DNA of 64,000 nt, taken from Streptomyces sp. NBC_01275. GTDB lineage: Bacteria > Actinomycetota > Actinomycetes > Streptomycetales > Streptomycetaceae. The position numbers were made by a program, and so were the translations under genes. A model generated the notes under the pieces. That model was not told the origin of the DNA, made no database searches, and saw nothing but the letters and a program-made list of their open reading frames with translations. The first letter of the stretch is position 1. The number at the start of each line of letters is the position of its first letter. The stretch is taken from the NCBI RefSeq assembly GCF_026340655.1, contig NZ_JAPEOZ010000001.1, forward strand, positions 1,674,001 to 1,738,000, read 5' to 3'. Of this stretch, positions 1-64,000 are shown one piece after another.

Positions 1-465
1 CCGGGCCACGAAGGACGCGGTGTTGATGATGGAGCCCTTGCCCTGGCGCCGCATGTACGGCAGGGCGGCCTTGCAGCACAGGTAGACGGAGGTGAGGTTG
101 ACCTCCTGGACGCGCTTCCAGGCGTCCAGGCCGGTCTCCAGGATGGAGTCGTCGTCGGGCGGTGAGATGCCGGCGTTGTTGAAGGCGATGTCGACGCTGC
201 CGTAGGTGTCGTAGGCCGTCTTGAAGAGGGCTTCGACCTGCTCGGGGTCGGTGACGTCGACCTTCACGAAGGTGCCGCCGACCTCCTCGGCGGCCGCCTT
301 GCCGCGGGCCTCGTCGACGTCGCCGCAGACGACGTGCGCGCCCTCGGAGGCGAGCCGGCGCGCGGTGGCGAGGCCGATGCCGCTGCCGGCTCCGGTGATG
401 ACGGCCGTACGGCCGACGAGACGACGGCAGACGACGCCTTCGGTGGTCTCGGTGGTTTCGGTCAC
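1..465 (-). CDS. SDR family NAD(P)-dependent oxidoreductase (partial, C-terminus cut)
   Basis: The first 155 residues of a short-chain dehydrogenase are visible; the rest lies beyond the window edge. Residues 24-31 form the Rossmann glycine motif TGAGSGIG, NNAG is at 96-99 and the probable catalytic Ser is S151 in NTASF. The Tyr/Lys pair is outside the window. The GTG start overlaps the TGA of the upstream aldehyde dehydrogenase gene by 4 bp (GTGA), so the two are translationally coupled and form the third step of the glutamine-synthetase-like operon. In that context it probably oxidises a gamma-glutamylated amino alcohol or a related hydroxyl intermediate. That role is inferred; the sequence alone only gives the SDR family. 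Confidence 0.9.
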   Translation of the reverse strand, partial: MTETTETTEGVVCRRLVGRTAVITGAGSGIGLATARRLASEGAHVVCGDVDEARGKAAAEEVGGTFVKVDVTDPEQVEALFKTAYDTYGSVDIAFNNAGISPPDDDSILETGLDAWKRVQEVNLTSVYLCCKAALPYMRRQGKGSIINTASFVAR

Positions 466-1877
466 TGTGCGGGGCCCTCCGTGCTGATGAAGACGTTCTT
501 GGTCTCGGTGAAGGCGGTCAGGGCTTCGGGGCCGAGTTCGCGGCCGATGCCGGACTGTTTGAAGCCGCCGAAGGGCGTCCAGTAGCGGACGCTGGAGTGG
601 GAGTTGACGGACAGGTTGCCCGCGCGGACGGCCTGCGAGACGCGCAGGGCGCGGCCGATGTCACGGGTCCAGATGGAGCCGGAGAGGCCGTAGTCGGTGG
701 CGTTGGCCAGGGTCACGGCCTCCGCCTCGTCCTCGAAGGGGAGTACGACGGCGACCGGTCCGAAGACCTCCTCGACGGCCACGCGCGCGTGGGGGTCGAC
801 GCCGGTGAGGACGGTCGGCGGGAACCAGAAGCCGGGGCCTTCGGGGGCCTTGCCGCGGATGCCTTCCAGCCCGTCCGTGGCGTACGAACGGACGCGCTCC
901 AGCTGGACCTGGGAGATCAGCGGGCCCATGTCCGTCTTCTCGTCGGCAGGGTCGCCGACGGTCACCGCCTCGATCGCGGGGCCCAGCAGCTCCAGGAACC
1001 GGTCGTAGGCGCTGCGCTGGACGAGGATGCGGGTGCGGGCGCAGCAGTCCTGGCCAGAGTTGTCGAGGAAGGCCATGGGAGCCGCTGCGGCGGCGGCCTC
1101 GATGTCGGCGTCGGCGAAGACGATGTTGGGGCTCTTGCCGCCGAGTTCGAGGGTGACGCGCTTGAGCAGGGCGGAGCCCTTGGCCAGCACCTGCTTGCCC
1201 ACGGCCGTCGACCCGGTGAAGACGATCTTCGCGACTCCCGGGTGCTCGACGAGGGCGTTGCCCGCGACCGGGCCGTGCCCGGGGAGGACCTGGAACAGCC
1301 CTTCCGGCAGGCCCGCCTCCAGGGCGAGTTCGGCGAGCCGCAGGGCGGTCAGCGGGGTCGTCTCGGCGGGCTTCAGGATCACGGCGTTGCCGGCGGCGAG
1401 CGCGGGAGCCGTGCCCCAGGCGGCGATCGGCATGGGGAAGTTCCAGGGCGCGATGACGCCCACGACGCCCAGCGGCTCCAGGATCGTGACGTCCAGGCCG
1501 CCGGACACCGGGATCTGACGGCCGGTCAGCCGTTCCACTCCCCCGGCCGCGTAGTCCAGCAGGTCACGGACGTTGCCGGCCTCCCAGCGGGCGTTGCCGA
1601 TGACGTGCCCGGCCTCTCGCACCTCCAACCGGGCCAGCTCTTCGAGGTGTTCGTCGACGGCGACGGCGAACCGCCGTAGCAGCCGCGCCCGTTCGCCCGG
1701 CGCGAGCGCCGCCCACCGGGTCTGTGCCCGCGCGGCCCGTACGACGGCCGCGTCCACGTCGGCCGCGGTGGCGCCGGGGACGGTGGCGACGACCTCCTCG
1801 GTCGCGGGGTTCAGTACTTCCAACTCGTACGCGTGCTCGCGTTCGCGCTTGTCCTCGTCTGACAACGGGTGCCTCAC
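462..1877 (-). CDS. Aldehyde dehydrogenase family protein
   Basis: A 471-residue NAD(P)-dependent aldehyde dehydrogenase, normal length for the family. Visible signatures are PWNFP (residues 144-148), TGST (221-224), the general base in LELGGKSP (E244) and the nucleophile region GQDCC (C278, followed by a second Cys). The start chosen is the GTG overlapping the GS stop codon (ATGTGA), which gives a 4 bp overlap; a longer frame upstream would run into the GS gene. It sits between the GS-like gene and the SDR on one transcript and most plausibly oxidises a gamma-glutamyl aldehyde to the acid. The Asp-Cys-Cys context replaces the more usual Val-Cys-Ser type and could mark an unusual substrate subgroup. 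Confidence 0.92.
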   Translation of the reverse strand: MRHPLSDEDKREREHAYELEVLNPATEEVVATVPGATAADVDAAVVRAARAQTRWAALAPGERARLLRRFAVAVDEHLEELARLEVREAGHVIGNARWEAGNVRDLLDYAAGGVERLTGRQIPVSGGLDVTILEPLGVVGVIAPWNFPMPIAAWGTAPALAAGNAVILKPAETTPLTALRLAELALEAGLPEGLFQVLPGHGPVAGNALVEHPGVAKIVFTGSTAVGKQVLAKGSALLKRVTLELGGKSPNIVFADADIEAAAAAAPMAFLDNSGQDCCARTRILVQRSAYDRFLELLGPAIEAVTVGDPADEKTDMGPLISQVQLERVRSYATDGLEGIRGKAPEGPGFWFPPTVLTGVDPHARVAVEEVFGPVAVVLPFEDEAEAVTLANATDYGLSGSIWTRDIGRALRVSQAVRAGNLSVNSHSSVRYWTPFGGFKQSGIGRELGPEALTAFTETKNVFISTEGPAQ

Positions 1878-3238
1878 ATGCGTTCGAAGGAGCGACGCAG
1901 CTCCCAGTCGGTCACCGCGGCGTCGAAGGCGTCCAGTTCGACGCGGGCCATGTTGCGGTAGTGGGCGACCACCTCGTCGCCGAAGGCGGCCTGGGCGATC
2001 GGGCTGTTCTCCCACAGCTCGGCGGCCTCGCGCAGGGTGGTCGGGACGTGCTCGTACTCACCGGTGTAGGCGTTGCCCACACACGCCTCGGGCAGCTCCA
2101 GCTTCTGCTCGATGCCGTGGAGCCCGGCGGCGATCAGCCCGGCCACGGCGAGATACGGATTGACGTCGCCGCCGGGAAGGCGGTTCTCGAACCGCATGGA
2201 GCGTCCGTGGCCGACGATCCGCAGCGCGCAGGTGCGGTTGTCGTACCCCCAGGCGACGGCGGTCGGGGCGAAGGAGCCCGGCTGGAATCTCTTGTACGAG
2301 TTGATGTTGGGCGCGTACAGCAGCGAGAAGTCGCGCAGCGCGGCCAGTTGCCCGGCGAGGAAGTGCCGCATGACCTCGGACATGCCGCCCGGCCCGTCGC
2401 CGGCCATGACGTTGGCGCCGTCGGCGTCGGCGAGCGAGAGGTGGATGTGGCAGGAGTTGCCCTCGCGCTCGTTGTACTTGGCCATGAAGGTGAGCGAGAC
2501 GCCCTCCTGGGAGGCGATCTCCTTGGCGCCGGTCTTGTAGACGGAGTGCTGGTCGCAGGTGACGAGGGCGTCGTCGTACTTGAACGCGATCTCGTGCTGT
2601 CCGGGGTTGCACTCGCCCTTGGCGGACTCGACGGTCAGCCCGGCGCCGGTCATCTCGTTGCGGATGCGGCGCAGCAGCGGCTCGATGCGGCCGGTCCCGA
2701 GCACCGAGTAGTCGATGTTGTACTGGTTCGCCGGGGTCAGCCCCCGGTAGTTCGCGTCCCAGGCGGCCTCGTAGGTGTCCTTGAAGACGATGAACTCCAG
2801 CTCGGTGCCGACCTTCGCCGTGAACCCGTGCTCGGCGAGCCGCTCCAGCTGGCGGCGCAGGATCTGCCGTGGGGCGGCGACGACCGGGGACCCGTCGTTC
2901 CAGGCGAGGTCGGCGACGAGCATGGCGGTGCCTGCGTTCCAGGGCAGGCGGCGCAGGGTGCTGAGATCCGGATGCATGGCGAAGTCGCCGTACCCCCGCT
3001 CCCAGGAGGACATGGCGTAGCCCTCGACCGTGTTCATCTCGGTGTCGACGGCGAGGAGGTAGTTGCAGCCTTCCGTGCCGTGCTCCAGGACGTCGTCGAG
3101 GAAGAAACGGGCGGCGAACCGCTTGCCCTGGAGCCGCCCTTGCATGTCGGGGAAGGCCAGGACGACAGTGTCGATCTCACCGGCGGCGACGAGGGTGTGC
3201 AGCTCCTCGACGCTCAGCGGGGGTGTGCGGTCTGCCAC
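1874..3238 (-). CDS. glnA4: Glutamine synthetase-like gamma-glutamyl amine ligase (GlnA4 type)
   Basis: A 454-residue type I GS fold enzyme. Metal and substrate motifs are present: KVGTELEF (residues 142-149, E146/E148), GQHE (213-216), NSCHIH (261-266), then NSYKRFQPGSFAP and RFENRLPGGDVNPYLA in the C-terminal half. GTG start with a strong GAAGGAGG Shine-Dalgarno 8 bases upstream. It heads an operon with aldehyde dehydrogenase and SDR genes and faces a FadR-type regulator and a gamma-glutamyl amidohydrolase. This is the context of S. coelicolor GlnA4, described as a gamma-glutamylethanolamide synthetase. ATP-dependent gamma-glutamylation of an amine, rather than ammonia assimilation, is therefore the expected reaction. 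The exact amine (ethanolamine, polyamine or other) cannot be read from sequence. Confidence 0.85.
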   Translation of the reverse strand: MADRTPPLSVEELHTLVAAGEIDTVVLAFPDMQGRLQGKRFAARFFLDDVLEHGTEGCNYLLAVDTEMNTVEGYAMSSWERGYGDFAMHPDLSTLRRLPWNAGTAMLVADLAWNDGSPVVAAPRQILRRQLERLAEHGFTAKVGTELEFIVFKDTYEAAWDANYRGLTPANQYNIDYSVLGTGRIEPLLRRIRNEMTGAGLTVESAKGECNPGQHEIAFKYDDALVTCDQHSVYKTGAKEIASQEGVSLTFMAKYNEREGNSCHIHLSLADADGANVMAGDGPGGMSEVMRHFLAGQLAALRDFSLLYAPNINSYKRFQPGSFAPTAVAWGYDNRTCALRIVGHGRSMRFENRLPGGDVNPYLAVAGLIAAGLHGIEQKLELPEACVGNAYTGEYEHVPTTLREAAELWENSPIAQAAFGDEVVAHYRNMARVELDAFDAAVTDWELRRSFERM

Positions 3239-3324
3239 GGGAAAGCCTCCTTCGGCTTCTTTCGGTCAGCCGGGAGCCATAAGGTATTTCGGAGAACCAT
3301 TGCTTGGGAAGGGGGCACGGCCAG

Positions 3325-4080
3325 ATGACGCAGGCGGGTCCTGAGGACGGTCCGGCGGAACTGACGGAACTGGGCGACCGGCTCACGCCGGTGCTGCGGC
3401 CGGTGCGGGCGGGCAACGGCTTCGAGGAGGCGCTGGAACAGATCCTCCAGGTCGTACGGCTGGGCCTGGTGCCGGGCGGCGAGCGGCTGCCCGCGGAACG
3501 GGAGCTGGCGGAGCGGCTCGGGATCAGCCGGGTGACGCTGCGCGAGGTGCTGAAGGTGCTGCAGGACCAGGGGCTGGTCGAGTCCCGGCGAGGGCGCTAT
3601 GGAGGAACGTTCGTCCTGCCGCGCGCGGACGCCGGCGGCGAGGACGAGCTACGGCGCCGGATCGCCGAGGTCGACATAGAGGACGTGCTGCGCTTCCGCG
3701 AGGTGCTGGAGGTGGGGGCGGCGGGCCTGTGCGCGGCGCACGGCCTCACCGGCGAGCAGGCGCACCGTCTGCGGGAGGCGCTGGCCCGCACCGAGGACGC
3801 CCCGCTGACCGACTACCGCCGGCTGGACACCCTCCTGCACCTCACCCTGGCCGAACTCTGCGGCTCCCCGTCCCTGACGGCGCAGTACGCGGCGGTACGG
3901 GCGACGGTGAACGACCTCCTCGACTGCATCCCGCTCCTCGTGCGCAACCTGGAGCACTCGCAGCGCCAGCACACCGCGCTGGTGGAGGCGGTGCTGGACG
4001 GGGACGCGGACGGGGCGCGGGAGATGATGCGGGAGCACTGCGCGGGCACGGCGGCACTGCTCAGGGGCTTCCTGGCATGA
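3325..4080 (+). CDS. GntR family regulator, FadR/FCD subfamily
   Basis: A 251-residue transcription factor with an N-terminal winged helix (about residues 33-97, including GERLPAERELAERLGISR) and a C-terminal all-helical FCD ligand domain (about 105-245). ATG start chosen because GAAGGGGG lies 9 bases upstream; an in-frame TTG at 3304 has no ribosome site. It is divergent from the GS-like operon with an 86 bp gap and is followed by the gamma-glutamyl amidohydrolase, so it probably controls both sides of the module in response to the amine or a gamma-glutamyl intermediate. A weak dyad of the GGT...ACC type lies in the gap (about 3283-3301) but is too imperfect to call an operator. Confidence 0.88.
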   Translation: MTQAGPEDGPAELTELGDRLTPVLRPVRAGNGFEEALEQILQVVRLGLVPGGERLPAERELAERLGISRVTLREVLKVLQDQGLVESRRGRYGGTFVLPRADAGGEDELRRRIAEVDIEDVLRFREVLEVGAAGLCAAHGLTGEQAHRLREALARTEDAPLTDYRRLDTLLHLTLAELCGSPSLTAQYAAVRATVNDLLDCIPLLVRNLEHSQRQHTALVEAVLDGDADGAREMMREHCAGTAALLRGFLA

Positions 4081-4152
4081 ACACAGCGCGCAGATGGGCA
4101 TGAAAAGGTGCGCGGACAGTCCATTGAGGGGATCGAGGGGACGGGAGGGCGT

Positions 4153-4878
4153 ATGTCGGGCGGCAGGCCGTTGATCGGCGTGAGCACGTATCTGGAGTCC
4201 GGGGCGCGCTGGGGCGTGTGGGAGCTGGAGGCGGCGCTGCTGCCGGCCGGCTATCCGCGGCTGGTGCAGCGGGCCGGGGGGCTGGCGGCGATGCTCCCGC
4301 CGGACTCCCCCGAGCACGCGGCGGCGGCCGTGGCCCGGCTCGACGGTCTGGTGATCGCGGGCGGCCCCGACGTGGAGCCGGTCCGTTACGGCGCCGAGCC
4401 CGACCCCCGCACCGGCCCCCCGGCCCGGGAACGGGACGCGTGGGAGCTGGCCCTCATCGACGCGGCGCTGGCGGCCGACGTCCCGCTCCTGGGCATCTGC
4501 CGGGGCATGCAGCTGCTGAACGTGGCCCTGGGCGGCACCCTGACACAGCACGTGGACGGCCACGCGGAGGTCGTGGGCGTCTTCGGCCACCACCCGGTCA
4601 AGCCGGTCCCCGGCACGCTCTACGCCGACGTGGTCCAGGAGGAGACGTCCGTACCGACCTACCACCACCAGGCGGTCGACCGTCTGGGCAAGGCCCTCGT
4701 CCCCTCGGCCCACGCGGCGGACGGCACCGTGGAGGCGATCGAACTGCCTTCGGCGGGTTGGGTGTTGGGGGTGCAGTGGCATCCGGAGATGGGGGCGGAC
4801 GTGCGGGTGATGCAGGCCCTGGTGGAGGCGGCGAGGACTTTCAGCCCGTCCGGGGGTCCCCCCTCCGGGGGAGTCTGA
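4153..4878 (+). CDS. Class I gamma-glutamyl amidohydrolase (PuuD-like)
   Basis: A 241-residue class I glutamine-amidotransferase-fold hydrolase of the peptidase C26 type. The nucleophile is C116 in GICRGMQLLN, with H210 and E212 in QWHPE completing the triad; AGGPDV (69-74) forms the early loop. No synthase domain is attached, as in PuuD, which hydrolyses gamma-glutamyl amides to glutamate and an acid. ATG preceded by GGGAGGG; a GTG 45 bases upstream is possible but has a weaker site. It probably performs the last step of the pathway begun by the divergent GS-like enzyme, releasing glutamate and the oxidised amine. It lies 72 bp after the GntR gene and is likely co-transcribed with it. Confidence 0.88.
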   Translation: MSGGRPLIGVSTYLESGARWGVWELEAALLPAGYPRLVQRAGGLAAMLPPDSPEHAAAAVARLDGLVIAGGPDVEPVRYGAEPDPRTGPPARERDAWELALIDAALAADVPLLGICRGMQLLNVALGGTLTQHVDGHAEVVGVFGHHPVKPVPGTLYADVVQEETSVPTYHHQAVDRLGKALVPSAHAADGTVEAIELPSAGWVLGVQWHPEMGADVRVMQALVEAARTFSPSGGPPSGGV

Positions 4879-4911
4879 GGACGAGGCCCTTTCGGGGCCG
4901 AAGCGGGGGCC

Positions 4912-4929
4912 GGGGGGCGGCAGCCCCCC
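4912..4929. terminator. GC hairpin between convergent genes
   Basis: A 7 bp perfect stem (GGGGGGC / GCCCCCC) with a 4-base loop lies in the 116 bp gap between the convergent amidohydrolase and LysR genes. It has no T-run on either side, as is common for actinobacterial terminators. Confidence 0.5.
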
Positions 4930-4994
4930 TCCTCCCAGCCCCTCCCCGGGGACGGGATCGGGAAGGGGAGGCGGGGGCGAAACCCCCCGGAGGC

Positions 4995-5960
4995 TCACCC
5001 CCGCGTCAACGCCAGCAACTCCCGAGCCGGCCCGGTAGGCCGATGCCCGGTGGGCCACACGGCCCGCAGATCCCGGGCCAGCGACACCCCCTCCACCGGA
5101 ATCCCCACCAGCCGCCGCAGTGCCAACTCCTCCCCCACCGCCAGTTCGCTCAGCACCGCCGGCCCCGCCCCGCTCACCACGGCCGCCTTCACCGCCGTGG
5201 TCGAGGACAGCTCGATCAACGGCCGGGCCAGCCCGCCGAGCGCGCTGTCCAGCACCTGGCGAGTCCCCGACCCCTTCTCCCGCAGGATCAACGGCGTGGC
5301 CGCCAACTCGGCCGCGGGCAGCGCCCGCCTCCGCCGGGCCCAGGGATGCCCGGGGGCGACGACGACGATCAACTGGTCGTGGGCGATCACGGCCGAGTCC
5401 AGCCCCGGCGGCGCCGTGAGCCCCTCCACGAACCCCAGATCCGCCTCCCCCGCCAGCAACCGCTCCGCCACCGCCGCCGAGTTGCCCGCGAGCAGCGACA
5501 CCGCGGTGTCCGGCCGCTGCGCGCGCAGCGCGAGAAGCCAGCCGGGCAGCAGATACTCGGCGATCGTCATGCTCGCCGCCACCCGCAGCCGCGAGTCCCG
5601 CCGGTCGCGCAGCGCCTGCGCCCCCGCGTCGAACGCGGCCGCCGCCTCCACGATCCGGCGCGCCCAGTCCGTCACCAGCGCACCGGCGTCCGTGAGCCGG
5701 GATCCGCGCGGCGAACGGTCCACGAGCGCCACGCCCAGCTGCCGTTCCATGGAACGGACCCGGCTGCTCGCGGCCGGCTGCGTGATGCCGAGCTCGCGTG
5801 CGGCGGCCCCCAGACTGCCCAGCCGCGCCACGGCGAGCAGCAGCTCCAGCGCCCCGAGATCCGGCACCCGATGCGCGATCGACCCGCCGCTCGCACCGCC
5901 ACCGGCGCTGGCGCCGCTGCCCGGGCCCGCACCCTCCGCCTGTCGCTCCACACCGCCCAT
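4995..5960 (-). CDS. LysR family transcriptional regulator
   Basis: A 321-residue LTTR. After a Gly/Ala-rich leader of about 30 residues comes the winged HTH (about 34-92, including AARELGITQPAASSRVRSME), then the periplasmic-binding-protein-like effector domain (about 118-315). It is divergent from the TDT transporter gene with a 70 bp gap, the standard arrangement for an LTTR and its target, so regulation of that transporter is the simplest inference. The leader may be shorter: the frame opens with MGGVERQ, but several codons could be non-coding. The ligand is not predictable; the relatives I recall are CbbR/CysB-like. Confidence 0.88.
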   Translation of the reverse strand: MGGVERQAEGAGPGSGASAGGGASGGSIAHRVPDLGALELLLAVARLGSLGAAARELGITQPAASSRVRSMERQLGVALVDRSPRGSRLTDAGALVTDWARRIVEAAAAFDAGAQALRDRRDSRLRVAASMTIAEYLLPGWLLALRAQRPDTAVSLLAGNSAAVAERLLAGEADLGFVEGLTAPPGLDSAVIAHDQLIVVVAPGHPWARRRRALPAAELAATPLILREKGSGTRQVLDSALGGLARPLIELSSTTAVKAAVVSGAGPAVLSELAVGEELALRRLVGIPVEGVSLARDLRAVWPTGHRPTGPARELLALTRG

Positions 5961-6030
5961 AAACCCAGCTTATGCCCCCATAGAGCCATGGTCCCTGGCC
6001 GCGCCCCCGAGCCCGCGCGACGGTGAAGCC

Positions 6031-7161
<1,131 letters not shown>

Positions 7162-7809
7162 CGAGCGCGCAGGGCAGGCCGGGGAAGGCCTCGGGGCCGT
7201 CGTCCGCGGCGAAGCGGTAGGGCTCGTCGGGCAGGACGACCAGGTCAGGACCGACGGCCCGCAGTTCCTCGAGCGGAATCCGCGGATACCGCTGCGCGTG
7301 CCCGGCGTACAGGTGGTGGACGCCCAGGCGGGCCAGGACGTCCCCGGCGAACGTGTCCCGGCCCAGCACCATCCAGGGGCGGCGCCAGATCGGTACGACG
7401 GCCGTCGTCGGACGGGACCCGGGAAGCGGTGGCGCCGCCTGCCACGCGGCCTCGGCCTTGTCCAGCCAGTCCGGCCGGGATCGTCCCCCGCACGCCTGAA
7501 TCACCCGGGTCAGTTCCCGGAAGGCCTGGGGCACGTCCCGGACCTCGGTGACCAGCACGTTCAGGCCCGCCGCCCGCAGTGCGGCCAGGTCGGGCTCCCG
7601 GTTCTCCTCCTCGTTGGCGATCACCAGATCGGGGGCGAGGTCGATGATCCGTTCGACGTCGGGGTTCTTGGTGCCTCCGATCCGGGGGACGTCGAGCTCC
7701 GCCGGGTGGGTGCACCAGTCGGTGGCGCCGACCAACGCGCCGGGCACGGACGACGCCACCGCCTCCGTCAGCGACGGGACCAGCGAGACGACCCGCGCCA
7801 CGGCCCGCA

Positions 7810-8382
7810 CTACCGCTTCCGGCCCCGGTCCCGGACCGCCTCGATGTGCTCGGCGACCGCCACGACGACGATCCGGGTGTCCGGCACGGTCGCCCGCCAG
7901 CGATGGCGGACCCCGCCGGTGAGATAGAGGGTGTCGCCGCGGCCCAGACGGTACGCCCGTCCCTCCGCCTCGATCTCCACGGCGCCGTCGGCGACGTACA
8001 TCAACTGGTCGTTGCGGTACTGGAATTCGCGGCCGGCGTCATGGTCGCCGGTGAACTCCGTGGCGTGCATCTGGTGGTGGCCGCGCACCAGGGAGCGGGA
8101 GCGCGGCTCGGGGCCGGGCTCGGCGATCTCGGCGCGTACGACGTCGACGCTGCACGCGGGGTCGGCGGCGGCCAGGAGTTCCACGGCGGTGGTGCGCAGG
8201 GCGTCGGCGACCTTCTCCAGGGAGCTGGTGCTGGGCCGTGCCCGGTCGTTCTCGATCTGGCTCAGGAACGGGACCGACAGGCCGCTGCGCTCGGCCACGA
8301 CGGCGAGGGTGAGCTCCAGGGACCGGCGCCGTCGCCGCACGGCCGCGCCCACTCGCAGGGGTTGTTCTTTGTGGTCGCCCAT
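7810..8382 (-). CDS. XRE family regulator with C-terminal cupin domain
   Basis: A 190-residue regulator: a lambda-repressor-type HTH (about residues 11-67, with LAVVAERSGLSVPFLSQIE) followed by a small cupin domain (about 100-178, with GDTLYLTGGVRHRW). Such HTH-cupin proteins usually sense a small metabolite or metal in the cupin pocket. It is translationally coupled to the leaderless binding protein downstream. The betaine-type ABC genes lie upstream on the same strand, separated by about 490 bp with a terminator, so regulation of that transporter is possible but unproven. The ATG start is supported by GGAGGGAGCCGGAGCG just upstream. Confidence 0.88.
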   Translation of the reverse strand: MGDHKEQPLRVGAAVRRRRRSLELTLAVVAERSGLSVPFLSQIENDRARPSTSSLEKVADALRTTAVELLAAADPACSVDVVRAEIAEPGPEPRSRSLVRGHHQMHATEFTGDHDAGREFQYRNDQLMYVADGAVEIEAEGRAYRLGRGDTLYLTGGVRHRWRATVPDTRIVVVAVAEHIEAVRDRGRKR

Positions 8383-8868
8383 CGCTCCGGCTCCCTCCTT
8401 CGCTCGTCGCCGCGGTTGTTCGGATCACCTCTGCGCCCGGTCCCGGGCGCAGTCCTTCTGATGAGTTCTCTGCACCCTATGCATGTTCGGCAAACCGTTT
8501 CATGCGGCCGTCACATGCAGGACACACGGTGTGACGCCCGACCTCACAGTTCACGCCAGCGGATCGGGCCCCGGACGCGCCCTGTCCCGACGCATCCGAG
8601 GGTTTTCCGGTTCAATGCGCGAACGGCCGTGAGTGTTCCCGCTCGTCCCCGGCCCCGCAAGGGCTTCGGCTCGGGCAGGAGCGTAGCTCTGCGTGGTTGG
8701 CCGGATCCTTACGGTGGGAAACGCGAGGCCGACGGCACGAGGGGCGGGCCCCGGCGTACGCGCACGGCGTACATCGGAGCCCGCCCCTCGACAGGCGGTT
8801 GCGGGGCTGTCAGGCCACCCGGCCGCCCGGTTCTGATCCCCCGCCTTCTCGCTCGCCGTCTCGCTCGC
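8383..8868. other. Intergenic region: XRE promoter side plus ABC terminator
   Basis: About 490 bp without a convincing gene. The half near the XRE gene is less GC-rich and carries a small inverted repeat, GCATG (8481-8485) with CATGC (8501-8505), around TTCGGCAAACCGTTT; this is a plausible autoregulatory site. The other half contains the hairpin at 8738-8790 that ends the ABC operon. Short open frames here lack ribosome sites and streptomycete third-position GC bias. Confidence 0.5.
8738..8790 (-). terminator. Terminator of the betaine-type ABC operon
   Basis: A 12 bp perfect inverted repeat (cgaggggcgggc at 8738-8749, gcccgcccctcg at 8779-8790) with a 29-base loop, about 80 bases after the stop codon of the permease/binding-protein fusion. 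Confidence 0.65.
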
Positions 8869-10677
8869 CTACTCGCTCGCCTTCTTGCCCGCGTCGGCCA
8901 CGGGCGCCCATGCGTCGACGAGTCCGGGGTGCTGCTCGAGCCAGGTGCGGACGGCGGCCTGCTCCTCGCCCTTGCCGGACTTCTGGATCTGCGCCTCCAG
9001 ACCGGTGAGCTGACCCTCGGTCATCTTGAAGTCCTTCAGCCACTTGCCGACCTCGGGGTGGTCGGCGGCGAAGCCCTTGCGGGAGAGGGTGTGCACGCCG
9101 TCGCCCTTCCCCCAGGCGCCCTCGGGATCCTTGAGCTTCTTCAGGTCGTACTCGCTGTACGCCCAGTGCGGCGACCAGAGCGTGACGGCGATCGGCTCCT
9201 TCTTGGCGTACGCGCGCTTGAGCTCGGCGAGCATCGCCGGGGTGGAGCCGTCGACGACCTTGTACGCGCCGTCGAGGCCGTACTCCTCGAGGACCTTGTC
9301 CTTGAGCAGGCCCATCATTCCGGCGCTGGGCTCGATGCCGGTGATCTTCCCGCCGAACTCGGAGGCGTGGGCCTTCAGGTCCGCGAGGGAGTTCACGTCC
9401 TTCATGTACGAGGGGACGGAGAGCTCCAGGGAGGTCGGGCCGTACCACTGGCCGAGGTCGTCGAGCTGGTCGCCGTACTTCTTCCAGTACTCGGCGTGGG
9501 TGGTGGGCAGCCAGGCGTCGGTCTGGAAGTCGATCTGGCCGGTGGCGACGCCCGTGTACAGGGGCGCGGCGGCGTACTGGGAGGTGGTCACGTCGAAGCC
9601 GCGTTCCTCCAGGAGTTCCTTCCAGAGGTAGGTGGAGGCGATGCCCTCGTCCCAGGGGATGTAGCCGATCTTGATCTCCTGGCCCTTGCCGACGTCCGTG
9701 GCGGAGGCCTCGGCGGTGGAGGAGGACGGGCCGAAGACGCCCATGCCGCCGGCGACCAGCGCCAGGACGACCACGCCGACCACGGCGACGGCCGGGCGCG
9801 GGCGGTACGACCACACGGTGCTGCGGGCCTTCGCGGCGGCGCGCCGGCCGAGCGGGGAGATGCGGGCGCCGAGGGCGCCGGTCATGCGGTCCAGGTAGAC
9901 GGCGAGGACGACGATGCCCAGGCCCGCCTCGAAGCCGAGGCCGATGTCGAGCTGGCCGATGGCCTCGTTGACGGCCCCGCCGAGGCCGCCGGTGCCGACC
10001 ATGCCGGCGATGACGACCATCGACAGGCCCAGCATGATGACCTGGTTGACGCCCGCCATGATGGTCGGCAGGGCGAGCGGGAGCTGCACGCGCAGCAGGG
10101 TGTCGCGGGGCGGGGTGCCGAACGCCTCGGCCGCCTCGACGAGGTCGGGGTCGACCTGGCGGATGCCGAGCTCGGTCATGCGCACGCCCGGGGCGAGCGC
10201 GAAGATCAGGGTGGCCACGACGCCGGCGGGCACGCCCATGCCGAAGAACAGGATCGCCGGGATGAGCAGGACCATCGACGGCATCGTCTGCAGGAGGTCC
10301 AGGACGGGGCGGACGGTCGCGCTGACGGCCTTGGAGCGGGCGGCCCAGATGCCCAGCGGGACGGAGAGCACCAGGGCGATCACCGTGGCGACGAGCACCA
10401 GGGACAGCGTGGACATCGCCTCGTCCCACAGGGCGAGCGAGTCGATGAGGGCGAACCCGGCGAAGGCGAGGACGCCCGCGACCAGGCCGCGCAGCCACCA
10501 GGCGAGCACCGCGAGGATGCCCGCGAGAAGCAGGGGCTCGGGGGCGGCGAGAACGGCGTCGAGACCGTCGTACATGCCTTCGACGACCGTCTTGATCGCG
10601 TCGAAGAGCCAGGACATGTGGGTGACGAGCCAGTCGACGCCGGAGTCGACCCAGTCGCCGAGGTTGAGCCTAGGCAC
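8869..10677 (-). CDS. Glycine betaine/proline-type ABC permease fused to substrate-binding domain
   Basis: A 602-residue fusion. Residues about 45-285 are a BPD_transp_1 permease with several membrane spans and the EAA-type loop EAAEAFGTPPRDTLLRVQLP. A further membrane segment near 300-315 anchors an external OpuAC-type binding domain (about 329-595, starting EIKIGYIPWDEGIAST). This ProW-ProX architecture imports quaternary ammonium compatible solutes such as glycine betaine, though choline or carnitine are possible. The GTG start overlaps the ATPase stop by 8 bp, so the two form one operon. Aromatic residues that could build the cation cage (W and Y near 425-450) are present, but I cannot assign them without alignment. 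Confidence 0.9.
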   Translation of the reverse strand: MPRLNLGDWVDSGVDWLVTHMSWLFDAIKTVVEGMYDGLDAVLAAPEPLLLAGILAVLAWWLRGLVAGVLAFAGFALIDSLALWDEAMSTLSLVLVATVIALVLSVPLGIWAARSKAVSATVRPVLDLLQTMPSMVLLIPAILFFGMGVPAGVVATLIFALAPGVRMTELGIRQVDPDLVEAAEAFGTPPRDTLLRVQLPLALPTIMAGVNQVIMLGLSMVVIAGMVGTGGLGGAVNEAIGQLDIGLGFEAGLGIVVLAVYLDRMTGALGARISPLGRRAAAKARSTVWSYRPRPAVAVVGVVVLALVAGGMGVFGPSSSTAEASATDVGKGQEIKIGYIPWDEGIASTYLWKELLEERGFDVTTSQYAAAPLYTGVATGQIDFQTDAWLPTTHAEYWKKYGDQLDDLGQWYGPTSLELSVPSYMKDVNSLADLKAHASEFGGKITGIEPSAGMMGLLKDKVLEEYGLDGAYKVVDGSTPAMLAELKRAYAKKEPIAVTLWSPHWAYSEYDLKKLKDPEGAWGKGDGVHTLSRKGFAADHPEVGKWLKDFKMTEGQLTGLEAQIQKSGKGEEQAAVRTWLEQHPGLVDAWAPVADAGKKASE

Positions 10678-11782
10678 GGGCGGTCACCTTCTTCCCGCCG
10701 TCGCGCGGGGCGTCGCAGGGCGCGGCGTCCCCTTGGGCGTCCCGGGCGTCCTGTGCGTCCTGTGCGTCGCCGAGGAAGGCCACCAGGCGGCGTCTGGGCA
10801 CGACGCCGACGAGCCCGTGTTCGCCGTCCAGGACGGCGACCGGGTGGGTGAGGCGGGCGCTGAGCGCGCACAGCGCGGTGAACGGGGTCTCGGGGGTCGC
10901 GGTGTCGCAGCCGCAGTCGGCCTCGTCGCCGCGGACGTGGGTGTCCATGACGGCTCCGGCGGTCAGGACGCGGGTGCGGTCGACGTCCTGGATGAAGGAG
11001 GCGACGTACTCGTTCTCGGGACGGATCAGGATGTCCTCCGCCGTGCCCGTCTGCACGATGCGGCCGTCGCGCATGACGGCGATGCGGTCGCCCAGGCGCA
11101 TGGCCTCGTTGAGGTCGTGGGTGATGAAGACGATCGTCTTCTTCAGGGTCTGCTGGAGCGTGAGGAGCTGGTCCTGCATGTCACGGCGGATCAGCGGGTC
11201 CAGCGCGCTGAAGGACTCGTCCATCAGCAGCAGGTCGGCGTCGGTGGCCAGGGCGCGGGCCAGGCCCACGCGCTGCTGCATGCCGCCGGACAGCTCGTCC
11301 GGCCAGGAGGTCTCCCAGCCGGCCAGCCCGCACAGCCGCAGCGCCTCGGCGGCGCGCCGGTCGCGCTCGGCGCGGGGGACGCCCTGGACCGCGAGGCCGT
11401 AGGCGGCGTTGTCGAGGACGCTGCGGTGCGGGAAGAGCGCGAAGTGCTGGAAGACCATGCTGATCTTCCGCGCCCGGACCTCGCGCAGCTCGCGGCCGGC
11501 GAGCGCGGTGAGGTCCTGGCCGTCGAAGAGGACGCGGCCGGCGGTGGGCTCCAGCAGTCCGTTGAGCATGCGCAGAAGCGTGGACTTCCCGGAGCCGGAC
11601 AGGCCCATGACGACGAAGATCTGGCCGGGGTCCACGGTGAAGGAGGCGTCGATGACGGCGGCGGTGGTGCCGTCGGCGCGCAGCTCCTCCCGGTCGGCTC
11701 CGCCCCGGAGCCGCTCGACCGCCTGGTCCTGTCGTCTGCCGAACACCTTGTAGAGATGTTCGGCCTCAAGCCTGGATGACAC
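10670..11782 (-). CDS. Glycine betaine-type ABC transporter ATP-binding protein
   Basis: A 370-residue ProV/OpuAA-like ATPase. Walker A GLSGSGKST is near residue 60, the signature SGGMQQRVGLARAL near 165, and the D-loop region DESFSALDPLIRRDMQ follows. The C-terminal 90 residues contain a degenerate CBS region (VMDTHV to VGVVPRRRLVAFLGD), which in OpuA senses ionic strength. GTG start at 11782 is favoured by GAGAGG six bases upstream; an upstream ATG frame would add a hydrophobic leader not typical of ATPases. It is followed with an 8 bp overlap by the permease/binding fusion. Expression is likely osmotically controlled. Confidence 0.9.
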   Translation of the reverse strand: MSSRLEAEHLYKVFGRRQDQAVERLRGGADREELRADGTTAAVIDASFTVDPGQIFVVMGLSGSGKSTLLRMLNGLLEPTAGRVLFDGQDLTALAGRELREVRARKISMVFQHFALFPHRSVLDNAAYGLAVQGVPRAERDRRAAEALRLCGLAGWETSWPDELSGGMQQRVGLARALATDADLLLMDESFSALDPLIRRDMQDQLLTLQQTLKKTIVFITHDLNEAMRLGDRIAVMRDGRIVQTGTAEDILIRPENEYVASFIQDVDRTRVLTAGAVMDTHVRGDEADCGCDTATPETPFTALCALSARLTHPVAVLDGEHGLVGVVPRRRLVAFLGDAQDAQDARDAQGDAAPCDAPRDGGKKVTARA

Positions 11783-11983
11783 GCGTACCTCTCGGTCGGG
11801 AACAGAAGTCGGGAACAGAAACGGAGCGACGGATGCATATGCGAACGGCATCGCTCCGACGCGCGCCTGCCCTGGCCCCTGGCGTGCAAACGTACGAGTG
11901 GTTCAGTTCACAGGCGGTGCGACAGAAGGTTCACGTGTGCCACGTGAGTGAATACCCACCGGTCACCTGGGTGGCCGTGCGGC

Positions 11984-12916
11984 ATGATGCGAGACGTGAC
12001 CGGACGACTGATGCTCCTCGACACCGCCTCGCTGTACTTCCGCGCCTACTTCGGCGTCCCGGACTCCGTGAGGGCGCCGGACGGCACGCCGGTGAACGCC
12101 GTGCGCGGACTGCTCGACTTCATCGACCGGCTGGTCAAGGACCACCGGCCCGACGAGTTGGTCGCGTGCATGGACGCCGACTGGCGGCCCCGGTGGCGGG
12201 TGGACCTGATCCCCTCCTACAAGGCGCACCGGGTCGCTGAGGAGCGCGATGAGGGCCCGGACGCGGAGGAGGTGCCGGACACGCTGTCGCCGCAGGTGCC
12301 GATCATCGAGGCGGTCCTGGACGCGCTCGGCATCGCGCGCGTGGGCGTCGCGGGGTACGAGGCGGACGACGTGATCGGCACGTTCACCGCCCGGGCGAAG
12401 GGCCCGGTCGACATCGTCACCGGCGACCGCGACCTCTACCAGCTGGTGAACGACGTGCGCGGAGTGCGCGTGCTCTACCCGCTCAAGGGCGTGGCCACGC
12501 TGCAGCTGACGGACGAGGCCTGGCTGCGCGAGAAGTACGGGGTCGACGGGCCGGGGTACGCGGATCTGGCGCTGCTGCGCGGCGATCCGAGCGACGGCCT
12601 GCCGGGCGTCCCGGGCATCGGGGAGAAGACCGCGGCCAAGCTGCTGGCCGAGTTCGGCGACCTGGCCGGGATCATGGCGGCGGTGGACGACCCGAAGGCG
12701 AAGCTCACGCCGTCGCAGCGCAGGCGGCTGGACGAGTCGCGGCCCTACGTCGCCGTCGCGCCGACGGTCGTCCGGGTCGCCGGCGACGTGCCGCTGCCGG
12801 ACGTGGACCGGGTGCTTCCACGGGCGGCGCGCGACGGGGCGACACTGGAAGCGCTGGGACAGCGCTGGGGGCTCGGAGGGTCGCTGCAACGACTGCTGAC
12901 CACGCTGAACGCGTGA
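11984..12916 (+). CDS. 5'-3' exonuclease (FEN/Pol I N-terminal domain type)
   Basis: A roughly 310-residue stand-alone 5' nuclease. Acidic metal-binding motifs are spread as in the family: LLDTASLYFRAYFG, CMDADWRPRWR, GYEADDVIGTF and VTGDRDLYQLV, followed by the helix-hairpin-helix GVPGIGEKTAAKLL. It probably removes flaps or RNA primers alongside DNA polymerase I. The start is uncertain: ATG 11984, ATG 11987 and GTG 11996 are all in frame, and none has a strong ribosome site; the conserved sequence begins at TGRLMLLD. It is divergent from the betaine ABC operon. Confidence 0.88.
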   Translation: MMRDVTGRLMLLDTASLYFRAYFGVPDSVRAPDGTPVNAVRGLLDFIDRLVKDHRPDELVACMDADWRPRWRVDLIPSYKAHRVAEERDEGPDAEEVPDTLSPQVPIIEAVLDALGIARVGVAGYEADDVIGTFTARAKGPVDIVTGDRDLYQLVNDVRGVRVLYPLKGVATLQLTDEAWLREKYGVDGPGYADLALLRGDPSDGLPGVPGIGEKTAAKLLAEFGDLAGIMAAVDDPKAKLTPSQRRRLDESRPYVAVAPTVVRVAGDVPLPDVDRVLPRAARDGATLEALGQRWGLGGSLQRLLTTLNA

Positions 12917-13023
12917 ACATTGTTCTCGTGCCAGGGAATGACATTCCCGCCCTGGGAGAGTCATTCTCTACATGAGAGGTGAGCAAAGCATCTGAACAGG
13001 GGGGCATCACCGGGGGAGAGATG

Positions 13024-13042
13024 CTAACTTAGGTAAACCTAA
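13024..13042. promoter_or_regulatory. Iron box (DmdR/IdeR/DtxR operator)
   Basis: The sequence ctaacttaggtaaacctaa matches the 19 bp actinobacterial iron-box consensus (TTAGGTTAGGCTAACCTAA) at 14 of 19 positions, by my own alignment. It lies 22 bp upstream of the start codon of a siderophore-interacting protein, as expected for iron-dependent repression. Confidence 0.8.
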
Positions 13043-13064
13043 CCATAGAACATGGGAGGCCGTC

Positions 13065-13919
13065 ATGGCAGAACGTCCGGCACGGAAGCCGCGGAAGCCC
13101 CACTCCGCGCAGGTCGTCCGCACCGAACGGCTGACCCCGCACATGCAGCGCGTGGTCCTGGGCGGCGAGGGTCTGGCCGAGTTCACCGTGGGCTCCTGCA
13201 CCGACCACTACGTCAAACTCCTCTTCGGGCCCGAGGGCGTGACCTACCCGGAGCCCTTCGACATGGAGCGCATCCGCGCCGAGTTCCCGCGCGAGCAGTG
13301 GCCCGTGACCCGGACGTACACCGTGCGGCACTGGAACGCCGAACACCGCGAGCTGACCCTGGACTTCGTGATCCACGGCGACGAGGGCCTGGCCGGGCCG
13401 TGGGCGGCGCGCGTCCAGCCGGGCGAGACCGTCCGCTTCATGGGACCCGGCGGGGCCTACGCGCCCGACCCGGCCGCCGACTGGCATCTGCTCGCCGGTG
13501 ACGAGAGCGCCCTGCCCGCCATCGCGGCCGCCCTGGAGGGACTGCCGTCCGGCGCGGTGGCCCACGCCTTCGTGGAGGTGGCCGGGCCGGAGGAGGAGCA
13601 GAAGATCGACTCCGAGGTGGAGGTCGTCTGGCTGCACCGCGGCGACCGGCCCGTCGGCGAGCGACTCGTCGAGGCGGTCCGGGCGCTGCGCTTCCCCGAG
13701 GGCCGCGTCCACGCCTTCGTGCACGGCGAGGCCGCGGCCGTGAAGGAGCTGCGCCGGACGCTGCGGGTCGAGCTGGAGATCCCCCGCGAGGACCTGTCGA
13801 TCTCCGGCTACTGGCGGCTCGGCCACAACGAGGACGGCTGGCAGGCCTCGAAGCGGGAGTGGAACGCGCGTGTGGAGGCGGAGCAGGAGGATCAGGAGGG
13901 TACGGCCCCGGCCGCCTAG
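13065..13919 (+). CDS. Siderophore-interacting protein (FAD-dependent ferric-siderophore reductase)
   Basis: A 284-residue SIP/ViuB family flavoprotein. The FAD-binding motif RTYTVR is at about residues 83-88, the NAD(P)H-domain segment HLLAGDESALPAI follows at about 141-153, and the family-typical C-terminus SGYWRLGHNEDGW is at about 247-259. It would reduce ferric siderophores in the cytoplasm to release iron. The ATG start is set by GGGAGG 6 bases upstream. The iron box just upstream fits derepression under iron limitation. It stands alone: no siderophore transporter or synthetase is adjacent. Confidence 0.93.
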   Translation: MAERPARKPRKPHSAQVVRTERLTPHMQRVVLGGEGLAEFTVGSCTDHYVKLLFGPEGVTYPEPFDMERIRAEFPREQWPVTRTYTVRHWNAEHRELTLDFVIHGDEGLAGPWAARVQPGETVRFMGPGGAYAPDPAADWHLLAGDESALPAIAAALEGLPSGAVAHAFVEVAGPEEEQKIDSEVEVVWLHRGDRPVGERLVEAVRALRFPEGRVHAFVHGEAAAVKELRRTLRVELEIPREDLSISGYWRLGHNEDGWQASKREWNARVEAEQEDQEGTAPAA

Positions 13920-13929
13920 CCCTGCGGAG

Positions 13930-13956
13930 GCGGCCCGCACACCGGGCGCGGGCCGC
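13930..13956. terminator. Bidirectional hairpin between convergent genes
   Basis: A 9 bp perfect stem (GCGGCCCGC / GCGGGCCGC, 9-base loop) in the 54 bp gap between the SIP gene and the convergent ABC permease gene. Confidence 0.65.
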
Positions 13957-13973
13957 TGATCGAGCCGTACCGG

Positions 13974-14750
13974 TCACACCGACCGCTGGTACGACCTGAA
14001 CGTCCGGATCGACAGCCACACCGCCGCCATGGCGAGGGCGAGCAGCCAGCCGCAGCGCAGCAGTACCGCACCCCAGTCGGGGTCGGCGGTCAGCGCCGAA
14101 CGGCCTGCCGTCATCGCCCAGTTCAACGGGTTGAAGTCGGCTATGTGCCGCATCCACGACGGCATCTGGGCCGGCGCCATGAAGGCCGAGGACAGGAACG
14201 TCAGCGGCAGCAGCAGGAACGTGTTGATGCCGATGATCGACTCCCGCTCCCGCACCAGCATGCCGAGGGCGTTGGACAGCGCCCCGAACACCGTGCCCAG
14301 CAGCACCGACGCCACGACCAGAACCGCGGCGCCGGTGAACCCGCCGGGATAGTCCGCGCCGCCCAGCAGACCGAGCAGCACGATGACCGCCGACTGCAGG
14401 GCGGTGACGATGCCGTTGTGCACCACGTTGCCGTTCATCAGCGCGGCCCGGCTGGCCGGGGTCGTCAGGAAGCGGTCCAGGGCGCCGCGCTGGATCTCCT
14501 CCAGCGTGCCCATGCCCGCCCACATGTTGGCGCTCAGCGCGCTCATCACGACCACGCCCGGCACCAGGTAGTCGAGATACGACGTCGTGCCGAAGCCGCC
14601 CAGTTCGACGACGTTCCTGAACAGGCCGCCGAAGAGGAACAGCCAGATGACCGGCTGGACCAGGGTGATGACCGCGAAGGCGGGCTGGCGGGCGAAGACC
14701 ATCAGCTGACGCTGTGTCATGTACCAGGTCTGGGTGACGGCGGTGCTCAT
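13974..14750 (-). CDS. ABC-2 type transporter permease (DrrB-like)
   Basis: A 258-residue ABC-2 permease with about six membrane segments and the family region ALSNALGMLVRERESI in the second half. It pairs with the ATPase upstream; the ATG overlaps that gene's TGA by 4 bp (ATGA). Such DrrAB-type exporters remove hydrophobic drugs or endogenous metabolites. The substrate is unknown. A PadR regulator lies upstream on the same strand and probably controls the pair. Confidence 0.9.
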   Translation of the reverse strand: MSTAVTQTWYMTQRQLMVFARQPAFAVITLVQPVIWLFLFGGLFRNVVELGGFGTTSYLDYLVPGVVVMSALSANMWAGMGTLEEIQRGALDRFLTTPASRAALMNGNVVHNGIVTALQSAVIVLLGLLGGADYPGGFTGAAVLVVASVLLGTVFGALSNALGMLVRERESIIGINTFLLLPLTFLSSAFMAPAQMPSWMRHIADFNPLNWAMTAGRSALTADPDWGAVLLRCGWLLALAMAAVWLSIRTFRSYQRSV

Positions 14751-15766
14751 CGCGCACCTCCCGCGAGGACGAGGGAGCCGGCGCCGGCGTCGGTTCCGGC
14801 CTCCGCGTACCTGCGGCCCGCGTACCGCAGATAGACGTCGTCGAGGGAGGGGCGGGCGACGGTCGCCGTGGCGACGCCGACGCCGGCCCGCTCCAGCGCG
14901 CCGAGCAGCGCGGGCACGGCGGCCGCTCCGTCGTCGGCGCGGACGCTGACCCGGCGGCCTTCGCACAGCACCTCGTGCACGCCCGGCACCGCGCCCAGGG
15001 CGTCCTCCAGCAGGGTGCGGCCGGCGTCGCCGGGGGCCCTGCGCAGTTCCATGTGCACGGCGTCGCCGCGGAGTTCGCCCTTGAGGGAGTCGGGCGTGCC
15101 CGTGACGACGATCCGGCCGCGGTCGACGATGGCGACGCGCTCGGCGAGCCGGTCGGCCTCCTCCAGATAGTGCGTGGTGAGCAGGATCGTCAGGCCCTCC
15201 TCGCCGGCCAGCCGGCCGATCTCGTCCCACATCGCGCCGCGGGCCTCGGGGTCGAGGCCGGTGGTGGGCTCGTCGAGGAAGAGCACCTCGGGGCGGTGCA
15301 CCAGGCCGAGCGCGACGTCGAGGCGGCGCAGCATGCCGCCGGAGTAGCCCCTGACGGGGCGTCGGGCGGCTTCGGCGAGCGTGAAGCGGTCGAGCAGCTC
15401 GTCGACGCGGCGGTCGAGCGCGGCGCCCTTCATGCCGTAGAGCCTGCCCTGCAGGCGGAGGTTCTCGCGGCCGGTGGCGACCGGGTCGGCGCCGGACTTC
15501 TGGGCGACCACGCCGATGGCTCGGCGCACCCGGTCCGGGTGGCGCAGCACGTCGTGGCCGGCGACGGCGGCCGAGCCGGAGTCGGGGCGGGCCAGGGTGG
15601 TGAGGATCTTGACGGTGGTGGACTTGCCGGCGCCGTTGGGGCCGAGGAGTCCGAAGACCGTGCCGGGCTCGACGGTGATGTCCAGGCCGTTGAGGGCGGT
15701 GACGTCTCCGCGGTAGGTCTTGACGAGTCGCCGTGCCTCGACGGCAGGCGCGCGTGTTGCGCTCAT
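14747..15766 (-). CDS. Daunorubicin-resistance type ABC transporter ATP-binding protein (DrrA-like)
   Basis: A 339-residue ATPase with Walker A GPNGAGKST (about 39-47), signature YSGGMLRRLDVALGLV, Walker B VLFLDEPTTGLDP, and the C-terminal DrrA extension (about 225-330). It energises the overlapping permease. ATG start with GGAGAGC just upstream. It lies 160 bp behind the PadR gene and may be read partly from that promoter, although a hairpin intervenes. Confidence 0.9.
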   Translation of the reverse strand: MSATRAPAVEARRLVKTYRGDVTALNGLDITVEPGTVFGLLGPNGAGKSTTVKILTTLARPDSGSAAVAGHDVLRHPDRVRRAIGVVAQKSGADPVATGRENLRLQGRLYGMKGAALDRRVDELLDRFTLAEAARRPVRGYSGGMLRRLDVALGLVHRPEVLFLDEPTTGLDPEARGAMWDEIGRLAGEEGLTILLTTHYLEEADRLAERVAIVDRGRIVVTGTPDSLKGELRGDAVHMELRRAPGDAGRTLLEDALGAVPGVHEVLCEGRRVSVRADDGAAAVPALLGALERAGVGVATATVARPSLDDVYLRYAGRRYAEAGTDAGAGSLVLAGGAR

Positions 15767-15883
15767 GACGGAGCTCTCCTGGTGTGCGTGAAGTGATCCA
15801 CGTGAAGAGCACCGGGCTATCCTGGGTGTGCCGCACCTCGATCGCCCGGAGCTGCCTCACGGCGGGTTCGGTTCGGGGTTCGA

Positions 15884-15921
15884 GACCCCGGCGGGGCTGC
15901 TGGAACAGCGCTGCCGGGGTC
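15884..15921 (-). terminator. Hairpin after the PadR gene
   Basis: A 9 bp perfect stem (gaccccggc / gccggggtc) whose loop contains a further gctg/cagc pairing, beginning 6 bases after the PadR stop codon. It may terminate or attenuate transcription before the DrrA-like gene. Confidence 0.55.
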
Positions 15922-15926
15922 GTCTC

Positions 15927-16550
15927 TCACGGTCTGGACTCGGTGGGCATCTCCCCCGTCTCATGGAACCGCTGCCACTGGTCGACGCCGGGCAGCGAAC
16001 CGTGCGTGAGCTCCTCGATGAAGCCGGCGACCCACTCCGCCTGCGCCTCGACCATGTGCAGTTGGTACTCGACCTCGACGAGGAACAGCCTCGGCAGCGT
16101 CTTGGAGAGCTTCTCGAGAGCGCCCCGGCCGCTCGCCACCTGCACTTCGAGCGAGCTGAGCCGCGTCTGCAGCAGGCTCACCACGTCGTCGGGCGGCAGC
16201 GCGGCCATCAGCGAGAGCGCCGTCTCGAAGATCGGGTACTCCTTCGCCGGGATGGCGAGCAGGTCGGACAGCCACTCGGCCATCTCCTCGCGCCCCTCCC
16301 CGGTGAGCCCGTAGACCGTGCGCTCGGGGCGGTTGCCCTGGCGCTCCACACCGGTCACCTCGACGAAGCCGTACTTCTCGAGGTTCTGCACGACGGTGTA
16401 GAGCGAGCCGTAGTTGGTCTTCGTGCTGGTGTCCTTGCCCTGGTTGCGCAGGGTCTGGGCGATCTCGTACGGGTGCATCGGCTTCTGCAGGAGCGTCGTC
16501 AGGACGGCGAGCGCCAGCGGGTTCCTGAGCTTGCGGTGCTTCCTCGTCAC
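15927..16550 (-). CDS. PadR family transcriptional regulator
   Basis: A 207-residue regulator with an N-terminal PadR winged helix (about 1-90: LALAVLTTLLQKPMHPYEIA and NYGSLYTVVQNLEKYGFV) and a C-terminal helical dimerisation domain (about 100-195). GTG 16550 chosen because GGAGG sits 8 bases upstream; an in-frame GTG 9 bases earlier would overlap that site, and longer upstream extensions are not conserved-looking. It is followed on the same strand by the DrrAB-type exporter, a common PadR target that is usually induced by the drug it exports. Confidence 0.88.
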   Translation of the reverse strand: MTRKHRKLRNPLALAVLTTLLQKPMHPYEIAQTLRNQGKDTSTKTNYGSLYTVVQNLEKYGFVEVTGVERQGNRPERTVYGLTGEGREEMAEWLSDLLAIPAKEYPIFETALSLMAALPPDDVVSLLQTRLSSLEVQVASGRGALEKLSKTLPRLFLVEVEYQLHMVEAQAEWVAGFIEELTHGSLPGVDQWQRFHETGEMPTESRP

Positions 16551-16719
16551 GACCGTCACCTCCACCTCGCACCCGAATATCCGCAACCGAACATATCGCG
16601 AGTCAGCACACCCTGTCCAGAGACGCGATGTAACGCGATCGAGTGACCTCGGCGAGAACGTGAGGACTTGGGCCCGCCCCGGACACGGTCGCGTGACGCG
16701 CATGAAACAGCGCGTCCCT

Positions 16720-16743
16720 AATTTCTGTCGCCCGACAGGAATT
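16720..16743. promoter_or_regulatory. Palindromic operator shared with the carboxylase cluster
   Basis: Inverted repeat AATTTCTGTCG-CC-CGACAGGAATT with one mismatched pair, 33 bp upstream of the APC permease start. The left half, including the preceding CCCT, is identical over 14 bases to a site at 25880-25903 in front of the DUF1989/carboxylase operon, beside a TetR gene. It is therefore likely a TetR operator acting in trans. Confidence 0.7.
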
Positions 16744-16776
16744 CCGCTTCCCCCTGGGCCCAAGGCAGGTTCCGCA

Positions 16777-18315
16777 GTGACGACAACGACACCCTCCGAC
16801 GTACGCCCCGACCCGCCGCACCCGACCGAGTCCGCCGACGGCTCCCTCGCGGAGTTCGGCTACCGCCAGGAGCTGCACCGCAGCCTGGGCCGGTACGCCT
16901 CGTTCGCCGCCGGGTTCTCCTTCATCTCCGTCCTGACGACCGTCTTCCAGTTCTTCGCCTTCGGGTACGCCTTCGGCGGCCCCGTCTTCTTCTGGGCCTG
17001 GCCCGTCGTGCTGGTCGGACAGCTGCTGGTGGCCGCGTGCTTCGCGGAGCTGGCGGCGCGCTATCCGATCTCCGGCGCGATCTACCAGTGGTCGTCGCGG
17101 CTGTCGACGCCCTCGTTCGGCTGGTTCGCCGGCTGGATCATGGTGATCGGGCAGGTCGTGGTGGTCGCCGCGGCCGCGCTCGCCCTGCAGATGGTGCTGC
17201 CCGCGATCTGGTCCGGCTTCCAGCTGATCGGCACCGACCCCGCGCCCACCTCCTCGGACGGCGCGGCCAACGCGGCCCTCCTCGGCGTGATCCTGCTCGT
17301 GCTGACGACGCTGGTGAACGTCCTGGACAACCGCGTGATGTCCGTGATCAACCGGGTCGGCGTCACCGCCGAGATCATCGGCGCGGTCCTCATCGTCGTC
17401 CTGCTGCTCACCCACTCCGAGCGCACGCCCAGCATCACCTTCCACACCGAGGGGGCCGCGCAGAACGGGCTGTTCGGGGCGCTGCTCGTCGGCTCGTTCA
17501 CGGCCGCCTACGTGATGATCGGCTTCGACAGCGCGGGCGAGATGAGCGAGGAGACGCACCATCCACGCCGTACCGCGCCCCGCACCATCCTCACCGCGCT
17601 CGGCGCGGCCGGACTGCTAGGCGGTCTGATCGTGCTGGGCGGACTGCTCGCCGCGCCCAGCCTCACCGACGGACGGCTGGGCGTCGACGGGCTCAGCTAC
17701 GTCCTCACCAGCAGCCTCGGCGACGGCGTCGGCAAGGCGCTGCTCGCGGACGTGGTGGTCGCGATCGCGGTCGCGACGCTCGCCATCCAGACGGCTGCCT
17801 GCCGGATGCTGTTCTCCATGGCCCGCGACGGACAGCTGCCCTTCTCCGGCCGCCTCGCGCGCGTGAACCCGCGTACGGGCATGCCGAGCGCCCCGGCGCT
17901 GGTGGTCGGCGGCCTGGCCGGCGCACTGCTGCTGCTCAACTTCGCCTCCCCGGAGGCGTTCCTGGCCATCGGCACGACCTGCATCGTGATGCTCTACCTG
18001 GCGTACGCCATGGTCACCGGGCCGCTGCTGGTGCGCCGGCTGCGCGGCCAGTTCTCGTCGGCCGGCGTCGACGAGACCGGCGCGCGTCTGTTCTCCCTCG
18101 GCCGCTGGGGCGTCCCCGTCAACGCCCTCGCCCTGCTCTACGGCCTGCTGATGACGATCAACCTGGCCTGGCCGCGGGCGGCGGTCTACGACCCGGCGGG
18201 CGGCCACTGGTACTTCCAGTGGTTCACGGTGCTGTTCCTCGGCGGCACGATCGCGGCGGGCGCGGCGTTTCGGATGTTCCGGAAGTTCCGGACGTACGGT
18301 TCGACGGCGCCCTGA
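16777..18315 (+). CDS. APC superfamily amino acid/amine permease
   Basis: A 512-residue permease with about twelve membrane segments. APC hallmarks are visible: ELAARYPISGAIYQW (near residues 90-104), GWFAGW, and the cytosolic loop MSEETHHPRRTAPRTI (near 256-271). GTG 16777 has GGCAGGT upstream; longer frames are not coding-like. It is divergent from PadR, but the shared palindrome upstream links it to the TetR-controlled urea/guanidine carboxylase cluster at 25.9 kb, so the likely substrate is the nitrogenous compound degraded there. The permease class cannot separate urea, guanidine or amino acids by itself. Confidence 0.88.
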   Translation: MTTTTPSDVRPDPPHPTESADGSLAEFGYRQELHRSLGRYASFAAGFSFISVLTTVFQFFAFGYAFGGPVFFWAWPVVLVGQLLVAACFAELAARYPISGAIYQWSSRLSTPSFGWFAGWIMVIGQVVVVAAAALALQMVLPAIWSGFQLIGTDPAPTSSDGAANAALLGVILLVLTTLVNVLDNRVMSVINRVGVTAEIIGAVLIVVLLLTHSERTPSITFHTEGAAQNGLFGALLVGSFTAAYVMIGFDSAGEMSEETHHPRRTAPRTILTALGAAGLLGGLIVLGGLLAAPSLTDGRLGVDGLSYVLTSSLGDGVGKALLADVVVAIAVATLAIQTAACRMLFSMARDGQLPFSGRLARVNPRTGMPSAPALVVGGLAGALLLLNFASPEAFLAIGTTCIVMLYLAYAMVTGPLLVRRLRGQFSSAGVDETGARLFSLGRWGVPVNALALLYGLLMTINLAWPRAAVYDPAGGHWYFQWFTVLFLGGTIAAGAAFRMFRKFRTYGSTAP

Positions 18316-18346
18316 GGGGGCGCGGGGAACTGGGCGACCGGCCACG

Positions 18347-18385
18347 AAGGCGCCGCAGCGGACCGACGGCCGGTCGCGGCGCCTT
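18347..18385. terminator. Bidirectional hairpin between convergent genes
   Basis: A 10 bp perfect stem (aaggcgccgc / gcggcgcctt) with a 19-base, internally GC-pairing loop, between the APC permease stop and the convergent acetyltransferase stop. Confidence 0.65.
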
Positions 18386-18396
18386 CAGCGGAGCGC

Positions 18397-18978
18397 TCAG
18401 TCGCCCCGTACGCGCGCGTGCAGGTGCATGTCGTGCCAGCCGTCCACGTGCAGGAGGGCGCTGCGCTTGGTGCCTTCCAGGGTGAAGCCGGCCTTCGCGG
18501 CGACGCGGCAGGAGGCCTGGTTGGCGGTGGCGTGCAGCAGCTCCAGGCGGTGGAGGCCGATCTCGTCGAGGGCCCAGCGGGCGAGGGCGGTCGTGGCGCG
18601 GGCGGCGACGCCCCGGCCCCGGGCCGCGGCCGTCGTCCAGTAGGCGACCTCGGCCATGCCGTCGCCGAGATGGATCTCGCGCAGGGCCGCCCGCCCCAGC
18701 AGCCGGTCGGTGTCCGCGTCGGCGACGGCCCACTGGGCGATGCGCTCCCCCGCCCAGCCCGCCGTCCACTCCTCGATCCAGCCGGCGACCTCCGCCACGG
18801 AGTCGGCGGAGCGGACGTGCCACTGGTGGATGAGCGGGTCCTGGAAGGCCGCGTGGACGGCGGGCGCGTCCTCGGCCCGCCAGGGGCGCAGGACCAGCCC
18901 GTCGCCGGTGGGGAGCACGGGCTGCGGGCGGCCGGCGAGGGTTCCGGCGGGCAGGACGGGGCCGGTGAGATCGGGCAT
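18397..18978 (-). CDS. GNAT family N-acetyltransferase (RimJ/RimL type)
   Basis: A 193-residue acetyltransferase. The acetyl-CoA-binding P-loop is RGRGVAARATTALARWAL (about 114-131), preceded by the strand AEVAYWT and followed by LHATANQASCRVAAKAGF, as in RimJ/RimL-like and aminoglycoside-type GNATs. ATG 18978 is preferred, with CAGGA eight bases upstream; ATG 18987 and a more distal GTG/ATG are alternatives. No operon partner is evident. The substrate could be a protein N-terminus or a small molecule. Confidence 0.85.
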   Translation of the reverse strand: MPDLTGPVLPAGTLAGRPQPVLPTGDGLVLRPWRAEDAPAVHAAFQDPLIHQWHVRSADSVAEVAGWIEEWTAGWAGERIAQWAVADADTDRLLGRAALREIHLGDGMAEVAYWTTAAARGRGVAARATTALARWALDEIGLHRLELLHATANQASCRVAAKAGFTLEGTKRSALLHVDGWHDMHLHARVRGD

Positions 18979-19151
18979 GATCCGCATCCTGCCGACGGGG
19001 CGCGAGCCGACCAACGGGTTTTCATCTCGCCACAAGCCCTGGCCGTCGACGTCGGCTGTCAGGGGCCGGGGGTCGGAGGTCGGGGGTCGGGGGCAGCCTC
19101 AGCCGTCAGGGGGCAGCCGTCAGCCGTCGACCGTCGCTGTACGCCCTCGCC

Positions 19152-19177
19152 GTACGCCCGGGCCGTACGCCCGGGCC
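19152..19177. repeat. Two exact copies of a 13 bp unit before the RluA-type gene
   Basis: gtacgcccgggcc repeats head to tail, with partial copies on both sides, in a 226 bp gap that also contains runs of ggtcggggg and cagccgtca. It looks like slippage-prone sequence rather than an operator. Confidence 0.6.
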
Positions 19178-19204
19178 GTAAGCCCCCCCGTAGGCTTGGT
19201 TCCG

Positions 19205-20152
19205 ATGAGACGCCGTACCCCTCCCCCGCCCTCCCCGCTGCCGCAGCGCGACGGGATCGACGCGGTGCGGGTGCGGCTGCCGGGCGTGGGGTCCTGGGCC
19301 ACCGTGCGGGAGCATCTGGTGGCGCGGGTCGGCCAGGCGCGCGCGGGGGTCGTCGACGGAATGCTGGCGGCGGGGCTGGTCGTCGGCGCCGACGGGCGGC
19401 CGGTGGCGTCGGACGCGCCGTACGTGCCCGGGATGTTCGTCTGGTTCCACCGGGACCTGCCCGCGGAGACGCCGGTGCCGTTCCCGCTGGAGATCGTGCA
19501 CCGCGACGAGCACATCGTCGTCGTCGACAAGCCGCACTTCCTGGCCACCACTCCGCGCGGCAGCCATGTCACCGAGACCGCGCTGGCCCGGCTGCGGCGG
19601 GAACTGGGCCTCCCCGCGCTCGGCGCGGCCCACCGCCTCGACCGGCTCACCGCCGGCCTCGTGCTGTTCACCGTCCGGCCCGAGGAGCGCGGCGCGTACC
19701 AGGCGCTGTTCCGCGACCGCCTGGTCCGCAAGGTGTACGAGGCCGTCGCCCCGTACGCTCCCTCGCTCGTGTGGCCGGTGACCGTGCGCAGCCGGATCCT
19801 GAAGGAGCGCGGGATCCTGGCCGCCCGGGAGGTGCCCGGCGAGCCGAACGCGGTCAGCCGCGTCGAGCCCGTCGAGCACCGCCCCGACGGCCTCGCCCGC
19901 TACCGGCTCGTCCCCGAGACCGGGCAGACCCATCAACTGCGGGTGCACATGACCACGTTGGGCGTGCCGATCCTCGGCGACCCGCTCTACCCCGAGGTGA
20001 CCGCCCCCGTACCGCCCGACGACTTCCGGCGACCGCTGCAACTGCTGGCGCGGGAGCTGGAGTTCACCGATCCGGTCACGGGGGCGGAGCACCGGCTGCA
20101 CAGCCGGCGAACGCTCGAGGCCTGGGCGTCGTACGACCGTTGGGCTCAGTAG
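19205..20152 (+). CDS. RluA family RNA pseudouridine synthase
   Basis: A 315-residue pseudouridine synthase. The catalytic Asp is D146 in HRLDRLTAGL (144-153); the substrate-binding strand VVDKPHFLATTP (107-118) and the late motif RLVPETGQTHQLRVHM are in place. The N-terminal 90 residues resemble an S4-like region. It would isomerise uridine in rRNA or tRNA; the target position is unknown. ATG start. It converges with the P450 gene, with only 10 bp between the stops and no hairpin. Confidence 0.92.
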   Translation: MRRRTPPPPSPLPQRDGIDAVRVRLPGVGSWATVREHLVARVGQARAGVVDGMLAAGLVVGADGRPVASDAPYVPGMFVWFHRDLPAETPVPFPLEIVHRDEHIVVVDKPHFLATTPRGSHVTETALARLRRELGLPALGAAHRLDRLTAGLVLFTVRPEERGAYQALFRDRLVRKVYEAVAPYAPSLVWPVTVRSRILKERGILAAREVPGEPNAVSRVEPVEHRPDGLARYRLVPETGQTHQLRVHMTTLGVPILGDPLYPEVTAPVPPDDFRRPLQLLARELEFTDPVTGAEHRLHSRRTLEAWASYDRWAQ

Positions 20153-20162
20153 CCAGTCGGGC

Positions 20163-21638
20163 TCAGTAGCCGCGGCACCAGGCCAGGAAGCGCCGCCAGG
20201 CGTTGGGCCGGCGGGCCGGCGGCTCGGGGGCGGGCGGCGCGGGCTGCGGCGCGGCCACCGGCTCGGGGGCGGGCGGCGCGGGCTGCGGGTCGATGTTCAG
20301 CGGCCGGACGACCCGCTGCGGCGGTACCGGGGCGTGGCTGGGCCTGAGCGTGACGTCCTGCTGAGGCTTCGGCTCGAAGTGGACCGGCAGCGCCACCAGG
20401 TGCCGCGAGGCGATCGACGTGGTCCAGGACAACTCGTCCTCATCGCAGTCGAGTTGCACGTCCGGCAGCCGCGACAGGAGCGCGTCGACGCCGACGTCGG
20501 CGATGGCGCGGCCGATGTCCTGGCCGGGGCACTCGTGCGGGCCGCCGCCGAAGGCGAGGTGGGAGCGGTTGCCCCGCATGTGGGCGGAGAGGTCGGGGCG
20601 CACCCGGGGATCGAGGTTGCCGGGGGCGGGCGCGAAGAACAGACCGTCGCCCTTGCGGATGCGCTGGCCGCCCAACTCGGTGTCCTGCTTGGCCATGTAG
20701 CCGAAGATCGTGCTGAACGGCGGTTCGTCCCACAGGGACTGCTCGACCGCCTCCGGCACCGTCATCTCGCCGCCGTTGAGCCGGGCGAGGAAACGCGGGT
20801 CGGTGAGGACCATGCGCAGCACGTTGGACAGGAGGTTGACCGTGGCCTCGTAGGCGGCGAAGAGCACCAGGCGCAGGTGTTCGCGGACCTCGTCGTCGGT
20901 CAGTCCGGCCGGGTGGGTGATGAGGTGACTGGTGAAGTCCTCGGCGGGCTGGGCGCGGCGGCGGGCGGTGAGCCGGCTCAGCGCGCCCACGACGTACTCG
21001 TGGCTGGCGACGGCGGTCTCGCTGCCCTTGAGCGCGTCCCGGGCGGCGGCGACCATCCGGTCGTTGTACTCGTCGGGCATGCCGAGGATCTGGCACATCA
21101 CCGCCATCGGAAGGTGCTCGGCGAACTGACCGACCAGCTCGGCCCGGCCCTCCTCGCAGAAGCGGTTGACCAGAGCCTGCGTGGCTCGGTAGATGTACCG
21201 GCGCACACTGCGCTCTTCGAGGGTCTCCATGGCCGCGGTGACCGCGGCCCGCAGCCGCTTGTGCTCGTCGCCCTCGGCGTGCGCGCAGATGGGCTGCCAG
21301 GCGATGTGCGGCATGAGCGGGTGGTCGGGCCTGACCTTGCCGTCCCGTTGCGGCGACCAGATGCGGGTGTCCTTGGTGAACTGTGAGGGCGTGCGCGCCA
21401 TCTGCAGGTTCTCGGCGTGCCCGAGGACCACCCACATCGGCAGGTCGTCGTGGATCAGGACCGGCGCCACGGGGCCGTACTCCTCGCGGAGTTGCTCGTA
21501 CAGCGCGCCCAGGTCCTCCGCGCCGGGGCCGTAGAGCCGTTGCAGTCCGCCGGGGCCGCGGCTGTGTGCGGGGCAGCCGGGGGGCGGGTCCAGGGCGAGG
21601 TCGTGCGGTCCGGTCGTGGTGGGGTGTTCAGGGGTCAC
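20163..21638 (-). CDS. cvnE9: Conservon-associated cytochrome P450 (RarE/CvnE-like)
   Basis: A 491-residue P450. The heme-ligand loop is FGGGPHECPGQD with C370; the K-helix region is not the classical ExxR and needs alignment. In the I helix the usual A-G-x-D/E-T-T reads AAYEAT (261-266): the acid E264 is kept, but the Thr that normally helps O2 activation is Ala265. After residue about 410 comes a tail of some 80 residues rich in Pro/Ala with two near-copies of PAPPAPEPVAAP, ending RRFLAWCRGY. It closes the cvnA-B-C-D conservon, as RarE does in the S. coelicolor rar system that represses aerial growth. The substrate is unknown. Confidence 0.9.
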   Translation of the reverse strand: MTPEHPTTTGPHDLALDPPPGCPAHSRGPGGLQRLYGPGAEDLGALYEQLREEYGPVAPVLIHDDLPMWVVLGHAENLQMARTPSQFTKDTRIWSPQRDGKVRPDHPLMPHIAWQPICAHAEGDEHKRLRAAVTAAMETLEERSVRRYIYRATQALVNRFCEEGRAELVGQFAEHLPMAVMCQILGMPDEYNDRMVAAARDALKGSETAVASHEYVVGALSRLTARRRAQPAEDFTSHLITHPAGLTDDEVREHLRLVLFAAYEATVNLLSNVLRMVLTDPRFLARLNGGEMTVPEAVEQSLWDEPPFSTIFGYMAKQDTELGGQRIRKGDGLFFAPAPGNLDPRVRPDLSAHMRGNRSHLAFGGGPHECPGQDIGRAIADVGVDALLSRLPDVQLDCDEDELSWTTSIASRHLVALPVHFEPKPQQDVTLRPSHAPVPPQRVVRPLNIDPQPAPPAPEPVAAPQPAPPAPEPPARRPNAWRRFLAWCRGY

Positions 21639-21738
21639 AGGCGTCGCTCCGAAGCTGTGGTGGATCCGGTGTCGGGGGGGTACGGGGGTGGATGTCCCGG
21701 GAGGGCCGGGGATGTGCGGGGTGCGGAGGGCGAAGGGG

Positions 21739-22359
21739 TCAGGTGAGGGCGCCGCTCAGCGACAGGGTGTGCAGGAAGCGCATCAGGGTCACCAGGACGT
21801 CCCGGCTGGAGGCGCGGCGGCGGACGTCGCACTCCACGATCGGGATCTCGGGCGGCAGGTCGAGGGCGGAGCGCAGGTCGTCCAGGGGGTACCGGGGCCC
21901 GTCGGGGAAGGTGTTGACGGCGACGACGAAGGGCACTCCGCCCTCCTCCAGCCGGCCCATGACCTCGAAGCTGACCTCGAGGCGCCGGGTGTCGACCAGG
22001 ACGACCGCGCCGAGCGCGCCCTCGAACAGTCCGTTCCACAGGAACCAGAAGCGCTCCTGGCCGGGCGTGCCGAAGAGGTAGAGCACCACCTGCTCCGTGA
22101 TGCGGATCCGCCCGAAGTCCATCGCGACGGTCGTGGCGGTCTTCGAATCGGAGCCGTAGTCGTCGTCGACTCCGATGCCCGCCTGGGTCATGGTCTCCTC
22201 GGTGGTCAGCGGCCTGATCTCGCTGACGGAACCGACCATGGTGGTCTTGCCGACCCCGAAGCCGCCCACGATGACGATCTTCGCCGCGGCCGTGGTGGTG
22301 TGCGGCAGACAGTCCTCGGCGCGTGGGCCGGGAATCGTGTCAGAGCCTTTGAAGTCCAT
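21739..22359 (-). CDS. cvnD9: Conservon small GTPase-like protein (CvnD)
   Basis: A 206-residue Ras-like/MglA-related ATP/GTP-binding protein. The P-loop is VGGFGVGKTT (31-40), switch-type residues lie in TMTQAGIGVDDDYG (about 56-69), and the G3-like FGTPGQERFW follows (about 96-105). The G4 motif NKxD is represented only by VAVNTF, as in other CvnD proteins. Its start overlaps cvnC by 20 bp. It is expected to shuttle on and off a membrane complex with CvnA, CvnB and CvnC. Confidence 0.92.
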   Translation of the reverse strand: MDFKGSDTIPGPRAEDCLPHTTTAAAKIVIVGGFGVGKTTMVGSVSEIRPLTTEETMTQAGIGVDDDYGSDSKTATTVAMDFGRIRITEQVVLYLFGTPGQERFWFLWNGLFEGALGAVVLVDTRRLEVSFEVMGRLEEGGVPFVVAVNTFPDGPRYPLDDLRSALDLPPEIPIVECDVRRRASSRDVLVTLMRFLHTLSLSGALT

Positions 22360-22765
22360 GCATCACCGCTTCGAGAAGGGAACGGTCGGGGAGCTCCTGC
22401 CGGACGATCGGGGCGCGCGCCTGTACGAGTTCCGCCGCCAGCATCTCGGTGAGCAGCACCGTGATCACGCTGAACGGCAGACCGAGATAGGCCGACACCT
22501 CGGCCACCGACAGCGGGGCGCTGCACATCCGCAGCACCGCCGTCTGTTCCGGGGTGGCGGACGAGGGCGGTTCGGCGCACGCCACGACTAACGTCACCAG
22601 GTCGAGGGGGGCCCGCTCCCCGTCGGGTCCCGTGATGACGTACAGCCGCTCGGGTTTCTTCTTCTCCCCCTCCTCCTGAGGCTGCGAATCCGAGGCCGAA
22701 GCCGAAGCCGGGGGCGGAAGCGGAGGCGGTAGGGGATGTCGCCGTCGACGTTGGGGAGGCGTCAT
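22340..22765 (-). CDS. cvnC9: Conservon DUF742 protein (CvnC)
   Basis: A 141-residue DUF742 protein. The first 40 residues are a Pro/Arg/Ala/Ser-rich linker; the domain starts at RLYVITGPDGERAPLD and ends in a winged-helix-like segment (SVAEVSAYLGLPFSVITVL). The ATG overlaps the cvnB stop (ATGA), and the 3' end overlaps cvnD. No catalytic role is known; it is thought to bridge the kinase-like CvnA and the GTPase-like CvnD. Confidence 0.9.
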   Translation of the reverse strand: MTPPQRRRRHPLPPPLPPPASASASDSQPQEEGEKKKPERLYVITGPDGERAPLDLVTLVVACAEPPSSATPEQTAVLRMCSAPLSVAEVSAYLGLPFSVITVLLTEMLAAELVQARAPIVRQELPDRSLLEAVMHGLQRL

Positions 22766-23169
22766 ACGGTCTGCCCGTTGCGGCGGGGCGGGCTGGTCAG
22801 ATGGGCGCCGATCCGGACCACCAGGTCGCGCATCGAGGCGCTCATCCGGCCGGGTTCGCAGCGTACGTCGGCGAGGACCGCGAGGTAGGCGTTGGCGCCG
22901 GCGGACATCAGGTAGAAGTAGCCGCCGTCCATCTCGATCATGACGAGGTTCATCTCGCCGTCGACGCTGGGGATCTCCTGGGCGACGGCGCCGGCCAGGC
23001 TCTGCAGGCCCGCGCAGGCGGCGGCGACGCGGTCCGCGGCGTCGGGGTCGCCGGCGTAGCGGGCGATGCGCAGTCCGTCGGCCGAGAGCACGACGATCAT
23101 CTCGATGCCCGGAACGCCGTTGTAGAGCTCCTTGAGCAGCCAGTCGAAGTTTTGGCGCTGCTGGATCAC
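22762..23169 (-). CDS. cvnB9: Conservon roadblock/LC7 protein (CvnB)
   Basis: A 135-residue roadblock/LC7 domain protein (DWLLKELYNGVPGIEMIVVLS at 9-29, then SADGLRIARY). Such domains regulate small GTPases in the MglAB manner. GTG start overlapping the cvnA stop (GTGA). It belongs to the conservon complex. Confidence 0.92.
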   Translation of the reverse strand: MIQQRQNFDWLLKELYNGVPGIEMIVVLSADGLRIARYAGDPDAADRVAAACAGLQSLAGAVAQEIPSVDGEMNLVMIEMDGGYFYLMSAGANAYLAVLADVRCEPGRMSASMRDLVVRIGAHLTSPPRRNGQTV

Positions 23170-24785
23170 GTGAGGTCCCCTTCATCGTCGGCCTCGGACT
23201 TGGCCTTGTCTTCGATCAGATGCAGGTATGCGGTGGGATTGCGGGTGAAGTCGGTGGGGTGGACGCCCGGCGGGGTGTCCTTCTTCAGCCCCTCCCAGAA
23301 GGCCTCGAACGCCAGTCCGGGCTCGGGCTTCTTCTTCTCCCGCTGGGGCTCCGGCTTGGGCTGCGCGAACGGGTCGGGCTTGCCCTGGCGCGCGGCCTCC
23401 TGGGCCGCGTACGCCTCCCGGTAGCGCTGACTGATCGAGACCGTCGTCTTGCTGCGGCGCTGCGGAAGGCCCTGTTCGGTCCACTCGGTGACCACGGGCA
23501 CGTCGTCTTCCAGCGAGACGTTGGCCGGGATCTTCGGGTTGGTGGGGCGGCGCTTCTTGGGCGGGCGCTTGGGGCCCTCGAGCGCGCCCAGGTCGATCTG
23601 CGGCACGGCGGTGGCGCCGATGCCGTGGGCGTAGCCGGGGGCGGGGTCGGAGGTCATCATCTCGCTGGGCACGATGAGGACCGCGCGGACGCCGCCGTAC
23701 GCCGAAGTACGCAGGGAGACCTGCAGGTTGAACGACGTGCACAGTCGGCCGACGACCGCCAGGCCCAGGCGCGGGGCGCCTCCGAGGTCCTGGATGGTGG
23801 CGCCGCGCATGGCGTTCTCCAGCATCCGCTCGGTCTTGGCGCGGCTCTCCTCGCTGAGGCTGACGCCCGCGTCCTCGATCTCGATGGCGATGCCGGTCTG
23901 CACCTCGACGGCGTTGACGTGCACCTTGGTCTGCGGGGGCGAGAAGCGGGTGGCGTTGTCGAGGAGTTCGGCGAGCGCGTGGATGAGCGGCTCGACGGAG
24001 ATGCCGCGGATGTTGACCTTGGCGATGGAGTTCAGCTGGATGCGCCGGTACTCCAGGATCCGGGACATGGCGCCGCGCAGCACGCTGTACAGCGGGACCG
24101 GCTGGGGCCAGCTGCGGCCGGGGCGGCCGCCGCCGAGCACGCCGATGGAGTCGGCGAGGCGGCCGATCAGCGAGGTGCCGTGGTCGATGCGCAGCAGGTC
24201 GTCGAAGACCTCGGGGTTGCGGCCGTGGTCCTCCTCCATCTCCCGCAGTTCCGCGGACTGCTGGTGGACGATCGCCTGGACGCGGCGGGCGACGCTGACG
24301 AACGCGCGCTGGGCGGAGTCGCGCAGGGCGTCCTCGTAGTCGACGATGTCCAGGATCTTCTTGACCACCGCGCGCTGCGCGTCGTCGAGTTCCAGGAAGG
24401 ACGCATCGTATTCACCCAGGCGGAGCATCACCTCCCCGGGGGAACTTCCGCGGCGCAGCCACTCCACGGCGGTGGGCACATGGTCCTCGGCGAGCCGGAG
24501 GTTCTCCTCCTGGTGGGCGGCGACCCGCCGCTCCAGGTAGGCGACGCGCCGGTCGTTCTGCGCGCACTGTTCGCGCAGCCGTCGCTCCCGGCGCAGCCCA
24601 CCGGTCCCCACGGCGGTCAACAAAAGGGTGGCCACGGCCCCGCAGACGCCGACGACGAGCCGGGCCTGCCCCGCCACGAGGGCGACGGCGGCTCCGGTCG
24701 CCGCGGCCATCAGTATCGACGGCAGCAACAGCACACGCACGTAGGGAAGTTCTCGGCGACCGGGTGGGGACTGAACACTCACCAT
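23166..24785 (-). CDS. cvnA9: Conservon sensor kinase-like membrane protein (CvnA)
   Basis: A 539-residue protein with two N-terminal membrane segments (about 15-58), a coiled region to about 90, a DHp-like helix around IDHGTSLIGRLAD, and a HATPase_c domain with N-box ALAELLDNATRFSPP (near 260-275). The G1 box is degenerate (IEDAGVS instead of DxGxG), typical of CvnA proteins whose kinase activity is doubtful. The tail (about 400-539) is charged and probably disordered. ATG 24785 has AGAGG 8 bases upstream. First gene of the operon running to the P450; its promoter must lie in the 24.8-25.1 kb gap. Confidence 0.9.
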   Translation of the reverse strand: MVSVQSPPGRRELPYVRVLLLPSILMAAATGAAVALVAGQARLVVGVCGAVATLLLTAVGTGGLRRERRLREQCAQNDRRVAYLERRVAAHQEENLRLAEDHVPTAVEWLRRGSSPGEVMLRLGEYDASFLELDDAQRAVVKKILDIVDYEDALRDSAQRAFVSVARRVQAIVHQQSAELREMEEDHGRNPEVFDDLLRIDHGTSLIGRLADSIGVLGGGRPGRSWPQPVPLYSVLRGAMSRILEYRRIQLNSIAKVNIRGISVEPLIHALAELLDNATRFSPPQTKVHVNAVEVQTGIAIEIEDAGVSLSEESRAKTERMLENAMRGATIQDLGGAPRLGLAVVGRLCTSFNLQVSLRTSAYGGVRAVLIVPSEMMTSDPAPGYAHGIGATAVPQIDLGALEGPKRPPKKRRPTNPKIPANVSLEDDVPVVTEWTEQGLPQRRSKTTVSISQRYREAYAAQEAARQGKPDPFAQPKPEPQREKKKPEPGLAFEAFWEGLKKDTPPGVHPTDFTRNPTAYLHLIEDKAKSEADDEGDLT

Positions 24786-25099
24786 GTGGGCACCCTCTGT
24801 AGGGATCTGTCGGTATCTTCGGAACATTTGGGAACAAGCGCACGATTACATCTCAACTCGGTGCGCCGCGGGCGAGCTTAGTCCGACAGGATCATCGCCG
24901 TGTCATATTCGGCAACCGCCTGAAACCGACTCCGTACGTGCAGTAACGTCAGGCCCATTTGCACACTCTGACATCATTCGCACACACTCCGTAACGGCGT
25001 ACGGGTGTGCGAAAGAGTTCACCGTGACGGGTGAGACGAGGGTTTCCGCGCCTGCCGACGTCGGGCGGTCAGACCCTGACGCCCTGACCTCCGCGCCGC
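24786..25099. promoter_or_regulatory. Promoter region of the conservon with a 9 bp inverted repeat
   Basis: A 314 bp gap of lower GC content. It contains TTCGCACAC (24977-24985) and its perfect reverse complement GTGTGCGAA (25005-25013), plus a partial third copy TTGCACAC (24959-24966). The TetR gene ends at its far side without an obvious terminator. No coding frame here is convincing. Confidence 0.55.
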
Positions 25100-25735
25100 T
25101 CAGACCCCCGTGATGCGCAGGGCCGCGTCCGCGGTGGCGCGGGCGAACTCCGAGACGGGGCGGTCGGGTTCCGAGCGGTGGACGAGGATGACGCCCTCGA
25201 TCAGCCCGAAGACGAGATCGGTGCGCAGATCGAGCTCGCTCTTGACGAGCGCCCCGCCCGCGGCCGTGGAGGCCAGCAACTGGCGGTAGGCGTCCTTGAG
25301 CTCGGCGCGGACCGCATGGAAGCCGGCGAACCGCTCGGTGCGCACCTCGGGCAGCAGATAGAGGCCGCCGAGGTTGTGCGACCCGCCGCACAGCAGCTCC
25401 ACGTCCGTGCGGCACAGCTCCCACAGCCGGTCCTCGGCGGGCCGCGCGTCCTGTGCGAGCAGCTCACGGGCGTACGCCAGCGAGGGCGTCACGGTGGACT
25501 CCAGCAGCGCGGCGAGCAGCTCCTCCTTGCCGGAGACGTAGTGGTACATCGACGCCTGGCGCATGCCCGCCCGCTCGGCCACGGCCCGGGTGGTGGTGGC
25601 AGCGTAGCCGCGGGTGGTGAACAACTCCGCGGCGGCCGCGAGCAGTTCGGCGCGCGGCGTGAGCCCGCTGTCCGGGCGCTGCGCGGCGCGCGGCCGGCCG
25701 ACCCGGCGTCCGTTGCCCGCGCTGCTCGTCCCCAT
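25100..25735 (-). CDS. TetR family transcriptional regulator
   Basis: A 211-residue TetR protein with the HTH at about residues 27-73 (TTRAVAERAGMRQASMYHYV) and a helical ligand domain behind it. ATG 25735 is followed by the Gly/Arg-rich leader usual for actinobacterial members. It is divergent from the DUF1989-carboxylase operon (222 bp gap) and is the obvious candidate to bind the palindrome at 25880-25903 and the matching site before the APC permease. The inducer may be the nitrogen substrate or a pathway intermediate. Confidence 0.88.
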   Translation of the reverse strand: MGTSSAGNGRRVGRPRAAQRPDSGLTPRAELLAAAAELFTTRGYAATTTRAVAERAGMRQASMYHYVSGKEELLAALLESTVTPSLAYARELLAQDARPAEDRLWELCRTDVELLCGGSHNLGGLYLLPEVRTERFAGFHAVRAELKDAYRQLLASTAAGGALVKSELDLRTDLVFGLIEGVILVHRSEPDRPVSEFARATADAALRITGV

Positions 25736-25879
25736 GCGTTCGATCCTCGCACACGACGACGGACCACGATCTTCCCTTGGCCCCGGGCGGTCTCCGCGAA
25801 GGGCCGACGGCCGACTCCGGTGAGGACTCGGTAACCGCCCCGCAACCCGAGAGCAACGGCGCCGACCCGGCCCGCCCCT

Positions 25880-25903
25880 AATTTCTGTCAAGCGACAGAA
25901 ATA
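25880..25903. promoter_or_regulatory. Probable TetR operator of the carboxylase operon
   Basis: Perfect inverted repeat TTTCTGTC-N4-GACAGAAA, preceded by CCCTAA exactly as at 16720-16743. It lies in the divergent gap, 54 bp before the first DUF1989 start, and could block both promoters. Confidence 0.75.
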
Positions 25904-25957
25904 CGAACGCCGCAGACACGAACGACAGCGACAACCCCCAGCTGAGGAGGTCCCGCG

Positions 25958-26782
25958 ATGGCGACAGCGACCACGTACGGAGCACGTGCCCACGCCCGGG
26001 CCCAGGAGGGCGCCCGGGCCGAGGCCATGCCGGTCGTCCCGGCCCGGGACTGGCAGAACCCGCCCTGCGAGGCCGGCCACCTGGTGTGGGCGGAGACGGT
26101 GGCGGGCGGCAACTACACCCACCGGGTCCTCGCGCGCGGCACCGAGCTGCGCCTGACCGACCTGCGCGGCGACGCCTGCGCCCACCTGCTGCTGTACGCC
26201 GACGGCCGCCCCTGGGAGCGGCTCAACGTCGCCGACACGGTCAAGGTCCAGTGGAACGCCTACCTGGGCGAGGGCGTCCTGCTCCTCTCCGACCAGGGCC
26301 GCGTCCTCGCCTCGCTCGTCGCCGACGCCTCCGGACGGCACGACGCGCTGTGCGGCACCTCCACCCTCGTACGCAACACCGCGCGCTACGGCGACGGAAC
26401 CCCGCAGTCCGCCTCCCCCGCCGGCCGTGAGCTGTTCAAGCTGGCCGCCGCCAAGAACGGTCTGGAGCCGCGCGACCTGCCGCCCTCCCTGTCGTTCTTC
26501 CAGGGCGTGGAGGTCCGCGAGGACGGCACGCTCGACTTCACCGGCTCGGCAGGACCGGGCGGAAGCGTCACCCTGCGCGCCGAGCAGGACGTGACCGTGC
26601 TGATCGCCAACGTGCCGCACCCCTCCGACCCTCGCCCCGACTACGTCAGCACCCCGCTGGAGGTCCTCGCCTGGCGCGCGGCGCCGACGTCACCGGGCGA
26701 CCCGCTGTGGGAGGCCACTCCCGAGGGCCGCCGCGCCTTCCTCAACACCGCCGAATTCCTCACCGCGAGGGGGCTCGCATGA
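25958..26782 (+). CDS. DUF1989 protein, urea amidolyase-associated type (UAAP1; carboxyguanidine deiminase subunit-like)
   Basis: A 274-residue DUF1989 protein. The conserved core begins at AGNYTHRVLARGTELRLTD-like sequence (about 50-68) and includes DAPG-type GDACAHLL, WNAYLGEGVLLLSD and GRHDALCG, probable metal/substrate loops. In guanidine-degrading clusters paired proteins of this family act as a heteromeric carboxyguanidine deiminase (CgdAB). ATG preceded by GAGGAGGTC. First gene of a four-gene operon; it overlaps the next gene by 4 bp. Confidence 0.88.
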   Translation: MATATTYGARAHARAQEGARAEAMPVVPARDWQNPPCEAGHLVWAETVAGGNYTHRVLARGTELRLTDLRGDACAHLLLYADGRPWERLNVADTVKVQWNAYLGEGVLLLSDQGRVLASLVADASGRHDALCGTSTLVRNTARYGDGTPQSASPAGRELFKLAAAKNGLEPRDLPPSLSFFQGVEVREDGTLDFTGSAGPGGSVTLRAEQDVTVLIANVPHPSDPRPDYVSTPLEVLAWRAAPTSPGDPLWEATPEGRRAFLNTAEFLTARGLA

Positions 26783-27384
26783 GCACGAAGACCGTGGTCC
26801 AGGCACGCGCCGCCTGGTCGTCCGTCGTGCGCACCGACGAGACGCTCACCATCACCGACCTGCACGGCAACCAGGCCGTCGACTTCCTCGTGTACGACGC
26901 CCACGACCCGTCCGTGCGCTACAGCGCGCCCGACACGATCCAGGCGCAGGGCGGCATCTTCCTCACCACGGGCAGCGTGCTGATGTCCAACGAGCACACC
27001 CCGCTGATGACGGTGACCGCCGACGCCGTGGGCCGCCACGACACCGTCGGGGGCGCCTGCTCCAAGGAGTCCAACACCCTGCGCTACGGCCACCACACCT
27101 ATGCGCAGCACGCGTGCGTGGACAACTTCCTCGCCGAGGGCGCGAAGCACGGCCTCGGCAAGCGCGACCTCGTCTCCAACATCAACTGGTACATGAACGT
27201 GCCCGTCGAGCGGGACGGCACCCTCGGCATCGTCGACGGCCTCTCCGCGCCGGGCCTCTCCCTCACCCTGCGCGCCGACCGCGACGTCCTCGTCCTCGTC
27301 TCCAACTGCCCCCAGATCAACAACCCCTGCAACGGCTTCGACCCGACGGCGGTCGAGATGACGATCACCGGGGAACCGGCATGA
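26779..27384 (+). CDS. DUF1989 protein, urea amidolyase-associated type (UAAP2; carboxyguanidine deiminase subunit-like)
   Basis: A 201-residue paralogue of the preceding protein with the same landmarks: GNQAVDFLVYDA, GGIFLTTGSVLMSN, and a Cys/His-bearing GRHDTVGGACSKESNTLRYG, then SNCPQINNPCNGFDPT near the C-terminus. Overlapping ATGA junctions on both sides put it in tight translational coupling with UAAP1 and the carboxylase. It probably forms a heteromer with UAAP1. Confidence 0.9.
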   Translation: MSTKTVVQARAAWSSVVRTDETLTITDLHGNQAVDFLVYDAHDPSVRYSAPDTIQAQGGIFLTTGSVLMSNEHTPLMTVTADAVGRHDTVGGACSKESNTLRYGHHTYAQHACVDNFLAEGAKHGLGKRDLVSNINWYMNVPVERDGTLGIVDGLSAPGLSLTLRADRDVLVLVSNCPQINNPCNGFDPTAVEMTITGEPA

Positions 27385-30300
27385 GCCTCTCCTCCGCCTC
27401 CGCCTCCGCCTTCGACAAGCTGCTGATCGCCAACCGGGGCGAGATAGCCGTACGGATCATCCGCACCGCCCGCGAACTGGGCCTGCGCACGGTCGCCGTG
27501 TACTCCGACCCCGACCGCTCGGCCCCCCACGTCCGGCTCGCCGACGAGGCGGTACGGCTCGGCCCGGCGCCCGCCAAGGAGTCCTACCTCGACGCCGACC
27601 TCGTCCTGAAGGCGGCCAAGGACACCGGCGCGGGCGCGATCCACCCGGGCTACGGCTTCCTCTCGGAGGACGCGTCCTTCGCCCGCCGCTGCGCCGACGC
27701 GGGGATCGTGTTCGTGGGCCCGACGCCCGAGCAGCTGGAGCTGTTCGGCGCCAAGCACACGGCCCGGGCTGCGGCCGAGGCGGCGGGCGTGGCCCTGGCC
27801 CCGGGGACCGGACTGCTGGCCTCCCTCGCCGAAGCACTGGAGAAAGCCCAGGTCATCGGCTACCCGGTCATGCTCAAGGCGACCGGCGGAGGCGGCGGCA
27901 TCGGCATGTCGGCCTGCCACTCCTCCGCCGAGCTCACCGACGCCTGGGAGCGCGTCCAGCGCGTCGCGGCCGCCTCCTTCTCCTCGGCCGGCGTCTTCCT
28001 GGAACGGCTCGTGGAGCACGCCCGCCATGTCGAGGTGCAGGTCTTCGGCGACGGCGAGGGCAGGGTCGTCACCTTCGGCGACCGCGACTGCTCGCTCCAG
28101 CGCCGCAACCAAAAGGTCCTCGAGGAGGCCCCCGCCCCCGGTCTCCCGGACCGCATACGCCGACAACTCGCCGTTTCCGCCCGTGACTTGTGCGCCTCCG
28201 TCGGCTACCGCTCCGCCGGCACCGTCGAGTTCGTCTACGACGCGGCCCGCGAACAGGCCTACTTCCTGGAGGTCAACACCCGCCTGCAGGTGGAGCATCC
28301 GGTCACCGAGGAGATCTACGGCGTCGACCTGGTCGCCTGGATGCTGCGCCTGGCCCGCGGCGAGCGGGACGTCGTACGCGACCCCGGCGCCCCGCGCGGC
28401 CACGCCGTCGAGGCACGCCTCTACGCGGAGGATCCCAGCCGCGAACACCGTCCCAGCGCGGGCCTGTTGACCCGGGTCGAGTTCCCCGGCGGGGTGCGCG
28501 TGGACGGCTGGGTGGAGACCGGCACCGAGGTGACGACGTCGTACGACCCGATGCTCGCCAAGGTGATCGCCTACGGCTCCGACCGCGCCCACGCCCTGGC
28601 CCGGCTCGACGACGCGCTCTCCCGCACCCGCGTCGACGGCATCGAGACGAACCTGGGGCTGGTGCGGGCGGCGCTGGCGGACTCGCGTTTCGTGACGGCG
28701 GCGCACTCCACGGCGACCCTGGCCACCGTCGTCGACCCGACCCCGCGCATCGAGGTGGTCTCCGGCGGCACGCTCACCACCGTGCAGGACTGGCCCGGCC
28801 GCACCGGCCACTGGCAGGTCGGGGTACCGCCGTCCGGCCCGATGGACGACCACTCCTTCCGCCTGGGCAACCGGGCGCTCGGCAACCCGGAGGGCGCCCC
28901 GGGCCTGGAGTGCACCCTCCAGGGCCCGACGCTGCGCTTCACCCACCCCACCACGGTGTGCGTGACGGGCGCCCCCGCGGCGATCGCCGTGGACGGCACG
29001 CCGGTGGCCCCGTGGACGCCGGTGACCGTGCCGGCCGGGGCGCTGCTGGAGGTCGGCGCGCCCGGCGAGCACGGGCTGCGGACGTACGTCCTGTTCGCGG
29101 GCGGCCTGGACGTCCCCGCCTTCCTGGGCAGCGCGAGCACCTTCACGCTGGGCCGGTTCGGCGGGCACGGCGGACGGGCCCTGCGCACGGGCGACGTCCT
29201 GCACGGCGGGACGGTCGCCGGAGGCGAGGCCGAGACCGAGGCCGTGCCGGTGGCCGACCGCCCGGACCTCGGCTCCGTCTGGCACATCGGCGCGGTCGAA
29301 GGCCCGCACGCGGCGCCGGAGTTCTTCACCGAGGACGACATCCGCGACTTCTACGCCGCCGACTGGAAGGTCCATTTCAACTCGGCGCGCACCGGCGTCC
29401 GTCTGATCGGGCCGAAGCCGCGCTGGGCGCGCACCGACGGCGGCGAGGCGGGCCTGCACCCGTCCAACATCCACGACACCCCGTACTCCGTCGGCGCCGT
29501 CGACTACACCGGCGACATGCCGGTGCTGCTCGGCCCGGACGGTCCCTCGCTCGGCGGGTTCGTGTGCCCGGCGACGGTCCTCAGCTCGGAGCGCTGGAAG
29601 CTGGGCCAGCTGCGCCCGGGCGACACGGTGCGCTTCCAGCCGGTGGACACGGCCGGCGCCCCGCGCCCCGACATCGTCGACGGGGGCGTACTGGCCCGGG
29701 ACGGCGACGTGACGTACCGGCGCAGCGGCGACGACAACCTGCTGGTCGAGTTCGGCCCCATGCAGCTCGACCTGGCGTTGCGCATGCGGGTGCACGCCCT
29801 GATGGAGGCGGTGGTCGCCGCCGGCCTGGACGGGGTCACCGACCTCACCCCCGGCATCCGCTCGCTCCAGATCCAGACCGACCCGGATCGTCTGCCCCAG
29901 CCCGAACTCCTCGCGGTGGTACGGGAGATGACGGCCGCCCTCCCGCCCACCGACGCCCTGGTCGTCCCCTCCCGCACCGTGCACCTCCCGCTCTCCTGGG
30001 ACGACCCGGCGACCCGCGAGGCGATCGCCCGCTACATGGCGGGGGTCCGCGACGACGCGCCCTGGTGCCCGTGGAACATCGAGTTCATCCGCCGGGTCAA
30101 CGGCCTGGAGTCGGTGGCGGACGTCTACGACACGGTCTTCGACGCGGAGTACCTGGTCCTGGGCCTCGGCGACGTCTACCTGGGCGCCCCGGTCGCCACT
30201 CCCCTCGACCCCCGCCACCGGCTGGTGACCACGAAGTACAACCCGGCCCGCACCTGGACGGCCGAGAACTCGGTCGGCATCGGCGGCGCGTACCTGTGCA

Positions 30301-30929
30301 TCTACGGCATGGAGGGCCCCGGCGGCTACCAGTTCGTGGGCCGCACCACCCAGGTGTGGTCGCCCTGGCAGCAGCGCGGCGCGTTCGAGCCGGGCTCGCC
30401 CTGGCTACTGCGCTTCTTCGACCGGATCCGCTGGTACCCGGTCGACGCCGACGAACTCCTCGACCTGCGGGCCGACATCACCTCGGGCCGCTTCGTGCCG
30501 CGCATCGAGGAGGGCGCCTTCTCGCTCGCCGAGTACGAGACCTTCCTGGCCGAACACGCCGACTCGATCGCGGAGTTCAGACAACGCCAGCAGACCGCGT
30601 TCGCGGCGGAGCGGGACGCGTGGGAGGCGGCGGGCGAGTTCACCCGGGCGGAGGCGGCGGCAGCGCCGCCCGCACCCCCGGCCGAGGTGACCGTGCCGAC
30701 CGGCGGCCGCTTGGTGGAGGCCGAATTCGCCGCGTCCGTATGGCAGTTGAACGTGGCTCCCGGGGACGAGGTGACGGCGGGACAGCCGCTGCTCGCCCTG
30801 GAGGCGATGAAGATGGAGTCCCGCGTGCACGCGCCGGTCGACGGCGTGGTCGCGCAGGTCCTGGCCCGGCCCGGCGACCAGGTCGAGGCGGGCACGGCAC
30901 TGCTCGTACTGGCCCCCGCGACGAGCTGA
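27381..30929 (+). CDS. Biotin-dependent urea/guanidine carboxylase
   Basis: A 1182-residue multidomain enzyme. Order: biotin carboxylase (about 8-455, KLLIANRGEIAVRI; ATP-grasp glycine loop KATGGGGGIGM), KipA/AHS2 (about 456-750, VVSGGTLTTVQDWPGRTG), KipI/AHS1 (about 774-1000, RRSGDDNLLVEFG), and a biotinyl domain with K1144 in EAMKMES. ATP and bicarbonate charge biotin, and the central domain carboxylates the substrate. Families annotated as urea carboxylase that sit with UAAP1/UAAP2 have been shown in other bacteria to prefer guanidine. That context is present here, so guanidine is the more likely substrate, but the key active-site residues need an alignment. It feeds allophanate to the next gene. 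Confidence 0.9.
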   Translation: MSLSSASASAFDKLLIANRGEIAVRIIRTARELGLRTVAVYSDPDRSAPHVRLADEAVRLGPAPAKESYLDADLVLKAAKDTGAGAIHPGYGFLSEDASFARRCADAGIVFVGPTPEQLELFGAKHTARAAAEAAGVALAPGTGLLASLAEALEKAQVIGYPVMLKATGGGGGIGMSACHSSAELTDAWERVQRVAAASFSSAGVFLERLVEHARHVEVQVFGDGEGRVVTFGDRDCSLQRRNQKVLEEAPAPGLPDRIRRQLAVSARDLCASVGYRSAGTVEFVYDAAREQAYFLEVNTRLQVEHPVTEEIYGVDLVAWMLRLARGERDVVRDPGAPRGHAVEARLYAEDPSREHRPSAGLLTRVEFPGGVRVDGWVETGTEVTTSYDPMLAKVIAYGSDRAHALARLDDALSRTRVDGIETNLGLVRAALADSRFVTAAHSTATLATVVDPTPRIEVVSGGTLTTVQDWPGRTGHWQVGVPPSGPMDDHSFRLGNRALGNPEGAPGLECTLQGPTLRFTHPTTVCVTGAPAAIAVDGTPVAPWTPVTVPAGALLEVGAPGEHGLRTYVLFAGGLDVPAFLGSASTFTLGRFGGHGGRALRTGDVLHGGTVAGGEAETEAVPVADRPDLGSVWHIGAVEGPHAAPEFFTEDDIRDFYAADWKVHFNSARTGVRLIGPKPRWARTDGGEAGLHPSNIHDTPYSVGAVDYTGDMPVLLGPDGPSLGGFVCPATVLSSERWKLGQLRPGDTVRFQPVDTAGAPRPDIVDGGVLARDGDVTYRRSGDDNLLVEFGPMQLDLALRMRVHALMEAVVAAGLDGVTDLTPGIRSLQIQTDPDRLPQPELLAVVREMTAALPPTDALVVPSRTVHLPLSWDDPATREAIARYMAGVRDDAPWCPWNIEFIRRVNGLESVADVYDTVFDAEYLVLGLGDVYLGAPVATPLDPRHRLVTTKYNPARTWTAENSVGIGGAYLCIYGMEGPGGYQFVGRTTQVWSPWQQRGAFEPGSPWLLRFFDRIRWYPVDADELLDLRADITSGRFVPRIEEGAFSLAEYETFLAEHADSIAEFRQRQQTAFAAERDAWEAAGEFTRAEAAAAPPAPPAEVTVPTGGRLVEAEFAASVWQLNVAPGDEVTAGQPLLALEAMKMESRVHAPVDGVVAQVLARPGDQVEAGTALLVLAPATS

Positions 30930-30951
30930 AACACCCCCGAGGAGCACGCAC

Positions 30952-32637
30952 ATGTCCCCCACCGAGTCCCGCACCGATTCCCGAACCGTCTCCCGCGTCC
31001 GCGCCGCCTACGCCCGCATCGAGGCCGTGGACCGCCCGGAGATCTGGATCGATCTGCGGCCACGACAGGACGTCGAGGCGGAGGCCCGCACCCTCGACGA
31101 GCGGCTGGCACGCGGCGAACGCCTCCCGCTCGCCGGCCGGCTGCTCGCCGTCAAGGGCAACATCGACGTGGCCGGCCTGCCCACCACCGCGGGCTGCCCG
31201 GCGTACGCCTACGAGCCCGCCGCCGACGCCCCGGCGGTCGCCCGGCTGCGCGCGGCCGGGGCGCTGGTCCTGGGCACCACGAACCTCGACCAGTTCGCGA
31301 CGGGCCTGGTCGGCACCCGCTCCCCGCACGGCGCGGTCCGCGGCGCCCACGACCCGGCGCGCATCAGCGGCGGCTCCAGCTCCGGCTCCGCCGTCGCGGT
31401 GGCGCTCGGCATCGTCGATCTCGCCCTCGGCACGGACACCGCGGGCTCGGGCCGGGTCCCGGCCGCCTTCAACGGCATCGTCGGCCTCAAGCCCACCCGC
31501 GGCCTGGTCCCCACCGAGGGCGTCGTCCCGGCCTGCGCCTCACTCGACTGCGTGACGGTGTTCGCCCGCACCCTCCCCGACGCCGAGCAGGCGCTGGCGT
31601 TCATGGCATCGCCGGCCGCCCGCACCCTCCCGCCCCTCCCCGCCCGCGCCCCCGGCCCCTGGCGCATCGCGGTCCCGCCCCTCTCGCAGCTCGGCGAACT
31701 GGACAAGGGCTGGGCGCAGGCCTACGAGGCGGCCGTGGCCCACGTCGCGGCAGCCGGGGCCGAGATCCGCACCCTCGACCTCACCCCCTTCACCGAGGCC
31801 GCGGCGATGCTCTACGAAGGCGCGTTCGTCGCCGAGCGCTACACGGCCGTGGGCGCCTTCGTCGACAAGCTGCTCGCGGAGGGCGGCGCGGGTCTGGACC
31901 CCACCGTCGCCGGCATCATCACCCGAGCCCGCGACATCCCCGCCCACCGTCTCTACTCCGACACCGAGCGCCTGGCGACCCTGCGCGCCCGAGCCCTGGC
32001 CGAACTGGCCGACGCGGACGCCCTGTTGCTGCCCACCGCCCCCGGTCACCCCACCCTCGCCGAGGTCGCCGCAGACCCCCTGGGCGCCAACGCCCGCCTG
32101 GGCCGCTTCACCAACTCCACGAACCTCTTCGACCTGGCCTCGGTGGCCGCCCCGGCCGGCGAGGTGAACGGCCTCCCCTTCGGCGTCATGCTGATCGGCC
32201 CGGCCTTCACCGACGAACGCCTGGCAGGAATCGCGGCCCTGCTCCCACCGCAGACCTACCTCGCCGTGGTCGGCGCCCACCTCACCGGCCAGCCCCTGAA
32301 CCCCCAACTCCTGTCCCTGGGGGCGGTAATGGACCGCACGACCACCACCTCCCCCTCCTACCGCCTCCACGCCCTGCACACGACGCTACCCAAGCCGGGC
32401 CTGGTGTACGTGGGCGAGAACAAGGGCGGCGCAAAGATCGAAACAGAAATCTGGCGCCTCCCGGCAGAGGGCTTGGGCCGCCTGCTGTCGTCCCTCCCCC
32501 ACCCGATGACCCTGGGCAGCGTAGAACTGTCGGACGGAAGCAGGGTCCCGGGCTTCCTGTGCGAACCGAGCGCGTTGGAAGACGCCGAGGACATCACGCG
32601 ACACGGCAGCTGGCGCTCATATCTGAAAGAACGCTAG
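30952..32637 (+). CDS. atzF: Allophanate hydrolase
   Basis: A 561-residue enzyme with an N-terminal amidase-signature domain: K68 in AVKGNIDV, cis-Ser S142 in SGGSSSGSAVAVA, and nucleophile S166 in GTDTAGSGRVPA. The C-terminal domain (about 445-561, beginning PSYRLHALHTTLPKPGLVYV) is typical of full-length AtzF-type enzymes and completes allophanate breakdown to 2 NH3 and 2 CO2. The ATG is 22 bp behind the carboxylase stop, with CGAGGAG upstream. It is the last gene of the operon, before a hairpin shared with the convergent helicase gene. Confidence 0.93.
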   Translation: MSPTESRTDSRTVSRVRAAYARIEAVDRPEIWIDLRPRQDVEAEARTLDERLARGERLPLAGRLLAVKGNIDVAGLPTTAGCPAYAYEPAADAPAVARLRAAGALVLGTTNLDQFATGLVGTRSPHGAVRGAHDPARISGGSSSGSAVAVALGIVDLALGTDTAGSGRVPAAFNGIVGLKPTRGLVPTEGVVPACASLDCVTVFARTLPDAEQALAFMASPAARTLPPLPARAPGPWRIAVPPLSQLGELDKGWAQAYEAAVAHVAAAGAEIRTLDLTPFTEAAAMLYEGAFVAERYTAVGAFVDKLLAEGGAGLDPTVAGIITRARDIPAHRLYSDTERLATLRARALAELADADALLLPTAPGHPTLAEVAADPLGANARLGRFTNSTNLFDLASVAAPAGEVNGLPFGVMLIGPAFTDERLAGIAALLPPQTYLAVVGAHLTGQPLNPQLLSLGAVMDRTTTTSPSYRLHALHTTLPKPGLVYVGENKGGAKIETEIWRLPAEGLGRLLSSLPHPMTLGSVELSDGSRVPGFLCEPSALEDAEDITRHGSWRSYLKER

Positions 32638-32656
32638 GGCAGGTCACCGCAGAGGC

Positions 32657-32684
32657 GCGGGGCTGCATCGAGATGCGGCTCCGC
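32657..32684. terminator. Bidirectional hairpin between atzF and helY
   Basis: A 13 bp stem with two G-T wobble pairs (gcggggctgcatc / gatgcggctccgc) in the 96 bp gap between the two convergent stop codons. Confidence 0.55.
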
Positions 32685-32733
32685 CGCGTGGTCGCGACCA
32701 GCCACGGACGACCCGCACCCGCCAGACGCCCTG

Positions 32734-35550
32734 TCACCCCACAGACGAATAGGCGACAACCCCCCGCAGCAACTGGTCAACAGCCTTACGCGCGTTCCGC
32801 GCCACCGTCGAGCCCTCCGCAGAAGAAGGCGCGGCAGCCGCAACCTGCCCCAGCACGTCGATCACCTGCTTGCACCACCGCACAAAGTCGCCGGCCGGCA
32901 TCTCCACCTCCCGCAGCACCTCGTCGAGCCCCTTCCCCGAGGCCCACATGTACGCGGCCCAGGCGAACCCGAGATCGGGCTCACGCTGCCCGACGCCCTC
33001 GGTCTGGCTGATCCGGAAGTCCTCCTCCAGCGCGTCCAGCCGCCCCCAGATCCGCACCATCTCGCCGAGCGCGGCCTTCGCCCCGCCCGCGGGCAGCTTC
33101 GGCGCCATCGCATCGTCGGCGGCCCGGGCCTCGTACACCAACGCGGAGACGCAGGCGGCGAGTTCGGCAGGGGCGAGCCCCTCCCAGATGCCGGCCCGCA
33201 CGCATTCGCTGGCCAGCAGGTCGAGTTCGCCGTAGAGCCGGGCGAGCCGCTTGCCGTGCTCGGTGACCTCGTCGCCCCGCAGATAGTCGAGCTCGGTCAG
33301 CAACGCCACGATCCGGTCAAACGTGCGAGCGATCGTGTTGGTACGCCCCTCGATCCGCCGTTCCAGCTGCGAGGTGTCGCGCAGCAGCCGGTAGTAGCGC
33401 TCGGCCCAGCGGGCGTGGTCCTCGCGGTCGGTGCAGCCGTGGCAGGGGTGCGCGCGGATCTCGGTGCGCAGCCGGGCGATCTCGCGGTCGTCGGCGGCCT
33501 GCGAGCGCTGCTTGCGGGCGCGCTCCGGCGGGATGTGCCCGGCCTTGGTGCGCAGCGCGGAGGCGAGGTCGCGGCGGGACTGCGGCGAGCGCGGGTTGAA
33601 CGTCTTCGGGATCCGCATCCGGTCCAGCGCCTCGACCGGGATCGGGAAGTCCATCGAGGCCAGCCGCTTGACCTGCCGCTCCGCGGTGAGGACTAGGGGG
33701 CGGGGCCCGTCGTGGTGGTCGAAGCCGCGGTGCCCGTTGGCCCGCCCGGCGGGCAGGCCGGGGTCGAGGACCAGCGCCAGTCCGGCGTACTTGCCGGTGG
33801 GCACATGGATGACGTCCCCCGGCTTCAGCTTCTCCAGCGCCACCGCCGCCTCGGCGCGCCGCTGGGAGACTCCCTGCTTGGCCAGCTCGGTCTCGCGGTC
33901 CTTGAGCTCGCGGCGCAGCCGCGCGTACTCCTCGAAGTCGCCGAGGTGGCAGGTCATGGACTCCTTGTAGCCGTCGAGTCCCTCCTCGTTGCGCTGCACC
34001 TGCCGGGAGATCCCGACGACCGACCGGTCGGCCTGGAACTGCGCGAACGACGTCTCGAGGAGCTCGCGCGAGCGGTGCCGCCCGAACTGCTCGACCAGAT
34101 TGACCGCCATGTTGTACGACGGCTTGAAGCTGGAGCGCAGCGGGTACGTGCGCGTGCCCGCCAGTCCCGCGAGGTGCTCGGGGCTCATGGCGCGCTGCCA
34201 CAGCACGACGGCGTGGCCCTCCACGTCGATGCCGCGGCGGCCGGCCCGCCCGGTCAGCTGGGTGTACTCGCCGGGGGTGATGTCGGCGTGCTGCTCGCCG
34301 TTCCACTTGACGAGCTTCTCCAGGACCACCGAGCGGGCGGGCATGTTGATGCCGAGGGCGAGGGTCTCGGTCGCGAAGACGGCCTTGACCAGGCCGCGCA
34401 CGAACAGTTCCTCGACGACCTCCTTGAAGGTCGGCAGCATGCCGGCGTGGTGGGCGGCGATGCCTCGCTCCAGGCCCTCCAGCCACTCGTAGTAGCCCAG
34501 GACGTGCAGGTCCTCGTGGGGGATGGCGGCGGTGCGCTCCTCGACGAGGGCGCGGACCTCCGCCCGTGCGTCCTCGTCGTTGAGCCGCAGGCCGGCGTGC
34601 AGGCACTGCTGGACGGCGGCCTCGCAGGCGGCGCGGCTGAAGATGAACGTGATCGCGGGCAGCAGGCCCTCGGCGTCGAGCCGCTCGATGACCTCCGGCC
34701 GCCCGGGCGTCCACACCCGTGAGCGCTGCCTTCGCTCGCGCTCGCGGTCGGCCTCGCGCAGGTTGGTGCGGCCGCGTCTGCGGTCCTGGTACGACGGCCG
34801 GCTGGCCTCCATGCGGGCCAGGCGGGCGAGGTCGGGGTTGACGGCCCTGCGGTGGCCCTCGCCCTCCTCGAACAGGTCGTACATCCGCCGGCCGGCGAGC
34901 ACGTGCTGGAACAGCGGCACGGGCCGGTGTTCGGAGACGATCACCTCGGTGTCGCCGCGGACGGTGTCGAGCCAGTCGCCGAACTCCTCGGCGTTGGACA
35001 CGGTCGCCGAGAGGGAGACGAGGGTGACCGACTCGGGGAGGTGGATGATCACCTCTTCCCACACCGCGCCCCGGAAGCGGTCGGAGAGGTAATGCACCTC
35101 GTCCATCACCACGTACCCGAGGCCGAGGAGGGTCTGCGAACCGGCGTACAGCATGTTCCGCAGGACCTCGGTGGTCATCACGACCACCGGGGCGTCGGAG
35201 TTGACGCTGTTGTCGCCGGTGAGCAGGCCGACCTTGTCGCTGCCGTAGCGTCGGCACAGGTCGGAGTACTTCTGGTTGGACAGCGCCTTGATGGGTGTCG
35301 TGTAGAAGCACTTCTTGCCCTGCTGGAGGGCGAGGTGGACGGCGAACTCGCCCACGATCGTCTTGCCCGAGCCGGTGGGGGCGGCCACCAGGACGCCCTT
35401 GCCCGCCTCGAGTGCCTGGCAGGCCTCGATCTGGAAGGGGTCGAGGCCGAAGTCGTACATCTCGCGGAAAGGCGCGAGCGCGGTGGCCTGCTCGACAGCA
35501 CGCTTACGGGCTGCCGCGTACCGCTCGGCCGGTGAGAGGTCCTCTGTCAT
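32734..35550 (-). CDS. helY: DEAD/DEAH box RNA helicase, HelY/Mtr4-like
   Basis: A 938-residue superfamily 2 helicase: Walker A AAPTGSGKT (near 55-63), DEVH box in VVMDEVHYLSD (near 147-157), SAT motif in VSLSATVSN, and the late motif QLTGRAGRRGID. The C-terminal DSHCT domain marks the Ski2/Mtr4 group. ATG 35550 is chosen because the extra upstream residues are uncharacteristic. It sits with tatC, tatA, pafC and pafB, the order known from mycobacterial helY. A role in RNA turnover is expected by homology. Confidence 0.9.
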   Translation of the reverse strand: MTEDLSPAERYAAARKRAVEQATALAPFREMYDFGLDPFQIEACQALEAGKGVLVAAPTGSGKTIVGEFAVHLALQQGKKCFYTTPIKALSNQKYSDLCRRYGSDKVGLLTGDNSVNSDAPVVVMTTEVLRNMLYAGSQTLLGLGYVVMDEVHYLSDRFRGAVWEEVIIHLPESVTLVSLSATVSNAEEFGDWLDTVRGDTEVIVSEHRPVPLFQHVLAGRRMYDLFEEGEGHRRAVNPDLARLARMEASRPSYQDRRRGRTNLREADRERERRQRSRVWTPGRPEVIERLDAEGLLPAITFIFSRAACEAAVQQCLHAGLRLNDEDARAEVRALVEERTAAIPHEDLHVLGYYEWLEGLERGIAAHHAGMLPTFKEVVEELFVRGLVKAVFATETLALGINMPARSVVLEKLVKWNGEQHADITPGEYTQLTGRAGRRGIDVEGHAVVLWQRAMSPEHLAGLAGTRTYPLRSSFKPSYNMAVNLVEQFGRHRSRELLETSFAQFQADRSVVGISRQVQRNEEGLDGYKESMTCHLGDFEEYARLRRELKDRETELAKQGVSQRRAEAAVALEKLKPGDVIHVPTGKYAGLALVLDPGLPAGRANGHRGFDHHDGPRPLVLTAERQVKRLASMDFPIPVEALDRMRIPKTFNPRSPQSRRDLASALRTKAGHIPPERARKQRSQAADDREIARLRTEIRAHPCHGCTDREDHARWAERYYRLLRDTSQLERRIEGRTNTIARTFDRIVALLTELDYLRGDEVTEHGKRLARLYGELDLLASECVRAGIWEGLAPAELAACVSALVYEARAADDAMAPKLPAGGAKAALGEMVRIWGRLDALEEDFRISQTEGVGQREPDLGFAWAAYMWASGKGLDEVLREVEMPAGDFVRWCKQVIDVLGQVAAAAPSSAEGSTVARNARKAVDQLLRGVVAYSSVG

Positions 35551-35730
35551 CGTGCTTTCCACCGTACCGGGCCGCACTGACAACAGGACGATCATTATCC
35601 GGATCTCGTCTTGCGAAACCTCGGCCCACCCAGCTCACGGGCGCACGCGGCGGCCGGCCCGCAAACGCGGAAGCGGCCGGCGGCGCCGTTCGGGCGCCCC
35701 GGCCGCGGCCTGCGGTGAGGTCTGATCAAC

Positions 35731-35766
35731 CAGATCAGCCAGATCAGTCAGTTCAGCCAGACCAGC
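35731..35766. repeat. Degenerate 9 bp tandem repeat between tatC and helY
   Basis: Four head-to-tail 9-mers (cagatcagc, cagatcagt, cagttcagc, cagaccagc), followed by aggtcaggtcag and cacgtcacgtcacgtc. The whole 256 bp gap between the tatC stop and the helY start is repetitive and holds no gene. Confidence 0.6.
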
Positions 35767-35806
35767 CGGTTCGGGGTCACATCAGGTCAGGTCAGATCGG
35801 CGCACG

Positions 35807-36766
35807 TCACGTCACGTCGTCGTAGCCGTTGACCCGGTCCGCGGTCGCCTGTTCCGGCAGCGCGGCAGGAGTGGTCACAGTCTCGACGTCGCCGATGTCC
35901 TCGGGGGTGAGGTCGAGGTCGGAGGCCTCGTCGTCGGCCGGTCCGGCGGCGTCACGCCGGCGCCTGCGCCGGTCGTTCAGCAGGGAGAAGGCCACCGCGC
36001 CGAAGTACAGGATCCAGATCGGGCCGGCGAGCGCCAGCATCGAGATGGGGTCGGTGCTGGGGGTGGCGACGGCGGCGAACACCGTGATGCCGATGATCAT
36101 GCCTCGCCACCAGCCGAGCATGCGCTTGCCCGTGATCATCCCGGTGAGGTTGAGGAAGATCAGCAGCAGCGGCAGCTCGAAGGAGAGGCCGAAGACGACC
36201 ACCATGCGCGTGACGAGCTGCAGCAGATCGTCCAGCGGCAACAGGTTGTTGACCCCGCCGGGGGTGAAGTCGATCAGCACCTTGGCGGTGGTCGGCAGCA
36301 CCCGGTAGGCGAAGTAGCCGCCGCCGAGGAACAGCGGGACGCCCGTGCCGACGAAGCCGTAGGCGTACCTGCGCTCGTGCTTGTGCAGCCCCGGCGCGAT
36401 GAAGGCCCACAGCTGGTAGAGCCAGACCGGCGAGGCGAACACGACACCGGCCATCAGGGAGACCTGCAGGGCCAGTGTGAAGGGTGCGAGCAGACCGTTG
36501 ATCGTGATGCTCGCGCACTTGTTGGTGGCGTCCGCCGACTTCAGCTGGCTCGCGATCTGCTCAAAAGTCTTCCCGCAGCCGACCGAGTCGAGGATCGGCT
36601 TGGTGAGGAAGTTGATGATGTCGTTGTAGAAGAAGGCGGCGACCACCGTCACGACGACGATGGCCAGCATCGCCTTCGTGAGCCGGTTGCGGAGCTCACG
36701 AAGGTGCTCCGCGAGGGGCATCCGCCCCTCGGGATCCTTCTCCTGCTTGCGGGCAGACTTCAGCAA
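35807..36766 (-). CDS. tatC: Sec-independent translocase subunit TatC
   Basis: A 319-residue TatC with six membrane spans. The N-terminal signature MPLAEHLRELRNRL is at about 16-29, and the periplasmic Cys-containing loop (GCGKTFEQIASQLK) follows TM1. The last 65 residues form a charged cytosolic tail. TTG start at 36766 (TTG-CTG-AAG). It lies 47 bp behind tatA and forms with it the core of the twin-arginine export system; tatB is not in this window. No own promoter is evident. Confidence 0.95.
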   Translation of the reverse strand: MLKSARKQEKDPEGRMPLAEHLRELRNRLTKAMLAIVVVTVVAAFFYNDIINFLTKPILDSVGCGKTFEQIASQLKSADATNKCASITINGLLAPFTLALQVSLMAGVVFASPVWLYQLWAFIAPGLHKHERRYAYGFVGTGVPLFLGGGYFAYRVLPTTAKVLIDFTPGGVNNLLPLDDLLQLVTRMVVVFGLSFELPLLLIFLNLTGMITGKRMLGWWRGMIIGITVFAAVATPSTDPISMLALAGPIWILYFGAVAFSLLNDRRRRRRDAAGPADDEASDLDLTPEDIGDVETVTTPAALPEQATADRVNGYDDVT

Positions 36767-36813
36767 CCCACGTTCCCATCTCGTGCAGCGGGCCGGAGGT
36801 CACCGGCCCTGCG

Positions 36814-37101
36814 TCAGCGCTTGGTCGTGTCCGTCGGCTCGGTGACCGGGCGGGAGCTGGTCACGTCGCCGGGGGCGGCCTGGATGGTGCGCTGCGCCGG
36901 GGGCTGCTCGTCGTTGTTGGGCGGGCCGGCCGGGGTGGCCGTGCTGCTGCCCTCTTCCTTCATCGCCTTCGCCTCGCTCTTGAGAATGCGAGCGGACTTG
37001 CCGAGCGAGCGCGCCATGTCGGGAAGCTTCTTGGCGCCGAACAGCAGGATGACGACGACGAGGATGAGAATGATCTCGGGGGCGCCGAGCCTTCCGAACA
37101 T
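36814..37101 (-). CDS. tatA: Sec-independent translocase subunit TatA
   Basis: A 95-residue TatA: short periplasmic end, membrane helix APEIILILVVVILLFG (about 7-22), hinge and amphipathic helix KKLPDMARSLGKSARI, then an acidic and Pro/Thr-rich tail. It forms the export pore with TatC encoded directly downstream. A 283 bp gap upstream should carry the tat promoter. Confidence 0.95.
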   Translation of the reverse strand: MFGRLGAPEIILILVVVILLFGAKKLPDMARSLGKSARILKSEAKAMKEEGSSTATPAGPPNNDEQPPAQRTIQAAPGDVTSSRPVTEPTDTTKR

Positions 37102-37283
37102 AAGTCTTTACCTTCTCACCGAGGCTGCGGGGGTGGGTTGCCGTCCGACCGATCGGACGCTTGTCCGAACGATCGTGTTGACAGCGATCGTAACGCTCGG
37201 GGGTGAACGTGAGGCAATCCCCGTGCGTACTCCCGGTCCGCGGTCCGGGCCTCGTTCTCCGAGCCGCGATCAGCAGCGTACCT

Positions 37284-37308
37284 GCCCGTCCCGCCGGGGC
37301 GGGAGGGC
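37284..37308 (-). terminator. Hairpin after the paf-linked small genes
   Basis: Stem of gcccgtcccgcc against ggcgggagggc with one bulged base, about 80 bases after the stop of the 64-residue membrane protein. It separates the paf unit from the tat unit. The rest of the gap holds the tatA promoter region. Confidence 0.5.
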
Positions 37309-37384
37309 GAAGTGGCACATAACGCATTCAGGGAAGGACTCACAGGACGGCCACAGCGACCCGCAAGGGTCACGACAGCAGCCG

Positions 37385-37579
37385 TCACAAGGTGTCCACA
37401 GCACGGGCCGCGCTCACGGCCGCCCGCTCCAGATCCTGGGCCGCCCGGTCGATGCGGCGCGCGGACTCCGTGACCTGCCGTCCCAGGCGCTGCGCCTCCA
37501 CGAAGACCCGCGCCACGAACACGGCGAGAACGACGAGACCCACAAAACCCACGGCTACCGCGCACATCGGCCAGAACAT
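37385..37579 (-). CDS. Small single-span membrane protein (unknown)
   Basis: A 64-residue protein that I do not recognise. It has one hydrophobic helix (about 5-28, AVAVGFVGLVVLAVFVARVF) followed by an Arg/Glu/Ala-rich amphipathic helix likely to form a coiled coil or lie on the membrane (EAQRLGRQVTESARR). It is the last gene of the pafB-pafC-Zn-ribbon unit, 20 bp behind the Zn-ribbon gene. It resembles TatA/B-like topology, but without the hinge motif, so I do not call it TatB. Confidence 0.7.
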   Translation of the reverse strand: MFWPMCAVAVGFVGLVVLAVFVARVFVEAQRLGRQVTESARRIDRAAQDLERAAVSAARAVDTL

Positions 37580-37599
37580 GGGGCCGAGCCTAGACCGTC

Positions 37600-37893
37600 C
37601 TACGGCGTGTGCAGCCGCAGGGTCCTGACCCCGCCGCCGGTGAGCAGCTCCACGATCCGCTCGCCGGCCGGCTTGCGCACGGCCGCGCCGCAGTCGGGGC
37701 AGGTGAAGGAGTAGAAGGTGGTGCGGCTGGTGGCACCGATGGCCAGGCGCAGCGCGCTCGCGGCGAGCTCGAAGGCCCCACGGCAGTCCGGGCAGCCGGC
37801 TCTGAACGTCACCGGGGCCACGCTGCGCATGCCCGCGAACGCGGTGGCCACCGAGACGTCCCGCACACCCGTCGTCGTCACCGACTCGTTCAA
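37600..37893 (-). CDS. Small zinc-ribbon protein (unknown)
   Basis: A 97-residue protein with two Cys pairs, CPDC at about 34-37 and CPDC at about 65-68, spaced as in a zinc ribbon; the central strand is SRTTFYSFT. The TTG start overlaps the pafC stop by 4 bp (TTGA), so translation is coupled to pafC. A later in-frame GTG (VTTTGVRD) is an alternative start. The function is unknown; position suggests a role with the PafBC DNA-damage regulator or simply co-expression. Confidence 0.78.
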   Translation of the reverse strand: MNESVTTTGVRDVSVATAFAGMRSVAPVTFRAGCPDCRGAFELAASALRLAIGATSRTTFYSFTCPDCGAAVRKPAGERIVELLTGGGVRTLRLHTP

Positions 37894-39014
37894 AGCCCCT
37901 GCTCCCGCCCGTCGCCCTGTACGTCGTCCTGCCCGTCACGCCGCACGCCGTCCTGCCCGGGCGCCCGCCGGCCGGGCGCCCCGCCGGAAGCCGCGCGTCC
38001 GGCGGTCGGCCCCACAGCCTCCGCCTGGGCCTCGATCCCGTCGTACGCCGCCAGCGCCTCGCGGGCGGCCCGGCGGGCGCTGTCGGCGAGGTCCGGCGGC
38101 GAGACGATCCGGCCGTCGCGGCCCAGCCGCAGGGCCAGGCGCCGCAGCGAGGCCGGTTCGGGCGTGCGCAGAGTGATACGCAGTCCGCCGTCGGGAAGTT
38201 CATCGGCGCTGTCGTGCGGGTAGTACTCGGCGACCCAGCGGCCGCCGGGGCCGACCTCGACGACGACCTCCGGGTCCTCGGCGGCCGGCTGCACCAGCGC
38301 CTCCGACAGATCCCGCAGCTCGATCTCGGGCGGCGCGGACGGCTCGTCGAGGATGCGGATCTCGGCGACCCGGTCCAGCCGGAAGGTGCGCCGGGCCTCG
38401 GAGCGGCGGCACCAGGCCTCCACATACGTGTGCCCGACGCTGACCAGCCGGATGGGGTCGATCTCGCGCTCGGTGACCTCGTCGCGGGCGGGCGAGTAGT
38501 AGCGGATCCACAGCCGGCGGCGCTCGGAGATCGCCCGGTCGACGTCCGCGAAGACACCGCCCTCGGACTCGAAGGTCACCGACAGCCGCGCACTGGCCCC
38601 GGCCGCCTCGCCCGCCGCGGCCTCCACCTTGGCCGTCGCCCGCAGCAGCGCCTGCCGGTCGCCCTCGCGCAGACCCGGCAGCGTGGACACCGCGCGGGCC
38701 GCCACCAGCAGCGCCGTCGCCTCGTCGGCGGCCAGCCGCAGCGGCTCCGCGGCCTCCGCGCCCAGCGCGGCCGGGTTGTGCCACCAGATGCGCTCGCCGT
38801 CGGTGTCGATGTCGAGGAGGTCGCCGCCGCGGAAGCTGGTGCCGCACATGGGCAGCACATCGAGGTCCGAGACCAGCTCGTCCTCGGTGATGCCGAAGGC
38901 GCGCGCCACGTCCTCGATCCGCGCCCCGGGACGCTCCCTGAGATACGTCACCAGGGAGAGCATCCGCCGGGTCTGGTCGATGGCGTTCGTCGGCCTGACC
39001 GGTTTGCCTGCCAC
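37890..39014 (-). CDS. pafC: WYL domain transcriptional regulator PafC
   Basis: A 374-residue WYL protein: an HTH region (about 10-60), a WYL domain (about 150-230, RRRLWIRYYSPARDEVTEREIDPIRL) and a WCX C-terminal domain (about 245-325). A Gly/Asp/Arg-rich tail of 40 residues follows. With PafB it forms the PafBC regulator of the RecA/LexA-independent DNA-damage response in actinobacteria. It starts 18 bp behind pafB and is coupled to the Zn-ribbon gene downstream. Confidence 0.92.
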   Translation of the reverse strand: MAGKPVRPTNAIDQTRRMLSLVTYLRERPGARIEDVARAFGITEDELVSDLDVLPMCGTSFRGGDLLDIDTDGERIWWHNPAALGAEAAEPLRLAADEATALLVAARAVSTLPGLREGDRQALLRATAKVEAAAGEAAGASARLSVTFESEGGVFADVDRAISERRRLWIRYYSPARDEVTEREIDPIRLVSVGHTYVEAWCRRSEARRTFRLDRVAEIRILDEPSAPPEIELRDLSEALVQPAAEDPEVVVEVGPGGRWVAEYYPHDSADELPDGGLRITLRTPEPASLRRLALRLGRDGRIVSPPDLADSARRAAREALAAYDGIEAQAEAVGPTAGRAASGGAPGRRAPGQDGVRRDGQDDVQGDGREQGL

Positions 39015-39032
39015 TGTGTTGCTCGCTCCCCC

Positions 39033-39986
39033 TCAGCCCTTGGCCACGGCGCGCAGCCGGTCCAGCACGTCGGCCCGCAGCTCGGCGGGGTCCAGGACCA
39101 CCACGTCCGGCCCGAACTCCACCAGCCAGGCGTCCAGCCCGTGCCCGTACGGAATCTCCAACTCGTCCCAGCCGTCGCCGAGTTCCCGCTCCGCCGTCGC
39201 CTTCGCCCGCAAGGGGTAACCGGCGCCCTTGCGCAGCCGGATCAGCGCGCTGCGGTCGGCGGTCTCCCCCGCCCAGCTCGCCACGGTCTCGCGCACGGTC
39301 ACCACGTCGGGGACGTCCGCGGCGAAGCGGGCGCCGCGGGAGCGGACCTTGCCGGTGATCCGCGACAGCCGGAACACGCGCTCGGCGCCCCGGTCGCGGT
39401 CGAACCCGGCCAGATACCAGTGCCCGCGCCAGCACTCCAGCGCCCACGGCTCGACATGCCGGGGCTCGGGGCGGGCCGCGGTGGCCTTGCGGTAGTCGAA
39501 GACGACGGGGCGGCGGTCGCGGCAGGCCAGCATCAGCGGCTCGAACGCCGCCTCGTGCACCGGGATACGGGGCTCGAGGGCGCCGTGCGCCTCGTACGGG
39601 TCGACGTCCTCCGGGAGACCCGCGGCGCGCAGCTTCTGCAGGGCGCCGCTGGCGGCGCCGGCCAGCCGGGCCTGCTGCCACACCTTGGCCGCCAGGCCCA
39701 GGGCGGCGGCCTCCTCGGCGTCCAGCGTGATGGGCGGCAGCCGGTTGCTGTCCCGGCGGGCCAGATACCCGACCTCGCCGTCGAGGTTCTCCACGGTCTC
39801 GATCACCAGACCGAGCTCGCGCAGATCGTCCTTGTCCCGCTCGAACATCCTGTTGAAGGAGTCGTCGGAGCCCGCCTCGAGGTAGGCCTCAATGGACTCG
39901 CGCAGCTCTCGCTTGCTCAATGGCCTGCGCGTCCCGAGCAGGCACAGCGCGAGGTTCATCAGCCGCTCGGCCTTGGCAATGGCCAT
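39033..39986 (-). CDS. pafB: WYL domain transcriptional regulator PafB
   Basis: A 317-residue WYL protein with an N-terminal winged helix (AKAERLMNLALCLLGTRRPLSKREL region, about 4-60), a WYL domain (about 145-225: RRPVVFDYRKATAARPEPRHVEPWALE) and a WCX region. ATG start with GGAGGCG upstream. It is the first gene of the pafB-pafC-Zn ribbon-small membrane protein unit; the hairpin at 40062-40089 isolates it from the FKBP genes. Confidence 0.92.
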   Translation of the reverse strand: MAIAKAERLMNLALCLLGTRRPLSKRELRESIEAYLEAGSDDSFNRMFERDKDDLRELGLVIETVENLDGEVGYLARRDSNRLPPITLDAEEAAALGLAAKVWQQARLAGAASGALQKLRAAGLPEDVDPYEAHGALEPRIPVHEAAFEPLMLACRDRRPVVFDYRKATAARPEPRHVEPWALECWRGHWYLAGFDRDRGAERVFRLSRITGKVRSRGARFAADVPDVVTVRETVASWAGETADRSALIRLRKGAGYPLRAKATAERELGDGWDELEIPYGHGLDAWLVEFGPDVVVLDPAELRADVLDRLRAVAKG

Positions 39987-40061
39987 CGACGCCCTTCGCC
40001 TCCCCTTTTGGTGCTTACGATCGACGACCGTACCGCTCAGCAGGGCCCCGACAAAAGCCGA

Positions 40062-40089
40062 GGGCCCATGCCCGGACAGGCATGGACCC
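40062..40089 (-). terminator. Terminator after the FKBP genes
   Basis: An 11 bp stem with one mismatch (gggcccatgcc / ggcatggaccc, 6-base loop), 28 bases after the stop codon of the small FKBP. Confidence 0.6.
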
Positions 40090-40117
40090 CAGGCGGTCGA
40101 GACCGATCGTCGGACGA

Positions 40118-40489
40118 TCAGACCCCGAGCAGGTCCACCACGAAGATCAGCGTCTCGCCGGGCTTGATCGCCGGGGTCGGGCTCTGGTTGCCGTAGGCGA
40201 GGTGGGCCGGGATGGTCAGCTGGCGACGGCCGCCGACCTTCATGCCCTGCACGCCCTGGTCCCAGCCCTTGATGACCCGGCCACCGCCGAGCGGGAAGCG
40301 GAACGGCGTACCACGGTTCCAGCTGGCGTCGAACTCCTCGCCGGTGCTGAAGGCGACACCCACGTAGTGCACGGAGACGTTGTGACCCGCCTGGGCCACC
40401 TCCCCGTCGCCCTCCCAGATGTCCTTGATCTCGAGGTCCGCCGGGGGCTCGCCGCCCGGGAAGTCGATCTCGGGCTTGTCGATGCTCAC
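40118..40489 (-). CDS. FKBP-type peptidyl-prolyl isomerase (cytosolic)
   Basis: A 123-residue single-domain FKBP. Hallmarks: VSVHYVGVAFSTGEEFDASW, GGGRVIKGWDQGVQGMKVGGRR, IPAHLAYGNQ, and the final LIFVVDLLGV. GTG 40489 has AGGAG nine bases upstream; an upstream frame would add residues without a ribosome site. It has no signal peptide. It is probably co-transcribed with the FKBP lipoprotein (61 bp gap). Confidence 0.93.
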   Translation of the reverse strand: MSIDKPEIDFPGGEPPADLEIKDIWEGDGEVAQAGHNVSVHYVGVAFSTGEEFDASWNRGTPFRFPLGGGRVIKGWDQGVQGMKVGGRRQLTIPAHLAYGNQSPTPAIKPGETLIFVVDLLGV

Positions 40490-40550
40490 GTCACTCGCTC
40501 CTGCTTGTTCTCGAAAAGGCAACACACACAGTCTTACACCCCTCGGGGCG

Positions 40551-41567
40551 TCACATCTTCGCGAGGATGTCCACGGTGAACACCATCGTGGAGTCCTTCT
40601 CGATGCCGCTGCCGCTCGGCGGGCTGTCGCCGTACCCCAGCGACGGAGGAATCACGATGACCACCCGGCTGCCGACCTTCTTCCCCGTCAGCCCCTGCGC
40701 CCACCCCTTGACGACCTGCGACAACGAGAACGACGTCAGCGCGCTACGGCTGTACGTCGAGTCGAACTCCTTGCCGGTGTCCCAGACCACGCCCTCGTAC
40801 TGCACCAGCAGACTGCTGTCCGCCGCGACCTCGTCGCCGTCGCCCTCGATGACGTAGTTCGCCACGAGCTTGCTCGGCGGGTCGACCTTGGGGATCTCGA
40901 TCTTGGGCGCCTTGCCGTCGGTGTTCGTGCTCACCTTCGGCAGCTTCGCGTCCGACTGCGCCACGTCCGTGCCCTCGGCCGAGCTCTTGGCGTCGAACGT
41001 CGCCTGCACATCGACCACGAACACCAGCGTGTCGGTGCCCTTGATACCCGCCTGCGAGTTCCCCTCCTTGCCGTAACCCCAGGTCGGCGGCACCGAGAAC
41101 TCCACCCGGCTGTCGGTCTTCTTACCCGTCAGCGCATACCGCCAGCCGTCGATGATGCTGCCCTCGGCAAGCTGGATGACCAGCGGCGTCTTACGGTCGT
41201 AGGAGTTGTCGAAGACCTTCGCCGTGTCCCAGATCTGACCCAGGTAGTTCGCCTGGATGTAGTCGCCCTCCGCCACGACCTTCCCACCGCCCGCGATCAC
41301 CGTCTTCACCGCCAGCTGCGACGACGGATCCCCGCTGCCCTTGGCGACCGTCGGCTTCTCGTCGAACTTCACACCCGCGGTGATGGCCGGCAACGGACCG
41401 TCGACGATCTTCGGCGGAGGCGCCGCCGACGTCGCCGAGGCTGACGGCGAGGCCGCAGACGACGCACTGTCGCTCGCCTTGCTCGAGTCGGACTTCTCGT
41501 CCCCGCACCCGGAGAGCGTGACCAGTCCTACGGGTACGGCGGCAAGGATGAGTGAGCGTCGGCGCAC
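40551..41567 (-). CDS. Two-domain FKBP-type isomerase lipoprotein
   Basis: A 338-residue lipoprotein: signal peptide and lipobox LSGC with C21, a Ser/Ala/Lys linker to about 55, then two FKBP domains (about 85-190 and 232-337). Each shows the fold landmarks (ANYLGQIWDTAKVFDNSYD / VQYEGVVWDTGKEFDSTYS and GWRYALTGKK / GWAQGLTGKK). The active sites are less conserved than in the cytosolic FKBP (GWRYAL for GWDQGV). It should act outside the membrane as a foldase or chaperone. Confidence 0.92.
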   Translation of the reverse strand: MRRRSLILAAVPVGLVTLSGCGDEKSDSSKASDSASSAASPSASATSAAPPPKIVDGPLPAITAGVKFDEKPTVAKGSGDPSSQLAVKTVIAGGGKVVAEGDYIQANYLGQIWDTAKVFDNSYDRKTPLVIQLAEGSIIDGWRYALTGKKTDSRVEFSVPPTWGYGKEGNSQAGIKGTDTLVFVVDVQATFDAKSSAEGTDVAQSDAKLPKVSTNTDGKAPKIEIPKVDPPSKLVANYVIEGDGDEVAADSSLLVQYEGVVWDTGKEFDSTYSRSALTSFSLSQVVKGWAQGLTGKKVGSRVVIVIPPSLGYGDSPPSGSGIEKDSTMVFTVDILAKM

Positions 41568-41629
41568 GGTGAAGGCCTCGTAATCGGTCGATCTTGTGAT
41601 GGCGTGCGCGCAACTCTACGGCGTGAGAA

Positions 41630-41658
41630 GGGCGCCGTACGGAAAACGTACGGCGCCC
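41630..41658 (-). terminator. Terminator of the MFS-pafA unit
   Basis: A 12 bp perfect stem (gggcgccgtacg / cgtacggcgccc) with loop gaaaa, 36 bases after the pafA stop. Confidence 0.85.
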
Positions 41659-41693
41659 GTGTTGCGTTCCACTCCTGGTGCGCAACGCGCTGC

Positions 41694-43055
41694 TCACATA
41701 CCGGCGATCAGCTTCTCCACCCGATCGTCCACCGAACGGAACGGGTCCTTGCACAACACGGTGCGCTGCGCCTGGTCGTTCAGCTTCAGATGCACCCAGT
41801 CGACCGTGAAGTCCCGGCGCTGCTCCTGAGCCCGCCGAATGAAGTCGCCGCGCAACCGCGCCCGAGTGGTCTGCGGCGGAACCGACTTGCCCTCGAAGAT
41901 CTTCAAGTCGTTGCAGATCCGGGCGGCTTGTCCCTTCCGCTCCAACAGGTAGTACAAACCACGACGACGGTGAATGTCGTGATAAGCGAGGTCTATCTGC
42001 GCCACACGCGGATGCGACATGGTCATGTTGTGCTTGGCCCGGTACCGCTCGATGAGCTGATACTTCATCACCCAGTCGATCTCGGTCCCGATCCGGTCGA
42101 GGTCCTCCGCCTCGATCGCGTCCAGCGTGCGGCCCCACAGCTCCAGGACCTGCTCGACGGTGCCCGTGCGAATCCCACGACGCTCGCAGAAGTCCACGGC
42201 CTTCTCGTAGTACTCGCGCTGCACCTCCAGCGCGGACGCCTCCCGACCGCTGGCCAGCCGCACCTTGCGCCGGCCCGTGATGTCATGGCTGACCTCGCGG
42301 ATCGCCCGGATCGGGTTCTCCAGGGTCAGATCACGCATCACCGTGCCCGCCTCGATCATGCGCAGCACCAGGTCCGTCGCGCCGACCTTCAGCAGCATCG
42401 TCGTCTCGGACATGTTCGAGTCGCCCACGATGACGTGCAGCCGACGGTAACGCTCCGCGTCCGCGTGCGGCTCGTCACGCGTGTTGATGATGGGCCGCGA
42501 GCGGGTCGTCGCCGAGGAGACGCCCTCCCAGATGTGCTCGGCCCGCTGGCTGACGCAGTAGACCGCCCCACGGGGCGTCTGCAGCACCTTGCCCGCGCCG
42601 CACAGCAGCTGCCGGGTCACCAGGAACGGGATCAGGATGTCCGCGAGCCGGGAGAACTCCCCGTGCCGGGCCACCAGGTAGTTCTCGTGGCAACCATAAG
42701 AGTTGCCCGCCGAGTCGGTGTTGTTCTTGAAGAGGTAGACGTCGCCCGCGATTCCTTCCTCGTGCAGGCGTCGTTCCGCGTCCACCAGGAGTCCCTCGAG
42801 AATGCGCTCGCCGGCCTTGTCGTGGGTGACCAGTTCGGTCACATTGTCACATTCCGGTGTCGCGTATTCCGGATGCGATCCCACGTCGAGATAGAGGCGG
42901 GCGCCGTTCCGCAGAAAGACATTGCTGCTTCGGCCCCATGACACGACACGGCGGAAGAGGTACCGCGCCACCTCGTCGGGAGACAGGCGCCGCTGTCCCC
43001 TGAACGTACATGTGACGCCGTACTCGTTCTCCAGCCCGAAAATGCGGCGGTCCAT
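41694..43055 (-). CDS. pafA: Pup-protein ligase PafA
   Basis: A 453-residue ligase of the carboxylate-amine ligase fold: [11 protein letters not shown] at 6-16 (ATP/metal site and the probable base in the Glu-Asn-Glu motif), [15 protein letters not shown] near 50-64, [18 protein letters not shown], and [13 protein letters not shown]. It attaches the C-terminal glutamate of Pup to substrate lysines. Paralogous Dop is encoded at 48.2-49.7 kb. The ATG lies 9 bp behind the MFS gene, suggesting one transcript with that exporter, which ends at the hairpin at 41630. Confidence 0.96.
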
Positions 43056-43064
43056 GAGTGAACA

Positions 43065-44363
43065 TTACGCCCGATCCCCTGAACTGAAACGGGGTTCGGC
43101 AGCACGGTTTGGATCATTTTCCGATGAAGCCGCAACCACCCCACTCCCAGCGGGAACTGCAAGTACCCGCCCCGTGGCCAGCAAAACCAAGAGCGCCACG
43201 GCCCCCGCCGCACCCGGCACCGCGAACCCCCACAGCGCCCCGCCCGCCTCGACGACCGGCCCCGCCACACCCGTCCCGACCGACGCCCCCACCGTGAACG
43301 TCGTCACCAGCCACGAGAACGCCTCCGTCACCGTCCCCCGCGGCGCATGCCGGTCCACCAGCACGAACGCACAGGCCAGCACCGGCGCCAGGAACACCCC
43401 CGCCAGCGCCGCAAGCCCCACCATCGCCACCGCGCCCGGCATCGCCGTCAACGGCAGATAACACACCGCCAAAAACGCCACCAGGACCCGCAGTCGCCGC
43501 TCCGGAGCACCCGCCCACCGCCGCGCCCCGTACACCACACCGCCCAGCAGCGCCCCCAGCCCCAGCGCGGCCATGAGCCAGCCGTACACCGCGTCACCGC
43601 CGTGCTCGTCCGCGTACGGCACGGAGGCCACCGTGATCGACCCCATCGCGATGCCGACGAACAGGAACGAGCCCAGCATCGCGAGCAGCCCCGGCGAACG
43701 CAGCGCGCCCAGCCAGTGCGCCTCGCGCGGATCCGACCGCCACGCGCGCGAAGGGGCCGACACCACCACGGACAGCGCCCCCAGCACCCCCACGGCGTTC
43801 AGCACCAGCAGCGCAGCCCGCGCCGACCACAGCGACGTGCACAGGGTCACCAGCAGCGGGCCGACCGTGAACATCACCTCCTGCGCGACGGCGTCCATGG
43901 CGTACGCCGTGTGGACCTGGTCCTCGCGGCGCAGCACCGACGGCCACAGGGCCCGCAGACCGCCCTCCAGCGGCGGGGTGAACAGTCCGGCGGCCGCCAC
44001 CGCGGCGTACGCCAGCGCAAGCGGATCCGTGCCCGCGAAGGCGAACACCGCCATGGCGAGCGCCGAGGCCAGCGCGGCGGGCAGCTGGACCCGCGGCTGC
44101 CCGCGCAGATCGACCAGCCGCCCCAGCAGGGGCTGCCCGACGGCGTTGGCGATGCCGTACACCGCCGCCAGCACCCCCGCGAGGCTGTACGTGCCGCCCT
44201 CGGCCCGCACGAACAGCACGATGGCGATCGCGGCCGTCGCGTTCGGCAGCCGGCCGACCAGGGTGCCCGTCAGCAGCCGGGCGGCATGCCTCGCCCTGAG
44301 GATCTCCAGGTATCCCGCGGCCAATGTCCCGCCTCCGTCGGCTCGCCCGAGGCGATGAGCCAC
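43065..44363 (-). CDS. MFS transporter
   Basis: A 432-residue major facilitator protein with about twelve membrane spans and the cytosolic loop motif GQPLLGRLVDLRGQPR between TM2 and TM3. GTG start. It is divergent from a LacI-type regulator (81 bp gap with a 7 bp palindrome) and 9 bp in front of pafA. Probably an exporter of a metabolite or drug; the link to pupylation may be only positional. Confidence 0.88.
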   Translation of the reverse strand: MAHRLGRADGGGTLAAGYLEILRARHAARLLTGTLVGRLPNATAAIAIVLFVRAEGGTYSLAGVLAAVYGIANAVGQPLLGRLVDLRGQPRVQLPAALASALAMAVFAFAGTDPLALAYAAVAAAGLFTPPLEGGLRALWPSVLRREDQVHTAYAMDAVAQEVMFTVGPLLVTLCTSLWSARAALLVLNAVGVLGALSVVVSAPSRAWRSDPREAHWLGALRSPGLLAMLGSFLFVGIAMGSITVASVPYADEHGGDAVYGWLMAALGLGALLGGVVYGARRWAGAPERRLRVLVAFLAVCYLPLTAMPGAVAMVGLAALAGVFLAPVLACAFVLVDRHAPRGTVTEAFSWLVTTFTVGASVGTGVAGPVVEAGGALWGFAVPGAAGAVALLVLLATGRVLAVPAGSGVVAASSENDPNRAAEPRFSSGDRA

Positions 44364-44373
44364 CCCGAAGTTT

Positions 44374-44400
44374 TACGTATAACGTCTCTTGTCATACGTA
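44374..44400. promoter_or_regulatory. Candidate LacI operator in the divergent gap
   Basis: Perfect inverted repeat TACGTAT (44374-44380) and ATACGTA (44394-44400) with a 13-base spacer, in the only AT-rich patch of the gap between the MFS and LacI start codons. Confidence 0.5.
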
Positions 44401-44444
44401 CCATGTGCGCTGTTCACCAGTCCAGACGAAGGAGCAGACCCACG

Positions 44445-45461
44445 GTGGCACGAGCCAGCACGCGCCCGACGAGCCGTGACGTCGCCCAGGCCGCAGGAGT
44501 CTCCCAGGCCGCCGTCTCCCTGGTCCTGGGAGACAAATGGCGCGGCCGCGTCTCCGAGACCACCGCCCAACGCGTCCGCCAGGCCGCCCACGACCTCGGC
44601 TACCGACCCAACCTCGCCGCCCGCAACCTCCGCCTCGGCCACACCCGCACCGTCCTGCTGGTGGTCCCCGCCCTCACCACGGAATTCTTCGCCGGGGTGT
44701 ACACGGGCGCCGCACGAGTAGCGGCCGAACACGGCTTCGGCGTCGTCCTCTACCCCTCCCCCGAAGGCGTCGGCCCCGCCCGCGACCCCTTCGCCTCCGC
44801 CCAGGCCGCCCTCGACGGCGTCCTCGCCTCCTCCATGGCCGCCGACGCCCTCACCGCCATCCGCGGCGACCAACTCCCCCTCGTCATGCTCGACAGCGAC
44901 CCCTCCGGAAGCCTCGGCGCGGCCACCGTCAACCTCGACATCGCCGACGGCGTACGCCAGATCGCCGACCACCTCCTCGACCTCGGCCACCGCCGCTTCC
45001 TGCACCTCGCCGCAGACGTGCCCTCCTGGACCTTCGACGTACGCGCCCGTGAACTCGCCGCACGCATCGCCGCCACGCCCGGGACAACCCTGCGCACGGC
45101 ACCCGCCCCGATCTCCATCGACGGCGCCCTGGCCGCCGCCTCAGCCGCGCTCAGCACCCCGGGCCCCCACCCCACCGCCCTCGTCTGCGACGACGACAAA
45201 CTCGCCGCCGGCGCCTACAAAGCCCTACGCCGACTCGGCCTGCGCGTCCCCGACGACGTCTCCGTCACCGGCCTCGACGACCTCGCCCTCGCCACCGCCC
45301 TCGACCCCGAGCTCACCACCGTACGACTCGACGCCGAGCTCTTCGGCGAACGCGGCATGCAGGCCCTCCTGGCCGTCCTGGAAGGCCGCACACCGGACGA
45401 CGGGGACATCCCCGTCCAACTCGTCGTACGAGGCTCCACAGCGCCACCGAACGCCTCCTGA
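44445..45461 (+). CDS. LacI family transcriptional regulator
   Basis: A 338-residue LacI protein: HTH at about 9-55 (TSRDVAQAAGVSQAAVSLVLG) with the hinge RVRQAAHDLGYRPNLAARNL, then a sugar-binding-type effector domain (VVPALTTEFFAGVYTGAARVA to DDVSVTGLDDLALATALDP). GTG 44445 with GAAGGAG upstream. It is divergent from the MFS-pafA unit and probably represses that promoter, which would make pafA expression partly effector-dependent. Confidence 0.88.
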   Translation: MARASTRPTSRDVAQAAGVSQAAVSLVLGDKWRGRVSETTAQRVRQAAHDLGYRPNLAARNLRLGHTRTVLLVVPALTTEFFAGVYTGAARVAAEHGFGVVLYPSPEGVGPARDPFASAQAALDGVLASSMAADALTAIRGDQLPLVMLDSDPSGSLGAATVNLDIADGVRQIADHLLDLGHRRFLHLAADVPSWTFDVRARELAARIAATPGTTLRTAPAPISIDGALAAASAALSTPGPHPTALVCDDDKLAAGAYKALRRLGLRVPDDVSVTGLDDLALATALDPELTTVRLDAELFGERGMQALLAVLEGRTPDDGDIPVQLVVRGSTAPPNAS

Positions 45462-45470
45462 GACACCCTG

Positions 45471-45498
45471 TGCCCCGGCCGAGACACCGACCGGGGCA
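45471..45498. terminator. Bidirectional terminator, lacI / prcA
   Basis: An 8 bp perfect stem (tgccccgg / ccggggca) with a 12-base loop, 10 bases after the lacI stop and 42 bases after the prcA stop on the other strand. Confidence 0.75.
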
Positions 45499-45539
45499 CA
45501 AACAGGGATCACAGCGACTACGAACGAAGACCGACGGCC

Positions 45540-46277
45540 CTACTCCTCGTCAGAGCTCTCCGCCTCCGTGGACGCACCGTCGACCTCCAGCAACCGACCC
45601 AGCTGACGACCCACGATCCGCTTGAACTTCCGCTGCTGCGGCCGCGTACGATCCAGCACCGCCACCTCCAGCCGCTCCGCCGGAATCTCCCGCTGCGTGC
45701 CGTTGGTGTCACGGGACAGCGCCTGCACCGCCAGCTTCAGCGCCTCCGCAAGACTCATACCGTCCTGATGACGCTGATCCAGATAACTGCCGATCTGCTC
45801 CGCATTACCGCCCACCGCCACCGAACCGTGCTCGTCCACGATCGACCCGTCATGCGGCAACCGATAGATCTGATCCCCGTCCGGCGTCTCACCGACCTCG
45901 GCCACGACCAGCTCCACCTCATACGGCTTCTCACCCGCCGAGGAGAAGATCGTGCCCAGCGTCTGCGCATAGACGTTGGCCAGACCACGCGCGGTCACAT
46001 CGTCCCGGTCATAGGTGTAACCACGCAGATCGGCGTACCGGACACCACCGATCCGCAGATTCTCGTACTCGTTGTACTTACCGGCGGCCGCGAAGCCGAT
46101 CCGGTCGTAGATCTCGCTGAACTTGTGCAGCGCACGGGACGGGTTCTCGCCGACGAACACAATGCCGTCGGCATACTGCAGCACGACCAGGCTGCGGCCA
46201 CGAGCGATGCCCTTACGCGCGTACTCCGCGCGATCCGCCATCGCCTGCTGGGGTGAGACATAGAACGGCGTCGACAC
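45540..46277 (-). CDS. prcA: 20S proteasome alpha subunit PrcA
   Basis: A 245-residue alpha subunit. The N-terminal segment [20 protein letters not shown] includes the gate residues, followed by [25 protein letters not shown], and the tail is Glu/Ser-rich. It forms the outer rings of the 20S core and docks the ARC/Mpa ATPase. It lies 81 bp behind prcB with three copies of a 9 bp repeat in between. Last gene of the pup-prc operon before the lacI/prcA hairpin. Confidence 0.95.
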
Positions 46278-46307
46278 CGGTTATCCGTCCCTTTCTGTCA
46301 AAGTCAC

Positions 46308-46334
46308 TGGATCACCTGGATCACCTGGATCACC
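46308..46334. repeat. Three exact 9 bp repeats between prcB and prcA
   Basis: tggatcacc occurs three times head to tail, then breaks to tgggc, in the 81 bp gap upstream of prcA. Nine bases equals three codons, but no frame is open here. Confidence 0.8.
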
Positions 46335-46358
46335 TGGGCAAACACAACAGACGACCGA

Positions 46359-47204
46359 CTACAGCAGCGCGGCGCGCGGACCGTCCGGCTGCTCCAGACG
46401 ACGCTCCAGGATCGACCGCGCGATCTCGGAGGACTCCCCGTCCGTCAGCCGACGGAAACCGTCGTCGGTGATCACAGTGACGATCGGATAGATCCGGCGC
46501 GCGACATCGGGACCACCGGTCGCCGAATCGTCGTCCGCCGCGTCATACAGAGCCTGCACCACGAGCGTCGTGGCCTCGGACTCACTCAGATCACCACGGA
46601 ACAGCTTCTTCATCGCACCCCGCGCGAACACCGAGCCCGAACCCGTCGCCGCGTAGTGATGCTCCTCGGAACGACCGCCCGTGACGTCGTAGGAGAAGAT
46701 CCGCCCCTTGCCCCGGTCCACGTCGAACCCCGCGAACAACGGCACCACCGCCAGACCCTGCATCGCCATGCCCAGATTCGAACGGATCATCGTCGACAAC
46801 CGGTTCGCCTTGCCCTCCAGCGAGAGCTGCGCCCCCTCGACCTTCTCGAAGTGCTCCAGCTCCAGCTGGAACAGCTTCACCATCTCCACGGCCAGACCGG
46901 CGGTGCCGGCGATGCCGACGGCCGAGTACTCGTCCGCCGGGAAGACCTTCTCGATGTCCCGCTGCGCGATGACGTTGCCCATGGTGGCCCGCCGGTCACC
47001 CGCGAGCACGACCCCGCCCGGGAACGTCACGGCCACGATCGTCGTGCCGTGCGGCGCCTCGATCACACCCTGCATCGGGGGCAGCTGCCGGTTGCCGGGC
47101 AGCATCTCCGGCTGGTGATCGGAGAGAAAGTCCATGAAGGAGGACGACCCAGGCGTCAGGAAGGCAGCTGGTAGACGCCCGGTGCTACGAGTGTTGGCTT
47201 CCAC
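46359..47204 (-). CDS. prcB: 20S proteasome beta subunit PrcB
   Basis: A 281-residue beta subunit with a 53-residue propeptide ending PHG; the active N-terminal nucleophile after processing is T54 (TTIVAVTF). GDRRATMGN (about residues 72-80) and Lys/Asp landmarks of the catalytic site follow. The GTG start at 47204 lies inside the 3' end of the HNH gene, overlapping it by 49 bp. Assembly with PrcA gives the 20S core that degrades pupylated proteins. Confidence 0.95.
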
Positions 47205-47773
47205 GCGTTTCCTTCCAGGTAATCGGCCGCTCGGTACGCAGCTGCGGGGTCATCCCTCAACAGGCCGAGGCCGGAATTGCAGTTGAAGCACAGTACGCCA
47301 CGGACCCTACCCGTCTCATGACAGTGATCAACCTGCGTGGCCGGTGCCGCCAGACAGATACAGCAGACACCCATCTGTGAAGCGATCAGCTCACCACGGT
47401 CGGCTTCGGTGATGCCGTACTTCCGACGAAGATGACCAGCTGGTTCACTAGCCGCCTTGCATGCCTTGCAACGGCTTGCAAGGCCATCAGGCACGCTGTT
47501 CTTACGATGCCAATCGCCATGGGGCTTCACCTCACCGCAGCCCCGGCAGTGTTTGTGCCCGGGCGGGACGTGCACCTTCTCACGCGCCGACCGCCCCTTT
47601 GCCTCCTGGCGCTGCCGGTAGCACTCCGCCGAGCACTCCCGGCAGTACGCCTGGAGACCATCACGCATGGACTTGTTACTTGCGAAGGCCGCCCGCGGCT
47701 TGGATTGCTTGCACCGCGAGCAACACTTCACCCCGCCTCCGATTAGCGCCACAAGATCCCCCGAGGCCTTCAA
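47156..47773 (-). CDS. Endonuclease VII-like HNH protein embedded in the proteasome operon
   Basis: A 205-residue protein with many Cys pairs: [10 protein letters not shown] at 17-26, [20 protein letters not shown], then the endonuclease VII core [19 protein letters not shown] and [17 protein letters not shown] in the C-terminal half. This is the recombination endonuclease VII (PF02945-type, beta-beta-alpha-metal) family. It lies 8 bp after pup, and its end overlaps prcB. Sampled 60-base stretches run 57-60% GC, lower than the flanking genes. It looks like a captured HNH homing or phage-type nuclease fixed within the operon; I recall a similar gene at this place in other Streptomyces. Confidence 0.85.
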
Positions 47774-47781
47774 TTCGAAGG

Positions 47782-48000
47782 CTACTCGCCGCCCTTCTGA
47801 ACGAAACTTCGAACGAAGTCCTCCGCGTTCTCTTCGAGTACATCGTCAATTTCGTCAAGAACCGAGTCCACGTCGTCGCTCAGCTTCTCCTGTCGCTCCT
47901 TGAGGTCCTCGGAGGCCTGCGTCTCCGCCGCCTGCTCTTCGACCTCCTCCGTGGAGCGCGTCGCCTTCTGCTGGCCGCCGCCGGTGTCCTTGGTCGCCAT
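47782..48000 (-). CDS. pup: Prokaryotic ubiquitin-like protein Pup
   Basis: A 72-residue, charged, mostly disordered tag (MATKDTGGGQQKATR start; coiled core about 20-60, KERQEKLSDDVDSVLDEID; C-terminus VRSFVQKGGE). The C-terminal residue is encoded as Glu (GGC-GGC-GAG-TAG), so it can be ligated by PafA without deamidation of a terminal Gln. ATG 48000 chosen rather than an upstream GTG because MATKDTG is the family's usual N-terminus. It is the first gene of pup-HNH-prcB-prcA. Confidence 0.96.
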   Translation of the reverse strand: MATKDTGGGQQKATRSTEEVEEQAAETQASEDLKERQEKLSDDVDSVLDEIDDVLEENAEDFVRSFVQKGGE

Positions 48001-48189
48001 AACCCTCACCCCGCTCAGTTCGCCCGACATGGTCGACAGGTCGGCTTTCCTGCCGATCGGTGATGATCAGACCCTACAAGCCGGGTCTGACATCGGCCCC
48101 GTAGTTGCCACAACGTACGGGGGCCACCTCGATGATTCCCGGACGGCGGGGTTTCCACCCTGTCCGGCCGGTTGGGTCCGGGGGTCCGT

Positions 48190-49701
48190 TCAGCCGCCGG
48201 AGAGGACCCTGACCAGGTCTTCTGCCGTGCGGCAGCGGTCCAGGAGCTCCTTGACGTGATTTCGCGTTCCGCGAAGCGGTTCCAGGGTTGGGACGCGCTG
48301 GAGCGAGTCGCGGCCCGGCAGATCGAAGATCACCGAGTCCCAGGAGGCCGCGGCGACGTCGTCGGCGTACTGCTCGAGGCAGCGGCCGCGGAAGTACGCG
48401 CGGGTGTCCTCAGGGGGCTGGCTCTTGGCCCGCTCGACGTCCGTCTCGTCCAGGAGTCGCTTCATGCGGCCGCGGGCCACGAGACGGTTGTAGAGGCCCT
48501 TCTCGGCCCGTACGTCGGCGTACTGGAGGTCGACGAGGTGGAGGCGGGCGGCGTCCCAGTCGAGGCCGTCGCGGCGCCGGTAGCCCTCCATGAGTTCGCG
48601 CTTGGCGACCCAGTCCAGTTCGCCGGCGAGGCTCATGGGGTCGTTCTCCAGGCGGTTCAGGGTGTCCTCCCAGCGGGCGAGGACGTCCTTGGTCTGGTCG
48701 TCGGCGTCGGCGCCGTACCGCTCCTCGACGTACTTGCGCGACAGTTCGAAGTACTCCATCTGCAGCTGGACCGCGGTGAGTGTGCGGCCGCTGCGGAGGG
48801 TGACCAGGCGCTTGAGGGTCGGGTCGTGGGAGACCTGGTGGAGGGTGCGGACGGGCTGGTCCACGGCCAGGTCGACGGCGATGAAGCCGTCCTCGATCAT
48901 GGACAGGACCAGGGCCGTCGTGCCCAGCTTGAGATAGGTGGAGATCTCGGAGAGGTTCGCGTCGCCGATGATCACGTGCAGGCGGCGGTACTTCTCGGCG
49001 TCCGCGTGCGGCTCGTCGCGGGTGTTGATGATCGGGCGCTTCAGCGTCGTCTCCAGGCCGACCTCGACCTCGAAGTAGTCGGCGCGCTGGCTGAGCTGGA
49101 AGCCGTGTTCGTGGCCGTCCTGGCCGATGCCGACGCGGCCCGCTCCGGCGAAGACCTGGCGGGAGACGAAGAAGGGCGTGAGGTGGCGCACGATGTCGGA
49201 GAAGGCGGTTTCCCGCTTCATCAGGTAGTTCTCGTGGGTGCCGTAGGAGGCGCCCTTGTTGTCGGTGTTGTTCTTGTAAAGGTGGATGGGCTGTGCGCCG
49301 GGCAGCTGGGCGGCCCGTTCCGCCGCCTCGGCCATGATCCGCTCGCCGGCCTTGTCCCAGAGGACGGCGTCGCGGGGGTTGGTGACCTCGGGGGCGCTGT
49401 ATTCGGGGTGTGCGTGGTCGACGTAGAGGCGGGCGCCGTTGGTGAGGATGACGTTGGCGAGGCCGATGTCCTCGTCGGTGAGCTGGCTGGAGTCGGCGAC
49501 CTCGCGGGCGAGGTCGAAGCCTCGCGCGTCGCGCAGCGGGTTCTCCTCCTCGAAGTCCCAGCGGGCCCGCCGGGCCCGGTGCATCGCCGCCGCGTAGGCG
49601 TTGACGATCTGGGACGAGGTGAGCATGGCATTGGCGTTGGGGTGGCCGGGGACGGAGATGCCGTACTCCGTCTCGATGCCCATTACTCGCCGTACGGTCA
49701 T
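48190..49701 (-). CDS. dop: Depupylase/deamidase Dop
   Basis: A 503-residue homologue of PafA with the ligase-like fold: [15 protein letters not shown] (about 7-21), [18 protein letters not shown] (about 85-102, with the loop longer than in PafA that marks Dop), [17 protein letters not shown], and [13 protein letters not shown]. It removes Pup from proteins and can deamidate Pup-Gln. Because this Pup ends in Glu, depupylation is the function needed here. ATG 49701 has AAGGAGG upstream. A 189 bp gap to pup suggests that pup has its own promoter. Confidence 0.95.
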
Positions 49702-49892
49702 GCGGCCCTCCTTGCCCGGCGGCACCCTCGGTCGTGGGCGCCGCTCAGATACCGGTGGTGCTCCGGTGCGTGTGCGGTGCCCGTCCCCGCACTGCGCGAC
49801 CCGGCGGTACGGAAGAGCCTAGAACGCCTCTGCGCTGGTGGGGAGATCATTTGCGTCATTGCCTTGCTCCAGCCGTGGCCTGAAAAGCAGTC

Positions 49893-49925
49893 GGCTGCGG
49901 GTGCCCGTGGTGGGCACCCGCAGCC
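49893..49925 (-). terminator. Terminator of arc
   Basis: A 14 bp perfect stem (ggctgcgggtgccc / gggcacccgcagcc) with a 5-base loop, 10 bases behind the arc stop codon; it separates arc from dop. Confidence 0.9.
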
Positions 49926-49934
49926 GCCCTGTTC

Positions 49935-51701
49935 TTACAGGTACTGTCCGGTGTTCGCCACCGTGTCGATGGAGCGTCCGGTGTCGGCGCCCTGCTTTCC
50001 GGTGATGAGGGTACGGATATAGACGATCCGTTCGCCCTTCTTTCCGGAGATTCGGGCCCAGTCGTCGGGGTTGGTGGTGTTGGGAAGGTCCTCGTTCTCC
50101 TTGAACTCGTCCACGCATGCCTGGAGGAGGTGGGAGACGCGGAGGCCCTTCTGGTTCTTTTCGAGGAAGTCCTTGATCGCCATTTTCTTGGCGCGGCCCA
50201 CGATGTTCTCGATCATGGCGCCGGAGTTGAAGTCCTTGAAGTAGAGGACTTCCTTGTCGCCGTTGGCGTAGGTGACTTCCAGGAAGCGGTTTTCCTCGGA
50301 TTCGGCGTACATGTGTTCCACTGCCGTCTGGATCATGCTCTGGACGGTCGTGGTCTTGTCGCCGCCGTGCTCGCCCACGTCCTCGGCGTGCAGCGGGAGC
50401 CGTTCGGTGAGGTACTTCTGGAAGATGTCCTTGGCCGCTTCGGCGTCCGGGCGCTCGATCTTGATCTTCACGTCGAGGCGGCCGGGGCGCAGGATGGCGG
50501 GGTCGATCATGTCCTCGCGGTTGGAGGCGCCGATGACGACCACGTTCTGCAGGCCTTCGACGCCGTCGATCTCGGCGAGGAGCTGCGGGACGATGGTGTT
50601 CTCCACGTCCGAGCTGACGCCCGAGCCGCGGGTGCGGAAGAGGGATTCCATCTCGTCGAAGAAGACGATGACGGGGGTGCCCTCGCTGGCCTTCTCCCGG
50701 GCGCGCTGGAAGACGAGGCGGATCTGTCGCTCGGTCTCGCCGACGTACTTGTTGAGGAGCTCGGGGCCCTTGATGTTGAGGAAGAAGCTCTTGCCGGTGG
50801 CCTGGCCGGTGACCTCGGCGACCTTCTTGGCCAGCGAGTTGGCGACGGCCTTGGCGATGAGCGTCTTGCCGCATCCGGGGGGCCCGTAGAGCAGGACGCC
50901 CTTGGGCGGGCGCAGCTCGTGCTCCTTGAAGAGGTCGGGGTAGAGGTAGGGGAGCTCGACCGCGTCGCGGATGGCCTCGATCTGTCCGCCGAGGCCGCCG
51001 ATCTGCTCGTAGCCGATGTCGGGGACCTCTTCGAGGACGAGTTCCTCGACCTCGCTCTTGGGGACGACCTCGTAGACGTAGCCGGAGCGGGGCTCGAGCA
51101 GGAGGGCGTCGCCAGGGCGGATGACGACGTCGAGGAGTGGTTCGGCGAGCCGTACCACTTTTTCTTCGTCGGTGTGTCCCTGGACCAGGGCGCGCTCGCC
51201 GTCCTCGAGGATCTCCTTGAGGGTGACGATCTCGCCTACGCGTTCGAAGGCCATGGCCTCGACCACGTTGAGCGCTTCGTTGAGCATCAGTTCCTGGCCG
51301 CGTCGGAGCTCGTCGAGCTCGACGCTGGGGCTGACGTTCACGCGGAGTTTGCGGCCTCCGGTGAAGATGTCGGCTGTGCCGTCCTCGTTCGCCGCGAGGA
51401 AGACTCCGAAGCCGGCCGGGGGCTGTGCGAGCCGGTCGACTTCCTCCTTGAGGGCCACGATCTGGTCGCGGGCCTCACGGAGCGTGTTGGCGAGTCGCTC
51501 GTTCTGGGCGGACACGCCGGCCAGGTTGGTCTGCAGCTCGACGATCCGCTCTTCGAGAATCCTCGTGTGTCGCGGAGAGTCGGCGAGCTTACGTCGCAGG
51601 ACGGCGATCTCCTGCTCAAGGTAGGCAATCTGCCCGGCCGGGTCGTCGGACCCTCGTCCCGGGCGGATGCCGCGGTTCATGTCGTCGTCGTGGGCTGCCA
51701 C
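49935..51701 (-). CDS. arc: Proteasome-associated AAA ATPase ARC (Mpa)
   Basis: A 588-residue AAA ATPase: N-terminal coiled coil (about 25-80, [18 protein letters not shown]), two OB folds (about 85-225), AAA domain with GPPGCGKTL near 270, [10 protein letters not shown] and the arginine-finger region ILRPGRLD, and the C-terminal gating peptide TGQYL. GTG 51701 chosen because GGAGG sits just upstream and the family starts [11 protein letters not shown]; an in-frame GTG six codons earlier is possible. It binds Pup, unfolds pupylated proteins and feeds the 20S core. It has its own terminator, so it is transcribed apart from dop and pup. Confidence 0.95.
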
Positions 51702-51944
51702 GGTCCTCACCTCCTCCAAGGGGAGCTGGACGCTTCCAGACCCTACCTGGGTGGGTGTCGATTGAAACCCCTAGATCACAAAGACTGTCGGGGTGTGTCC
51801 GATCTTCACCCTTGCGCTCTCCCTCACGCCAGGGGAATACCCACCGAACATGATTGGAAAGCGGCCGAGGGTAGGGTCGAAGTGTTCAACACCCGTCAGA
51901 GCCTGCATCGTTCCCATGGGGCTCGACCGTAAACGGCAGGAGAT

Positions 51945-52250
51945 GTGAGCGTGCAGCAGGAGGCCGGTGTCGGCGGCGAGGCTCTGGAGGTCTGGATCGA
52001 CCAGGATCTCTGTACCGGCGACGGTATCTGCGCTCAGTACGCGCCTGAGGTGTTCGAGCTGGACATCGATGGTTTGGCGTATGTCAAGAGCGCGGAGGAC
52101 GAGCTGTTGCAGGACAAGGGGGCGACGGTGCCGGTGCCGTTGCCGCTGTTGACGGACGTGGTGGACTCGGCGCGGGAGTGTCCGGGCGACTGTATTCATG
52201 TGCGGCGGGTTTCGGACAGGGTCGAGGTGTTCGGGCCGGACGCCGAGTGA
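51945..52250 (+). CDS. Small ferredoxin, probably [3Fe-4S]
   Basis: A 101-residue ferredoxin. Cysteines occur as CTGDGIC (CX5C, residues about 23-29) and CPGDC near residue 79-83, with the P450-redox-partner-like context DQDLCTGDGICAQYAPEVFELD. The missing Cys in the first cluster motif points to a [3Fe-4S] centre. GTG 51945 with AGGAG close by; GTG 51951 is an alternative. It is divergent from arc and could donate electrons to a P450 such as the one at 20.2 kb; no reductase is adjacent. Confidence 0.85.
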   Translation: MSVQQEAGVGGEALEVWIDQDLCTGDGICAQYAPEVFELDIDGLAYVKSAEDELLQDKGATVPVPLPLLTDVVDSARECPGDCIHVRRVSDRVEVFGPDAE

Positions 52251-52308
52251 GCGGGCGTGTGCGCCGGGTGACGGTTGTCTGATTTCTCACAGCCTGAAGT
52301 GGCGTGAT

Positions 52309-52935
52309 TCAGACGCTGTGGGCGCCGGCGGGTGTGGAGCGGATGAACCTGTCGTCCTTCCACTGCCATTTCGCGCTGTCCTTGATGTCGGGGCAGCAAC
52401 TGGGCACGTTCGGCGTCGAGTAGCCGAGCAGGGTGGCGAGGACGGCGCCGTCGGTGATGGCGAGGCCGGTGACGTTGGTGCGGTCCTTGGGGTCGACGAG
52501 GGTGGCGACCACGCGCGCGTGGACGGCTCCGTCGCTGCGGGCGAGGACGTAGAGGCCGTCGGGCGGGGTGCCCATGGGGGCGTCGCAGTGGACCGCGGCG
52601 ACGGTCTCGGGCCTGCCGTCGCCGTCCAGGTCTCCGGTGGCCTTCTTCATGACGAGGGTCTTCACGGGGCCGCAGTCGAGGGGGAAGTCGACGCCGGTGG
52701 TGGAGGGGGCGGCGACGGTGGCGGGTTTGGCGCCTTGGCCGGTGGCCTGGGCCGCGGTCGCCGGTTTGGGCTGCACGACCGAGGAGAAGGCCACGACGCC
52801 GGCCACCGCTGCGGCGGTGGCGACCCAGTGGATGGGCCGGGTGTGCGTGTGCGCGAGTTCCGGGACGGCGGATTGCTGCACTAGGAGCGTCTCCTGGGGT
52901 GGCTGTGCCGGTGGGGGTGGGGGATTGGCCAGCAT
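52309..52935 (-). CDS. Membrane-anchored or secreted protein of unknown function
   Basis: A 208-residue protein. A Pro-rich N-terminus is followed by a hydrophobic helix at about 35-58 (WVATAAAVAGVVAFSSVV), then a Thr/Ala linker and an extracellular domain with KKATGDLDGDGRPETVAAVHC, similar to FG-GAP/VCBS-type calcium loops. Two more Cys lie in CCPDI. It has an uncleaved signal-anchor look. ATG 52935 is preferred; an in-frame GTG 15 bases upstream is possible. Convergent with the ferredoxin gene. I cannot assign a function. Confidence 0.7.
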   Translation of the reverse strand: MLANPPPPPAQPPQETLLVQQSAVPELAHTHTRPIHWVATAAAVAGVVAFSSVVQPKPATAAQATGQGAKPATVAAPSTTGVDFPLDCGPVKTLVMKKATGDLDGDGRPETVAAVHCDAPMGTPPDGLYVLARSDGAVHARVVATLVDPKDRTNVTGLAITDGAVLATLLGYSTPNVPSCCPDIKDSAKWQWKDDRFIRSTPAGAHSV

Positions 52936-53068
52936 CGTGCCACACGTCACAGGGTGGGGGAACGGCGGGGTGCGGGATCTCGGACGCCTGGTTCGCAGGG
53001 CGGCGGGCGGCTGCGCGCACCTGGCTCCGCGTGGGGGTACGGGGGTGTGGCGGGCCTCAACATGAAGG

Positions 53069-53113
53069 CGCCGTGGCCGAGTTCCGGGGTGTCCCGGGAA
53101 CTCGGCCACGGCG
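53069..53113 (-). terminator. Terminator of trmI
   Basis: A 17 bp perfect stem (cgccgtggccgagttcc / ggaactcggccacggcg) with an 11-base loop, 31 bases after the trmI stop. Confidence 0.9.
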
Positions 53114-53144
53114 TGGTGTCGTTGAGCGCTGTGCGGGGGTCGTG

Positions 53145-54047
53145 TCAGCGGCCGGCGCCTGCGTCGGCGTTGGGGCCGCTGTAGTCCTCGCCGTAGGCGC
53201 CCTTGGCGGGGCGGCGGCGGCGCATGGGTGGCTCGACGCCGTCGGCGAGGCGGCGGGCGGTGAGGAGGAAGCCGGTGTGGCCGATCATGCGGTGGTCCGG
53301 GCGGACGGCCAGGCCCTCGATGTGCCAGTTGCGGATCATCGATTCCCAGGCGCTCGGCTCGTTGAAGCAGCCGATCTCGCGGATGGACTCGACGGTCCGG
53401 GCGAGCTGGGTGGTGGTCGCCACGTAGCAGCAGACGATGCCGCCGGGGACGAGGGCCTTGGAGACGGCCTCGAGGCATTCCCAGGGGGCGAGCATGTCGA
53501 GGATGACGCGGTCCACGTCGGTGTCGGAGAGGTTGTCCTGGAGGTCGCCGACGGTGAGCTGCCAGGCGGGGTGGGGGCCGCCGAAGTAGCGCTCCACGTT
53601 CTGCTGGGCGATCTCGGCGAAGTCCTCGCGGCGCTCGTAGGAGTGCAGCATGCCCTGGTCGCCGATGGCGCGCAGCAGGAAGCTGCTGAGCGAGCCGGAG
53701 CCGACGCCGGCTTCGACTACGCGTGCGCCGGGAAAGATGTCGGCGAAGGCGAGGATCTGCCCCGCGTCCTTGGGGTAGACGACGGCTGCCCCGCGGGGCA
53801 TGGACAGGACGTAGTCGGGGAGCAGGGGGCGCAGCGCGAGGTAGGCGACGTTCCCGGTGGTGCGGACAACGCTGCCCTCGGGTGCGCCGATCAGTTCGTC
53901 GTGCGGGAAGGAACCCTTGTGGGTGTGAAAATTCTTCCCGGCTTCGAGCGTGAACGTGTAGTGGCGGCCCTTGGGGTCGGTCAGCTGAACCTGGTCCCCG
54001 ACCTTGAAGGGCCCGCGCCTGCGGGCGGCACCGGTCGGTTCGGACAT
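53145..54047 (-). CDS. trmI: tRNA (adenine-58-N1)-methyltransferase TrmI
   Basis: A 300-residue class I SAM methyltransferase: N-terminal beta domain (about 12-70, HTHKGSFPHDELIG at about 41-54), SAM motif VVEAGVGSGSLSSFLL near 109-124, and the later ILDMLAPWE. It methylates A58 of tRNA. The C-terminal tail (RRRRPAKGAYGEDYSG) is basic. ATG start. In S. coelicolor the gene also lies near the proteasome locus, which supports the assignment. No operon partner is obvious, and its downstream terminator is strong. Confidence 0.93.
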   Translation of the reverse strand: MSEPTGAARRRGPFKVGDQVQLTDPKGRHYTFTLEAGKNFHTHKGSFPHDELIGAPEGSVVRTTGNVAYLALRPLLPDYVLSMPRGAAVVYPKDAGQILAFADIFPGARVVEAGVGSGSLSSFLLRAIGDQGMLHSYERREDFAEIAQQNVERYFGGPHPAWQLTVGDLQDNLSDTDVDRVILDMLAPWECLEAVSKALVPGGIVCCYVATTTQLARTVESIREIGCFNEPSAWESMIRNWHIEGLAVRPDHRMIGHTGFLLTARRLADGVEPPMRRRRPAKGAYGEDYSGPNADAGAGR

Positions 54048-54102
54048 GTGAACAGCCTACCGGCGATTGCGCGGGCCGCCGACCACTGCTTCGGGGGGCT
54101 TG

Positions 54103-55923
54103 TCAGTTGGGGCGGGCCATGGCCTTGACGAAGGCGCGTTCGACGTCGGCGGCGGACAGGACGCCGTAGATCTCGCCGGTCTCCTCGACGACGAGGTATT
54201 CGGTGGCGGGGGTGGCGCGCAGGACGTCGAGGAGGTCCTCGCCGGCGAGTTCGGCGGAGACGCGCATGCCGTCGGTGAGGTCCTGGGCGAGGCCGCTGAC
54301 GGCGACCCAGGGGCGGCGGTGTTCGGGTACGCCGACGATGGCGGCCTCGCGGACGAGGGAGAGGGGTTCGCCGTGGGCGTCGACGACGACGAGTGCGCGG
54401 GCGCCGGCGTCGTTGGCGCGGCGCAGGGCCTCGGAGAGGGGGGTGTTGGTCTCGACGGGGACGGCGCGGCGGGTGAGGGTGCGGGCGCGCAGGTCGGGGA
54501 GGTGTTCGCGCAGGCGGGCCATGCGCAGGCTGTTGCCGGCGCCGGTCCAGATGATCGCGGCGAGGATGGCGGCGAGCAGGGCGTCGGTGACGGTGTCCAT
54601 GCCGACGCTGTCCTCGGCGGTGGAGCCGAGGGCGCCGGTCTGGGTGAGGAGCGGGAGGCCGACGAGGACGGAGACGGCGAGGGCGCGGCCGACCCAGGCG
54701 GCGGCGATGGTGCCGCTCATGGGCTTGCCGGTGATCTTCCAGACGACGGCGCGGAGCATGCGGCCGCCGTCGAGGGGGAGGCCGGGCAGGAGGTTGAAGA
54801 TCGCCACGATGAGGTTGGAGATCATCAGGCCGGCCAGCAGGACGCCGGGGACGGTGCCGGGCTCGACGGGCTGCATGGCGAGGTAGAAGACGCCGGCGAG
54901 GGCGAGGGAGAGCAGGGGGCCGACGAAGGCCAGCCAGAACTCGCGGCCGGGGGTCTCGGCTTCCTTCTCGATCTCGGAGACGCCGCCGAAGAACTGGAGC
55001 TGGATGCGGCGGACCGGGAGTTTGAAGCGGAGGGCCGCGATGGTGTGGGCCAGTTCGTGGATGAGGACGGAGGCGTAGAAGGCGACCGCGAAGAAGAGGG
55101 CGACGAGGTAGCGGGCGAATCCGAGGTCGGGGAGCACGCGGTCGAGCTGTCCGCCGAAGACCCAGGTGATCAGCGCGGCGACGAGGAACCAGCTGGGGGC
55201 CACGTAGACGGGCACGCCGAAGGGCCGTCCCATCAGCAGCCCGCCCCGGGGCTGCTCCGGGGGGCGCTGGGGCGGGGGGCCCTTGGTGAGGGCGGGGGTG
55301 CGGGCGGTCGGCTCCCCCGTGGGGGCGGGAGGGGGCTCCTGGTGCGTCGCGGGGGCGGCAGCGGGAGAGGGGTCCGGCTCGGTCGCCGAGGCGGGGATGG
55401 GGGTGGGCTCGGTGCCCGACGCGGGTTCCGGTCCGGTCTCGGGCATAGCGGAGGGTTCCGAACCGGTTTCCGGTGGAGAGGCGGGTTCCGGGTCGGTCGC
55501 GGAGGCGGAGACGGACTCCGGGCCGGTCGCGGGCGCGGTCTCCGCGCCGGTCTCCGGCCTGGAGGCGGGTCGCGGCTCGGTTGCCGACGAGGGCGTGGGC
55601 TCCGGCTCGGTCGCCGATGCCACCTTGGGCTCGTTCGCCGACGCGGGCGTGGGCTCGGGCTCGGGCTCGGCGCCCGACGCGGGTTCCGCACCGGTCTCCG
55701 GCGTGGAAGCGGGTTCCGGCTTGGCTGCCGGGGGCTCGGGGGTGGGGTGTTCGGTCGGTTTCGGGGTCGGCGTGGGGTTGGGGGTGTCGGGCCGCTCCCC
55801 CGGCTGTGTGCCGGGGCCCGGGGGCTGCGCGGGTGCGGTGGCCTGGGGCGCAGGTGTCAGGGGGTGCTCGGCCGACTCTTCGTTGTCCGGCCGCGGCCGC
55901 CCGCTCCCGCCGCTTTCCACCAC
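54103..55923 (-). CDS. Site-2 protease family zinc metalloprotease with CBS domains
   Basis: A 606-residue protein. The first 220 residues are a low-complexity leader rich in Pro, Glu, Ser, Thr and Ala with repeated SATEPEPTPS-like units. The M50 domain follows (about 225-445): membrane segments, zinc motif HELAH near 289, and the second-site motif LLPGLPLDGGR near 375-385. A CBS pair closes the protein (about 470-600). It should cut within membrane anchors of regulators, as SpoIVFB does. GTG start; two adjacent GTGs with GAGGGG upstream. The leader length may vary between strains. Confidence 0.88.
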   Translation of the reverse strand: MVESGGSGRPRPDNEESAEHPLTPAPQATAPAQPPGPGTQPGERPDTPNPTPTPKPTEHPTPEPPAAKPEPASTPETGAEPASGAEPEPEPTPASANEPKVASATEPEPTPSSATEPRPASRPETGAETAPATGPESVSASATDPEPASPPETGSEPSAMPETGPEPASGTEPTPIPASATEPDPSPAAAPATHQEPPPAPTGEPTARTPALTKGPPPQRPPEQPRGGLLMGRPFGVPVYVAPSWFLVAALITWVFGGQLDRVLPDLGFARYLVALFFAVAFYASVLIHELAHTIAALRFKLPVRRIQLQFFGGVSEIEKEAETPGREFWLAFVGPLLSLALAGVFYLAMQPVEPGTVPGVLLAGLMISNLIVAIFNLLPGLPLDGGRMLRAVVWKITGKPMSGTIAAAWVGRALAVSVLVGLPLLTQTGALGSTAEDSVGMDTVTDALLAAILAAIIWTGAGNSLRMARLREHLPDLRARTLTRRAVPVETNTPLSEALRRANDAGARALVVVDAHGEPLSLVREAAIVGVPEHRRPWVAVSGLAQDLTDGMRVSAELAGEDLLDVLRATPATEYLVVEETGEIYGVLSAADVERAFVKAMARPN

Positions 55924-56111
55924 GGTGTCCCCTCGATCGAAGCGTCTTCCGCTCCTGGCGGGCGGAAGGGTCTGGGACCGATGGTATGCGGCTGTCGTGA
56001 CGCGTTCCGCCCCGGCACCCCCTGTGTTTGCGCGGCCGTCGCCGGGGTTCGGGAGGCGACCGCGGGGCGCGACTGGGTGACTGTCAGTGGTGGGCCGTAT
56101 GGTCTGTGGTC

Positions 56112-57077
<966 letters not shown>

Positions 57078-57091
57078 CGAAGGAGACTCAC

Positions 57092-57763
57092 GTGGCCATC
57101 CGCGTCCTATTGGTCGACGACCAGCCGCTGCTGCGCACCGGCTTCCGGATGATCCTGGAGGCCGAGCAGGACATCGCGGTCGTCGGCGAGGCCGGAGACG
57201 GGCTTCAGGCCCTCGACCAGGTACGGGCGTTGCAGCCCGATGTGGTTCTGATGGACATCCGTATGCCCCGGATGGACGGCGTGGAGGCGACTCGGCAGAT
57301 CACCGGGCCTGGTCGGGACGGGCCGGCGAAGGTGCTGGTGCTGACCACCTTCGACCTCGACGAGTACGTCGTGGAGGCGCTGCGGGCGGGGGCGAGCGGG
57401 TTCCTGTTGAAGGACGCGCCCGCCAACGAGCTGGTGCAGGCGATCCGGGTGGTGGCGGCCGGCGAGGCGATGCTGGCGCCGAGCATCACGCGGCGGCTGC
57501 TCGACAAGTACGCCACGCATCTGCCGTCGGGCGACGAGCCGGTGCCGGACACCCTGCACACGCTGACCGATCGTGAGGTGGAGGTGCTGAAGCTGGTGGC
57601 GCGGGGGCTGTCGAACGCGGAGATCGCGGCCGACCTGTTCGTCAGCGAGACCACCGTGAAGACGCATGTCGGGCATGTGTTGACCAAGTTGGGGCTGCGG
57701 GATCGGGTGCAGGCCGCGGTGTACGCGTACGAGAGCGGGTTGGTGCGTCCCGGCGCGCAGTAG
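57092..57763 (+). CDS. LuxR family response regulator (orphan)
   Basis: A 223-residue NarL-type regulator: receiver domain (1-120) with D9/D10, phospho-acceptor D55 in VVLMDIRMP and K107 in FLLKDAP, then a LuxR HTH (about 155-215, LTDREVEVLKLVARGLSNAEI). GTG start with GAAGGAGA upstream. No histidine kinase is adjacent. It follows the RecB-type nuclease by 14 bp, so both may be under one promoter. Its partner kinase must be encoded elsewhere in the genome. Confidence 0.9.
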   Translation: MAIRVLLVDDQPLLRTGFRMILEAEQDIAVVGEAGDGLQALDQVRALQPDVVLMDIRMPRMDGVEATRQITGPGRDGPAKVLVLTTFDLDEYVVEALRAGASGFLLKDAPANELVQAIRVVAAGEAMLAPSITRRLLDKYATHLPSGDEPVPDTLHTLTDREVEVLKLVARGLSNAEIAADLFVSETTVKTHVGHVLTKLGLRDRVQAAVYAYESGLVRPGAQ

Positions 57764-57789
57764 GCCTGCGCAGTAGGCCTACGTCCCGT

Positions 57790-57846
57790 CCGGACGGGAC
57801 GCAGTCGGCCGGACGGGACGCAGTCGGCCGGACGGGACGCAGGACA
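57790..57846. repeat. Tandem 19 bp repeat after the response regulator
   Basis: ccggacgggacgcagtcgg repeats at 57790, 57809 and 57828, the last copy imperfect, just before the bidirectional hairpin at 57857. It follows another palindromic run (gtcccgtccggacgggac). Confidence 0.75.
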
Positions 57847-57856
57847 GGACGCAGGA

Positions 57857-57897
57857 CGACAGAAGGGCGCCTCCTCATCGGGGGCGCCCTTCTGTCG
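57857..57897. terminator. Bidirectional terminator between the regulator and binding-protein genes
   Basis: A 15 bp perfect stem (cgacagaagggcgcc / ggcgcccttctgtcg) with an 11-base loop between convergent genes. Confidence 0.9.
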
Positions 57898-57946
57898 TGC
57901 CGTCTGGCCTGTGTGGTGTGTGTCGGGGTCAGCTCTTCTCGAGGGG

Positions 57947-59524
57947 TCAGCTCTTGCTGAGTTCCCAGAAGCGGAAGACCGTGGAGGCGTCGAGGCAGTT
58001 CTCCAGGCCGTAGACGTTCTCGCCGACGACCGCGTACTGCTTGGCCTGCCAGACCGGGATGACGGGCAGCTGTTCGGCGACGAGGTCCTGGATCCGGCCG
58101 TAGTCCGCGTCGGTGGCGGCGCGGTCGCTCTGGGCGGCGGTGCGCGGGATCAGGGTGTCGGTGATCGTGCTGTTGGTGTAGCGGTTGTCCAGGACGTTGC
58201 CGGCGCCGAAGAAGGGGGCGGTGAAGTTGTCGGCGTCCGGGTAGTCGGGCACCCAGCCCTTGACGTAGACGCCGTACTTGCCGTCGGCGATGTCCTTCTC
58301 GTACTGGCTGTAGGCGACGGACTTGACGTCGGCGTCGAACAGGCCGCTGGCGTTGAGCTGGCCTGCGATGGCCTTGAGTTCCTGGTCGGTGGCGGGGCCG
58401 TAGCGGGACGGGGTGGACCAGAGGGTGAGCTTCACCTTGCCGGTGATGCCGTCGTCCTGGAGTGCGGCGGCGGCCTTGGCCGGGGAGGGGCGGGCGCCGT
58501 AGCGGTCGAAGAAGGCGGTGTTGTGGCCCGCGATGCCGGCCGGGATGATCGAGTACAGGGGGTCGGCGGTGCCCTGGTAGACGCCTTCGGCGAGGGCTTC
58601 GCGGTCGAGGAGATAGGCGATGGCCTGGCGTACGCCGAGCTTGCCGGCGACCGGGTCGTCCATGTTGAAGACCAGGTGCTGGACCTCGGCGCTGCTGCCC
58701 TCGACGACCTCGGCGCCCGAGTCGGTGCTCTGCTCGATGTCGGAGATGTCGGTGGCGGTGAGGCCTCGGTAGGCGATGTCGATCTCGTGGTCGAGGACGG
58801 CCTGCTTGAGGGCCTTCTGGTCGCCGCTGAAGAACTTCAGGGTGACGCCGTTGTTCTGGACGTCGGCGGTGCCCCGGTAGTTCTCGTTGACGGAGAAGAC
58901 GGCTTCGTCGTCGCCGAAGGAGTCCAGCTTGTAGGGGCCGGAGCCGATGGCGCCGCCGTCCTCGCACAGACCGTCGGCGTCGTACTCCTTGTGGTCGACG
59001 ATGGAGCCGGCGCCCGACGCGATCTTGCTGGGGAAGGTGGCGTCGGGGACCTTCAGCTTGAAGACGACGGTCTTGTCGTCGGGCGTCTCGACCTTGTCGA
59101 GCATGGGGAACATGATCGCGGGGCCGGCGTCGTCGTCGATCTTCAGCATGCGGTCGAAGGAGAACTTGACGTCCTCGGAGGTGAGGGCGTCACCGTTGCT
59201 GAACTTCAGGCCGTCCTTCAGGGTGCACTCGTAGACCTGGGTGTCGGCGTCGGTGAAGGAGCAGTCCTTCGCCGCGTCCGGCTCGGGTTCCGTGGCGCCC
59301 TTGGGGAAGCTGAGCAGTGACTGGAACACGTTGTTGAACAACAGCCAGGAGCCGGGGTCGTAGCCGGACGCCGGGTCCGTGGCCAGGACGTCGTCGGACA
59401 TTCCCAGGACCACGGAGGAGCCGTCGCCTCCGGAGCCCCCGCTCTGGGTGCCGCAGCCGGTCAACAGGCCGGAGGCCAGCCCCGCCACGATCGGCAGGAC
59501 TGGCCACTGGTTGCGCAGGTTCAC
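57947..59524 (-). CDS. ABC transporter substrate-binding lipoprotein, family 5 (1)
   Basis: A 525-residue SBP_bac_5 lipoprotein. Signal peptide, lipobox LTGC with C24, then a Gly/Ser linker. The core shows KDGLKFSNGDALTSEDVKFS (about 103-122) and the C-terminal LPVIPVWQAKQY. Ligands in this family are oligopeptides or other solutes such as nickel or sugars. No permease or ATPase genes are adjacent. It is a paralogue of the next gene, from which it is separated by 69 bp on the same strand. Confidence 0.93.
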   Translation of the reverse strand: MNLRNQWPVLPIVAGLASGLLTGCGTQSGGSGGDGSSVVLGMSDDVLATDPASGYDPGSWLLFNNVFQSLLSFPKGATEPEPDAAKDCSFTDADTQVYECTLKDGLKFSNGDALTSEDVKFSFDRMLKIDDDAGPAIMFPMLDKVETPDDKTVVFKLKVPDATFPSKIASGAGSIVDHKEYDADGLCEDGGAIGSGPYKLDSFGDDEAVFSVNENYRGTADVQNNGVTLKFFSGDQKALKQAVLDHEIDIAYRGLTATDISDIEQSTDSGAEVVEGSSAEVQHLVFNMDDPVAGKLGVRQAIAYLLDREALAEGVYQGTADPLYSIIPAGIAGHNTAFFDRYGARPSPAKAAAALQDDGITGKVKLTLWSTPSRYGPATDQELKAIAGQLNASGLFDADVKSVAYSQYEKDIADGKYGVYVKGWVPDYPDADNFTAPFFGAGNVLDNRYTNSTITDTLIPRTAAQSDRAATDADYGRIQDLVAEQLPVIPVWQAKQYAVVGENVYGLENCLDASTVFRFWELSKS

Positions 59525-59593
59525 GAAATGCCTTGTCGTCGTTTCTCGTCACACCGGGGCCGCCGTCCCGGGCCCCGGACCTTCAGGGGTGCG

Positions 59594-61201
59594 TCAGTTG
59601 CTCGCGCCGCGGCCGAGCTCCCACAGCTGAAGGGTGGCGGAGGAGTTCAGCACGTACGCGGTGCCGGTGATCTCGTTGTTGGCGGCGACGTACTGCTTGC
59701 CCTGCCACAGGGGCAGGATCGGGACGTCATCGGCGACGATGTCCTGGATCTCCGTGAGGCTCTGGCCGGCGGTGACCCGGTCGGCCTCGCGGCGGGACTC
59801 GGGGATCAGCTTGTCGATGATGTCGCTGTTCGCGTACGGGGACTTGAGGAAGTTGTCCTTGTCGAGGAACGGTGCGACGAAGTTGTCGGCGTCGGGGAAG
59901 TCGGGGAACCAGCCCATGCCGTAGACGGCGTACTCGCCCTTGCGCTCGGCGGGGACGAACGTCTCCCAGGGGGCGCCCTTGATGGTGACGTCGAACAGGC
60001 CGCTGTCGTCGAGCTGCTTCTTCAGCACCTCGAACTCCTGCTTCGTGGCCGGGCCGTAGTGGTCGGTCGTGTAGTTCAGCGTCAGCTTCACCGGCGTGGT
60101 GATGTTGGCGGCGGTCAGCAGGGCCTTGGCCTTGGTGACGCTGGGGTCGCCGTAGGTGTTGAAGAAGGAGTTGGAGTGGCCGGTGATGGAGGCCGGGACC
60201 AGCGAGTAGAGGGGCTCGGCCTGGGAGCCGTAGACCTCGGAGACGAGTCCGTCGCGGTCGATGACCTGGGCCATCGCCTGGCGCACGGCCTTCGACTTCA
60301 CCGCGGGGGCGGTGGTGTTGAAGGCGAGGTAGCGGATCTCGAGGCCGGCGAGCTCGACCAGGTCGGTGTCGCTGGAGCCGGTTGCGTCGGAGAGCTTCTG
60401 GATCTGCTCCGGGGACATGCTGCGGGTCATGAGGTCGATGTCGCCCTTGTCGAGGGCTTTGCCCATCGCGTCGGCGTCGTCGTAGGAGACCATGTCGACC
60501 TCGTCGTTGTTCACCTTGAGCGTCCCCTTGTAGTTGGGGTTCTTGGTGAACACGGCCTTGGTCATGTCGTCGCCGTCGGTGTCGGCCTTCAGGGTGTACG
60601 GGCCGGAGCCGTCGACCGCGAAGCCCTCGCGCAGCTTGTCCTTCTCGTAGTCGTCGGGGTTGACGATGCCGGCGACGGGGGTCGACAGCTTGAACGGGAA
60701 GGTGGCGTCCGCGGTCTTGAGGTGGAAGATGACTTCGTTGTCACCCTGCGTCTCGACGGTGTCGATGGTCGACAGCAGGGCGAACACGCCGGAGTCGGAC
60801 TTGATCGCGCGGGCGCGGTCGATGGAGAACTTCACGTCCTCGGCGGTGATGGCGTCGCCGTTGGAGAACTTCAGACCGTCGCGGAGCTTGCAGGCGTAGC
60901 GCTCGTTGCCGCTGTCGGTGAAGCTGCAGCTCTTGGCCGCCTCCGGGACGGGGTCGCCCTCGCCCTTGGGCTGGATCATCAGGGTCTGCACGGTCTGGCG
61001 CAGGATGTTCCAGGTGCCGACGTCGTAGGCGTAGGCCGGGTCGAGCGGCGCCGGGGCGTCCTTGGTGGCGGTGAACCGGTCGGTGGTGCCCACGACGATG
61101 GCGTCGCCGCCGCCGCTCCCGCTGTCGGCCCCGCCGCAGGCGGCGAGTACGGGCGCGAGCAGACCGACCACGGCCGGCAGCACCAAAGTCTTGCGGTTCA
61201 T
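59594..61201 (-). CDS. ABC transporter substrate-binding lipoprotein, family 5 (2)
   Basis: A 535-residue paralogue of the downstream lipoprotein with lipobox LAAC (C22) and the same framework (RDGLKFSNGDAITAEDVKFS; LPLWQGKQY near the C-terminus). It probably heads the pair. Aligned by eye, the two share the order of all the main motifs but differ in many ligand-facing stretches, so the duplication is not recent. The 560 bp region upstream carries the promoter and several short repeats. Confidence 0.92.
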   Translation of the reverse strand: MNRKTLVLPAVVGLLAPVLAACGGADSGSGGGDAIVVGTTDRFTATKDAPAPLDPAYAYDVGTWNILRQTVQTLMIQPKGEGDPVPEAAKSCSFTDSGNERYACKLRDGLKFSNGDAITAEDVKFSIDRARAIKSDSGVFALLSTIDTVETQGDNEVIFHLKTADATFPFKLSTPVAGIVNPDDYEKDKLREGFAVDGSGPYTLKADTDGDDMTKAVFTKNPNYKGTLKVNNDEVDMVSYDDADAMGKALDKGDIDLMTRSMSPEQIQKLSDATGSSDTDLVELAGLEIRYLAFNTTAPAVKSKAVRQAMAQVIDRDGLVSEVYGSQAEPLYSLVPASITGHSNSFFNTYGDPSVTKAKALLTAANITTPVKLTLNYTTDHYGPATKQEFEVLKKQLDDSGLFDVTIKGAPWETFVPAERKGEYAVYGMGWFPDFPDADNFVAPFLDKDNFLKSPYANSDIIDKLIPESRREADRVTAGQSLTEIQDIVADDVPILPLWQGKQYVAANNEITGTAYVLNSSATLQLWELGRGASN

Positions 61202-61761
61202 GCTCGAGTTTCTCCAGAGCTGTCAGGTCCGTGTATCCGGCATGCAGGGGTGTCGCGGCGGATCACGGGGTGAGGTCGATGTTCTCGCGTCGAGATTAGT
61301 CCGCACCAGCACGAGGGTTCGCGGCCACCGGAGTTGAATCCTCATCACGCAGCGAAACCGGCTGTGGACGCACTGAACAAGCGTCAGCGGAAGGATTCGT
61401 GCAGCAGTCCATCAATCGGGACACAAAGGAACGTCCGAACCCCTGGATTCAAGGGTTACGGCACACGGAAGGACCCCTGTCGACCCCTTGTGACGTGGGG
61501 AACATCACAAGGCCGACCATGCTCGCAGGGAACGGAATTCGGCCGTCGGTGAAGATCGGAATTCCACTGCGCGTACACCCGCCGAATTTCTCTTGTTATC
61601 GGCGGTGCACGCTGGGTGACCCCTATCGCATTTCCGTCATCGACCGATCACAGTTGATCGCCGTCGCGATCATCGGAGCGCGTTCCGTACGTGATGTTCA
61701 ACGATGTGTTCATGACTGATGTTCAGGACCTGATGTTCTTACGTGAGGTCAGTACGTGAGG
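61202..61761. other. AT-richer intergenic region with short repeats
   Basis: 560 bp with no gene I can support, though two small frames are open. One 60-base stretch (61681-61740) has about 45% GC, far below the rest. tgatgttca occurs at 61692-61700 and 61717-61725, with a near copy at 61731. tacgtgaggtcag repeats at 61740-61752 and 61753-61765, running into the 3' end of the HAD gene. It serves as the upstream region of the binding-protein gene and the 3' region of the HAD gene. Confidence 0.6.
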
Positions 61762-62457
61762 TCAGTACGTGATCAGCCCGCGCAGAAATGTCAGGTCGAC
61801 CTGTTCCAGCGAGGGCACGACGGTGCGTCGGGCGGCCGGGGAGATCGGCGCCACGGAGGGCACGGCCACGACGTGGCAGCCGGCCGCCTCCGCCGAGGCG
61901 ACCCCGGTCGCGGTGTCCTCGATGACGGCGCATCTGGCCGGCTCCGCGCCGAGTCCGGCGGCCGCGAGCAGATAGGGGTCGGGGTGGGGCTTGGTGCGCG
62001 GGACCTCGTCGCCGGCCACGGTCAGGGTGAAGTGCTGGGCGCCGAGCGAGGCCAGGACGCGGTCGATGATGCGCCGGTGCGAGGCGGAGACGAGGGCCGT
62101 GGGGACCTGGTGCTCGGCCAGCTCGGCGAGCAGCCGGGCGGCTCCCGGCATCAGGGGCAGGGCGCGGGTGATGCGGTCCTCGAAGCCGTCGTTGAGCAGG
62201 ACGGCGAGTTCGGGGAAGGTGATGTCGGCTCCGGTCGCCTCGATGAGGAACCCGGCACTGCGGCTCATCGGGCCGCCGACCACGACATGGCGCCAGGAGT
62301 CGTCGAGGGTGTGGCCGAGGCCGGCGAAGATCTCGACCTCGACGTCCCACCAGAAGCCCTCGGTGTCCACCAGGGTGCCGTCCATGTCGAGGAGCACGGC
62401 CTGCAGGGCCGAGCCTTGGGCCGTGCGGGTCACTGGCGCGGGAACCGTGCTGGTCAT
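61762..62457 (-). CDS. HAD superfamily hydrolase (beta-phosphoglucomutase-like)
   Basis: A 231-residue HAD phosphatase. Motif I is LLDMDGTLVDTE (about 22-33), motif II is in VPTALVSASHRR, motif III is the Lys in PRTKPHPDPYL, and motif IV is AVIEDTATGVASAEAAG. It belongs to the PGM/phosphatase group; the substrate is unknown. ATG start with an AGGAGG-type site. Its stop codon sits within a 13 bp tandem repeat, so slippage there would change the C-terminal residues. A hairpin separates it from metH upstream. Confidence 0.92.
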   Translation of the reverse strand: MTSTVPAPVTRTAQGSALQAVLLDMDGTLVDTEGFWWDVEVEIFAGLGHTLDDSWRHVVVGGPMSRSAGFLIEATGADITFPELAVLLNDGFEDRITRALPLMPGAARLLAELAEHQVPTALVSASHRRIIDRVLASLGAQHFTLTVAGDEVPRTKPHPDPYLLAAAGLGAEPARCAVIEDTATGVASAEAAGCHVVAVPSVAPISPAARRTVVPSLEQVDLTFLRGLITY

Positions 62458-62481
62458 CCACGTACCTCCTGGGGGGGACGA

Positions 62482-62514
62482 GCAGGCCGGTTCCCGCGCG
62501 GGGAACCGGCCTGC
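62482..62514 (-). terminator. Terminator of metH
   Basis: A 14 bp perfect stem (gcaggccggttccc / gggaaccggcctgc) with a 5-base loop, about 150 bases behind the metH stop and just before the HAD start codon. Confidence 0.85.
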
Positions 62515-62556
62515 AGTGGACCGACCAGTGTACGACCTATCGGATCAGTGTGCTCA

Positions 62557-62626
62557 GTGGGACGCGTCGCACCATGCGAGTGGGACGCGTCGCACCGCAC
62601 GGAGTGGCCCGCGTCGCACCGCGCGG
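62557..62626. repeat. Three tandem copies of a 23-24 bp unit behind metH
   Basis: gtgggacgcgtcgcacc... units begin at 62557, 62580 and 62604; the third has gtggcccgcgtcgcacc. They lie between the metH stop and its terminator. Confidence 0.7.
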
Positions 62627-62666
62627 CGCGGGCGGGCACGGGGCTCGCCGTGGACGCGCCGTGCGC

Positions 62667-64000
62667 TCACCGTGCGTTGAAGTACTTCGCCTCGGGGTGG
62701 TGGATGACGATCGCGTCGGTGGACTGCTCGGGGTGCAGCTGGAACTCCTCGGAGAGGTGCACCCCGATCCGCTCGGGCTGGAGCAGGTCGGCGATCTTGG
62801 CGCGGTCCTCCAGGTTGGGGCAGGCGCCGTAGCCGAGGGAGAAGCGGGCGCCGCGGTACTTGAGGGCGAACATGTCCTCGACGTCGGCGGGGTCCTCGCC
62901 GGCGAAGCCGAGTTCGGACCGTACGCGCGCGTGCCAGTACTCGGCGAGCGCCTCGGCCAGCTGCACGGACAGGCCGTGCAGTTCGAGGTAGTCGCGGTAG
63001 GAGTTGGACTCGAAGAGCTTGGCGGTCTCCTCGCCGATGCGGGAGCCCATGGTGACGACCTGGAGGCCCACGACGTCCCGCTCCCCCGACTCCTCCGGGC
63101 GGAAGAAGTCGGCCAGGCACAGGCGGCGGCCGCGGCGCTGGCGGGGGAAGGTGAAGCGGGTGCGTTCGTTGCCCTGCTCGTCCAGGATGATCAGGTCGTC
63201 GTCCTTGGACACGCAGGGGAAGTAGCCGTAGACGACGGCCGCTTCGAGGAGGTTGTCGGTCTGGAGCTTGTCCAGCAGGCCGCGCAGCCGGGGCCGGCCC
63301 TCGGTCTCGACGAGTTCCTCGTACGTCGGTCCCTCACCGGTGCGGGCCTGCTTCAGGCCCCACTGGCCCTTGAAGAGGGCGCCCTCGTCCAGCCAGGAGG
63401 CGTACTCCTTGAGCTGGATGCCCTTGATGACGCGGGTGCCGTCGAACGGGGGCTTGGGGACGGGGTTGTCGACGGCGACGTCGGAGCGGACGTGCCCCTC
63501 CTCGGGGTGCTCCTCGACCTCGACGGCCGCGGCGCCCGCCCGGACCCGGCGCTGCTTCAGCTCGGGCAGCTTCGCGCCGGGCACGCCCCGCTTGACGCCG
63601 ATGAGGGCGTCCATGAGGCGCAGGCCCTCGAAGGCGTCGCGGGCGTAGCGGACCTCGCCCTCGTAGATCTCGTGCAGGTCCTGCTCGACGTAGGCGCGGG
63701 TGAGGGCGGCGCCGCCGAGGATGACCGGGTAGTCGGCGGCCAGGCCGCGCTGGTTGAGCTCCTGGAGGTTCTCCTTCATGATCACCGTGGACTTGACCAG
63801 GAGCCCGGACATGCCGATGACGTCGGCCCGGTGTTCGGCGGCGGCGTCCAGGATCGCGGAGACCGGCTGCTTGATGCCGAGGTTGACGACGTTGTAGCCG
63901 TTGTTGGACAGGATGATGTCGACGAGGTTCTTGCCGATGTCGTGGACGTCGCCGCGGACGGTGGCCAGGACGATGGTGCCCTTGCCGTCGGCGTCGGTCT
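62667..64000 (-). CDS. metH: Cobalamin-dependent methionine synthase MetH (partial, N-terminus outside the window)
   Basis: The C-terminal 444 codons of MetH are present; the frame stays open to the window edge. The cobalamin-binding signature DVHDIGKN lies near 63933-63950, with the lower ligand His inside it, followed by GMSGLLVKST and the SAM-activation domain: RRGRRLCLADFF, SYRDYLELHG, and KYRGARFSLGYGACPNLED, which is the activation-domain SAM site. It methylates homocysteine from methyltetrahydrofolate. The start codon and any B12 riboswitch lie beyond 64000. Confidence 0.95.
   Translation of the reverse strand, partial: TDADGKGTIVLATVRGDVHDIGKNLVDIILSNNGYNVVNLGIKQPVSAILDAAAEHRADVIGMSGLLVKSTVIMKENLQELNQRGLAADYPVILGGAALTRAYVEQDLHEIYEGEVRYARDAFEGLRLMDALIGVKRGVPGAKLPELKQRRVRAGAAAVEVEEHPEEGHVRSDVAVDNPVPKPPFDGTRVIKGIQLKEYASWLDEGALFKGQWGLKQARTGEGPTYEELVETEGRPRLRGLLDKLQTDNLLEAAVVYGYFPCVSKDDDLIILDEQGNERTRFTFPRQRRGRRLCLADFFRPEESGERDVVGLQVVTMGSRIGEETAKLFESNSYRDYLELHGLSVQLAEALAEYWHARVRSELGFAGEDPADVEDMFALKYRGARFSLGYGACPNLEDRAKIADLLQPERIGVHLSEEFQLHPEQSTDAIVIHHPEAKYFNAR

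Follow-up and report, generated by a model that had tools for sequence, protein, structure and literature searches.

The AmtR-type regulator of Streptomyces avermitilis, AmtRsav, reportedly exerts direct control over sav_6697-6700 and sav_6709, and both of its sites are said to have been defined; in that study the targets were reportedly called urea carboxylase and amino acid permease genes, and the regulator is said to play a marginal role in nitrogen metabolism. AmtRsav is the product of sav6701 (Chen et al. 2013, Microbiology 159:2571, as cited in PMC8864220). In M. smegmatis, deletion of the DNA-binding part of AmtR increased the transcripts of permease, carboxylase and amidase homologues, AmtR was found to bind upstream of the permease gene, and the nitrogen control of these genes required GlnR (PMC4222082). 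The AmtR of C. glutamicum (PDB 5dxz, 5dy0, 5mqq) is thought to be freed by adenylylated GlnK; its operator, CTAT-N6-ATAG, is of the same type as the sites described below, and species with GlnR have CTGTC-N4-GACAG (PMC8864220). A separate group of systems comprises riboswitch-controlled guanidine carboxylase and guanidinase operons, and in nitrifiers APC permeases adjoin the guanidine genes (PMC12186494, PMC11410670, PMC12508155). According to the accessible part of a 2025 review, the known guanidine receptors are only riboswitches, besides transporters and guanidine-metabolising enzymes (PMC12186494).

Here, a 64,000-nucleotide stretch of the genome of Streptomyces sp. NBC_01275 (the window) was analysed, in which a permease gene and, nine kilobases away, a four-gene operon are each preceded by an AmtR-type operator (Table 1). 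The computations showed that the two sites are unique and separately conserved, that the TetR protein is an AmtR, that the carboxylase has guanidine-type residues, and that GlnR-like boxes are present. It is highly probable that the permease and the operon constitute one AmtR-repressed guanidine regulon, an assessment that covers the regulon and its substrate but not the ligand of AmtR. AmtR would bind both palindromes and repress both units, GlnR would activate them under nitrogen scarcity, and AmtR would release the DNA when guanidine or a pathway metabolite is present. The permease would import guanidine, which the predicted guanidine carboxylase, the carboxyguanidine deiminase pair and allophanate hydrolase would convert to ammonia and CO2. 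The control logic is likely an AND gate of GlnR activation and AmtR repression, and the most speculative element is that guanidine or a pathway intermediate is the ligand freeing AmtR.

Table 1. Features of the two transcription units in the window.
Feature	Position	Strand	Basis or location
GlnR-like box GTGAC-n6-GAAAC	16693..16708	+	upstream of operator 1
-10-like TAATTT, overlaps left edge of operator 1	16719..16724	+	sequence, conserved columns; promoter role inferred
AmtR-type operator 1, AATTTCTGTCGCCCGACAGGAATT	16720..16743	+	before permease; predicted from sequence
APC-superfamily permease, TIGR03428-like, candidate guanidine importer	16777..18315	+	profile matches
AmtR-type TetR repressor (predicted)	25100..25735	-	sequence and fold match
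GlnR-like box GTAAC-n6-GCAAC	25831..25846	+	upstream of operator 2
-10-like TAATTT, overlaps left edge of operator 2	25879..25884	+	sequence, conserved columns; promoter role inferred
AmtR-type operator 2, AATTTCTGTCAAGCGACAGAAATA	25880..25903	+	between tetR and operon; predicted from sequence
UAAP1, DUF1989, predicted carboxyguanidine deiminase subunit	25958..26782	+	TIGR03425 over cut-off; PF09347
UAAP2, DUF1989, predicted carboxyguanidine deiminase subunit	26779..27384	+	TIGR03424 over cut-off; PF09347
Biotin-dependent guanidine carboxylase (predicted), full length	27381..30929	+	annotated urea carboxylase, TIGR02712; diagnostic Asp
Allophanate hydrolase	30952..32637	+	family match

The locus resembles that of S. 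avermitilis in its gene set, its separate permease gene (sav6709 in that species) and the opposite transcription of amtR (PMC4222082), and the S. avermitilis consensus, TAtCTGTCa-n2-cGACAGATAT, contains the same CTGTC-N4-GACAG core (PMC8864220). It is also like the M. smegmatis system, in which AmtR represses homologous permease, carboxylase and amidase genes inside the GlnR modulon, but there amtR is not adjacent to its targets and the pathway is termed urea (PMC4222082). With the riboswitch-controlled operons it shares the carboxylase pathway; the guanidine-I riboswitch operons have an RNA sensor, whereas the window has a protein repressor. AmtR control is not new in kind, since the S. avermitilis and M. 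smegmatis studies have been published, and dual AmtR control seems to be already known in a sister species. A link between AmtR and guanidine, the S. avermitilis system included, was not found in the literature searched, and this link appears to be the new part. The preliminary description of this DNA included neither the AmtR identity, the guanidine substrate and the GlnR-like boxes nor the work on S. avermitilis and M. smegmatis.

Operator 1 reads AATTTCTGTC-GCCC-GACAGGAATT and operator 2 reads AATTTCTGTC-AAGC-GACAGAAATA, with the AmtR-type core present in both. The palindrome is perfect in operator 2 (TTTCTGTC/GACAGAAA) and contains one imperfect pair in operator 1 (GACAGGAA). The preliminary description had given the sites a common 14-base left half; the 14-mer CCCTAATTTCTGTC is real but begins at 16716 and 25876, four bases before the sites as then delimited. 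Its further statements, that both sites have a GACAG right arm at equal spacing and that the TetR gene diverges from the second unit alone, were borne out, the spacer being 4 bases in each. The GTG start of the permease lies 33 bases past operator 1. When the window was scanned loosely (up to three mismatches), 12 matches were obtained against 9.0 expected, no signal over chance; loose matching was therefore uninformative, and exact matching across the whole genome was used instead. Many further copies were looked for in the 10.4-Mb genome, but TTTCTGTC-N4-GACAG occurs exactly at only two places, both inside the window and directly upstream of the permease and of the operon, and the reversed control pattern has no exact match in this genome. 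In a genome scan for TTTCTGTC-N4-GACAGRAA with up to three mismatches, only the two operators had 0-1 mismatch and all other matches had two or three; the total was 34 against 29 for the control, and no more targets are claimed.

Among 199 genomes of the genus, the exact site was found in 49, the carboxylase in 55 and both in 47, with 2 genomes having the site only, 8 the carboxylase only and 142 neither (Fisher p 1e-34, uncorrected for relatedness). One of the eight carboxylase-only genomes (G097) has operator sites with one mismatch, five carry a divergent guanidine operon and show ATACCTGTC-N4-GACAGGTA(T/A) in front of the permease, and two have an Asn-type carboxylase and lack the permease, the DUF1989 genes and the site. 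By design, the site tables do not include seven loci whose carboxylases are divergent or of the Asn type; these are described separately. The matches in G085 (C43) and G096 were dismissed as fortuitous, the ten query proteins being unmatched in the surrounding 14 kb. A plasmid search gave two partial matches.

The preliminary description had proposed that the permease is a trans target of the TetR protein, and had named conservation of its site in relatives as a check. In all 45 genus loci of the window's type whose retrieved stretch contained the permease gene, an operator lies in front of it (43 are exact and 2 have one mismatch); one of the 46 table rows, L123, is a contig-end artefact left out of the counts, and two more genus loci of this type (G044 and G097) have no APC permease in the retrieved stretch. 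Among named relatives, the best 80 of 232 found and thus not a random sample, the core stands before the permease within one mismatch in 80/80 (0.014 expected). In a second family, f3, for which 40 regions, one to three from each genus, were chosen non-randomly among 140 genomes that had a match, the core was found within one mismatch in 32/36 permease loci with the DUF1989 genes and a carboxylase homologue (0.024 expected per window) and in 0/4 permease loci lacking the full gene set; the rule of up to one mismatch, like the GlnR-box pattern used below, was set after examples had been viewed. Three family-f3 loci with a TetR gene have no operator within one mismatch, and two of these have one at two mismatches. 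Given two sites that are unique in the genome and conserved, each with a right arm of its own, the permease is, as proposed, very probably controlled by AmtR in trans.

By sequence and fold, the TetR protein of the window is an AmtR. Its best solved sequence match is M. smegmatis AmtR (PDB 5e57, E 1.3e-37), the top 14 matches in a fold comparison with the PDB are all AmtR, the M. smegmatis protein again being the best, and in a tree confined to AmtR-like rows and five other TetR paralogues of 32-36% identity, which served as the outgroup, the AmtR-like rows are set off from the paralogues on a 100/100 branch. G511 has kept both sites, with its TetR gene at a distance of about 1.15 Mb. An AmtR orthologue persists in G085, in which no carboxylase was detected; further targets of AmtR are therefore possible.

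The permease matches the NCBIfam family TIGR03428, 'permease, urea carboxylase system', over positions 2-473 of 475 (E 5e-194) but misses the curated cut-off (645.5 against 740.45 bits), and is a relative of this family, not a certified member. The carboxylase exceeds the cut-off of TIGR02712 (1839 against 1304 bits), and by our own count from the alignment its D708 and D931 correspond to K. lactis 1330 and 1584. It was reported that guanidine carboxylases are defined by Asp at both of these diagnostic positions (PMC11410670). Both Asp residues were found in 51 of 53 scored loci, and among the best 80 of the 232 named relatives in 79 of the 79 scored. By its residues, the window carboxylase is thus of the predicted guanidine type, with a predicted preference for guanidine. 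A phylum-wide search detected the carboxylase in 23 of 396 genomes, 11 above the cut-off and 12 with the carboxyltransferase part only, three of the latter (G433, G445 and G460) being operator-bearing loci. Homologues without the biotin carboxylase part were found in 34/36 family-f3 loci and in at least 78/80 named loci (best 80 of 232). This carboxyltransferase-only form being usual outside the genus, the extension of the reading there is weaker and activity there is less sure. No guanidine riboswitch was matched in the window at the Rfam gathering score, and the 55 genomes of the genus sample that carry the carboxylase yielded no guanidine-I riboswitch. In one relative, G619, the same permease is preceded by a guanidine-I riboswitch; in the carboxylase linked to it, Met occupies the first of the two diagnostic positions, and the DUF1989 proteins of this locus share no more than 35% and 54% identity with those of the window.

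GlnR-like boxes, in forms published for GlnR (PMC10704036), stand before the permease operator in 32/45 genus loci, 29 of them at offset -29, and before the operon operator in 38/47, all at offset -51.

It is extremely improbable that the two sites are alike by chance or through recent duplication and that the permease site is functionless: the palindrome of operator 1 is imperfect, but the site is kept in all 45 genus loci with an arm of its own (GAA after the core in 44/45 permease sites, AAA in 47/47 operon sites), and operators precede the permease in other families too. Somewhat less remote, though still very unlikely, is a pathway for urea, as the gene names say, with the permease importing urea or an amino acid. 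The NCBIfam names (urea carboxylase, urea amidolyase-associated proteins, permease of the urea carboxylase system) and the wording of the cited AmtR papers, which speak of urea metabolism, agree with it. It is opposed by the two diagnostic Asp residues, by four Asn-type (urea) loci, two in the genus and two elsewhere, none of which has the operator, the permease or the DUF1989 genes, and by the 2013 observation that binding of M. smegmatis AmtR was unaffected by urea and amino acids, as given in the accessible text of PMC4222082.

AmtR could report the overall nitrogen state via GlnK, like its counterpart in C. glutamicum, with no small molecule involved; for that species the GlnK mechanism has been proposed and no small-molecule effector is known in the accessible text of PMC8864220, and the homologous fold of the C. 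glutamicum protein is close to that of the window AmtR. We consider this improbable. In M. smegmatis nitrogen control survives the loss of AmtR and vanishes without GlnR (PMC4222082), so that AmtR is not the nitrogen reader there; the C. glutamicum regulon comprises 30 or more genes (PMC8864220), whereas only two exact operator places exist in the present genome, which argues against a regulon of that size. Moreover, three acidic positions, D111, E130 and E180, are kept in M. smegmatis AmtR, which retains all seven conserved residues of the AmtR alignment, and in 134/142 aligned rows, but are replaced by E, I and M in C. glutamicum AmtR. In the model of the window AmtR, E180 falls in helix 165-188 and may sit at the dimer interface, so that a pocket shared with D111 and E130 is hypothetical. 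In catabolic operons, the repressor often responds to a pathway intermediate. A ligand other than guanidine, such as carboxyguanidine, allophanate or a substituted guanidine (e.g., methylguanidine), is accordingly a stronger contender, if still on the unlikely side; the guanidine-II riboswitch of V. boliviensis is reported not to distinguish guanidine and methylguanidine (PMC12508155). The permease within the same regulon fits the sensing of the imported compound, and in G619 a guanidine-I riboswitch takes the place of the operator, neither point being decisive. No small-molecule effector of AmtR since 2013 is named in the accessible parts of the literature searched. That AmtR was originally a sensor of guanidine (or an early product) through conserved residues, acidic (D111, E130, E180) and aromatic (Y126, Y150), and that C. 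glutamicum AmtR is a derived form in which the sensing residues were lost and GlnK took over, is a tentative proposal with somewhat less than an even chance, its probability having been lowered slightly because the carboxyltransferase-only form is usual outside the genus.

Most likely, guanidine import and breakdown are run as a single programme in this organism, with AmtR as a candidate protein sensor for guanidine. If it does sense guanidine, AmtR would be the first guanidine-sensing transcription factor and would play in Actinomycetia the role that guanidine riboswitches have elsewhere; if guanidine frees AmtR, this would provide the guanidine-binding transcription factor so far only hypothesised in the accessible part of a recent review. 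It would also explain how guanidine regulation without a riboswitch is possible in many actinomycetes, and would suggest a path by which a local catabolic repressor came to govern nitrogen metabolism globally in an industrial bacterium. Under the guanidine reading, the 'urea' label of these operons would be corrected in the genus and, if the carboxyltransferase-only forms are active, also in Rhodococcus, Gordonia and Mycolicibacterium.

The preliminary description had placed two palindromes in the window, one before the APC permease and one before the carboxylase operon, and both are present there. In an exact pattern search of the whole 10.4-Mb genome, TTTCTGTC-N4-GACAG was found in two places, both inside the window; the extended pattern, with up to three mismatches allowed, added nothing with fewer than two mismatches, its further matches being about as frequent as those of the control, and loose pattern matching inside the window alone was not above chance. 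The operator pair is real and specific and very probably functional, and it is part of the known AmtR regulon. The stretch separating the two units holds an acetyltransferase-like gene, a block of P450, GTPase-like and histidine kinase-like genes and a further ORF, putatively a pseudouridine synthase. This gene set resembles a conservon.

Coordinates of the features in the window and in three further loci
Locus	Feature	Position	Remark
Window	GlnR-like box	16693-16708	
Window	Operator 1	16720-16743	before the permease
Window	APC permease	16777-18315	close to TIGR03428, E 5e-194, score under curated cut-off
Window	P450, GTPase-like and histidine kinase-like genes	20163-24827	conservon-like; separate permease from operon
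Window	TetR gene	25100-25735	divergent from operon
Window	GlnR-like box	25831-25846	
Window	Operator 2	25880-25903	between TetR gene and operon
Window	Four-gene operon	25958-32637	two DUF1989 proteins, full-length biotin carboxylase (urea carboxylase family), allophanate hydrolase
L116 (G097)	Sodium:solute symporter (PF00474)	7926-9467, minus	in the permease's place; site near 9498
L211 (G619:C216)	Guanidine-I riboswitch	5225-5343, minus	ahead of TIGR03428-like permease, then carboxylase homologue
L313 (G085)	AmtR orthologue	8889-9530	78% identity, beside P450-like ORFs

The TetR protein of the window is AmtR. Its closest solved relative is 5e57 (E 1.3e-37), the first fold match of its AlphaFold model (mean pLDDT 87.8) is AmtR of M. 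smegmatis, and all 14 top fold-match chains are AmtR from M. smegmatis or C. glutamicum. A 100/100 branch divides the AmtR-like rows from five paralogues in a 41-row tree that left out other TetR families. The AmtR orthologue of G085 was also noted; a carboxylase was not found in a search of that genome.

Among 199 Streptomyces genomes, the exact site was found in 49, the carboxylase in 55 and both in 47 (Fisher p 1e-34, uncorrected for relatedness). The eight genomes with a carboxylase and without the exact site are G097, whose sites have one mismatch, two with Asn-type (urea-type) enzymes, and five in which a single ATACCTGTC-N4-GACAGGTA(T/A) stands ahead of a divergent guanidine operon, ordered permease, DUF1989 pair, carboxylase, hydrolase and TetR relative, the last being cut by the stretch end in three of the five. 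At loci of the window type, the operator precedes the operon in 47/47 (45 exact, two with one mismatch) and the permease in all 45 where a permease was found (43 exact, two with one mismatch). The bases to the right of the core are GAA in 44 of the 45 permease sites and AAA in all 47 operon sites; across the genus each site thus keeps an allele of its own, which favours two functions over recent copying. The central proposal of the preliminary description, that the permease is a likely trans target, is right. The AmtR study in S. avermitilis reportedly defined both sites and demonstrated direct control of the operon and a separate permease, so that this proposal has very probably already been published for a sister species. 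That study, with its consensus, is cited in PMC8864220 (Chen et al., 2013); PMC4222082 describes the same genes in ten actinobacteria and places the S. avermitilis permease elsewhere.

The distance between the two units is of little importance. Where one contig carries both exact sites (39 genomes), they are 2.4-4.1 kb apart in 9 genomes and 8.2-13.0 kb apart in 30, and in G511 the sites are separated by 8.4 kb, with the TetR gene about 1.15 Mb off. The P450 and histidine kinase genes had no match in the nine short-spacing loci and were present in the long-spacing rows among the matches listed, so the block was possibly inserted or lost as a unit. The APC permease was not found at the locus in G044 and G097. 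In G044, a guanidine-type carboxylase operon with operator and TetR gene is present (L105), and the best permease relative of the genome is 31% identical. In G097, the operator ahead of the symporter has one mismatch, with a GTAAC-n6-GAAAC box beside it. This genome's APC permease copy, on another contig, is interrupted by TGA, and no operator within two mismatches was found in its 4-kb stretch. The symporter, sought in 18 genomes, was present in G097 only; there, import may have passed to a different family of transporters.

A GlnR-box pattern, based on forms in PMC10704036 and written once the window box had been noticed, was sought in the 140 bases ahead of each operator. It matched in 38 of 47 operon promoters, always at offset -51, and in 32 of 45 permease promoters, at -29 in 29 loci and at -49 in 3; for 200 mononucleotide shuffles the means were 0.1 and 0.2 loci and the maximum was 2. 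We infer that GlnR binds these boxes, and the homologous M. smegmatis genes need GlnR for nitrogen control (PMC4222082). In the window, each operator shares its left edge with a TAATTT, a possible -10 element, so that AmtR would shut the promoter itself.

According to PMC11410670, Asp at K. lactis position 1584 is required for guanidine carboxylase and Asp at 1330 distinguishes the guanidine from the urea type. Alignment with 5i8i placed D708 and D931 of the window enzyme at the diagnostic positions, D931 being counted by hand on the alignment. Asp occupies both positions in 51 of 53 scored loci, window included, and Asn the first in the other two (G069 and G171); G001 and G196, the remainder of the 55 carboxylase genomes, were left out as the contig stops before the residue. 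The permease, the DUF1989 genes and the site are all absent from the fetched stretches of G069 and G171 and likewise from the Asn-type loci of G405 and G246 (another family), so that the urea type is without the operator in four of four cases. The prediction of guanidine as substrate is firm for the full-length enzymes of this genus alone.

Neither urea nor amino acids had an effect on M. smegmatis AmtR (PMC4222082). Residues D111, N121, Y126, E130, F139, Y150 and E180 are common to 134 of 142 aligned rows, including M. smegmatis AmtR and AmtR of two Corynebacterium species with a guanidine-type locus. In contrast, C. glutamicum AmtR has E, N, Y, I, Y, F and M at these positions; the remaining exceptions are five paralogues, L302 (E130 to D) and the distant L148. 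Acidic residues are lost in the AmtR that GlnK is proposed to release, which suggests that they serve ligand sensing, although their conservation could possibly reflect a structural role. If they do serve sensing, they are predicted to suit a cation, guanidinium for example.

Outside the genus, a permease relative (E <= 1e-80) was found in 140 of 251 genomes of the G405-centred family, which we take to be Mycobacteriaceae in the GTDB sense. Of 40 regions fetched there, 36 contained both DUF1989 genes and a carboxylase homologue, and the operator core with at most one mismatch lay upstream of the permease in 32 of these (chance expectation 0.024 per stretch searched) and in none of the four regions without the full gene set. 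Of the other four full-set regions, three have a TetR gene and no such operator (two have one at two mismatches), and G619 has a guanidine-I riboswitch. In several family loci (L199, L204, L208, L227 and others) the permease is preceded by two cores with a separation of about 32 or 95 bases, of which one may serve amtR and the other the permease operon. When named genomes were scanned with one permease and the best 80 of 232 relatives kept (Mycolicibacterium, Rhodococcus, Gordonia, Dietzia, Williamsia, Corynebacterium and others), the core with at most one mismatch was found in 80/80, Asp in 79/79 scored and a TetR relative within the fetched stretch in 58/80. Asp was also found at the 708 position in 35 of the 36 family loci, G619 having Met. 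The usual form outside the genus is the carboxyltransferase part alone, which counts against the guanidine reading there: the biotin carboxylase part is present in two of the 36 family loci (L195-L232) and one of the 80 named loci (L233-L312), and absent from 34 and at least 78, respectively. Such homologues either obtain a biotin carboxylase from elsewhere or have a different activity.

With stricter filters, no guanidine-I was found in the 55 genus genomes with a carboxylase, and two of three other genomes in the same search (G619 and G597) had it. cmscan with all Rfam models at gathering scores gave no match in the window, in the eight genus carboxylase loci without the exact site, in L124-L126 or in eight of the 80 named loci. 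Among 20 + 15 family loci, the sole guanidine riboswitch is the one ahead of the G619 permease. One swap of repressor site for riboswitch within the same permease family is thus visible, though the pathway genes there are divergent, the carboxylase homologue having Met where guanidine and urea enzymes differ.

Our literature search, which covered few subscription papers, found nothing linking AmtR with guanidine, its matches concerning insects, and no title found named a guanidine-responsive transcription factor; such factors appear as a future possibility in PMC12186494. What is new is that in this genus the AmtR regulon is very probably a guanidine regulon, together with the testable proposal that guanidine or a close metabolite is what AmtR senses.
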